In this document: piece by piece, positions 1 through 34,126 of the stretch
Numbering within the stretch: the first letter of the stretch is position 1
Layout: the number at the start of each line of letters is the position of its first letter
Assembly: GCA_947178475.1 (NCBI GenBank)
Contig: CAMWYM010000021.1
Coordinates: forward strand, 1 to 34,126
Direction of reading: 5' to 3'
Length of the DNA: 34,126 nt
Origin: an uncultured Clostridium sp.
GTDB lineage: Bacteria > Bacillota > Clostridia > Lachnospirales > Lachnospiraceae
Translations under genes and position numbers: made by a program
Notes under the pieces: generated by a model
Told to the model about the DNA's origin: nothing
The model's input: the letters and a program-made list of their open reading frames with translations, nothing else
The model's database searches: none

Positions 1-1
1 G

Positions 2-487
2 ATAGTAGGCATTCCCAATGTGGGTAAATCTACTTTTATTAATTCCTATGCGAAAAAGGCATGTACGAAGGTTGGAAATAAGCCGGGAGTGACAAAGGGA
101 AAGCAATGGATTAAAATAAATAAAAATGTGGAATTACTAGATACACCGGGAATTTTGTGGCCTAAGTTTGAGGATGAGCTGGTGGGAGAGCATCTTGCGT
201 TCATCGGTTCCATCAATGATGAAATTTTACAGAGGACGGAGCTTGCCTGTCAGTTAATTGTTTTTTTGACCAAAAGCTATCCGGGAATTATAGCGCAGAG
301 GTATCAGGCAGATGAGGCATCAGAGGCCGGTGAAATTTTAGCGGATATTGCCCGAAACCGTGGCTGCCTGCTCAGAGGAAAGGAATTAGACTATGAAAAG
401 GCTGCCGGTATACTGTTAGAAGAATTCAGAAATGGCAAACTGGGAAGAATTTCCGTAGAACGGCCGGAGTCTTTTGCAATAGAATAA
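2..487 (+). CDS. rbgA: Ribosome biogenesis GTPase RbgA (YlqF), 5' truncated
   Basis: The reading frame is open from base 2, so the start lies outside the window. The fragment begins with the G1 loop (GIPNVGKST), followed by a G2-like PGVTKG and the G3 box DTPGIL. This order fits the circularly permuted YlqF/RbgA family, in which the G4 (NKxD) motif lies N-terminal to G1 and is therefore missing here. The remaining C-terminal part resembles the RbgA RNA-binding tail. In Bacillus the protein acts late in 50S subunit assembly. The following genes (signal peptidases, rnhB, fliK-like, flhB-like) match the order known around rbgA in Firmicutes. A different YlqF/YawG-family GTPase is possible but less likely in this context. 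Confidence 0.93.
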   Translation: MVGIPNVGKSTFINSYAKKACTKVGNKPGVTKGKQWIKINKNVELLDTPGILWPKFEDELVGEHLAFIGSINDEILQRTELACQLIVFLTKSYPGIIAQRYQADEASEAGEILADIARNRGCLLRGKELDYEKAAGILLEEFRNGKLGRISVERPESFAIE

Positions 488-500
488 GGAGTTAACAGAT

Positions 501-1067
501 ATGGCTAAGAAAATCAAGGAAGAGGATGTTAGTATTATAAGAGAGATAATAGGAATGTTGATTTATATAGCGTTTGTTGTGCTGGCAATATGGGTAATTA
601 ATACCTTTGTCGGACAGCGTACGGTGGTAAGTGGAGATTCGATGAATAATACTTTGGAGGATAAGGATAACCTCTGGATTGATAAGCTGTCGTATCATTT
701 AAAAGAACCCGAACGCTTTGATATTGTGGTTTTTCCGTATCAGGACAGCAAGGTATATTATATAAAAAGGATAATCGGTCTGCCGGGTGAAAAAATCAGA
801 ATTAATGAAGAAGGGGTCATCTATGTAAACGGGACTCCTCTTGAAGAGGATTATGGTATAGAGACCATAAGACCAAATATGATTGGAAGAGCAGGAAAGG
901 ATATCATTCTCGGGGAAGATGAATACTTTGTTATCGGAGATAACCGCAATGACAGTAAGGACTCCCGATTTGAGGAGGTGGGGAATATCCACCGTGATGA
1001 GTTGGAGGGGAAAGCGGTGTTTAGAATTTGGCCGTTGAGTAAGTTTGGAAGGATAGAAAAGAATTAG
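501..1067 (+). CDS. lepB: Signal peptidase I (first of a tandem pair)
   Basis: 188-residue type I signal peptidase, which cleaves signal peptides from secreted proteins at the outer face of the membrane. A short charged N-terminus is followed by one membrane segment at about residues 15-37. The catalytic serine is S47 in SGDSM and the general-base lysine is K89 in YYIKRIIGLPGE. The GDNRNDSKDSR box lies near residues 147-157. Length and single-span topology match Gram-positive SipS-type enzymes. It starts 13 bases after the rbgA stop and is probably in the same transcript. The next gene is a close paralogue. Confidence 0.95.
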   Translation: MAKKIKEEDVSIIREIIGMLIYIAFVVLAIWVINTFVGQRTVVSGDSMNNTLEDKDNLWIDKLSYHLKEPERFDIVVFPYQDSKVYYIKRIIGLPGEKIRINEEGVIYVNGTPLEEDYGIETIRPNMIGRAGKDIILGEDEYFVIGDNRNDSKDSRFEEVGNIHRDELEGKAVFRIWPLSKFGRIEKN

Positions 1068-1077
1068 GAGAGACGAT

Positions 1078-1722
1078 ATGAAGGACAAGACGAAAAGAAA
1101 GCAGAAGGAAACGGAAGAGAAGAATCAGAAGGAGACCACAGAGAAGAAAAAGGATAACGAACAAGATGCAGAGGAAAAAGAGCAGCCGTTAGATCTAAAA
1201 AAAGAGATACTGGAAATGGTACTCTATATTATCTTTGTTTTCGCTGTTGTATGGGTGACATTTACTTATATCGGCAATAGGATTGTCGTAGACGGCGATT
1301 CCATGTATGATACGTTGAGTGACAGAGATAATTTGATTGTCAGCAAGATATCCTATCTGCTGGGAGAGCCGGAGCGGTTTGATATCGTCATTTTTCCAGT
1401 AGATGATGAGGGAACCTATTATATTAAGCGTATTATTGGTTTGCCGGGAGAAACGATACGTATTGACGAGGACGGTGTTATTTATATTAATGAGAAGCCT
1501 TTGCAGGAGGACTATGGCTATGAAACCATTGAGCTTAACCGGATAGGAAGAGCCAGAGAAGGCGTTACTCTGGGTGATGATGAGTACTTTGTTATGGGAG
1601 ACAACCGAAATAACAGTACGGATTCACGAACAGAGGAGGTAGGAAACATCGAGAGGGAACGTTTAAAGGGAAAGGCAGTGCTGCGGATATGGCCGTTGTC
1701 TTCCTTTGGAAAAATTGAGTAA
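1078..1722 (+). CDS. lepB: Signal peptidase I (second of a tandem pair)
   Basis: 214-residue paralogue of the preceding gene. It differs mainly by a highly charged Lys/Glu-rich N-terminal extension of about 40 residues before the membrane segment (about 43-64). Catalytic S75 lies in DGDSM and K117 in YYIKRIIGLPGE, and the GDNRNNSTDSR box is present, so both copies look active. The start follows an AGGAGA site and lies 10 bases after the previous stop. The pair probably arose by tandem duplication, and the extension suggests different partners or placement, but the sequence does not say which substrates each copy takes. Confidence 0.95.
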   Translation: MKDKTKRKQKETEEKNQKETTEKKKDNEQDAEEKEQPLDLKKEILEMVLYIIFVFAVVWVTFTYIGNRIVVDGDSMYDTLSDRDNLIVSKISYLLGEPERFDIVIFPVDDEGTYYIKRIIGLPGETIRIDEDGVIYINEKPLQEDYGYETIELNRIGRAREGVTLGDDEYFVMGDNRNNSTDSRTEEVGNIERERLKGKAVLRIWPLSSFGKIE

Positions 1723-1770
1723 GGGATTTTTTGTCGGTTGAGAAGAGAAGGGGAGTAAGGAGAGCCTGCG

Positions 1771-2523
1771 ATGGGGATAAATGAGATTAAAGTAATGTTA
1801 AAAGAGGCAGATATGGATGCTCTTCGGGAACTGATACCGCAGTTTGAGGAGGATAAGAGAGCAGGAGTGGTGAAGCTGGTAGCTTCTGCGAAAAAGCGTC
1901 TGGAGGATTTTGAAGCGGAAAAACAGCGCACCTATGCCATGAAGGAGTATGAACGAAAATATGAAAAATGCCGATATATATGTGGAATAGATGAGGTGGG
2001 AAGGGGTCCTTTAGCAGGTCCGGTGGTGGCCGCTGCCGTGATTCTTCCGAAGGATGAGAATATTTATTATTTGAATGATTCCAAGCAGCTTACGGCAAAG
2101 AAACGAAAAGAACTTTATGATATCATTATGGAAAAGGCTGTCGCAGTTGGAATTGGATTTGCAGATGAAAAGCGTATCGATGAGATTAATATACTGCAGG
2201 CAAACTATGAGGCAATGCGTATGGCCATTGGAAAACTTTCTGTAACGCCGGATATTTTGTTAAATGATGCAGTAAAAATACCCGGTGTGGAGATACCGCA
2301 GGAATCGATTATCAAAGGAGATGCCAAGAGCGTATCTATTGCTGCGGCCAGCATTGTAGCTAAGGTTACAAGAGATAATTTCATGGTGGATATGGACAAA
2401 GTATATCCGGGATATGGTTTTGCGGAGAATAAAGGCTATGGCAGTGCAAAGCATATTGCAGCATTAAAGGAGCTTGGACCATGTGAGATACATAGAAGGA
2501 CGTTTATCGGCAATTTTCTGTAG
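1771..2523 (+). CDS. rnhB: Ribonuclease HII
   Basis: 250-residue RNase HII, which nicks RNA in RNA-DNA hybrids and removes single misincorporated ribonucleotides. The catalytic core starts near residue 70 with GIDEVGRGPLAGP (acidic residues D74, E75). Further acidic residues are D166 (in LLNDAV) and D202 (in KVTRDN), giving the usual DEDD set. About 65 residues precede the core, an N-terminal extension also seen in the Bacillus enzyme. A good ribosome site (AAGGAGAG, 1757-1764) supports the ATG at 1771. It sits in the conserved rbgA-lepB-rnhB neighbourhood. Confidence 0.96.
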   Translation: MGINEIKVMLKEADMDALRELIPQFEEDKRAGVVKLVASAKKRLEDFEAEKQRTYAMKEYERKYEKCRYICGIDEVGRGPLAGPVVAAAVILPKDENIYYLNDSKQLTAKKRKELYDIIMEKAVAVGIGFADEKRIDEINILQANYEAMRMAIGKLSVTPDILLNDAVKIPGVEIPQESIIKGDAKSVSIAAASIVAKVTRDNFMVDMDKVYPGYGFAENKGYGSAKHIAALKELGPCEIHRRTFIGNFL

Positions 2524-2550
2524 CGATGATGTGGAAGAGAGGGGATTGTC

Positions 2551-4470
2551 ATGCATATTGGAGGCAGATTACTTGGTGGATATGATGCACATTTACAAGA
2601 GAATGTAAGGACAGAAAATGTCAAAGGCACAGATCAGATTAGTCAGACACAGCCCTCGGCAGATATATCAGGATTAAGAGAAGGTGCAGTATTTAAAGGG
2701 GAAATTCTGGATATTTCCGGAGAAAAGGTTACCATTGCACTGATGAATCAGGCGAATCTCAGCGCCAGACTGCAGGGGGATGTAAGTCTGGGTGTAGGTG
2801 ATCAGCTTCTTTTTTCAGTGAAGGAGAATAACGCCAGTCAGATTTTGATTAAACCGATGTTTGATTCGCTGTATAGTGCCCAGACGCAGGTTTTGGAAAA
2901 GGCTCTGGATGCTGCGGGTTTGTCTCCGACAGAGAAAAATTTTACTGCGGCAAAGGAATTGATGGAGGCCGGAATGCCAGTGGATAAAGCAGGGCTTGTC
3001 AAAATTTTATCCCAGAGCATGAAATATCCTGAGGCTTCCATGCAGACGCTGGTTTCTCTTAACAAAATGAATATTCCGGTAACAGAGGCAAATATAGCAC
3101 AATATGAACGTTATCAGAGCTACAGTCATCAGCTTAGCGGTGATATTGGTCAGGCGGCAGACAGTATGGCTTCTTTTACGGAGGCGTTTCCTGCGGGGAC
3201 ACCAGGTGCCGTTTTGCTATCGACAGCCGGAGAAATACTGGATATGTTTATGCAGGATATGGCAAAGGGAGAGGAAACGATTCTTAATCCTGAAGGGGAA
3301 AACCGGACGGCTGGACAGAGTGAGGCAGGAGCAGCAGAGAATTTAAATACCGGTGAAAAGACAGTTGTGGAAGCTGAGTCGGTTATTTCCAAGGAGAATA
3401 GTACTGTGTTGTCCGGAGAACAGGCAGTGGAGTTTATTACGAATGCAGAGGATAAAACAGTTGAGGAAACAGGACAAAATATAGATAAGCAGTCGGTAAA
3501 GATATCGGAACAGGAAGTCACTGGACAGTCTCAAAAGACAGTTGCAGAGGCGGAGAACAGACCGGCTGATACCCTCACAGCAGACAGGGAAGAGGTGTCA
3601 AGGGCTGGGGAGAAAAAAGCCGATACAGGAAATACAGAGCTTGGACAGTTTGCAGAGAAAGCGGGACTTTCCAGGGAGGAAGCGGTGAGGCTTACTAACA
3701 CTTTGCAGAAGGCAGGACTTTCCAGAGAAGAGATTACGAATATTCAAAGACAGGCAGATTCTCCGGAGAAAATCTTAAAAGCTATTACACAGGCCTTGTC
3801 CGGTGCAAATGCGGATGATGCAGTGGTAAGAGAGCTTTTACAATCCAATGAATTTAAAAAGATGTTTTCGGATATGATTAAGAAGAATTGGGCACTTAAT
3901 CCAAAGGATATGAAGGACCCGAAAGAAATTGATGAGCTTTATGACAAGATAATGAAGCAGAGTAAGGGCTTTGAGGATACGGTTGCCGCAAAGGGCGGCG
4001 ATGCAAAAAGCTTTAACCAGAATTTTCAGAATATGCGGCAGAACATGCAGTTTATGGAGCAGTTGAACAATCAGATGATATATGCACAGATGCCGTTAAA
4101 ACTTTCTAATCAGAATGCCAATTCGGAGTTGTATGTCTATGCAGATAAGCGCAAGCTGATGGAAAAGAAGGATGGCATCAGCGTTATGCTGCATTTGGAT
4201 ATGGATCATCTGGGCATGACGGACATAAAGGTAACCTTGACCGGCTCTAACGTCAATGCCAGATTTTATTTGAATGATCAACAGAGCGTGGATATTGTCA
4301 CCAATAATATGGCACAGCTGGCAAAGCAGCTTGCAGACAGAGGCTTTTCACTGACTAATGAAGTGGTAAAGCGTCAGCCGCAGGAATCCATCAATAAGGT
4401 GGTGGATGAGATTGTAGATGAGAATGCAGAGAGGAGCATTAAGCGATATACCTTTGATGCCAGAACCTGA
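2551..4470 (+). CDS. FliK-like flagellar hook-length control family protein (YlqG-like)
   Basis: 639-residue protein with a FliK C-terminal-type domain at about residues 525-615. There the segment around ELYVYADKRKLMEKKDGISV runs into LHLDMDHLGMTDIKVTL and a closing helix with MAQLAKQLADRGFSL. The N-terminus has a small beta-rich part, and the middle (about 230-370) is low-complexity, rich in Glu/Ala/Thr/Gln. Hook-length control proteins act as export-apparatus rulers. This gene, however, lies beside rnhB and a free FlhB-type C-terminal domain, as ylqG and ylqH do in Bacillus, away from any flagellar operon visible here. The role of this non-flagellar-locus pair is uncertain. The FliK-type assignment is moderately firm, function is not. 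Confidence 0.75.
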   Translation: MHIGGRLLGGYDAHLQENVRTENVKGTDQISQTQPSADISGLREGAVFKGEILDISGEKVTIALMNQANLSARLQGDVSLGVGDQLLFSVKENNASQILIKPMFDSLYSAQTQVLEKALDAAGLSPTEKNFTAAKELMEAGMPVDKAGLVKILSQSMKYPEASMQTLVSLNKMNIPVTEANIAQYERYQSYSHQLSGDIGQAADSMASFTEAFPAGTPGAVLLSTAGEILDMFMQDMAKGEETILNPEGENRTAGQSEAGAAENLNTGEKTVVEAESVISKENSTVLSGEQAVEFITNAEDKTVEETGQNIDKQSVKISEQEVTGQSQKTVAEAENRPADTLTADREEVSRAGEKKADTGNTELGQFAEKAGLSREEAVRLTNTLQKAGLSREEITNIQRQADSPEKILKAITQALSGANADDAVVRELLQSNEFKKMFSDMIKKNWALNPKDMKDPKEIDELYDKIMKQSKGFEDTVAAKGGDAKSFNQNFQNMRQNMQFMEQLNNQMIYAQMPLKLSNQNANSELYVYADKRKLMEKKDGISVMLHLDMDHLGMTDIKVTLTGSNVNARFYLNDQQSVDIVTNNMAQLAKQLADRGFSLTNEVVKRQPQESINKVVDEIVDENAERSIKRYTFDART

Positions 4471-4504
4471 CCGAGCTTAATGGAGATAGACAGGAGGGAG
4501 TAGT

Positions 4505-4792
4505 ATGCCGTCAAACAAACCGGAAAAGAAGAAAAAGGCAGTGGCTTTGACCTATGACCCAACCAATCAGGCACCACAGGTGGTTGCTTCCGGTCAGGGT
4601 GTAGTTGCAGAGAGAATTATTGAAAAAGCAAAGGAAGCGGATGTAGCAACATATAAGGATGAAGGGCTTACGGATACGCTGTTAAAGTTAGAGGTTGGTG
4701 ACATGATTCCGCCGGAATTGTATGGGGTAGTGGCGGAAATTCTTGTATATGTTGACAAGATGGATAAAATAAAGAGCAAAATTAACCGATGA
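4505..4792 (+). CDS. Free-standing FlhB C-terminal domain homologue (YlqH-like)
   Basis: 95 residues matching the cytoplasmic C-terminal domain of FlhB/YscU type III export switches. KKKAVALTYD aligns with the segment that follows the NPTH autocleavage site. Further conserved stretches are APQVVASGQG, VAERIIEKA and IPPELYGVVAEILVYVD. No membrane part is encoded, and the cleavage motif itself is replaced by a Lys-rich start. The protein therefore resembles the already-cleaved product. It follows the FliK-like gene by 34 bases with a GGAGGGAG ribosome site. FliK and FlhB interact in flagellar export, so a partnership of these two is plausible but unproven. Confidence 0.88.
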   Translation: MPSNKPEKKKKAVALTYDPTNQAPQVVASGQGVVAERIIEKAKEADVATYKDEGLTDTLLKLEVGDMIPPELYGVVAEILVYVDKMDKIKSKINR

Positions 4793-4864
4793 GCTGGAGG
4801 AAGACAGAAAAGAGTGCAGATCCTGCCCGGAAACTGGGATATTAGTGGTGTGAAATGAGGGTTT

Positions 4865-5227
4865 ATGATAAGGGAATATAATAAAAGGCAGCTGGGTGCC
4901 AGAGTAGAAAGATTGGTGGAAGCATATCTTGTGGACCATGGATTTGAAGTTTTGGAAATGAATTACCGCTGCAGACAGGGAGAAATTGATATTATTGCCA
5001 GAGAAGGCGATTATTATGTGTTTGTTGAGGTAAAGTATCGCAAATCCGGAAAATATGGCTCTCCGGCAGAGGCAGTGGGAGCATCAAAGCAAAAGCGTAT
5101 TTGCCGGGCAGCGCAGTATTACCTCTATCATCAGGGCCTGGGAGAGTTTACACCGGTGCGTTTTGATGTGGCAAGTGTGCTTGGAGAGGAAATTACTTAT
5201 TTGAGAAATGCCTTTGACTTTGGATGA
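4865..5227 (+). CDS. yraN: YraN family protein (UPF0102), predicted endonuclease-like fold
   Basis: 120-residue UPF0102 protein, full family length. The nuclease-like signature is GEIDIIA (E40, D42) followed by FVEVKYRK (E55, K57), preceded by the helix with GARVERLVEAYL. The arrangement resembles the Holliday-junction-resolvase-like (PD-(D/E)xK) fold, although a cellular substrate is not established for the family. It is often next to rnhB, as here. The 72-base gap before it holds no evident gene. The start at 4865 follows AATGAGGG and gives the typical N-terminus. Confidence 0.92.
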   Translation: MIREYNKRQLGARVERLVEAYLVDHGFEVLEMNYRCRQGEIDIIAREGDYYVFVEVKYRKSGKYGSPAEAVGASKQKRICRAAQYYLYHQGLGEFTPVRFDVASVLGEEITYLRNAFDFG

Positions 5228-5253
5228 CAGGGGTAGAGAATAGGAGTTAGCAT

Positions 5254-6150
5254 ATGGAATTACAGTATATCAATGAATCAAAAACCTGCAGGATTGAGGA
5301 GAGAAACGGGATACCATATATTACCTTTCCTAAGCTTTCCCAATATGAGGAGGATATGATACACGGTTTTTCCACCCGGCTGGGCGGAGTTTCAAGGGAA
5401 CATCTGGCTTCGATGAATCTGAGCTTTTCAAGGGGTGATGACCGGGAAAATGTAATGGAAAATCACAGACGGTTTGCAGCGGCGTTAGGTTATGATGAGA
5501 AGAGGCTTGTTTTTTCCGACCAGGTTCATCTGACCCGTTTTTACAAGGTGACTGAGGCGGATTGTGGCAAAGGGATTGTCAGGTCTAGCGATATTAAAGA
5601 GATTGACGGTCTTGTCACCGATGAGCCGGGAATCCCTATTATTACTTTTTATGCTGACTGTGTGCCGCTTTTTTTCTATGATCCGGTAAAGAGGGTTATT
5701 GCTATGGCACATTCCGGCTGGCGGGGCAGCGTGGAGCGGATTGGTGCGAGAATGGTAGACTATATGGAGAGGGAATATAGTTGTAAAGGTGAGAATATTG
5801 TCTGTGCCATTGGTCCGTCAATCTGTCAGAGCTGCTATGAGGTTAGTGAGGATGTTGCACTGCAGTTTATTGAGGAGTTTGGTGATAGTATATCTCAGGG
5901 GATACCCGGTAAAGATAGAGCTGATGTTACACTGGATGAATTGGTATGGGCAAAGGGAGAAGGAAAATATCAGTTAAATCTTCACCTTGCCTGTAAAATT
6001 GCGTTGTTGGAGGCAGGGATTCAAAAAGAAAATCTTGACGTGACCGATTTATGTACCTGCTGCAATCCGCAGTTTTTCTTTTCACATCGGGCCAGTCATG
6101 GCATGAGAGGAAACCTTGCAGGAGTGATGATGATAAAGGAGAATAGATGA
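5254..6150 (+). CDS. pgeF: Laccase-domain purine nucleoside phosphorylase/adenosine deaminase (PgeF/YlmD family)
   Basis: 298-residue member of the YfiH/PgeF family, formerly called polyphenol oxidase. Visible zinc-site residues are H92 (SDQVH), C136 (YADCVPLFF) and H153 (AHSGWRG). Other family marks are GFSTRLGGVS near residue 38, AIGPSICQSCYEV and the C-terminal CTCCNPQFFFSHR. Family members have been assigned nucleoside phosphorolysis and deamination activities and an editing role in peptidoglycan synthesis. Which applies here cannot be read from sequence. It follows yraN by 26 bases and probably ends the first transcriptional run. Confidence 0.9.
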   Translation: MELQYINESKTCRIEERNGIPYITFPKLSQYEEDMIHGFSTRLGGVSREHLASMNLSFSRGDDRENVMENHRRFAAALGYDEKRLVFSDQVHLTRFYKVTEADCGKGIVRSSDIKEIDGLVTDEPGIPIITFYADCVPLFFYDPVKRVIAMAHSGWRGSVERIGARMVDYMEREYSCKGENIVCAIGPSICQSCYEVSEDVALQFIEEFGDSISQGIPGKDRADVTLDELVWAKGEGKYQLNLHLACKIALLEAGIQKENLDVTDLCTCCNPQFFFSHRASHGMRGNLAGVMMIKENR

Positions 6151-6223
6151 GGTTACAATGACCGGTTTGCAGACCGGTAACACAAATAATGAAGGATTAT
6201 CGTTTAGGATAAGGAGGGTAATG

Positions 6224-7153
6224 ATGATTAACACATTAGTAGAAAAGATTTCCAATTTAAATGCACCGGTGGTGGTAGGCTTAGATCCGATGCTTGATTA
6301 TGTGCCGTCTCATATTCAGAAAAAAGCATTTGAAGAGTACGGAGAGACTTTAGAGGGGGCTGCGGATGCTATCTGGCAGTTTAATAAAGGAATTGTGGAT
6401 GCTGTCTATGATTTGATTCCGGCAGTAAAGCCGCAGATTGCCATGTATGAGCAGTTTGGAATACCGGGACTTATGGCATTTGAAAAGACCTGTGCCTATT
6501 GTAAGGAAAAAGGTCTTGTTGTGATAGGAGATATCAAAAGAGGGGATATCGGTTCGACTTCAGGGGCTTATGCCACCGGTCATTTAGGAAAGGTACAGGT
6601 GGGAAGTAAAAGATATTCCGGTTTTTCAGAGGATTTTGTAACGGTGAATCCGTATCTTGGAACAGATGGGGTAAAGCCGTTTGTAGATGTCTGTAAGGAG
6701 GAGAATAAAGGGATTTTTGTATTGGTTAAGACTTCAAATCCCTCTTCAGGCGAGTTTCAGGACCAGTTAATCGACGGTACGCCTTTATATGAGCTGGTAG
6801 CAAGGAAGGTAGTAGAGTGGGGAGCGGAATGCATGGGCGATACCTACAGCAATGTGGGATGTGTAGTCGGTGCGACATATCCAGAGATGGGAAAGGTGCT
6901 CCGTAAAATGATGCCAAAAACTTACATCCTAGTACCCGGTTATGGTGCTCAGGGAGGTAAGGCTGAGGATTTGGTGCATTATTTTAACGAGGATGGACTT
7001 GGTGCGATCGTAAATTCATCAAGAGGAATCATTGCTGCTTATAAACAGGAAAAGTATGCAAACTTTGGAGCAGAGAATTTTGCAGATGCATCCCGTCAGG
7101 CGGTAAAGGATATGATTGCGGATATCACCGGAGCAATCGGGAAGGACGTATAA
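6224..7153 (+). CDS. pyrF: Orotidine 5'-phosphate decarboxylase, subfamily 2
   Basis: Final step of UMP synthesis: decarboxylation of OMP. I place the start at 6224, giving 309 residues, because AAGGAGG (6211-6217) lies six bases upstream. An open frame extends back to 6158 but has no ribosome site, and 6221 is also an ATG. The catalytic lysine-aspartate array is in VIGDIKRGDIGST. VVGLDPMLDYVP opens the barrel, and GAIVNSSRGIIAAY near the end belongs to the phosphate-binding region. The length of about 300 residues fits the long (type 2) bacterial OMP decarboxylases rather than the E. coli-like short form. It heads a pyr cluster with pyrK and pyrD downstream. Confidence 0.94.
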   Translation: MINTLVEKISNLNAPVVVGLDPMLDYVPSHIQKKAFEEYGETLEGAADAIWQFNKGIVDAVYDLIPAVKPQIAMYEQFGIPGLMAFEKTCAYCKEKGLVVIGDIKRGDIGSTSGAYATGHLGKVQVGSKRYSGFSEDFVTVNPYLGTDGVKPFVDVCKEENKGIFVLVKTSNPSSGEFQDQLIDGTPLYELVARKVVEWGAECMGDTYSNVGCVVGATYPEMGKVLRKMMPKTYILVPGYGAQGGKAEDLVHYFNEDGLGAIVNSSRGIIAAYKQEKYANFGAENFADASRQAVKDMIADITGAIGKDV

Positions 7154-7240
7154 ATCCGTAATGTTAATATGCGTTGCTTGTGGCAATCAGTAGATTTGTG
7201 ATACCTTGGGGATATAAAAAATAAATGGAGGTATGCAGAT

Positions 7241-7837
7241 ATGCTTAGTGAAAATCTAAAAATAATCCGTAAAGAAAAAGGAATGTCACAGGAAATGCTG
7301 GCACAGCAGATAGGAGTTGTCAGACAAACTGTATCAAAATGGGAAAAGGGACTATCTGTTCCCGATGCAGAAATGCTTGTACGGATAGCAGATTTATTTG
7401 AAGTTTCGGTTGAAAACCTTTTAGGCGAAAAGCTTGAGGAAAAAGAGAACACTAATGAGGTGGCTGTACAGCTTGCAGTGCTTAATGAATATCTGCTAAA
7501 CCGGAGTAAGAGAAGACGCAGAATTTGGAAGAGCATAGGGATTGTGATTCTTGTCCTGTTAATTTTGTATATATGTATGTGGGTTATGAGGGTTCCAATA
7601 TCCTCAGATATAGAGACAGGATATACGACAAAACTGGTGTGTACATTGGATGGTGAAGAATACCAATATGAAATTGTCTATGACGAGCAGGATGAGGTTT
7701 GGTCAGACGGAGGAGATGACTTTATTACAGAGTATATTTTGAAGCCGGAAACTGCATTGAATGCAAAGGAAAGGATTTCAGTGATTGAGGATTATTTTAA
7801 GGAGCATGGGGGAACCTGTGAACGGATTGAGGAATAA
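7241..7837 (+). CDS. XRE-family helix-turn-helix protein with membrane anchor
   Basis: 198 residues. An XRE/Cro-type DNA-binding domain occupies about residues 5-62, with the turn and recognition helix around LAQQIGVVRQTVSKWEKG. An acidic linker and a basic cluster (KRRRR, about 90-94) follow, then a single membrane segment at about 98-116 and an extracytoplasmic tail of about 80 residues. Proteins of this type are common one-component regulators in Clostridia. Its 87-base upstream gap carries GGAGG just before the start and at best a weak promoter. It sits between pyrF and pyrK without an obvious pyrimidine role. No ligand or target site was recognised. Confidence 0.88.
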   Translation: MLSENLKIIRKEKGMSQEMLAQQIGVVRQTVSKWEKGLSVPDAEMLVRIADLFEVSVENLLGEKLEEKENTNEVAVQLAVLNEYLLNRSKRRRRIWKSIGIVILVLLILYICMWVMRVPISSDIETGYTTKLVCTLDGEEYQYEIVYDEQDEVWSDGGDDFITEYILKPETALNAKERISVIEDYFKEHGGTCERIEE

Positions 7838-7859
7838 AGAGACAGCAGGAGGAGAGTGT

Positions 7860-8624
7860 ATGTGTGCAGTAAAGACAAAAGCGGTGGTAAAGCAGCAGGA
7901 GTCGCTTGCCAGAGATATTTACAGTCTGGTTTTAAGTGTGCCGGAGATTGCAAAGGAGGCACGGGCAGGGCAGTTTGTATCCCTATATTCAAGAGACGGT
8001 TCTAAGCTTTTGCCAAGACCAATCAGCCTTTGCGAGGTGGAACAGGAAAAAGGCTTGATTCGTCTTGTATACCGCATAGCAGGCTTTGGGACAAAGGAAT
8101 TTTCAAAGCTTCAGGCAGAGGATACCATAGAAGTTATGGGACCTTTGGGAAATGGGTTTGACAAAAAGGATAAGAGGGCAGTTTTGATTGGCGGCGGAAT
8201 TGGAATCCCGCCGATGTTAGAACTGGCAAAGGAGCTTAGCTGTGAAAAGAGTATTGTCGTGGGTTTTCGGGATGAGACATTTTTGCTGGATGATTTGAAA
8301 AAATATGGCAGCGTTTATGTGGCCAGCGAGGATGGAAAAACAGGTGTACGGGGAACGGTATTGGATGCCATAAAGGAATATGGAATTGAGGGAGATATCA
8401 TTTATGCCTGCGGTCCAACGCCGATGCTTCGCGCAGTTAAGGAATATGCCTTGGCAAATGATATAGAGGCACAGCTTTCCCTGGAAGAGAAAATGGCATG
8501 TGGAATCGGCGCCTGTCTTGCCTGTGTCTGCAAATCGACGGAAGTGGATGGACACAGCCATGTGCATAATAAGCGGATTTGCAAGGACGGTCCGGTGTTT
8601 GATGCAAGGGAGGTGGAAATCTAA
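7860..8624 (+). CDS. pyrK: Dihydroorotate dehydrogenase B electron transfer subunit
   Basis: 254-residue FAD and [2Fe-2S] subunit that passes electrons from PyrD to NAD+. The ATG at 7860 is chosen because AGGAGG (7847-7852) sits seven bases before it. An open frame reaches back to 7785 but overlaps the XRE gene. FAD is bound at R53-PIS and NAD at GGGIGIPPM. Iron-sulfur ligands are C214, C219, C222 and C241, in CGIGACLACVC plus a later cysteine. It overlaps the pyrD start by one base (TAATG), indicating translational coupling. Confidence 0.96.
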   Translation: MCAVKTKAVVKQQESLARDIYSLVLSVPEIAKEARAGQFVSLYSRDGSKLLPRPISLCEVEQEKGLIRLVYRIAGFGTKEFSKLQAEDTIEVMGPLGNGFDKKDKRAVLIGGGIGIPPMLELAKELSCEKSIVVGFRDETFLLDDLKKYGSVYVASEDGKTGVRGTVLDAIKEYGIEGDIIYACGPTPMLRAVKEYALANDIEAQLSLEEKMACGIGACLACVCKSTEVDGHSHVHNKRICKDGPVFDAREVEI

Positions 8625-9526
8625 TGAATTTAGCAGTTAATATTGCGGGAGTGGAATTTAAAAATCCGGTAACAGTGGCTTCAGGAACCTTCGGTTCCGG
8701 TGCCGAGTATGGCGATTTTGTGGATTTGAATAAACTGGGAGCAGTTACGACCAAAGGGGTTGCAAATGTTCCATGGCCGGGCAATCCCACACCGCGGATA
8801 GCAGAGACCTATGGCGGGATGATGAATGCTGTAGGGCTTCAGAATCCGGGCATTGATGTGTTTTGTAAGCGGGATATTCCGTTTCTTAAGCAGTACAATA
8901 CCAATATTATTGTAAATGTGTGCGGAAAGTCTGAAGCAGATTATGTAGAGGTAGTGGAGCGTCTGGCGGACGAGGATGTGGATTTGTTAGAGATTAATGT
9001 TTCCTGTCCCAATGTCAAAGAGGGCGGTATTGCCTTTGGTCAGAATCCACAGGCATTAGAGCAGATTACAAAGGCAGTGAAGGCAAAGGCAAAGCAGCCG
9101 ATTATTATGAAATTAAGTCCGAATGTAACGGATATAACAGAGATGGCAAGGGCAGCGGAAGCCGGCGGGACAGATGCTTTGTCATTGATTAATACCTTAA
9201 CCGGAATGAAAATCGATATTAATCGCCGTGATTTTGCTATTGCAAATAAGACGGGGGGGCTTTCCGGTCCTGCGATTAAGCCGGTTGCAGTTCGCATGGT
9301 ATATCAGGTGGCAAATGCGGTCAAACTCCCGATTATAGGCATGGGCGGTATTATGAATTACGAGGATGCGATAGAATTTATGATGGCGGGTGCCTCTATG
9401 GTATCGGTTGGTACGGCTAATTTTCATAATCCGTATACGACGGTAGAGATTATAGAAGGCATTAAGAGCTTTATGGAGCAAAAAGGCATAGAAGATATCC
9501 ATGAGATAATCGGCTGTGTTAAATGA
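8624..9526 (+). CDS. pyrD: Dihydroorotate dehydrogenase B catalytic subunit
   Basis: 300-residue FMN-containing class 1B enzyme that oxidises dihydroorotate to orotate. The active-site cysteine is C128 in NVSCPNVKEGG. A cysteine base marks class 1 enzymes, and the adjacent pyrK marks class 1B. FMN-phosphate contacts are in MGGIMNYEDAIEFMMAGASMVSVG. The N-terminal block VASGTFGSGAEYG is typical. Carbamoyl-phosphate and dihydroorotase genes are not in the window. The stop lies inside the left arm of a hairpin shared with the convergent DUF1292 gene. Confidence 0.97.
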   Translation: MNLAVNIAGVEFKNPVTVASGTFGSGAEYGDFVDLNKLGAVTTKGVANVPWPGNPTPRIAETYGGMMNAVGLQNPGIDVFCKRDIPFLKQYNTNIIVNVCGKSEADYVEVVERLADEDVDLLEINVSCPNVKEGGIAFGQNPQALEQITKAVKAKAKQPIIMKLSPNVTDITEMARAAEAGGTDALSLINTLTGMKIDINRRDFAIANKTGGLSGPAIKPVAVRMVYQVANAVKLPIIGMGGIMNYEDAIEFMMAGASMVSVGTANFHNPYTTVEIIEGIKSFMEQKGIEDIHEIIGCVK

Positions 9527-9554
9527 TGGAGAATAGCATAGCTATTTCTCCATC
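9525..9554. terminator. Hairpin between convergent genes, possible bidirectional terminator
   Basis: A 13-base arm (9525-9537) pairs with a 14-base arm (9541-9554) around a three-base loop, with one bulged base. It begins inside the pyrD stop codon and covers the last codons of the leftward DUF1292 gene. No clear U-tract follows on either strand, so termination is inferred mainly from position and stem length. Confidence 0.5.
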
Positions 9555-9844
9555 CTGTTAAATTCTTCCTCATCCAGCAGTTCTTCAAATTTATCTTCTG
9601 CAGCCTCCCACTCGGCATCAGATTCGATAGCGGAGAGTATTGCATCATTTCCATCTGACTGGTAGCGGTAGAGAAAGTATTCGCCGTCTTCATAACCCTC
9701 AATTGGGCTTTGGGGCATCAAAGCGATATAAAACTGCTCCTGTACAGGAAATATGGCCAGGATATCGCACTCTACCTCCTGATCATTGTCCAGATATAGG
9801 GAAATCGTATCTTCAGTGATGATTGTTTCCTGTTTTGTACTCAT
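9542..9844 (-). CDS. DUF1292 family small acidic protein
   Basis: 100-residue acidic protein of the DUF1292 (YrzB-like) family. It opens with TISLYLDNDQEVECDILAIF and has a middle block with YIALMPQSP and GEYFLYRY, then an acidic C-terminal helix. The family is widespread in Firmicutes and has no established function. It follows the GGDEF-EAL gene by 11 bases with AGGAGG before its ATG, so the two are very likely co-transcribed leftward. Whether it takes part in c-di-GMP signalling is unknown. Confidence 0.85.
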   Translation of the reverse strand: MSTKQETIITEDTISLYLDNDQEVECDILAIFPVQEQFYIALMPQSPIEGYEDGEYFLYRYQSDGNDAILSAIESDAEWEAAEDKFEELLDEEEFNRMEK

Positions 9845-9855
9845 AGCATGTCCTC

Positions 9856-12297
9856 CTAAGAATTGATTTTTAATAACTCAATAAATTCATTTTCTGATAT
9901 TGCCTGACTAAAGAAATACCCCTGCAGAATGTCACAGGTTTCGTTTTGCAGGACTCTCAACTGTTCAATGGTCTCTACGCCCTCTGCAATGACAGAAATG
10001 CCAAGATGGTGGGCAAGATTAATGATTGTACCGGCAATATAAGAATCCTTCTCGTCGTCTGAAATGCCGGAAATAAATGATTTGTCAATCTTTAGCGTAT
10101 TAATTGGAATTTTTGTTAAATAGTTAAAGGAAGAGTATCCGGTTCCAAAATCATCGAGAGCAATCTGAACACCCAGCTCCCGTATCTGGTTAATGAGTGC
10201 CATGTTATGGTCAAAATTTTTCATTAATATGCCTTCTGTCAGCTCTATTTCCAGATATTTTAATGGCATGGAAGTCTTTTCCGGAAGAGCTTTAATGACA
10301 TTGATAAGGCTGTTGTTCCGTAATTGGATAGTGGATACATTAACGGAAATCTTTATTGGTTTGAATCCGGCTTCCATCAGGCGATGGTTAAAGCGGCAGG
10401 CTTCAATCAATGCCCATTCTCCTAACTGGTCGATTAGCCCGCATTCCTCGGCTACCGGAATAAATTCATCCGGAGAGACAAAGCCTACAATAGGAGAATT
10501 TAAACGCATCAGCGCCTCGCATCCGAGTATTTCACCGGTGGACACGTCGGCCTGTGGCTGGTAAAGCAGATAAATATCTTTATTGTCTATGGCATCATGT
10601 AAGATATCAATCAGGTCATTCCTGCGGTTCACTTCATCCTCCATGGATGAGCTGAAAAAGGTATAGCTGTTCTTGCCGGTATTTTTGGATGCATACATGG
10701 CAATATCGGCATTTTTCATCAGCTCGTTTAAGGATAGTCCGTTTTGTGGGAACAGGGCAGCACCGGCACTTAAAGTAATATGGACAGTTTCATCCTCCAA
10801 TACAAAAGGGTGGGAAGCAATGGAAACCAAGGTATCTAAAAATTCCTCCAACTCTTCTCTACTGTTTATCTGATTTCTCAGGATAACAAATTCATCTCCA
10901 CCGTTTCTGGCAAGAATATCATCTTTGTTGATGAAGGAGCTCAGCTTAGAGGAAACAGCCTGTAGCAGCAAATCTCCGTAATCGTGTCCCAGGGTATCGT
11001 TGATGGACTTGAAGCCATCTAAATCGATAAAGATAACGGCGTGGTTTCTGAACCCTTTGCCGTTATTGTTGGAGAGTATCTCCTGCGCATATTTGAAAAA
11101 GGCCATACGGTTATAAAGTCCGGTCAGTGCATCTGTATATGCCAGTTTTTCAATATCCTCATAGCTGTATTGCAGCTCTCTCTGACTGATTTCCAATGCT
11201 TTACGAGATTCCAAGACCTCCTTGTAGTTGGTGGAAATAATATCCATCATCTGATTAAAATTGTTAGAAAGGGTTCCAAATTCGTCATCCCGTTCCATAT
11301 TGCATTGCACATCTAACTGACCGTCGGCAGCATTCTGCATTTTTTCACTGAGCTCGATAATCGGCTGAGTGTATTTAACGGCAAGGCTTCTGCTAAGCTG
11401 GCTGGATAAAATCGTTACGATGATCAGAACCACCAGCAATAGTATAGGAAGACTGGATACAATGTTCGTGTAGGTTGACGGATCCCGTATAGTAACGTAA
11501 AGCCAGTTGTAGTCTGGAACAAAGGAATATCCGCAGATATAATCCATGCCGTCAGAAAATGTGCCGGGGAGAATTCTGTTGAGGGAAATCTCCCCATTCC
11601 CGATACCGGAGAGCTGCTTGAGATTTTCGAATAGCTTTGTGTTGTGGGATTCAATAGTATAGCCGAACATTGGTCTGCCGTCAGTGTCTATAATAAAGTT
11701 CTCCTGTTTATCAGATGTGGAGAGATAGGTGCCAAAATAGTCTATTGTAATATTCGTGCGGATTAATCCGATAATGGAATTATTTACCATAATTGGAGAA
11801 ATAATATCCAGCGTATTCTGTGTGAATTCAGAATGCGGGAGAATGCAGGTTGCAGTATAAGTGTCAACCGGCTGTTCCATGATTTCTGTCCAGTCGGCCG
11901 ACGAAACAGAGGAGGAGGACAGCACCAGATAGCCGTCCACATCATAGATGTAATAGCTGACTGTGTTATCGAAATCGGCAGAAATTTGTTCTATGGAAGC
12001 CTTGACACTATTGTAATTTGCAGAAGTGGTTTTGAGCAGGGTGTCCGGAGTATTGACTTTTTCCAACAGATAGTTTCTCAGCTCGTTGGAGCTGGCAAGA
12101 GAGGTTGTCTCGATAATCTGTGATTTGAGCTGGTTAGAAAAGGCACAGCTATAGTCATAGGCAATATTTTTAATATTTTCCGTGTTAATCTCCGCATATT
12201 TTGTCGTTGCTGCAACATAGGCAAAAACAGCCATAAGGATTACAGGAATTACTGCCATTAACAGGATAGAGTTTTGCAATGATTTTTTAATCGGCAT
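9856..12297 (-). CDS. Membrane GGDEF-EAL protein (diguanylate cyclase/phosphodiesterase) with sensor domain
   Basis: 813 residues. Membrane segment at about 10-30; extracytoplasmic Cache-like sensor about 31-280; second membrane segment about 281-302; HAMP about 303-360; GGDEF domain about 385-550; EAL domain about 560-813. The cyclase motif GGDEF is intact at 466-470, but the product-inhibition RxxD position reads NKDD (457-460). EAL phosphodiesterase residues look complete: E594-A-L, NVS, ELTE, DDFGTGYSSF, a later IAEGVE and QGYFFS. Both making and breaking c-di-GMP are therefore possible, with the sensor choosing the balance. It is divergent from the MshEN/CheX-like gene and followed by the DUF1292 gene. 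Confidence 0.95.
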   Translation of the reverse strand: MPIKKSLQNSILLMAVIPVILMAVFAYVAATTKYAEINTENIKNIAYDYSCAFSNQLKSQIIETTSLASSNELRNYLLEKVNTPDTLLKTTSANYNSVKASIEQISADFDNTVSYYIYDVDGYLVLSSSSVSSADWTEIMEQPVDTYTATCILPHSEFTQNTLDIISPIMVNNSIIGLIRTNITIDYFGTYLSTSDKQENFIIDTDGRPMFGYTIESHNTKLFENLKQLSGIGNGEISLNRILPGTFSDGMDYICGYSFVPDYNWLYVTIRDPSTYTNIVSSLPILLLVVLIIVTILSSQLSRSLAVKYTQPIIELSEKMQNAADGQLDVQCNMERDDEFGTLSNNFNQMMDIISTNYKEVLESRKALEISQRELQYSYEDIEKLAYTDALTGLYNRMAFFKYAQEILSNNNGKGFRNHAVIFIDLDGFKSINDTLGHDYGDLLLQAVSSKLSSFINKDDILARNGGDEFVILRNQINSREELEEFLDTLVSIASHPFVLEDETVHITLSAGAALFPQNGLSLNELMKNADIAMYASKNTGKNSYTFFSSSMEDEVNRRNDLIDILHDAIDNKDIYLLYQPQADVSTGEILGCEALMRLNSPIVGFVSPDEFIPVAEECGLIDQLGEWALIEACRFNHRLMEAGFKPIKISVNVSTIQLRNNSLINVIKALPEKTSMPLKYLEIELTEGILMKNFDHNMALINQIRELGVQIALDDFGTGYSSFNYLTKIPINTLKIDKSFISGISDDEKDSYIAGTIINLAHHLGISVIAEGVETIEQLRVLQNETCDILQGYFFSQAISENEFIELLKINS

Positions 12298-12332
12298 ATA
12301 TGTAAGTCCTTTCTTATGTATACTTTTTAACT

Positions 12333-12361
12333 ATTATATATAATTAAATGAAATTATTCAA
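12333..12361 (-). promoter_or_regulatory. Sigma-A-type promoter for the GGDEF-EAL gene
   Basis: On the minus strand, TTGAAT (12356-12361) and TATAAT (12333-12338) are separated by 17 bases. This lies 36 bases before the GGDEF-EAL ATG, in an A+T-rich divergent gap. The match is close to consensus. Confidence 0.7.
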
Positions 12362-12412
12362 TGTACTATCCCAAAAAAAATTGTAAAAATACACAAAAAA
12401 AGTGAAAATAAA

Positions 12413-12442
12413 TTGCAAAGTATAGTCAAAATGTGGTATAAT
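12413..12442 (+). promoter_or_regulatory. Extended -10 promoter for the MshEN/CheX-like gene
   Basis: TTGCAA (12413-12418) and TATAAT (12437-12442) are 18 bases apart, with a TG one base before the -10 element. The gene starts about 68 bases downstream, leaving a leader in which no strong stem was found. A-tracts upstream (12371-12400) could act as an UP element. Confidence 0.7.
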
Positions 12443-12510
12443 GCTAATGGTTAGTGAGATTTGAATATACATATTATATGAAGATAATATAAGAATACAA
12501 GGAGGCTATT

Positions 12511-13401
12511 ATGTTTGGTGTATATTTCGGTAAATATCTGCAGGATAAGGGGATTTTGACGAATGAGCAGTATGAATCGATTATGTCGGATAAGGAAAAC
12601 ACCAGAGTGAAAATGGGACTGCTTGCAGTGGAAGCTGGATATATGACCAATGCACAGGCTGAGGAGGTCAATACATTGCAGCAGCTTCAGGATAAACGTT
12701 TTGGTGACATTGCAATAGAAAAGGGTTATCTGTCAGAAGATGAGGTCCAAGATTTGTTGGAGCGGCAGGGAGATGAATATTTGCTATTTGTACAGGCTTT
12801 GATTCAACATGACATTCTGACATTAGAACAGATTCAGACGGAGTTGAATACATATAAAAAGACGGCACATTATACTGCATTGGATATGGAAGCACTGAAG
12901 AGCGGTGATGTTGATCGGATTGTGCCTATTTTTATCAAAGACGGTTCAATTCCGCAGATTATGAAGGATTATGTTGCGCTTACGGCAAGAAATATTGTCC
13001 GGTTTATTGACCGTTTCTTCAGAATGGAAAAGGTGGAGCGGATTACAGATTACACCACTCCCTTTGTTGCTGCACAGGAATTGATAGGCGATTACAAGAT
13101 GTTTGCCGGATTTTGTGGTGAGGGGGAGGGAATTAAGAAAATTGCGGAGGAGTTTGCCGACGAATTGTTTGATTGTGTGGATATAGATGCTCTGGATGCG
13201 GCATGTGAATTTCTTAATTGCAACAATGGGCTCTTTGCGCGAAAGCTCAGCGATGAAAATGTAGAGGTTGATATGTGTCCGCCTATTATGAAAAGTGAGA
13301 AGACGATTATTCGTTCAAAGGAGGATATGTTCAAAATATCCTTTTATGTGAAAGATTCTGCTGTAGATTTGCTCCTTGGTTTTGGGACCGAATTGAGCTG
13401 A
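12511..13401 (+). CDS. Four MshEN-like repeats fused to a CheX-like phosphatase domain
   Basis: 296 residues, not a family I can name as a whole. Residues 5-115 hold four 24-residue repeats (5-28, 34-57, 63-86, 92-115), each separated by exactly five residues. Within each unit, positions 3 and 10 are usually Gly, 12 is Leu/Met, 21 mostly hydrophobic and 24 often Gln. The two middle copies fit best (K34/G36/G43/Q57 and R63/G65/G72/Q86). This spacing is that of the c-di-GMP-binding MshEN domain of type II secretion/pilus ATPases. Residues about 130-296 resemble CheX, with E233 and N236 in an ExxN motif followed by Gly, the signature of CheC/CheX/FliY phosphatases of phospho-CheY. The downstream cheY supports this. 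c-di-GMP binding is inferred only. Confidence 0.75.
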   Translation: MFGVYFGKYLQDKGILTNEQYESIMSDKENTRVKMGLLAVEAGYMTNAQAEEVNTLQQLQDKRFGDIAIEKGYLSEDEVQDLLERQGDEYLLFVQALIQHDILTLEQIQTELNTYKKTAHYTALDMEALKSGDVDRIVPIFIKDGSIPQIMKDYVALTARNIVRFIDRFFRMEKVERITDYTTPFVAAQELIGDYKMFAGFCGEGEGIKKIAEEFADELFDCVDIDALDAACEFLNCNNGLFARKLSDENVEVDMCPPIMKSEKTIIRSKEDMFKISFYVKDSAVDLLLGFGTELS

Positions 13402-13463
13402 CGACACAGACGGCAGGATGATATTTATTTGTGTGTTGGAGAAGGGAAAGGAATGATACAGAT

Positions 13464-13823
13464 ATGGCAAGGATTTTAATTGTAGATGATTCTAGGACAT
13501 CGCGGAAGATATTAAAGGGAATATTAGAAAGTGAAGGATATGAGATAATTTGTGAAGCGACTAACGGTCAGGAAGGCTATGAACGCTATGTGGAGCTGAA
13601 ACCGGATGTGGTGACGATGGATATCACGATGCCGGTATTAGACGGAATTGAGGCATTGAAGAAGATTAAAAGTGAGTTTCCTGAGGCGAAGGTCATTATG
13701 GTCACTGCAGCAGGACAGCGGACAAAGATGGTGGAGGCAGTGCAGAACGGGGCAGATGAGTTTGTCAGCAAGCCCTTTGAACCGGATCAGCTCAAGAAAA
13801 TTATTGACAAGGTGGCAGGATAA
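13464..13823 (+). CDS. cheY: Stand-alone CheY-like response regulator
   Basis: 119-residue single receiver domain with no output domain. Acidic pocket D8, D9; phosphoacceptor D53 (VTMDITMP); T81; conserved K103 (VSKPFEP). The ATG at 13464 gives the standard MARILIVDDS start, whereas the frame continues back to a GTG at 13431 with no support. The ribosome site (AAAGGA) is about 11 bases away, a little long. It lies 62 bases after the CheX-like gene and before a strong terminator, so the two probably form one transcript. The cognate kinase is not in the window. It may be a flagellar CheY or serve another output. Confidence 0.93.
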   Translation: MARILIVDDSRTSRKILKGILESEGYEIICEATNGQEGYERYVELKPDVVTMDITMPVLDGIEALKKIKSEFPEAKVIMVTAAGQRTKMVEAVQNGADEFVSKPFEPDQLKKIIDKVAG

Positions 13824-13863
13824 CCGGAGATAACGGATAAAATTGGATAAGCTAAGGTTAGTG

Positions 13864-13893
13864 AAAAGGGGTTTTCATTTTGAACCCCTTTTT
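13864..13893 (+). terminator. Rho-independent terminator after cheY
   Basis: A ten-base arm AAAAGGGGTT (13864-13873) pairs with AACCCCTTTT (13883-13892), followed by T. The run of T in the right arm serves as the U-tract. It separates the cheY transcript from purL. Confidence 0.85.
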
Positions 13894-13929
13894 CATATGG
13901 AAAATTAAACCGAAAAAGGGCAAGAATAA

Positions 13930-13958
13930 TTGACTTCACTTTCAAGTTATTATATAGT
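13930..13958 (+). promoter_or_regulatory. Sigma-A-type promoter for purL
   Basis: TTGACT (13930-13935) and TATAGT (13953-13958) are separated by 17 bases. The leader to the purL start is about 55 bases, too short for a purine riboswitch, and no clear PurR box was seen. Confidence 0.7.
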
Positions 13959-14020
13959 AAATAGTAATAACTACGGTTATATAAATACGAATTTATGTGG
14001 TGATACCTCAGGAGGACGAG

Positions 14021-17000
14021 ATGAGTAAGGTTAAGAGAGTATATGTTGAGAAAAAGCCTGAATATGCGGTGAAGGCAAAGGAGCTGTATAATGAGCTGAC
14101 GGAATATCTGGACTTGAAGCTGGAGAAGGTCAGAGTGCTGGTTCGCTATGATGTGGAGAATATATCTGACAGTACCTATGAAAAGGCTCTTAGGACTGTA
14201 TTTTCTGAGCCTCCGGTAGACTTTGTGTATGAGACTGCATTTCCCTTTGAAGAGGGAGATTATGTGTTTTCTGTGGAGGCGCTTCCCGGACAGTTTGACC
14301 AGAGGGCGGATTCGGCAGAACAGTGTATTAAGCTGTTAAATGAAAAAGAGGAGGCGGTTGTACGCTGTGCTGCTACCTATGTGCTGACCGGGAATGTCAG
14401 TGAGGAGGAATTTGCAAAAGCTAAGGCATATTGCATCAATCCTGTGGATTCACGAGAGACAGATGATGAGCAGATACCGGAAACATTAATCCAGAAATTT
14501 GAAGAGCCTGCAGATGTGGAGCTTTTTGATGGTTTTAAGGATATGGCAGAGGGTGAGCTTAGAGGTCTGTATGATTCACTGGGACTTGCCATGACATTTA
14601 AGGATTTTCTTCATATACAGAATTATTTTAAGAAGGAGGAAAACAGAGACCCTTCAGTGACGGAAATTCGTGTGCTGGATACTTACTGGTCTGATCATTG
14701 CCGTCACACTACCTTTGCAACGGAGCTTACCAATGTAACCTTTGAGGATGGATATTATAAGAAACCTATTGAAGATACCTATAACCGATATCTGGAAGAC
14801 CGAAAGGTTTTATATAAGGACAGAGAAGATAAGTTTGTCTGCCTGATGGATATCGCTTTAATGGCAATGAAGAAGCTGCGTGCAGACGGCAGGCTGCAGG
14901 AGATGGAGGTTTCAGATGAAATCAATGCCTGTTCCATAGAGGTTCCGGTTATCATTGATGGTGAGGAGGTTATGTATCTGATCCAGTTTAAGAATGAAAC
15001 CCATAACCATCCTACAGAGATTGAACCTTTTGGCGGGGCAGCAACCTGTCTTGGCGGATGTATAAGAGACCCGCTTTCAGGCAGATCTTATGTATATCAG
15101 GCAATGCGCGTAACTGGAGCGGCAGACCCTACCAGAGCACTTTCTGAGACCTTGGAAGGAAAGCTGCCACAGCGGAAATTAGTGACTACTGCAGCTGAGG
15201 GCTACAGCTCCTACGGTAATCAGATTGGACTGGCAACCGGTCTCGTCAATGAGGTGTACCATCCGAATTATGTGGCTAAACGTATGGAGATTGGTGCAGT
15301 GGTGGCAGCAGCGCCGAAGAAAAACGTCAAGCGGCTTACCTCTGACCCGGGCAACGTGATTATTTTGATTGGCGGAAGAACCGGGCGTGACGGTATCGGA
15401 GGGGCAACAGGAAGCTCCAAGAAGCATACCACTCAATCTATTGATACTTGCGGCTCCGAGGTTCAAAAGGGTAATCCACCTACTGAGAGAAAGATTCAAA
15501 GGCTGTTCCGCCGGGAGGAGGTTGCCAGTATTATCCGTAAGTGTAATGATTTTGGTGCTGGTGGCGTCAGTGTTGCCATTGGTGAGCTGGCTGACGGATT
15601 GACTATTGATTTGGATAAGGTACCAAAGAAATATGCCGGATTGGATGGAACAGAGATTGCTATTTCCGAGTCTCAGGAGAGAATGGCAGTTGTTGTGGAT
15701 GAAGAAAATGTAGATAAAATGCTGGCGTACTGCCGGGAGGAGAATCTGGAGGCAGTTGTGGTTGCCCAGGTGACGGAAAGCCCACGCCTTGTCATGACAT
15801 GGAGAGGCAGAGAGATTGTTAATATTGCCAGAAGCTTTATTGATACAAACGGTGCGCATCAGGAAAGTGACGTGACAGTTACCATGCCTGACAAAGAAAA
15901 GGATTATTTTAATCAGAAGGCAGATTTTTCTGATGGAAAAAAGGCATGGCTGGATATTCTTGGAGATTTGAATGTCTGCTCACAGCGAGGGCTGGTGGAA
16001 ATGTTTGACAGCTCCATCGGCGCTGCTACAGTGGTGATGCCTTATGGCGGAAAATATCAACAGACTCCGATTCAGACGATGATTGCCAAGCTGCCGCTGG
16101 ATAGCGGTAAATGTGATACGGTTACGATGATGTCCTATGGTTTGGATCCGTTTTTACTAAGCTGGTCTCCTTATCATGGTGCAGTGTATTCCGTGGTGCA
16201 TTCTGTGGCTAAGATAGCAGCTTCCGGTGGTAATTGGAGCAAAATCTATTTTACCTTTCAGGAGTATTTTAAGCGGCTGGGAGAAGAGGCAAAACGATGG
16301 GGTGAGCCAATGGCGGCACTGTTAGGAGCATATTCTGCACAGATGGGATTTGGTCTTGCCTCCATAGGTGGGAAGGATTCCATGTCCGGCTCCTTTGATG
16401 ACATTGATGTACCACCAACCCTTTGCTCCTTTGCGATTGCTGTGGGCAAGGCAGGTGATGTTGTAACACCGGAATTTAAAGAGCCCGGAAATAAGATTAT
16501 TGAAATTGACATTAAGCGGGATGAGTATGGACTTCCTGATTACGGGTATATGAAGGAGATATATGGTGCTCTCTATGAGGATATACAGTCAGGAAAAATT
16601 CAGTCTGCTTATGCGGTTGGCTTTGGCGGTATTGTGGAAGCAGTATCCAAGATGGGCTTTGGTAACGGAATAGGCGCACAGCTTGATACATTGGTTTCAC
16701 CTGAGAAAATGCTTCAGAAAAACTATGGTGCCATAATCTGTGAAGTAAAAGGAAATGATATCCGTGAACTGACTGTGCCAGCGGCGGTAATCGGTAAGAC
16801 AACAGAGGATGGGTGCTTTACCTACGGAGATATTACCGTGACGATGGAGGAAGCGCTGGCTGCATGGACAGGCACTTTAGAAAAGGTATTTCCAACTCTG
16901 TCAGGGGTAAAGCAGGAGAAAGTTCCGGAAAATGTTTATAAAACGGATAACGTGTATATCTGTAAAGAGAAAACCGCTAAACCTAAAGTTTTTATTCCGG

Positions 17001-17776
17001 TATTTCCAGGTACAAACTGTGAGTATGATTCGGCGAGAGCCTTTGAGCGTGCGGGGGCTCAGGTGGAGACATTGGTATTTAAAAATATGACAGAGAGTGA
17101 TATTTTGGATTCTGTGGATGCCTTTGCAAAGGCAATTAGCCAGGCACAGATTATCATGTTTCCGGGAGGCTTTTCTGCAGGTGATGAGCCGGAGGGTTCG
17201 GCAAAGTTTATTGCTGCCGCATTCCGCAACGAGAAGCTGAAGGAGGAGGTCATGAAGCTTCTTGAGGAAAGAGACGGTTTGGCGCTCGGTATCTGTAATG
17301 GTTTTCAATCACTGATAAAATTAGGTCTGCTGCCGTATGGAAGGATTACTTCTCAGAAAGAGGATTCGCCGACACTGACAATGAACAGCATCGGACGACA
17401 TCAGTCCAAAATGGTTTATACAAAAATTGTTACCAATAAGAGTCCGTGGCTTCGAAAGGCTGTGCTGGGTGGAGTATATACCGTGCCGGTTTCCCATGGA
17501 GAGGGACGATTTGTCGCTCCGGCAGAATGGATTGATAAGCTGTTTGCCAATGGGCAGGTGGCGACGCAGTATGTAGATATTAATGGTAATCCGACTATGG
17601 ATGAGAATTACAATATCAATGGTTCTTACGCTGCCATTGAGGGAATTACAAGTCCGGACGGACGGGTTTTGGGCAAAATGGCTCATTCAGAGAGACGCGG
17701 CGATTCAGTTGCAGTTAATATTTATGGTGACCAGAATCAGATGCTCTTTGAATCCGGAGTAGAATATTTTAGATAA
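14021..17776 (+). CDS. purL: Phosphoribosylformylglycinamidine synthase, single-chain (clade II)
   Basis: 1251-residue FGAM synthase carrying synthetase and glutaminase parts in one chain, catalysing the glutamine- and ATP-dependent fourth step of purine synthesis. The ATG at 14021 has CAGGAGG five bases upstream, whereas an open frame reaches back to 13997. DTYWSDHCRHTTF (about residue 225) and GGRTGRDGIGGATGSS (about 451) mark the synthetase. FPGGFSAGDEPEGSAKFI and catalytic C1092 in GICNGFQSL mark the class I glutaminase. Near the C-terminus HGEGRF carries the catalytic histidine. Length and motifs fit the clostridial single-polypeptide type rather than the PurL/Q/S split. No other pur gene adjoins it. 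Confidence 0.97.
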   Translation: MSKVKRVYVEKKPEYAVKAKELYNELTEYLDLKLEKVRVLVRYDVENISDSTYEKALRTVFSEPPVDFVYETAFPFEEGDYVFSVEALPGQFDQRADSAEQCIKLLNEKEEAVVRCAATYVLTGNVSEEEFAKAKAYCINPVDSRETDDEQIPETLIQKFEEPADVELFDGFKDMAEGELRGLYDSLGLAMTFKDFLHIQNYFKKEENRDPSVTEIRVLDTYWSDHCRHTTFATELTNVTFEDGYYKKPIEDTYNRYLEDRKVLYKDREDKFVCLMDIALMAMKKLRADGRLQEMEVSDEINACSIEVPVIIDGEEVMYLIQFKNETHNHPTEIEPFGGAATCLGGCIRDPLSGRSYVYQAMRVTGAADPTRALSETLEGKLPQRKLVTTAAEGYSSYGNQIGLATGLVNEVYHPNYVAKRMEIGAVVAAAPKKNVKRLTSDPGNVIILIGGRTGRDGIGGATGSSKKHTTQSIDTCGSEVQKGNPPTERKIQRLFRREEVASIIRKCNDFGAGGVSVAIGELADGLTIDLDKVPKKYAGLDGTEIAISESQERMAVVVDEENVDKMLAYCREENLEAVVVAQVTESPRLVMTWRGREIVNIARSFIDTNGAHQESDVTVTMPDKEKDYFNQKADFSDGKKAWLDILGDLNVCSQRGLVEMFDSSIGAATVVMPYGGKYQQTPIQTMIAKLPLDSGKCDTVTMMSYGLDPFLLSWSPYHGAVYSVVHSVAKIAASGGNWSKIYFTFQEYFKRLGEEAKRWGEPMAALLGAYSAQMGFGLASIGGKDSMSGSFDDIDVPPTLCSFAIAVGKAGDVVTPEFKEPGNKIIEIDIKRDEYGLPDYGYMKEIYGALYEDIQSGKIQSAYAVGFGGIVEAVSKMGFGNGIGAQLDTLVSPEKMLQKNYGAIICEVKGNDIRELTVPAAVIGKTTEDGCFTYGDITVTMEEALAAWTGTLEKVFPTLSGVKQEKVPENVYKTDNVYICKEKTAKPKVFIPVFPGTNCEYDSARAFERAGAQVETLVFKNMTESDILDSVDAFAKAISQAQIIMFPGGFSAGDEPEGSAKFIAAAFRNEKLKEEVMKLLEERDGLALGICNGFQSLIKLGLLPYGRITSQKEDSPTLTMNSIGRHQSKMVYTKIVTNKSPWLRKAVLGGVYTVPVSHGEGRFVAPAEWIDKLFANGQVATQYVDINGNPTMDENYNINGSYAAIEGITSPDGRVLGKMAHSERRGDSVAVNIYGDQNQMLFESGVEYFR

Positions 17777-17806
17777 AATTATAGGTATTGATAAGGGGAA
17801 AGGTTT

Positions 17807-19291
17807 ATGCAGTATATTGTTACAAAACAGGAAATGCAGGCAATTGATTCCTATACCATTGAGAAAATCGGTATACCAGGAGAGGTGCTGATGGAACGGG
17901 CAGCCATGCAGGTGGTGGCTCAGGTAGAAAAGATAAACACCACTGGTGGGAGAATTCTTATTGCGGTGGAGGCCGGTAATAATGGTGGTGATGGTCTTGC
18001 TACGGGAAGAATCCTTATGGAGCGTGGATATAAGGTAGACATTTTTTATGTCAAGGGAATGACCAAAATCTCACCGAGATTTCAGATTCAAATGGATATT
18101 CTGCACCGCATGGGCGTACGAGTCCGCAGAGCAGTTCCCAACAAGGATTATCATGTAGTGATAGACGGGATTTTTGGCGTTGGGCTTTCCAGGAAAATTG
18201 ATGGGGTACAGGCAAAGGCAATAGAAACCTTGAACCAGATTGATGCGGTGAAAATCGCCATAGATGTTCCGTCCGGAATTGATGCCACCACAGGAGAGAT
18301 TCTCGGAACAGCATTTCGCGCTGATTATACGGTGACCTTCGGTCCGATGAAGATGGGGATGTTCTTTTCTGACGGGATTGATTATTGCGGCAAGATTATC
18401 AGTGCGAATGTAGGTTTTCCAGACATTGCCATTGAGCATGTAAAGCCGGAAATTTATGCCTATGATCGGTCTGATATGAAAAAGCTTCCCAAAAGAATTG
18501 ATAACTCTAACAAGGGAACCTATGGGCGGGTAGCGGTAATTGCCGGAAGTAAAAATATGTCCGGTGCGGCATACCTGTGCGGAAAAGCGGCCTATTCCAC
18601 CGGTGTAGGACTGGTGAAAATATATACTCATGAGAGCAACCGGATGATTATCCAATCACAGCTTCCGGAGGCAGTGATGATGACCTATAATGATTATGAG
18701 GGGGCACTGGCCTGCATTGAGGATGCCATGAAATGGGCTACAGTGATTGTTGTGGGACCGGGACTTGGTGTGGATACCACCTCAGAGCGTATGCTATATG
18801 AGCTGTTGATGAGTGCGGAGGTGCCGCTGGTGGTAGATGCGGATGCCCTAAATATTTTATCCAACAACACGGAATTAATTGATTCTTCGTCAGTGCAGCT
18901 GGTGATGACTCCTCATATGAAGGAGATGAGCCGCCTGATTGGGAAGACGATTCCGGAGATTATGGAGAATCGCTTTGAGATTGCGAAAAGATTTGCAAGA
19001 AAAATGGGAGTGACTCTTGTGCTTAAGGATGCAAAATCCATTGTCACTAATGGTGGAGAGCAGACCTATCTCAATCTTGCCGGAAATAACGGAATGTCTA
19101 CCGGTGGCTCCGGCGATGTGCTTTCCGGAATTATTGCGGGAATGATTGCAGGCGGTCTGGATTTGGAAGAGGCTGCAAAAATGGGAACTTATGTGCACTG
19201 TCAGGCAGGCGATATGGCGGCAGAGCGGAAGGGAAAATATGCAATGCTGGCTTCGGATATTATTGAATGCCTTGGCGAAGTAATGAGATAA
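17807..19291 (+). CDS. nnrDE: Bifunctional NAD(P)H-hydrate epimerase / ADP-dependent dehydratase
   Basis: 494-residue fusion that repairs hydrated NADH and NADPH. The N-terminal epimerase (about 1-215) has the motif GNNGGDG at 57-63 and VIDGIFGVGLSR. The C-terminal dehydratase (about 230-494) begins with KGTYGRVAVIAGSKNMSGAAY and carries the ribokinase-like nucleotide motif GGSGDVLSGIIAGMIAGG near residues 430-450. Fusion of the two is common in bacteria. It follows purL by 30 bases and precedes alr, a frequent Clostridia neighbourhood, although acpS, often upstream, is absent here. Confidence 0.95.
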   Translation: MQYIVTKQEMQAIDSYTIEKIGIPGEVLMERAAMQVVAQVEKINTTGGRILIAVEAGNNGGDGLATGRILMERGYKVDIFYVKGMTKISPRFQIQMDILHRMGVRVRRAVPNKDYHVVIDGIFGVGLSRKIDGVQAKAIETLNQIDAVKIAIDVPSGIDATTGEILGTAFRADYTVTFGPMKMGMFFSDGIDYCGKIISANVGFPDIAIEHVKPEIYAYDRSDMKKLPKRIDNSNKGTYGRVAVIAGSKNMSGAAYLCGKAAYSTGVGLVKIYTHESNRMIIQSQLPEAVMMTYNDYEGALACIEDAMKWATVIVVGPGLGVDTTSERMLYELLMSAEVPLVVDADALNILSNNTELIDSSSVQLVMTPHMKEMSRLIGKTIPEIMENRFEIAKRFARKMGVTLVLKDAKSIVTNGGEQTYLNLAGNNGMSTGGSGDVLSGIIAGMIAGGLDLEEAAKMGTYVHCQAGDMAAERKGKYAMLASDIIECLGEVMR

Positions 19292-19302
19292 TGTGGTATA
19301 AT
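19272..19302 (+). promoter_or_regulatory. Candidate extended -10 promoter at the end of nnr
   Basis: TATAAT (19297-19302) is preceded by TG one base upstream, in the same TGTGGTATAATG context as the promoter at 12437. The -35 candidate TTGGCG (19272-19277) is weak and 19 bases away. It would drive alr separately from nnr. Confidence 0.45.
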
Positions 19303-19334
19303 GTCATCAACTGAACCGAAGCGAGGTTGATGAC
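19303..19334 (+). promoter_or_regulatory. Nine-base inverted repeat in the alr leader
   Basis: GTCATCAAC (19303-19311) and GTTGATGAC (19326-19334) form a perfect stem with a 14-base loop, starting directly after the candidate -10 element. The loop and following bases carry repeated GCGAG. It could be an operator or a leader stem-loop. There is no U-tract. Confidence 0.5.
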
Positions 19335-19389
19335 CTGCGCGAGCATCAGCGAGCTTCATTATGGAAAGATATAGGAGAGTGTGGACAGG

Positions 19390-20553
19390 ATGGACCGGTG
19401 TTACAGGGTTTGGGCAGATATAGATTTAGATGCAATTAGAAAGAATATAAAAACCATGCGGAGCTATATTCCGCATAAAAGTAAGCTCATGGCGGTGATT
19501 AAAGCAAATGCTTATGGACATGGTGCTGTGGAGGTGGCAAAAGCGTTGGATGACCTTGCACAGTATTTCGGTGTTGCCTGCATTGACGAGGCGGTGGAGC
19601 TTAGAAAGGCCGGAATAGACAAGCCGATACTTATTCTTGGTGCAACACATGAGAGCTGGTACGAGGAGGTTGTAGGCTATAATGTCGCACAGACGGTATT
19701 TACCCTTAAACAGGCGAAGGCTTTGTCGGAGACGGCCGGAAAACTTGGCAGGACAGCAGTTATCCATATCAAGCTGGATACCGGAATGAATCGTATCGGT
19801 TTTGCCTGTGGGGAGGAGAGCATACCGGATATTTTGGCTGTGTCAAAGCTTCCTAATTTGAAGGTTGAGGGAATTTTTACCCATTATTTCATGGCAGATG
19901 CGGCAGATAAATCCAGTGCGGAGCGTCAATTAGCCGAATATACAAGGATGGTAGAACTGTTAGAGGAGCAGGGAATGGATTTTTCTATCCGGCATATTTC
20001 TAACAGTGCGGGGATTATGGAGATGCCCAATGACTGCTTTGATATGGTGCGGTCAGGTATTTCCACCTATGGGTTATATCCATCCGAGGAGATGGACAAG
20101 GCTGCATGTGTTCTCTATCCGGCTATGGAATTGAAGAGCCGGATAACCTATGTAAAAACAGTGAAAGCCGGAGAGTCTGTCAGCTATGGCGGCACATATG
20201 TCATGCCAACGGATAAACGGATTGCCACGGTAGGGGTTGGATATGCAGACGGCTATCCGAGAGCGTTATCCAATCGGGGAAGGATGCTTGTTCATGGAAA
20301 GTATGCACCGGTTGTAGGCAGGGTATGTATGGACCAGACGATGATTGATGTCAGTGAAATTTCTGATGTACAGCCCGGTGATGAGGTTGTGCTCTTTGGC
20401 AGACAGGGAGTAAACACATTGAGTGTGGAAGAATTGGCAGAAATGTCATCAAGCTTTAACTATGAGTTTGTTTGTGACGTGAACCGCCGGGTACCCAGAG
20501 TTTTTCACCGTGATGGTAATATTATAGCGGTAAAGAATTATTTAAATTTATGA
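19390..20553 (+). CDS. alr: Alanine racemase
   Basis: 387-residue PLP enzyme making D-alanine for peptidoglycan. The PLP lysine is K38 in AVIKANAYGHG and the second catalytic residue is Y266 in SYGGTYV. RVWADIDLDAIRKNI opens the barrel. The start is ambiguous: a GTG at 19381 is only two bases after AGGAGA, and the ATG at 19390 is 11 bases after it but gives the usual short N-terminus before the WADIDL motif, so I prefer it. It is followed by mazF, as in Bacillus, where the antitoxin gene lies between them. Confidence 0.96.
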   Translation: MDRCYRVWADIDLDAIRKNIKTMRSYIPHKSKLMAVIKANAYGHGAVEVAKALDDLAQYFGVACIDEAVELRKAGIDKPILILGATHESWYEEVVGYNVAQTVFTLKQAKALSETAGKLGRTAVIHIKLDTGMNRIGFACGEESIPDILAVSKLPNLKVEGIFTHYFMADAADKSSAERQLAEYTRMVELLEEQGMDFSIRHISNSAGIMEMPNDCFDMVRSGISTYGLYPSEEMDKAACVLYPAMELKSRITYVKTVKAGESVSYGGTYVMPTDKRIATVGVGYADGYPRALSNRGRMLVHGKYAPVVGRVCMDQTMIDVSEISDVQPGDEVVLFGRQGVNTLSVEELAEMSSSFNYEFVCDVNRRVPRVFHRDGNIIAVKNYLNL

Positions 20554-20561
20554 AAGCATTT

Positions 20562-20591
20562 CCCGATTGCCAGCTTCTTTACACAATCGGG
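20562..20591 (+). terminator. Stem-loop downstream of alr without U-tract
   Basis: CCCGATTG (20562-20569) and CAATCGGG (20584-20591) make a perfect eight-base stem with a 14-base loop, nine bases after the alr stop. The following bases are not T-rich, so it may be an RNA-stabilising stem or a weak terminator rather than a full one. Confidence 0.4.
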
Positions 20592-20768
20592 ACTTAGATG
20601 TAAAGCTTTAAAATAAAAGATAAAGTTTTTCAATTCACAAACTGAATAGCCCTCGAATACAATGGTAATACTTAGAATACCTGATAGAGAAACAGAAACG
20701 TCAATGTGTGCGTTACATACCGGAGTACGGAGATATCAGGAATTTGTTAATGGAGAGTGATACCATTG

Positions 20769-21107
20769 ATGGTGACGAGAGGAGATATTTATTATGCAGA
20801 TTTAAGACCGGTAGTGGGTTCAGAACAGGGTGGAGTCAGACCGGTGCTTATCATACAAAATGAGGCGGGAAACCGCTATAGTTCCACTGTGATTTGTGCG
20901 GCAATCACCAGCCGACAGAATAAGGCGAAGATTCCCACTCACGTGGAGCTTGCAGCAAGCAGATGCAACATTGCAAAGGATTCCGTTATCCTGTTAGAGC
21001 AGGTCAGAACCATTGACAAGCAGCGGTTGCGGGAAAAGGTCTGTCACTTGGATGATGACATAATGGGAACGGTGAATCAGGCGTTGAAAATAAGCCTTTC
21101 CCTATGA
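20769..21107 (+). CDS. ndoA: MazF/EndoA-type endoribonuclease toxin
   Basis: 112-residue MazF-family mRNA interferase, close in motif order to Bacillus Endo[56 protein letters not shown]. Catalytic residues R24 and T47 are present, so the toxin looks functional. The ATG at 20769 gives the family N-terminus; a longer frame begins at GTG 20757. The ribosome site GGAGAG is 11 bases upstream. No ribbon-helix-helix antitoxin gene is recognisable in the 215 bases after alr, where Bacillus has ndoAI. Confidence 0.93.
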
Positions 21108-21132
21108 AATAAGACAGTGCAGAAACTGCCTA

Positions 21133-21161
21133 TTGACCGTTAAGAGGAATCGTGCTATAAA
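21133..21161 (+). promoter_or_regulatory. Strong sigma-A-type promoter for the CBS-domain gene
   Basis: TTGACC (21133-21138) and TATAAA (21156-21161) are 17 bases apart with an extended TG before the -10. The downstream start is at 21210 with AAAAGGAG (21194-21201). Confidence 0.75.
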
Positions 21162-21209
21162 ATAGGAAAAATCATCTGATGAATGAAAATTAGAAAAGGA
21201 GAAAAATAC

Positions 21210-22076
21210 ATGACAAAAGGTGTGCCCGGACGCTTTAAATTCTTTTTTGGCAGAAAGAATAACGGAGATCAGGCGGAGGCCGTTGAGGAAGAGATTTTAT
21301 CTATTATTGAAGAGGGACACGAACAGGGGGCCATCCAGTCTGACGAGGCGGAATTCATTTCTAATGTGTTTGAGTTTGGGGATAAAGAGGCAAAGGATAT
21401 CATGACGCCCAGACAGAAAATGGTCTGCATTGAAGCGAATATGGATATGCAGGAGTCGTTGGATATCATGATAGAGAACAACTATTCCCGATATCCTGTT
21501 TATGAGGAGGATATAGATAATATTCTTGGTACGTTACATATTAAGGATGCCATGGCCGCATATATGCAGGATGTTCATCAGACTGCAGGAGAGGTGACTG
21601 GGGAACCATTTTATATCCATCCGACCCAGAAAATCACAAAATTGCTAAAGGAAATGCAGGAGAGCAAGAATCATTTAGCTATAGTTGTAGATGAATATGG
21701 GCAGACAGAAGGAGTGGTGGCTTTAGAGGATATCATAGAGGTGATTGTGGGAGATATTCTGGATGAGCACGATAAGGAGGAAAATGATATTCTTAAGCTG
21801 GCTGCCGGAGAGGGATATATTGTCAGGGGAACTACTGATTTAGAGGAACTGGAGGATTTATTTGATATTGAATTTCCGGATGAGGATATCGACACGGTAA
21901 ACGGATTTATGCTGTATGAATACGGGCGTCTTCCGGAAGGTGATGACAGAGTCAGGATATTGTATCAGGGATTTCTCTTTGAGGCCATAGAGCGGGATGA
22001 CCGGATGATTACAAGGGTGAGAATCCGCAAGCTGCCTGAGGAGCAGGAAAATGAGAATCCGGGTGAGGGAAAGTGA
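21210..22076 (+). CDS. CorC/HlyC-type CBS-domain protein without membrane domain
   Basis: 288 residues. The ATG at 21210 has AAAAGGAG eight bases upstream. An in-frame ATG at 21183 has no ribosome site. An acidic N-terminal segment precedes two CBS motifs: the first with DIMTPRQKMVCIEA, SRYPVYEEDIDNILGTLHIKD, the second with LLKEMQESKNHLAIVVDEYGQTEGVVALEDIIE. A CorC_HlyC domain ends the protein (about 205-280). There is no DUF21 membrane part, so this is the short soluble form like E. coli CorC (YbeX). Roles proposed for the family include ion homeostasis, via adenosine nucleotide binding at the CBS pair. It has its own promoter. Confidence 0.9.
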   Translation: MTKGVPGRFKFFFGRKNNGDQAEAVEEEILSIIEEGHEQGAIQSDEAEFISNVFEFGDKEAKDIMTPRQKMVCIEANMDMQESLDIMIENNYSRYPVYEEDIDNILGTLHIKDAMAAYMQDVHQTAGEVTGEPFYIHPTQKITKLLKEMQESKNHLAIVVDEYGQTEGVVALEDIIEVIVGDILDEHDKEENDILKLAAGEGYIVRGTTDLEELEDLFDIEFPDEDIDTVNGFMLYEYGRLPEGDDRVRILYQGFLFEAIERDDRMITRVRIRKLPEEQENENPGEGK

Positions 22077-22122
22077 GCAGGAGGCAAATGTAAATAGAAA
22101 ATGTGAATTTTGTGAGAACTCC

Positions 22123-22151
22123 TTGAAATTTCTATAATTTGGTAATATAAT
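22123..22151 (+). promoter_or_regulatory. Promoter of the marR-ABC exporter operon
   Basis: TTGAAA (22123-22128) and TATAAT (22146-22151) are 17 bases apart. The inverted repeat begins at the very next base, so a repressor bound there would overlap the transcription start. Confidence 0.8.
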
Positions 22152-22200
22152 GTTCGTTACCGAACAGTTTGAAAACAAACCATTCGGTAACGAACTTTTT
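22152..22200 (+). promoter_or_regulatory. Double MarR-type operator that also folds as a terminator-like stem
   Basis: GTTCGTTACCGAA (22152-22164) and TTCGGTAACGAAC (22183-22195) are exact reverse complements. Each arm is itself near-palindromic (TTCG-N4-CGAA), giving two dyad sites 31 bases apart centre to centre. The transcript can fold further through GTTTG/CAAAC with an AAAA loop, and TTTTT follows (22196-22200). It may thus be two repressor sites, a terminator for the upstream gene, an attenuator, or more than one of these. Confidence 0.7.
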
Positions 22201-22220
22201 GCGTACAGGGAGATGATAGA

Positions 22221-22685
22221 TTGACAAAAAAGAGGGAGTGTGAATGTCCGGAGGAGCTGTCACGGGTTGGTTTTCAGTTAAAGATACTGGACCATTTGTG
22301 CCGGCGTGACATAGAGGCTTCTATCCGGAAAAACGGATTTGAGGGAATGTCCGTGATTAATGCATGGATTATTGACTATCTGGCCCGTAACGAGGGAAAG
22401 GATATCTTTCAAAAGGATATTGAGAAACAGTTTAAGATAGGAAAATCCTCTATAGCAGGGACGCTCAAAATGATGGAGGAAAAGGGAATCATCGTCAGGA
22501 AGTCCTTTAAAGGGGATGCGAGGCTCAAACGGGTTAATCTGACGGATAAGGGCAGAGAGTATGCGCATAGAATGGAGCAGGGAAAGGATGATATGGAGAA
22601 GAAAATCTGCAAAGGTCTGACCGAGGAGGAGTTAGAGCTGTTCTTTTATGTGGTAAAAAAGATGCAGGATAATCTGCTGGAATAA
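22221..22685 (+). CDS. MarR-family transcriptional regulator
   Basis: 154-residue winged-helix protein. The DNA-binding region spans about 55-115, with QKDIEKQFKIGKSSIAGTL as helix-turn-helix and KSFKGDARLKRVNLTDKG as wing. It starts with TTG at 22221, eight bases after AGGGAG. The only nearby ATG is out of frame and soon stops. It lies just after two palindromic sites and before two ABC exporter genes, an arrangement typical of a MarR repressor that controls itself and a drug or peptide exporter. The ligand is unknown. Confidence 0.92.
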   Translation: MTKKRECECPEELSRVGFQLKILDHLCRRDIEASIRKNGFEGMSVINAWIIDYLARNEGKDIFQKDIEKQFKIGKSSIAGTLKMMEEKGIIVRKSFKGDARLKRVNLTDKGREYAHRMEQGKDDMEKKICKGLTEEELELFFYVVKKMQDNLLE

Positions 22686-22754
22686 ATTCACTGGAATGTA
22701 ATGGAGATAAAAACGATAGTGTAAAGTAGATTATGAAAATTTATGAGACGGGAA

Positions 22755-22826
22755 TTGCCCGCATTAAGAATCACTTCGTGATGGCGGGCAAGCAGGTAAT
22801 CAATTTTGCAGAGCAAAATTGGTTAC
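22755..22826 (+). other. Two consecutive stem-loops between marR and the ABC genes
   Basis: First stem: TTGCCCGC (22755-22762) with GCGGGCAA (22784-22791), enclosing ATCAC-TTC-GTGAT (22770-22782). Second: 14-base arms at 22796-22809 and 22813-22826 with a three-base loop and one G-U pair. No U-tract follows either. They occupy most of the 186-base gap, which contains no gene. Possible roles are RNA processing, differential expression within the operon, or remnants of a small repeat. Confidence 0.6.
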
Positions 22827-22871
22827 AAATGACTGAAGGTATAGTAATGACAGGAATAAGGAGATGACAGC

Positions 22872-24623
22872 GTGTTAAAAACATTAATGAAGCAATTGAA
22901 GGAATTTAAGAAGGATTCCATTCTCACACCATGCTTTATGGTTTTGGAGGTTACCATGGAAATGATCATTCCGTTGATGATGGCCTCAATTATTGACAAT
23001 GGTGTAGAGGTAGGAGATATTAACCATATCTATAAGATGGGAGTCTATATGGTGATTGCAGCCGGAATCGGGCTGAGTGCAGGTATATTAGGTGGTAAAT
23101 ATGGAGCAAGGGCTTCTGCCGGTTTTGCCAGAAATCTAAGGCAGGCAATGTACGAGAATATTCAGACATTTTCCTTTGCCAATATCGATAAGTTCTCGAC
23201 AGCGGGGCTGGTTACCCGTATGACAACGGATGTGACTAACATCCAGAATGCATATCAGATGATTCTGCGTATGTGCATCCGGGCATTTTTTAGTCTGGTA
23301 TGCGCAATGGCCATGTCATTTTTTATCAGTCCGAGGCTGGCAAGTATCTATCTGACAGCAGTAGTGGTGCTGGGCTGCATTTTGTCTGTGATGATTTATT
23401 TTGCCACCCGATATTTTAATCAGGTATTTCCGAAGTATGATGATTTGAATGAGAGTGTACAGGAAAATGTATCGGCAATCAGAGTAGTGAAGGCCTTTGT
23501 CAGGGAGGACTATGAACGGGAAAGATTTACTGCGGCCAGCAATAATCTTTATAAAATGTTTGTTAAGGCAGAGTCTATTGTGTCCCTGAATGCACCGATT
23601 ATGATGACAACGGTATATACCTGTATTTTGTTGATTTCCTGGGTAGGGGCAAAGATGATTGTGGGTTCTGAGCTGGCCACCGGTGAATTGATGAGCCTAT
23701 TTACTTATTGCATGAATATTTTAATGAGCCTTATGATGCTATCCATGGTATTTGTTATGATTTCCATGAGTACTGCCAGTGCGAAACGTATTGCAGAGGT
23801 GCTGAATGAAAAGAGTACTCTGACCAATCCGGACAATCCGGATACAGAGGTGGAAAATGGAAGCATTTCTTTTGAACATGTAAATTTCAGTTATCATGAA
23901 AATGCCGAGGAATGGGTGTTAAAGGATATCAATCTGGATATTCATTCCGGTGAGACCATCGGAATTATCGGCGGTACAGGAAGCTCTAAGACATCACTGG
24001 CAAATCTGGTTAGCCGGATTTATGATGTGTCTGAAGGGTGTGTCAAGGTTGGAGGCAAGGATGTCAGAACTTATGATTTGGAAACGCTGAGAAATCAGGT
24101 GGCAGTGGTGCTGCAGAAAAATGTGCTGTTTTCCGGGACCATTTTGGAAAATCTGAGATGGGGAGACGAAAATGCTACCAGAGAGGAATGTATTCATGCC
24201 TGTAGGCTAGCATGTGCCGATGATTTTATCGAGAGCTTTCCGGAAGGGTATGACACCTATATAGAACAGGGTGGTACAAATGTGTCCGGTGGACAGAAGC
24301 AGAGAATCTGTATTGCCAGGGCATTGTTGAAAAAACCGAAAATATTGATATTAGATGACTCTACCAGTGCGGTGGATACCGCAACAGATGCCAGAATCCG
24401 TAAGGCGTTTAAGGAAGAGATTCCGGGAACAACAAAAATTATTATTGCCCAGAGAATTTCCAGTGTAGAGGATGCAGACCGGATTATTGTTATGGAAGAT
24501 GGCGCAGTAAACGGGTTTGGAACCCATGAACAGCTGTTGGCAGATAATGAGATTTATAAGGATATTTATGAATCTCAGACTGGCGGAAGTGGAGATTTTG
24601 ACCAGGCAGGAGGTGTGAACTGA
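22872..24623 (+). CDS. ABC exporter half-transporter, degenerate-site subunit
   Basis: 583 residues: six-helix membrane domain (about 15-305) then an ATPase domain (about 335-565). It starts at GTG 22872 with AAGGAG eight bases upstream. Walker A is GGTGSSKTS (K373), the signature is VSGGQKQR, and Walker B reads LILDDSTSAVD, with D496 where the catalytic Glu normally stands. That substitution is typical of one half of heterodimeric exporters such as TM287/288. Its stop overlaps the next gene's ATG by one base (TGATG). Substrate is unknown. Drug or peptide export is inferred from the MarR neighbour. Confidence 0.93.
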   Translation: MLKTLMKQLKEFKKDSILTPCFMVLEVTMEMIIPLMMASIIDNGVEVGDINHIYKMGVYMVIAAGIGLSAGILGGKYGARASAGFARNLRQAMYENIQTFSFANIDKFSTAGLVTRMTTDVTNIQNAYQMILRMCIRAFFSLVCAMAMSFFISPRLASIYLTAVVVLGCILSVMIYFATRYFNQVFPKYDDLNESVQENVSAIRVVKAFVREDYERERFTAASNNLYKMFVKAESIVSLNAPIMMTTVYTCILLISWVGAKMIVGSELATGELMSLFTYCMNILMSLMMLSMVFVMISMSTASAKRIAEVLNEKSTLTNPDNPDTEVENGSISFEHVNFSYHENAEEWVLKDINLDIHSGETIGIIGGTGSSKTSLANLVSRIYDVSEGCVKVGGKDVRTYDLETLRNQVAVVLQKNVLFSGTILENLRWGDENATREECIHACRLACADDFIESFPEGYDTYIEQGGTNVSGGQKQRICIARALLKKPKILILDDSTSAVDTATDARIRKAFKEEIPGTTKIIIAQRISSVEDADRIIVMEDGAVNGFGTHEQLLADNEIYKDIYESQTGGSGDFDQAGGVN

Positions 24624-26569
24624 TGGAAGAAAACAGTAAATCAAGTGTATCCAATCAGGCAAAGCCGGTAAAGGGACCCGGGGGAAGAGTGCCAAGAGGG
24701 CAGAAGCCTGCTGTGGAAAATCCGGGAAAAGTATTGGGCCGGCTTGCCGGATATGTGATGAAATACTATAAAATTCATATTGTTACTGTAGTGATTTGCA
24801 TTTTTCTGAGTGTGCTTTGTAATGCTCAGGGAACTATGTTTATGCAGACGTTGATTGATGGATATATCACTCCCCTTTTAGGCAGTAAAAATCCAGATTT
24901 TTCAGGACTTGCCGGAGCGATTGGAAGGGTTGCAGGCTTTTATGTACTGGGTGTTTTTGCCTCATGGCTTTACAACCGGCTGATGGTAAATGTTACTCAG
25001 GGGACTCTGCGGAATCTGCGCAATGAGATGTTTGTCCATATGGAGGGACTTCCAATTAAATATTTTGATACGCATGCCCATGGGGATATCATGTCTGTCT
25101 ATACTAATGACATTGACACATTAAGACAGGTTATTTCCCAGAGTATGCCTCAGCTCTTAAACAGCGGGATCACTATCGTGACAGTGCTTGTGTGTATGAT
25201 TAAGCTGAGTATTCCTCTTACCGGGGTGACATTGGTAATGGTGTCCATTATGCTGACTGTTACGAAAAAGGTTGCCGGCAAATCAGGGAAATATTTTATG
25301 CAGCAGCAAAAGGATATCGGTGGAGTCAATGGTTATATTGAGGAAATGATGTCCGGCCAAAAGGTGGTAAAGGTTTTCTGTCATGAGGAAAAGAGTGTGG
25401 AGGAGTTCAACGAATTGAACGACAGGCTTTTTGAAAGTGCTTATCAGGCGAATAAATTTGCCAATATGCTGGGACCGGTGAATGCACAGTTAGGAAATAT
25501 GAGCTATGTTGTCTGTACAATTGTGGGAGGTATTCTTGCACTGAACGGTATCGGTAACCTGACACTTGGAACGTTAGCCAGCTTTTTAAGCTTTAATAAG
25601 AGCTTTAATATGCCGATTAACCAGATTAGTATGCAGTTAAATGCTATTGTGATGGCACTTGCCGGAGCAGACAGGGTATTCCGCCTGCTGGATGAGAAGC
25701 CAGAGGTAGATGACGGCTATGTAAAGCTGGTTGTGGCAGAGGAGCGCAACGGGGAGTTGGTGGAAAGTGATAAAAAATATACCGGAAAATGGGCATGGAA
25801 GCATGAGCATCAGGCAGACGGAAGTGTTACCTATGAACCTCTTCAGGGTGATGTTGTATTTGATGGGGTAGATTTTGGATATGATGACAGCAAAATGGTA
25901 CTTCACGATGTCAAGCTCTATGCAAAGCAGGGACAAAAAATTGCATTTGTGGGTTCCACCGGTGCAGGAAAAACAACAATCACCAACCTGATAAACCGGT
26001 TTTATGATATTCAGGATGGGAAAATCCGTTATGACGGAATTAATGTGAATAAGATTAAGAAGGCGGATCTGCGGCATTCCCTTGGAATTGTATTACAGGA
26101 TACCCATTTATTTACCAATACTGTGAGAGAAAATATCCGATATGGAAATCTGGACGCAACAGATGAAGAGGTGGTGGCTGCTGCAAAGCTTGCCAATGCC
26201 CATAGCTTTATCAAGCATTTGCCCCAGGGCTATGATACGGTGCTTACAGGTGACGGTGCAAATTTAAGCCAGGGGCAGAGACAGCTGCTTGCCATTGCCA
26301 GGGCGGCAATCGCTAATCCTCCTGCATTGATTTTGGATGAGGCAACCTCTTCTATTGATACTCGTACGGAACGTCTCGTGCAGGATGGTATGGATAAACT
26401 GATGGAGGGCAGAACTACCTTTGTGATTGCACATAGATTGTCTACGGTAAGAAATAGTGATTGTATCATTGTGCTAGAGCATGGACGGATTATTGAAAAG
26501 GGAACCCATGACGAGCTGATTGAGCAAAAAGGGAAATATTATCAGCTATATACGGGAAAGACTGCATAG
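24623..26569 (+). CDS. ABC exporter half-transporter, canonical catalytic subunit
   Basis: 648 residues with a Gly/Pro/Lys-rich N-terminal tail, six-helix membrane domain (about 45-355) and ATPase domain (about 415-640). Walker A is GSTGAGKTT and Walker B LILDEATSSID has the catalytic E573, but the signature reads LSQGQ instead of LSGGQ. Paired with the previous subunit, this gives one good ATP site (this Walker A/B with the partner's VSGGQ) and one degenerate site. A linker of about 40 residues with WAWKHEHQADG precedes the ATPase domain. AGGAGG and the one-base overlap indicate coupled translation. Confidence 0.93.
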   Translation: MEENSKSSVSNQAKPVKGPGGRVPRGQKPAVENPGKVLGRLAGYVMKYYKIHIVTVVICIFLSVLCNAQGTMFMQTLIDGYITPLLGSKNPDFSGLAGAIGRVAGFYVLGVFASWLYNRLMVNVTQGTLRNLRNEMFVHMEGLPIKYFDTHAHGDIMSVYTNDIDTLRQVISQSMPQLLNSGITIVTVLVCMIKLSIPLTGVTLVMVSIMLTVTKKVAGKSGKYFMQQQKDIGGVNGYIEEMMSGQKVVKVFCHEEKSVEEFNELNDRLFESAYQANKFANMLGPVNAQLGNMSYVVCTIVGGILALNGIGNLTLGTLASFLSFNKSFNMPINQISMQLNAIVMALAGADRVFRLLDEKPEVDDGYVKLVVAEERNGELVESDKKYTGKWAWKHEHQADGSVTYEPLQGDVVFDGVDFGYDDSKMVLHDVKLYAKQGQKIAFVGSTGAGKTTITNLINRFYDIQDGKIRYDGINVNKIKKADLRHSLGIVLQDTHLFTNTVRENIRYGNLDATDEEVVAAAKLANAHSFIKHLPQGYDTVLTGDGANLSQGQRQLLAIARAAIANPPALILDEATSSIDTRTERLVQDGMDKLMEGRTTFVIAHRLSTVRNSDCIIVLEHGRIIEKGTHDELIEQKGKYYQLYTGKTA

Positions 26570-26661
26570 ACGGATAGATATATGACAGCAGAAGATAATT
26601 TATTTGGACAAATTTTTCCAGTATAGATAATGAAATCCTTTTATAATTTCACTTTACATTT

Positions 26662-26708
26662 AAGCCCGCAGCACCTATAATAATGAATAGTGTGCTGTGG
26701 GCTTTTTT
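26662..26708 (+). terminator. Rho-independent terminator after the ABC exporter operon
   Basis: A 13-base arm (26662-26674) pairs with 26692-26704, with one G-U pair, and a run of six T follows at 26703-26708. It ends the marR-ABC transcript before the por operon. Confidence 0.9.
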
Positions 26709-26783
26709 AAAAGTGTATGGCAGGATTTACTTAATGCAAAGACACACATATCGAGTAAAAAATAAAAGCAAGGAGTGTTAAAG

Positions 26784-27356
26784 GTGAAAAACACAGTAGA
26801 AATCAGATGGCATGGTCGTGGCGGCCAGGGTGCCAAGTCAGCTGCGCTGATGTTAGCGGATGCAGCATTTATGACAGGAAAACATGTGCAGGGATTTCCG
26901 GAATATGGTCCGGAGAGAATGGGGGCGCCGATTACAGCGTATAACCGGATCAGTGATGACCCAATCCGTGTACATTCCAATATCTATGACCCGGATTATG
27001 TTGTGGTAGTGGATGAAACACTGCTAGAGAGCGTGGACGTGACTGCCGGATTAAATCCGGATGGAGCTATTATTATTAATACCACGAAAAGTGTGGATGA
27101 GGTAAGACCGCATCTAAATGGATATAGTGGCGGTGTACACACATTAGATGCAAGAGAAATTTCGGAAAAATGTCTGGGAAAATATTTTCCTAATTCACCT
27201 ATGCTTGCAGCGATTGTAGCAATCAGCGGTGTTATGAGTAAGGAAGATTTTTTCCGGGAGATGGAAGGTTCTTACCGGCACAAATTTGCAAAGAAGCCGG
27301 AAGTGGTTGAAGGTAACCTGAAGGCATTACATATGGCTTATGAGGAGGTGAAGTAG
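26784..27356 (+). CDS. porG: Pyruvate:ferredoxin oxidoreductase gamma subunit
   Basis: 190-residue gamma subunit of a four-subunit 2-oxoacid:ferredoxin oxidoreductase, opening with IRWHGRGGQGAKSAALMLA and continuing with GFPEYGPERMGAPI. The GTG at 26784 has AAGGAG (26770-26775) eight bases upstream. Another GTG at 26775 overlaps that site. It is the first gene of porGDAB. The stop TAG is directly followed by the porD ATG. The enzyme converts pyruvate and CoA to acetyl-CoA, CO2 and reduced ferredoxin. Another 2-oxoacid as substrate cannot be excluded. No clear promoter was found after the terminator upstream. Confidence 0.93.
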   Translation: MKNTVEIRWHGRGGQGAKSAALMLADAAFMTGKHVQGFPEYGPERMGAPITAYNRISDDPIRVHSNIYDPDYVVVVDETLLESVDVTAGLNPDGAIIINTTKSVDEVRPHLNGYSGGVHTLDAREISEKCLGKYFPNSPMLAAIVAISGVMSKEDFFREMEGSYRHKFAKKPEVVEGNLKALHMAYEEVK

Positions 27357-27662
27357 ATGGCGGCAACAGATATTACCAAGATAACGGAAAAGAGTGGATG
27401 GAAAGATATTACAGAGGGAAACCAGATTTATGCTGCCGGTACTTCCAAATTGTTTAATACGGGAGAATGGAGGACGCAGACACCGGTTTTCCACAGTGAT
27501 AAATGCAAGCAGTGCTTACTGTGTGTGCCGGTATGCCCGGACAGCTCCATTCCAGTCTGTGACAGCAAGAGAGAAGATTTTGATTATGACCATTGCAAGG
27601 GATGCGGTATTTGTGCGAAGGTGTGTCCTTTTGATGCGATTTCTATGAAAGAGGGTCAGTAA
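27357..27662 (+). CDS. porD: Pyruvate:ferredoxin oxidoreductase delta subunit (2x[4Fe-4S])
   Basis: 101-residue ferredoxin-like subunit with two clusters: CKQCLLCVPVCP and CKGCGICAKVCP, each CxxCxxCxxxC followed by Pro. They carry electrons from the TPP site to external ferredoxin. It is full length for the PorD family and lies immediately between porG and porA. A short segment (about 1-45) precedes the clusters, including GEWRTQTPVF, typical of the subunit. Confidence 0.95.
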   Translation: MAATDITKITEKSGWKDITEGNQIYAAGTSKLFNTGEWRTQTPVFHSDKCKQCLLCVPVCPDSSIPVCDSKREDFDYDHCKGCGICAKVCPFDAISMKEGQ

Positions 27663-27680
27663 GAAGGAGGAAGATTTAAG

Positions 27681-28862
27681 ATGGCAATTCGAGAACGTTT
27701 ATCAGGAAATGAAGCCATTTCCTATGCGATAAAGCAGGTAAATCCAGATGTTATGCCTGCATTTCCAATTACACCGTCCACTGAAATTCCGCAGTATGTG
27801 GCGAATTATATTGCAAATGGTGAGATGGATACAGATTTTATTCCGGTGGAGAGTGAGCACAGCTCCATGAGTGCGACGATTGGTGCTTCGGCAGCGGGAG
27901 CAAGGGCATTGACTGCCACGTCTTCCTGTGGACTTGCCCTGATGTGGGAGGAGCTTTATGTGGCGGCATCAAACCGTTTGCCACTGGCACTTTGTCTGGT
28001 AAACAGGGCTTTATCCGGTCCGATTAACATTAACTGTGACCATTCGGATTCCATGGGTGCAAGGGATACCGGATTTATTCAGATTTATGCAGAGAATAAT
28101 CAGGAGGTATATGATAATTTTATTCAGGCTTACCGCATTTCCGAGCATAAAGAGGTAAGACTGCCGATTATGATCTGTCAGGATGGTTTTATTACCAGCC
28201 ATGCAGTGGAGAATATTGAGTTATTAGAGGATGATAAGGTAAAGGGCTTTGTCGGTGAATATGAGCCGGAGAATTTCCTGCTAAATGCCGACCAGCCGAT
28301 GGCTTTAGGACCATATGCCGTTTCCAATTATTATATGGAGACAAAGATGGCACAAAATACTGCGATGCAGAATGCCAAAAAGGTAATTTTGGAGGTTGGA
28401 AAAGAATTTGGCCAAATGTCAGGAAGAAGCTATGGTTTCTTTGAGGAGTACCGCCTTGAGGATGCGGATTATGCTTTGGTGATAATTGGTTCTGCAGCAG
28501 GAACGACAAAGGATGCAGTAGATGCATTAAGAGAGCAGGGAATCAAGGCAGGCTTGTTAAAACTCAGGGTATTCCGTCCGTTCCCGGATGAGGAGATTGC
28601 AGAGGCTCTTAAAAATTGTAAGGTTGTTGCCATTATGGATAGAAGCGAGGGCTTCCGTGGCAAGGGAGGTCCATTAGGTGCAGAGATTAAGGCAGCTTTA
28701 TATGATTATGCGAAAGAGGTAAAAGCATTTAACTTTATCTACGGTTTAGGTGGAAGAGACTTTACGGTGGAAGAGGCACAATGTATCTACAGGGATTTAG
28801 AGGCATACGATAAGGACGGTAAAGAAGTTGAAGAATACCGGTATGTAGGACTTAGAGGATAA
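27681..28862 (+). CDS. porA: Pyruvate:ferredoxin oxidoreductase alpha subunit
   Basis: 393-residue alpha subunit. The pyrimidine-binding (PYR) domain begins with GNEAISYAIKQVNPDVMPAFPITPSTEIP, written here in parts: a GNEA start, then AFPITPSTEI, then VESEHSSMSATIGASAAGAR with the conserved Glu. The C-terminal transketolase-like domain includes GLLKLRVFRPFPDEEI and DRSEGFRGKGGPLGAEI. GGAGG precedes the ATG and the gene lies 18 bases after porD. It forms the active site together with PorB. Confidence 0.95.
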   Translation: MAIRERLSGNEAISYAIKQVNPDVMPAFPITPSTEIPQYVANYIANGEMDTDFIPVESEHSSMSATIGASAAGARALTATSSCGLALMWEELYVAASNRLPLALCLVNRALSGPININCDHSDSMGARDTGFIQIYAENNQEVYDNFIQAYRISEHKEVRLPIMICQDGFITSHAVENIELLEDDKVKGFVGEYEPENFLLNADQPMALGPYAVSNYYMETKMAQNTAMQNAKKVILEVGKEFGQMSGRSYGFFEEYRLEDADYALVIIGSAAGTTKDAVDALREQGIKAGLLKLRVFRPFPDEEIAEALKNCKVVAIMDRSEGFRGKGGPLGAEIKAALYDYAKEVKAFNFIYGLGGRDFTVEEAQCIYRDLEAYDKDGKEVEEYRYVGLRG

Positions 28863-28877
28863 GGAGGCAAATGAAAA

Positions 28878-29813
28878 ATGAGTTATAATTTTAAAGAAGA
28901 AATGAATAAACCAGAACGTTTGGCTCCTGGTCACAGAATGTGTGCCGGATGCGGTGGAACAATCGCTGTTCGTGCTGTACTTCGTGCCCTCCACGAAGGT
29001 GATAAGGCGGTTGTCGGTAATGCGACAGGTTGTCTGGAGGTATCCACATTTATGTATCCGTATACCTCCTACGAGGACAGCTATATCCATAACGCATTTG
29101 AAAATGCAGGGGCAACTATGGGTGGTGTGGAGACCGCTTACAATGTGTTAAAGCGAAAGGGAAAAATAAAAGATGATTACAAATTTATTACCTTTGGCGG
29201 AGATGGTGGAACCTATGATATCGGATTTCAATCTTTATCCGGTGCCATGGAGAGGAATCATGATTTTGTCTATGTGTGCTATGATAATGGTGCTTATATG
29301 AATACAGGTATTCAGCGTTCTTCTGCAACCCCGATGTATGCAGATACAACTACAACACCGGTGGGAAGCCAGTCTAATGGTAAAATGCAGAACCGTAAGG
29401 ATCTGGCATCCATTATTGCTGCCCATGATGTTCCTTATGTAGGGCAGTCAACGCTGCTGGGTAATTTCAAGGATTTACACACCAAGGCAGAGAAGGCAAT
29501 CTACACAGAGGGTGCCTGCTTCTTGAATGTGATGGCGCCATGCCCCAGAGGCTGGAGATATCCCACAGAGGATATTATGGAAATTTGTAAGCTGGGAGTA
29601 GAGACCTGCTACTGGCCGTTATTTGAAGTGGACCATGGCAAGTGGATTCTCAATTATGAGCCAAAGAAAAAGCTTCCGATTGAGGATTTCCTAAGACCAC
29701 AGGGCAGATTTAAGCATCTGTTTAAGAAGGGAAATGAAGACCTGCTTGTTCAGTTCCAGAAGGAAGTGGACAGAAGATGGGAGGAGCTTCAGTTCAAATG
29801 CTCAAGGTATTAA
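28878..29813 (+). CDS. porB: Pyruvate:ferredoxin oxidoreductase beta subunit (TPP binding)
   Basis: 311-residue beta subunit carrying TPP and a [4Fe-4S] cluster. The TPP motif is GDGGTYDIGFQSLSGAMERN, followed by YDNGAYMNTGIQRS. Cluster cysteines include MCAGCGG near residue 23, a later cysteine in NATGCLE and one in MAPCPRGW. The order porG-D-A-B is that of the heterotetrameric POR, distinct from the single-chain clostridial enzyme. An AGGAGG site precedes the ATG. Confidence 0.95.
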   Translation: MSYNFKEEMNKPERLAPGHRMCAGCGGTIAVRAVLRALHEGDKAVVGNATGCLEVSTFMYPYTSYEDSYIHNAFENAGATMGGVETAYNVLKRKGKIKDDYKFITFGGDGGTYDIGFQSLSGAMERNHDFVYVCYDNGAYMNTGIQRSSATPMYADTTTTPVGSQSNGKMQNRKDLASIIAAHDVPYVGQSTLLGNFKDLHTKAEKAIYTEGACFLNVMAPCPRGWRYPTEDIMEICKLGVETCYWPLFEVDHGKWILNYEPKKKLPIEDFLRPQGRFKHLFKKGNEDLLVQFQKEVDRRWEELQFKCSRY

Positions 29814-29840
29814 AGAATCATAATCGAAGAGGATAATAAT

Positions 29841-30533
29841 ATGGGGTTGTTTGATAAGCTGAAAGAAAAAATGGGCAAAAAAGCGGCAATGGATGATATG
29901 TATTTGTATTCCGAAAAAGAATTGAATGAGTATGACGCTTTTATACAGGAGAATTTCGGTTCCTTTGACGAGGTTTTTCATGAGATTGTCTCACCGGATA
30001 TTCATCTGGATATTATTATTGTGCCCCCAACAGAGGAGGATAACTATTATAAGCTGATTACCATGGGGATGGGTGCATATTCCATGAATGTACCGGAGGA
30101 TTTGCGGGAAGAGGAATTGGAGCATGCAGAGCTTATACTATATCTGCCAAAGTACTGGAATATCAAATCACCGGAGGAGAAGGATTATTGGCCTATCCGC
30201 TATTTAAAGATATTGGCAAGACTGCCAATTGAATGTGATACATGGCTGGGCTATGGACATACGGTTCACGGCAATGAGGAGATGGAGCCCTTTGCTGAGA
30301 ATACAGGCTTTAACAGCCTGCTTCTGTTAAACGGCTGCAATTTATTGTATGAGAATCTGAATCTGCGGTTAAGCTCCGGGAAAAAGATTAATTTCTATCA
30401 GTTATTCCCGTTATATCAGGAGGAGCTGGATTATAAGCTGGAAAACTCATTAGATGAATTGCTGGATTTATTCAGTGACGAGGATATGTTGCCTGTCCTG
30501 AATATTAAAAGAAAAAATTATTGTGCATCTTAA
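29841..30533 (+). CDS. Suppressor-of-fused (SUFU) domain protein
   Basis: 230 residues. After a Lys-rich start (MGLFDKLKEKMGKK), the rest resembles a bacterial SUFU domain: HLDIIIVPPTEEDNYYKLIT with GMGAYSMNVPE, HAELILYLPKYWN and YWPIRYLKILARLP. The first block is the family's best-known signature. Bacterial SUFU proteins have no settled function, and some are linked to contact-dependent toxin immunity. It is only 27 bases after porB and before a terminator, so it is probably transcribed with the POR genes. No toxin gene is next to it. Confidence 0.82.
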   Translation: MGLFDKLKEKMGKKAAMDDMYLYSEKELNEYDAFIQENFGSFDEVFHEIVSPDIHLDIIIVPPTEEDNYYKLITMGMGAYSMNVPEDLREEELEHAELILYLPKYWNIKSPEEKDYWPIRYLKILARLPIECDTWLGYGHTVHGNEEMEPFAENTGFNSLLLLNGCNLLYENLNLRLSSGKKINFYQLFPLYQEELDYKLENSLDELLDLFSDEDMLPVLNIKRKNYCAS

Positions 30534-30561
30534 GATATGTATACAGGTGAGCTGTTATTTT

Positions 30562-30603
30562 ACTGCGGTCAGAGAATAAAAGATTTCTGACCGCAGTTTT
30601 TTT
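30562..30603 (+). terminator. Rho-independent terminator after the por-SUFU operon
   Basis: ACTGCGGTCAG (30562-30572) pairs perfectly with CTGACCGCAGT (30587-30597), and seven T follow from 30597. It faces the leftward CotF gene, whose stop is at 30631. Confidence 0.93.
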
Positions 30604-30630
30604 ATCGGAGGTAATTAACTTATCTAAAAC

Positions 30631-30897
30631 TTAAAGTGGCTTATAAGAGCATAAATATTTCTGCTTTGTCTCATCAATCTTGCGCTGCTCAGCATCCGGT
30701 GTCGGGTAAAAGCCTCTTTCATGCATGGAGCAGAATACATCCTGCTGCATAGAGTGTTCGTCTGCTAAAATATCCAGCATGGTGGAGCGAAGTCCTTCAT
30801 GCACACATTCATTTGAAAAAGTATTGAATAAATTTGTGGCAGCTTTTTGAGCAGCCAAAGCATCACCTAAGATTTCTTTTTCCTGATATAATTCCAT
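30631..30897 (-). CDS. CotF-type spore coat / ferritin-like small protein
   Basis: 88-residue protein of the coat F family. EKEILGDALAAQKAATNLFN is the typical start of the helical domain, and EHSMQQDVFCSMHERGFYP is its typical end. The helices resemble a ferritin-like bundle half. In endospore formers the family includes coat and germination-associated proteins, while many gut Clostridia carry several copies of uncertain use. Its ribosome site AGGAGG overlaps the stop codon of the upstream 61-residue gene, so the two are one operon. Confidence 0.85.
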   Translation of the reverse strand: MELYQEKEILGDALAAQKAATNLFNTFSNECVHEGLRSTMLDILADEHSMQQDVFCSMHERGFYPTPDAEQRKIDETKQKYLCSYKPL

Positions 30898-30906
30898 GAC
30901 AGCCTC

Positions 30907-31092
30907 CTAACTTAAATGGTCATAAAGTTTATTGAAATGTGATTGGTGTCTTTGGGAGATTTCTTCCATCTCGCTTCTTACATTAAGATCGGTAGCGTGG
31001 GTTGCTAACATCTGGAATTTTTTTACCAGCAATTCCTCTTCAGATAATAAATCATGCAGTGCTGATAATTCTTTTTCTGATAATTGACTCAT
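30907..31092 (-). CDS. Small helical partner of the CotF-type protein
   Basis: 61 residues, almost wholly helical: LSEKELSALHDLLSEEELLV, then KKFQMLATHATD and HQSHFNKLYDHL. Proteins of this form commonly precede CotF-type genes in Clostridia. It starts after AAAGGAGA on the minus strand and ends nine bases before the CotF start. A sporulation-specific promoter was not identified with confidence in the upstream A+T-rich sequence. Confidence 0.8.
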   Translation of the reverse strand: MSQLSEKELSALHDLLSEEELLVKKFQMLATHATDLNVRSEMEEISQRHQSHFNKLYDHLS

Positions 31093-31380
31093 TCTGATTC
31101 TCCTTTTCTTTTTATATTAGGCACTTGCAAAACATTTGATAACAGTGGTGCTTTCCCGAGATATAACCTTCCAAAAGACGGATGATATCCGGAGCAGTTT
31201 GTCGATTGTTTTACAATCACCTTTGTGATATGTGGTAGTATGGACTGAAAACAGGAAAAATATACATGTGCTGTTTTTATTTTAATCAGAGCAGGAATAG
31301 TCTGTTTGTGCCGTTTGGTTTAGAAACTCTTTTGTTTTGCCGATATTTAATATATAATGAGTACAAGATGATAGTGTTGT
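31093..31380. other. Non-coding region left of the foldback element
   Basis: 288 bases with no credible gene on either strand. It must hold the promoter of the leftward CotF-type pair. A candidate rightward -10 element TATAAT lies at 31353-31358, with only a weak -35 (TTTGTT, 31331-31336). If real, it would transcribe through the foldback element into the 355-residue gene. Confidence 0.4.
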
Positions 31381-31591
31381 TAGGTCATTGCGAAACTGCA
31401 TGTTTACAACTGGTCGTTGTATAAAATCAACAATTCACAACAAGGCACGCTTGCGCTGCTTGTCGCTCGTAACGGTACCTAAGGCTGCAAAACACGCAGC
31501 CTAAGTACCGACGGCTCCAAAGCACCTTGTCTGCGAAATTGTTGATTTTGCACAACTAGATTTTGGAAATAGGGAGTTTCGCAATCACCTA
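31381..31591. repeat. 211-bp foldback element flanked by TA (MITE-like)
   Basis: TA plus GGTCATTGCGAAACT (31383-31397) at the left end is matched by AGTTTCGCAATCACC (31575-31589) plus TA at the right end: 15-base terminal inverted repeats with one mismatch. Inside, AAAATCAACAATT (31423-31435) pairs with AATTGTTGATTTT (31537-31549), and an apical stem pairs 31474-31488 with 31496-31509. No gene is present. Terminal repeats, internal foldback and TA flanks fit a miniature inverted-repeat element mobilised by an IS630/Tc1-type transposase, but a structured RNA is also possible. Confidence 0.6.
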
Positions 31592-31667
31592 GATAATCTT
31601 GTTAAAAAGAGGATTAGAAATCTAGATGCAGGCAGGGATGCGGGATATATAGTCAAGGAGGAATAGT

Positions 31668-32735
31668 ATGAGCAGAATTACAGGAGTACAGGGAAACAGA
31701 CAAGGCATGTTTACGGTCAATGCCAATCAGACACAGAGGCATGATGCAGACAGTATGGCAGGAGAAGGTCAGGATAAAAAGGGAACTGCAATTTTTGCCG
31801 GTGACTTGAACATGGGGCAGGACAGTATTTTGGCGAAAAGACAGAAGGCACAGAGAGAGGCCATGAAGATGATTCGGGATGTGTTTGCCGATGATATGAG
31901 GACAGACGCAGAACAAAAGGCGAGAGAGCAGCATATTGAGCAGATGAAGGAGCAGAATGAAAAGGCTAAGTCCAGCCTGAAAGATATAGAGGGTATGCGT
32001 GAGAGCTTGGTGGAACAGTATGAGATTACGGAGGACAGCCAGGAGCAAAAAGATTTAGAGCTGGTGCGCAAAGTGAGATCCTCAAATCCATTTGCAGAGG
32101 ATGAGCTGACTGACGAGGAGAAAAAACGCTATGAGCAGATTATGGAGCGGGGACTTACAGACTATCAGAAGAGCTCTCTTATGCTGGACGAGGCGGAAAA
32201 AGAACTGAATGGATTGATATCAGATAATAAGAGAGATATTGCCATTGAAGAGGATACAATTTGGAATACGGATATGGCCCGGTTAAAGAAGCATCCGATG
32301 AAGGATGCTGCGAGAAATGCAGCTCAGCATTTAGAAGCGGCAAGAAAAGAAATGATATCTGACCTGTATAATGAGTCCAAGGAGCATATCGACGAGAAAA
32401 TCGAGGAAGCCAAGGAAGAGCAGAAAGAGAAAGCAGAGGAGAAGAAGGAGAAAGAACAGGAGGAGGCAGTCAAGGAAGCAAAGGAACTGGAACGGGAGAT
32501 TATGCTTCAAAAAGCTCAGGGAAATGCGCAGGAGCATATAGAGGAGCTGACTGCGAAAGCAAAAGCCCGCAGCCAGACATCATTACAAAATGAGATAAAT
32601 GAGGATATTTTAGATGGTATCAGTGAGGGTGTAGATAAATCGGCAGACATTGATCAGAAGATTAAGGATTTGCTGGATAAGATGAGTCTTTTACAGGAGG
32701 ACTTAAAGGGTGCAGCAGTAGATAATACCTTGTAA
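31668..32735 (+). CDS. Long coiled-coil protein of unknown function
   Basis: 355 residues, no recognised domain. The first 50 or so are polar and probably flexible (MSRITGVQGNRQGMF). The rest is rich in Glu, Lys, Gln and Ala with heptad-like patterning, strongest at about 85-125 and 230-300, where EEQKEKAEEKKEKEQEEAVK occurs. No signal peptide or membrane span is seen. It is monocistronic: the foldback element lies upstream, a terminator directly downstream, and an AAGGAGG site precedes the ATG. A structural or scaffolding role is possible but nothing shows it. Confidence 0.8.
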   Translation: MSRITGVQGNRQGMFTVNANQTQRHDADSMAGEGQDKKGTAIFAGDLNMGQDSILAKRQKAQREAMKMIRDVFADDMRTDAEQKAREQHIEQMKEQNEKAKSSLKDIEGMRESLVEQYEITEDSQEQKDLELVRKVRSSNPFAEDELTDEEKKRYEQIMERGLTDYQKSSLMLDEAEKELNGLISDNKRDIAIEEDTIWNTDMARLKKHPMKDAARNAAQHLEAARKEMISDLYNESKEHIDEKIEEAKEEQKEKAEEKKEKEQEEAVKEAKELEREIMLQKAQGNAQEHIEELTAKAKARSQTSLQNEINEDILDGISEGVDKSADIDQKIKDLLDKMSLLQEDLKGAAVDNTL

Positions 32736-32749
32736 ATCGTATAAAGCTT

Positions 32750-32780
32750 AGACCGTTTGTATTACAGACGGTCTTTTTTT
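32750..32780 (+). terminator. Rho-independent terminator after the coiled-coil gene
   Basis: AGACCGTTTGT (32750-32760) pairs with ACAGACGGTCT (32764-32774) around a three-base loop, with one G-U pair, followed by seven T. Confidence 0.92.
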
Positions 32781-32849
32781 GTTAAATCGAAAATGATAAC
32801 CAATATATCCTTGCCTGAACATAAAAATTCTTTTCAAGTTAACAAACTC

Positions 32850-32878
32850 TTGACAAAATCGAAAAGATAAAGTACACT
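32850..32878 (+). promoter_or_regulatory. Sigma-A-type promoter of the tetR gene
   Basis: TTGACA (32850-32855), a perfect -35, is 17 bases from TACACT (32873-32878). The operator at 32888-32902 covers the expected transcription start region. Confidence 0.8.
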
Positions 32879-32887
32879 GAGAATCAA

Positions 32888-32902
32888 GATAACAGCGTTA
32901 TG
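32888..32902. promoter_or_regulatory. TetR operator 1 (tetR promoter)
   Basis: GATAAC-AGC-GTTATG: inverted repeat with three-base centre, one base different from the two copies before the ABC gene. It lies just after the tetR -10 element, as expected for autorepression. Confidence 0.7.
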
Positions 32903-32921
32903 TTAGAAGGAGGCAGATTGG

Positions 32922-33539
32922 TTGGGCGAGGATAAGGAAACGAGAAAAAAGCTTCTTGACAGTGCAAAGCAGGAATTCCTTGAAAAAGGTTACATGAAAG
33001 CCTCCCTGCGTACCATCTGCAAAAATGCCGGAGTAACAACAGGTGCCTTGTACTTTTTCTTTCAGGATAAAGAGGATTTGCTAAAGCAGCTTGTAGAAGA
33101 ACCGCTAAAAGGGCTGATTTCGAGAATACAGTCGCATTTTTTGGAAGAAATGAGTATGGAATCGGCATCTGTATCAATACAGGAGGATTCGGCGGATATT
33201 CAGGCAGCAAAAGAGATTGTACATTTTATGTACCAGCACTATGATATCTTTCAGATTCTTTTAACAAAAAGCCAGGGAAGCGTTTATGAGGATATCACAA
33301 GCCGGTTTGCTGATAAGATAGAATAACATTATAATATGCTGGCAGAGAGGATGGCGGAGATGCTTGGTATCCAGAAGCCGGACCATTATATGATTCACTG
33401 GCTGTCGCATATCCAGATTGACTCTTTTATCCATTTGCTCACCCATGAGCGGAACGAGGAAGAGGCGGTCAGGCATATGGAAGAAGTCGTTATTTATCTG
33501 GTATCAGGCTGGAACGGTCTGTTTTCATTAAAGGAATAA
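32922..33539 (+). pseudogene. TetR-family regulator interrupted by an in-frame TAA
   Basis: A TTG start with AAGGAGG eight bases upstream opens a TetR protein. The DNA-binding domain spans about 5-50 (LRTICKNAGVTTGALYFFFQ). Translation stops at TAA 33324-33326 after 134 codons. The same frame then continues from HYNMLAERMAEML to a natural stop at 33537-33539, and that part looks like a normal TetR ligand-binding C-terminus (total about 205 codons). A single base change would restore the full protein. It could be a true nonsense mutation, leaving a fragment that may still bind DNA poorly, or a sequence error. The gene controls, by operator match, the following ABC exporter. Confidence 0.8.
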
Positions 33540-33592
33540 TGGCTATATGGCAGGAGAACCAATTGCTGTATAGCCTGTTATTAGCCATATAA

Positions 33593-33607
33593 CATAACGG
33601 TGTTATG
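33593..33607. promoter_or_regulatory. TetR operator 2 (ABC operon)
   Basis: CATAAC-GGT-GTTATG, perfect six-base inverted repeat with a three-base centre. It overlaps the end of a possible -10 element TATAAC (33588-33593), whose -35 (TTGCTG, 33563-33568) is 19 bases away and weak. Confidence 0.75.
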
Positions 33608-33627
33608 CTGTGAAATCATACTAGAAA

Positions 33628-33642
33628 CATAACGTTGTTATG
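33628..33642. promoter_or_regulatory. TetR operator 3 (ABC operon)
   Basis: CATAAC-GTT-GTTATG, identical arms to operator 2 and 35 bases further on, between the presumed promoter and the ABC ATPase ribosome site. Three copies of one motif around a tetR gene make repressor binding the simplest explanation. Confidence 0.75.
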
Positions 33643-33668
33643 TTGTAAAGAGAAATAGGGAGGTAATT

Positions 33669-34126
33669 ATGTATCTTGAAGTAAAGAATCTAAAAAAGAG
33701 TTATGGTGAAGGTGGGAGCTTTGCCCAGGTATTGAAAGGGATTTCGGTTTCTGTCAGCCAGGGTAGTATGTGTGTAATTCAGGGAACCAGCGGTTCTGGA
33801 AAATCCACACTGTTAAATTGTATCGGAGGTCTGGACTTGATGGATTCCGGTTCCATACAGGTGGATGGAAAGGAAATATGTGGGCTGTCACAGGACAAAT
33901 TATCGGATTACCGGAGGGAAAACCTTGGCTTTATTTTCCAGTTTTATAACCTTGTGCCAAATCTTACTGTCAGGGAAAATATTCAGGTGTGCGAGTATCT
34001 GACAGACAGTCCTCTGGATTTAGAGGAATTACTTGAAACATTGGGATTGACAGAGCATCAGAATAAATTCCCATCACAGCTTTCCGGTGGTCAGCAGCAG
34101 CGGTGTGCCATTGCAAGGGCATTGAT
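33669..34126 (+). CDS. ABC transporter ATP-binding protein (MacB/LolD-like), 3' truncated
   Basis: 152 residues are visible before the window ends. Walker A is GTSGSGKST near residue 40, the Q-loop FIFQFYNLVPNLTVREN near 93-109, and the signature LSGGQQQR near 139-146. The strand pattern (VLKGISVSVSQGSMCVIQG) and Q-loop match the MacB/LolD/SalX group, which pairs with an FtsX-type permease, expected just beyond the edge. AGGGAGG precedes the ATG. The operators upstream put it under the TetR protein. The substrate is unknown. Antimicrobial peptides are a common choice for this group. Confidence 0.92.
   Translation, partial: MYLEVKNLKKSYGEGGSFAQVLKGISVSVSQGSMCVIQGTSGSGKSTLLNCIGGLDLMDSGSIQVDGKEICGLSQDKLSDYRRENLGFIFQFYNLVPNLTVRENIQVCEYLTDSPLDLEELLETLGLTEHQNKFPSQLSGGQQQRCAIARAL

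Follow-up and report, generated by a model that had tools for sequence, protein, structure and literature searches.

The window analyzed here is a 34,126-nucleotide stretch of DNA from an uncultured Clostridium sp. of the Lachnospiraceae (contig CAMWYM010000021.1). It contains a gene for a 296-aa protein in which four repeats of the MshEN type are followed by a CheX-type region (Table 1). A ribosome-binding-like aaggagg was read at positions 12499 to 12505, ahead of the open reading frame. A gene for a stand-alone CheY-like receiver lies downstream on the same strand, and a gene for a HAMP-GGDEF-EAL protein lies upstream in the divergent orientation. The flanks on either side (5254 to 9526 and 13997 to 20553) are housekeeping-like, encoding proteins of the laccase and OMP-decarboxylase types, an HTH protein, dihydroorotate dehydrogenase subunits, an FGAR amidotransferase-type protein, a YjeF/NAD(P)H-hydrate dehydratase, and an alanine racemase. 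The signaling genes therefore stand among metabolic genes.

Table 1. Features of the MshEN-CheX locus (positions in the window; res., residues of the 296-aa protein)
Feature	Position	Strand	Basis or remark
Divergent HAMP-GGDEF-EAL protein, GGDEF and EAL motifs intact; may make or degrade c-di-GMP locally	9856..12297	-	PF00990 149 bits, PF00563 223 bits
Gene for protein with four MshEN-type repeats and CheX-type region, 296 aa	12511..13401	+	ORF
Repeat copy 1, res. 5-28, YFGKYLQDKGILTNEQYESIMSDK	12523..12594	+	Degenerate: Gly-3 retained; lacks basic-1 and Gln-24
Repeat copy 2, res. 34-57, KMGLLAVEAGYMTNAQAEEVNTLQ	12610..12681	+	Ligand-type K34, G36, Q57 retained; A50/N54 replace two stacking Leu
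Repeat copy 3, res. 63-86, RFGDIAIEKGYLSEDEVQDLLERQ	12697..12768	+	Relaxed MshEN pattern matched in full
Repeat copy 4, res. 92-115, LFVQALIQHDILTLEQIQTELNTY	12784..12855	+	Degenerate: Tyr-24; lacks either Gly in the window protein
CheX-type phosphatase core (predicted), res. 186-272	13066..13326	+	PF13690 26.2 bits (cut-off 27); family profile to PDB CheX 1squ/1xko
Catalytic-type E-x-x-N (E233, N236), as in CheX/CheC/FliY phosphatases	13207..13218	+	Conservation; 1squ alignment
Stand-alone CheY-like receiver protein, 119 aa from chosen ATG; probable substrate	13464..13823	+	PF00072 113 bits (scanned from 13431)

The initial annotation had described four 24-residue units with exactly five residues between them, and this layout was recovered as first described, with the spacers ENTRV, QLQDK, and GDEYL. 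Across lags of 5 to 79, self-matching of the window protein was greatest at lag 29, with lag 58 (2 × 29) as the runner-up. The BLOSUM62 sum-of-pairs score of the four units was 115, compared to a best-register mean of -102 and a maximum of 8 in 5,000 shuffles of residues 1 to 120; when lags were left free between 24 and 32, the maximum in 1,000 shuffles of the same residues was 3. The residues named for copies 2 and 3 (K34/R63, G36/G65, G43/G72, and Q57/Q86) are indeed present, and copy 4 of the window protein lacks both Gly, having V94 and D101 instead. Measured against the relaxed 11-position MshEN pattern (Wang 2016), copies 1 to 4 satisfy 9, 10, 11, and 8 positions, respectively, copy 3 being the only exact match. 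In the family, 91 of 97 loci were aligned at full length; four whose start was not assigned (L025, L050, L054, and L100) and two that were incomplete (L031 and L101) were left out. Residues 5 to 115 contained a gap in none of the 91 members, window protein counted, and an insertion in one (L095). The arrangement typical of MshEN, two 24-residue motifs joined by a five-residue spacer, is thus found here as four motifs in register, ungapped in 90/91 members.

Kinship of these units to MshE was supported by a family model and by a profile match to MshE in the PDB. NF053729, the NCBIfam model for an MshE-related c-di-GMP motif, scored the whole window protein at 45 bits (cut-off, 38) over two stretches, the best single stretch reaching 37.4 to 37.9 bits, slightly below the cut-off. 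The model matched every member (69/69, window protein included; E ≤ 0.001) of a family alignment, A2, that comprised the window protein and 68 of 79 named-contig proteins with a start (11 omitted as close copies or, in one case, as incomplete). In a profile search of the PDB, A2 retrieved MshE (5htl; E = 3 × 10−5) aligned to residues 30 to 86, that is, to copies 2 and 3, and the window protein as a single sequence found 5htl at the identical place (E = 0.0016). Pfam matches to DUF4388, FumaraseC_C, and RhuM on the N terminus all fell below their cut-offs and were set aside as echoes of helical repeats.

Like the N terminus of Vibrio cholerae MshE (MshEN; PDB 5htl), the array is built of 24-residue units with a five-residue spacer, and its copies 2 and 3 carry the basic residue at position 1, Gly-3, Gly-10, and Gln-24. 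However, MshE has two units followed by an ATPase, whereas the window protein has four followed by CheX. The two also differ in that MshEN has stacking Leu residues where copy 2 has A50 and N54, and PF05157, the Pfam model of MshEN, was absent among the listed Pfam matches of the window protein up to an E value of 10. Several MshEN-type motifs per protein, some of them degenerate and with position 1 not always Arg, also occur in Thermus thermophilus PilF GSPII-A/B/C, with three in GSPII-C, according to the excerpted text of two reports (PMC11731258 and PMC12002112). PilF is a pilus ATPase with its motifs in separate GSPII domains (residues 6 to 150, 164 to 300, and 304 to 476; excerpts of PMC11731258), whereas the window protein has one uninterrupted array with a 29-residue period. 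The initial annotation had called MshEN outside a secretion ATPase unusual, which was too strong: the available sections of Wang et al. 2016 (PMC5013675) list MshEN joined to CheX, CheA, REC, and other domains and mention (MshEN_N)2.

The region downstream of the array is CheX-like, as initially annotated, by its matches to PF13690, to the NCBIfam CheX model, and to CheX structures in the PDB. PF13690 falls just below its cut-off on the window protein itself (Table 1) and matched 56/69 members of A2 at an E value of ≤0.001 (best, 1.3 × 10−11), the window protein among them; the NCBIfam CheX model matched 35/69 at the same threshold, with the window protein outside those 35. The A2 profile aligned residues 199 to 290 to the CheX structures 1squ and 1xko (E about 8 × 10−6), E233 and N236 falling on the E and N of 1squ. 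Across the 91 full-length members, N236 was invariant (91/91), and its partner was always acidic (91/91; Glu in 67, Asp in 24). The CheX structures 1squ, 1xko, and 3hzh, from Thermotoga maritima and Borrelia burgdorferi, share the CheX core and its E-x-x-N with the window protein; their chains of 155 to 172 residues are, however, too short to hold the repeat array. In CheC, CheX, and FliY phosphatases, a conserved Asn and an acidic residue are inserted into the active site of the receiver, as stated in the portion of PMC3035606 consulted. The C-terminal part is CheX kin with the catalytic acidic/Asn pair, and phosphatase function is predicted from its sequence. Separately, the acidic residue was Asp rather than Glu in 22/22 members of a clade in which the receiver gene lies upstream (among L075 to L099).

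The receiver encoded next to the window protein has D8, D9, D53, T81, and K103. In a profile search of both sides of the gene, 85 of 97 loci had a receiver next to the gene or fused with it (54 downstream, 24 upstream, and 7 fused), with none in 11 and a contig edge in 1. This search supersedes a downstream-only count made with one query (54 downstream, 7 fused, 34 none, and 2 without room). Among named contigs, which overlap with these loci, the receiver was downstream in 62 of the 77 with room. Since 30 of the 97 loci come from 24 genomes of one genus, the loci are not independent. In a tree of the 91 members, a single clade (support, 100/99) unites the seven fusions, and a branch with support of 100/100 sets apart the 22 members of the upstream type together with one that has no receiver neighbor; fused and upstream forms thus lie on different branches. 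Linkage to a receiver has outlasted rearrangements of the locus, an argument that the two genes work as a pair. Seven members without a receiver neighbor (L018 to L022, L030, and L033) also group together (support, 100/100); they still have the catalytic pair, and their target may be a receiver whose gene lies elsewhere. One locus (L125, positions 1481 to 3306) carries two MshEN-CheX genes head to tail, each encoding 303 aa, as a local duplication; a receiver gene was not seen immediately downstream of them.

Ligand-type residues were counted copy by copy in 199 distinct N termini, retained from 266 matches once duplicate sequences, rows gapped at more than 12 positions, and a single sequence without a CheX domain had been removed. 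The basic residue at position 1, Gly-3, and Gln-24 were present in 179, 191, and 191 N termini, respectively, in copy 2 and in 180, 188, and 193 in copy 3. The corresponding counts were 0, 192, and 60 in copy 1 and 17, 45, and 0 in copy 4. The first residue of copy 1 was Tyr, Phe, Ile, or Leu in 194/199, and the last residue of copy 4 was Tyr or Phe in 195/199. In the window protein, the MshEN combination of these three residues in both motifs of a pair is found in copies 2 and 3 (K34/G36/Q57 and R63/G65/Q86) and not in copies 1 and 4. All six signature residues of copies 2 and 3 were retained in 166/199 N termini and lost together in 5/199, suggesting that the central pair acts as one site. 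The doubled MshEN of the initial annotation, if taken to mean two ligand sites of equal standing, is not supported by a signature confined to copies 2 and 3 in this set. On per-copy conservation, an array whose four repeats, or whose two MshEN units, are all equivalent was rejected, although fragment scores of two relatives (L075 and L092; see below) do not favor copies 2 and 3. One canonical site with two degenerate flanking units fits the sequences best. Absence of both Gly from copy 4 was rejected as a general trait, since members with an upstream receiver retain Gly-3 in 20/22 and Gly-10 in 19/22; among members with a downstream receiver, Gly-3 was present in 0/51 and Gly-10 in 14/51.

The two triangular Leu clusters of MshEN (positions 2, 17, and 21) are not present in the window protein: M35/V79/L83 is hydrophobic, and F64/A50/N54 includes a polar residue. 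The window protein is therefore a relative of MshEN and not a proven c-di-GMP receptor. Among the 91 full-length members, position 17 of copy 2 was Ala in 52, Val in 27, or another residue, and never Leu; position 21 was Asn in 65/91 (49/51 with a downstream receiver) and Leu in 2/91. In MshE, Leu25 and Leu29 stack guanine (PMC5013675 and PMC12002112, in excerpt), and changes of conserved hydrophobic residues of MshEN weakened binding more than 10-fold (Wang 2016, PMC5013675, in excerpt). With Ala and Asn in place of these two Leu residues in copy 2, binding may be weaker, or a different ligand may be bound.

Which copies pair was addressed with fragments and with couplings. Scored with NF053729, two-copy fragments of the window protein gave 37.9 bits for copies 2-3 versus 26.1 bits for copies 1-2 and 28.0 bits for copies 3-4. 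In two relatives from the upstream clade, copies 3-4 scored best: the values for 1-2, 2-3, and 3-4 were 40.9, 41.6, and 43.5 bits in L075 and 32.9, 28.8, and 41.3 bits in L092, where 2-3 was weakest. In a mean-field coupling analysis of the 199 sequences (effective number, 156), the top 60 inter-copy couplings included 13 between copies 2 and 3, 5 each between copies 1 and 4, 1 and 2, and 1 and 3, and 1 between copies 3 and 4; a smaller run of 138 sequences placed 1-4 (11 of the top 60) ahead of 2-3 (9). Six MshE-type contact positions were also averaged, four taken from the stacking clusters of MshE (PMC5013675 and PMC12002112, in excerpt) and the pairing of position 1 with position 24, taken both ways, chosen additionally. 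The means were 1.12 for 1-4 (1.7% of random sixes as high), 0.98 for 2-3 (3.6%), and 0.50 for 1-2 (7.3%). These above-average values for 2-3 and 1-4 are a weak signal, and in 80% of 60 bootstraps both block pairs ranked above every other one. The 2-3 and 1-4 block maps correlated at 0.06 in an analysis that included the one sequence without a CheX domain, and a common contact pattern is therefore not demonstrated. From these sequence comparisons, copies 2 and 3 likely pair, and a pairing of copies 1 and 4 is suggestive.

The genome that contains the window has 16 GGDEF, 8 EAL, 6 CheW, and two FliMN_C matches, together with four CheC-motif matches in two proteins, and it encodes another MshEN protein. 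Both c-di-GMP signaling and a flagellar/chemotaxis system thus appear to be present. The divergent GGDEF-EAL arrangement is not general: of the 66 related loci with 2,500 or more bases upstream, 20 have it. In three loci of the group without a receiver neighbor (L114, L117, and L118), a same-strand protein of 555 to 564 aa that resembles the window GGDEF-EAL protein (172 to 174 bits) is encoded about 100 bases upstream.

With its four-unit MshEN-type array joined to CheX, the protein is a promising candidate for coupling c-di-GMP directly to CheY-type signaling. We lean, by a little, toward the reading that it is a CheX-family phosphatase for the neighboring CheY-like protein and is tuned by c-di-GMP, with binding and regulation both inferred from the features above. 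The phosphatase, acting on a CheY-like response regulator, would then carry four MshEN-type helix pairs in a row at its N terminus. Copies 2 and 3 would fold together into a single four-helix bundle of the MshEN_N type, with one molecule of c-di-GMP or of a similar cyclic dinucleotide bound to it, and copies 1 and 4 would flank this bundle, perhaps packed on each other. Ligand binding could move the array relative to the CheX domain, altering the rate at which the neighboring CheY-like protein is dephosphorylated. In this way c-di-GMP, made or degraded by enzymes such as the divergent GGDEF-EAL protein, would set the lifetime of the phospho-receiver signal. A more specific, nested version is tentative and, in our judgment, rather doubtful: copies 2 and 3 would form the c-di-GMP site, copies 1 and 4 would close round it as a ligand-free MshEN-like bundle, and a single nucleotide would clamp or free the CheX active site, directly setting phospho-receiver lifetime.

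Alternatively, the array might bind no ligand and serve as a docking or dimerization module that places the phosphatase, e.g., at a chemosensory array or motor. The missing ligand residues of copies 1 and 4 and the loss of both stacking Leu residues from copy 2 are consistent with such a scaffold, and degenerate MshEN domains that do not bind are known in XpsE (PMC5013675, in excerpt) and PilF GSPII-A (PMC12002112, in excerpt). However, a scaffold role alone gives no reason for copies 2 and 3 to keep Gly-3 and Gln-24 in 188 to 193 of 199 N termini and the basic residue in 179 to 180; in 5 the entire signature is lost together, and we regard this alternative as unlikely. Two tandem MshEN units (copies 1-2 and 3-4), each binding c-di-GMP, would agree with the uniform spacing and with the NF053729 matches of the 1-2 and 3-4 fragments, both of which exceed the 2-3 fragment in L092, as 3-4 does in L075; PilF GSPII-B also tolerates a hydrophobic residue at position 1 (PMC11731258, in excerpt). 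This arrangement is nevertheless improbable given that Gln-24 is never found in copy 4 and is found in only 60/199 in copy 1, that copy 1 never has the basic residue, and that couplings between copies 3 and 4 are the poorest of all. Finally, a different cyclic dinucleotide (such as 3′,3′-cGAMP) or a linear product as the ligand, with Asn replacing the guanine-stacking Leu in the half-site of copy 2, seems very improbable beside the abundance of GGDEF/EAL genes in the genome, one of them adjacent, even though the prevalence of Asn at position 21 would be an odd constraint for plain loss and MshEN can also bind cGAMP (PMC5013675, in excerpt).

Should the c-di-GMP-tuned phosphatase reading be correct, c-di-GMP would directly affect how a CheY-type signal is dephosphorylated, and bacteria rich in GGDEF/EAL genes would gain a candidate protein receptor with a defined partner. 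Wang et al. 2016 named the MshEN-CheX association in one main-text sentence (PMC5013675); the domain pair is the one found in the window protein, and the excerpted text gives neither copy number nor partner gene. The pairing itself is therefore already known, and what is new is the uniform four-unit array, its split into central and outer copies, and the receiver partner. Beyond that one-line mention, the titles and abstract openings among the literature matches listed included no study of c-di-GMP acting on CheY-type dephosphorylation in this way, or of a protein like this one. Among the c-di-GMP genes of Leptospira, the excerpted account names one MshEN protein, a GspE (PMC12943098).

Relatives of the window protein are widespread in its own lineage. 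Within the genus, 24 of 26 genomes (own included) had a match at an E value of ≤4.1 × 10−96, the copy in one genome (G012) having an internal stop. At the family level, 125 of 397 sampled genomes had relatives at an E value of ≤1 × 10−20, at least 5 of which cover the CheX region only. Of 398 genomes sampled across the phylum, 11 gave near-full-length matches (E ≤ 1.4 × 10−34); these represent eight other families, a minimum for the spread of the protein beyond its own family. Among the best 80 of 552 named relatives, 47 were labeled Lachnospiraceae, and many came from rumen or colon samples. One contig labeled Bacteroidales (L108, JAMPFJ010000012.1) includes a gene with 64% identity to the window gene, perhaps reflecting a mislabeled assembly.
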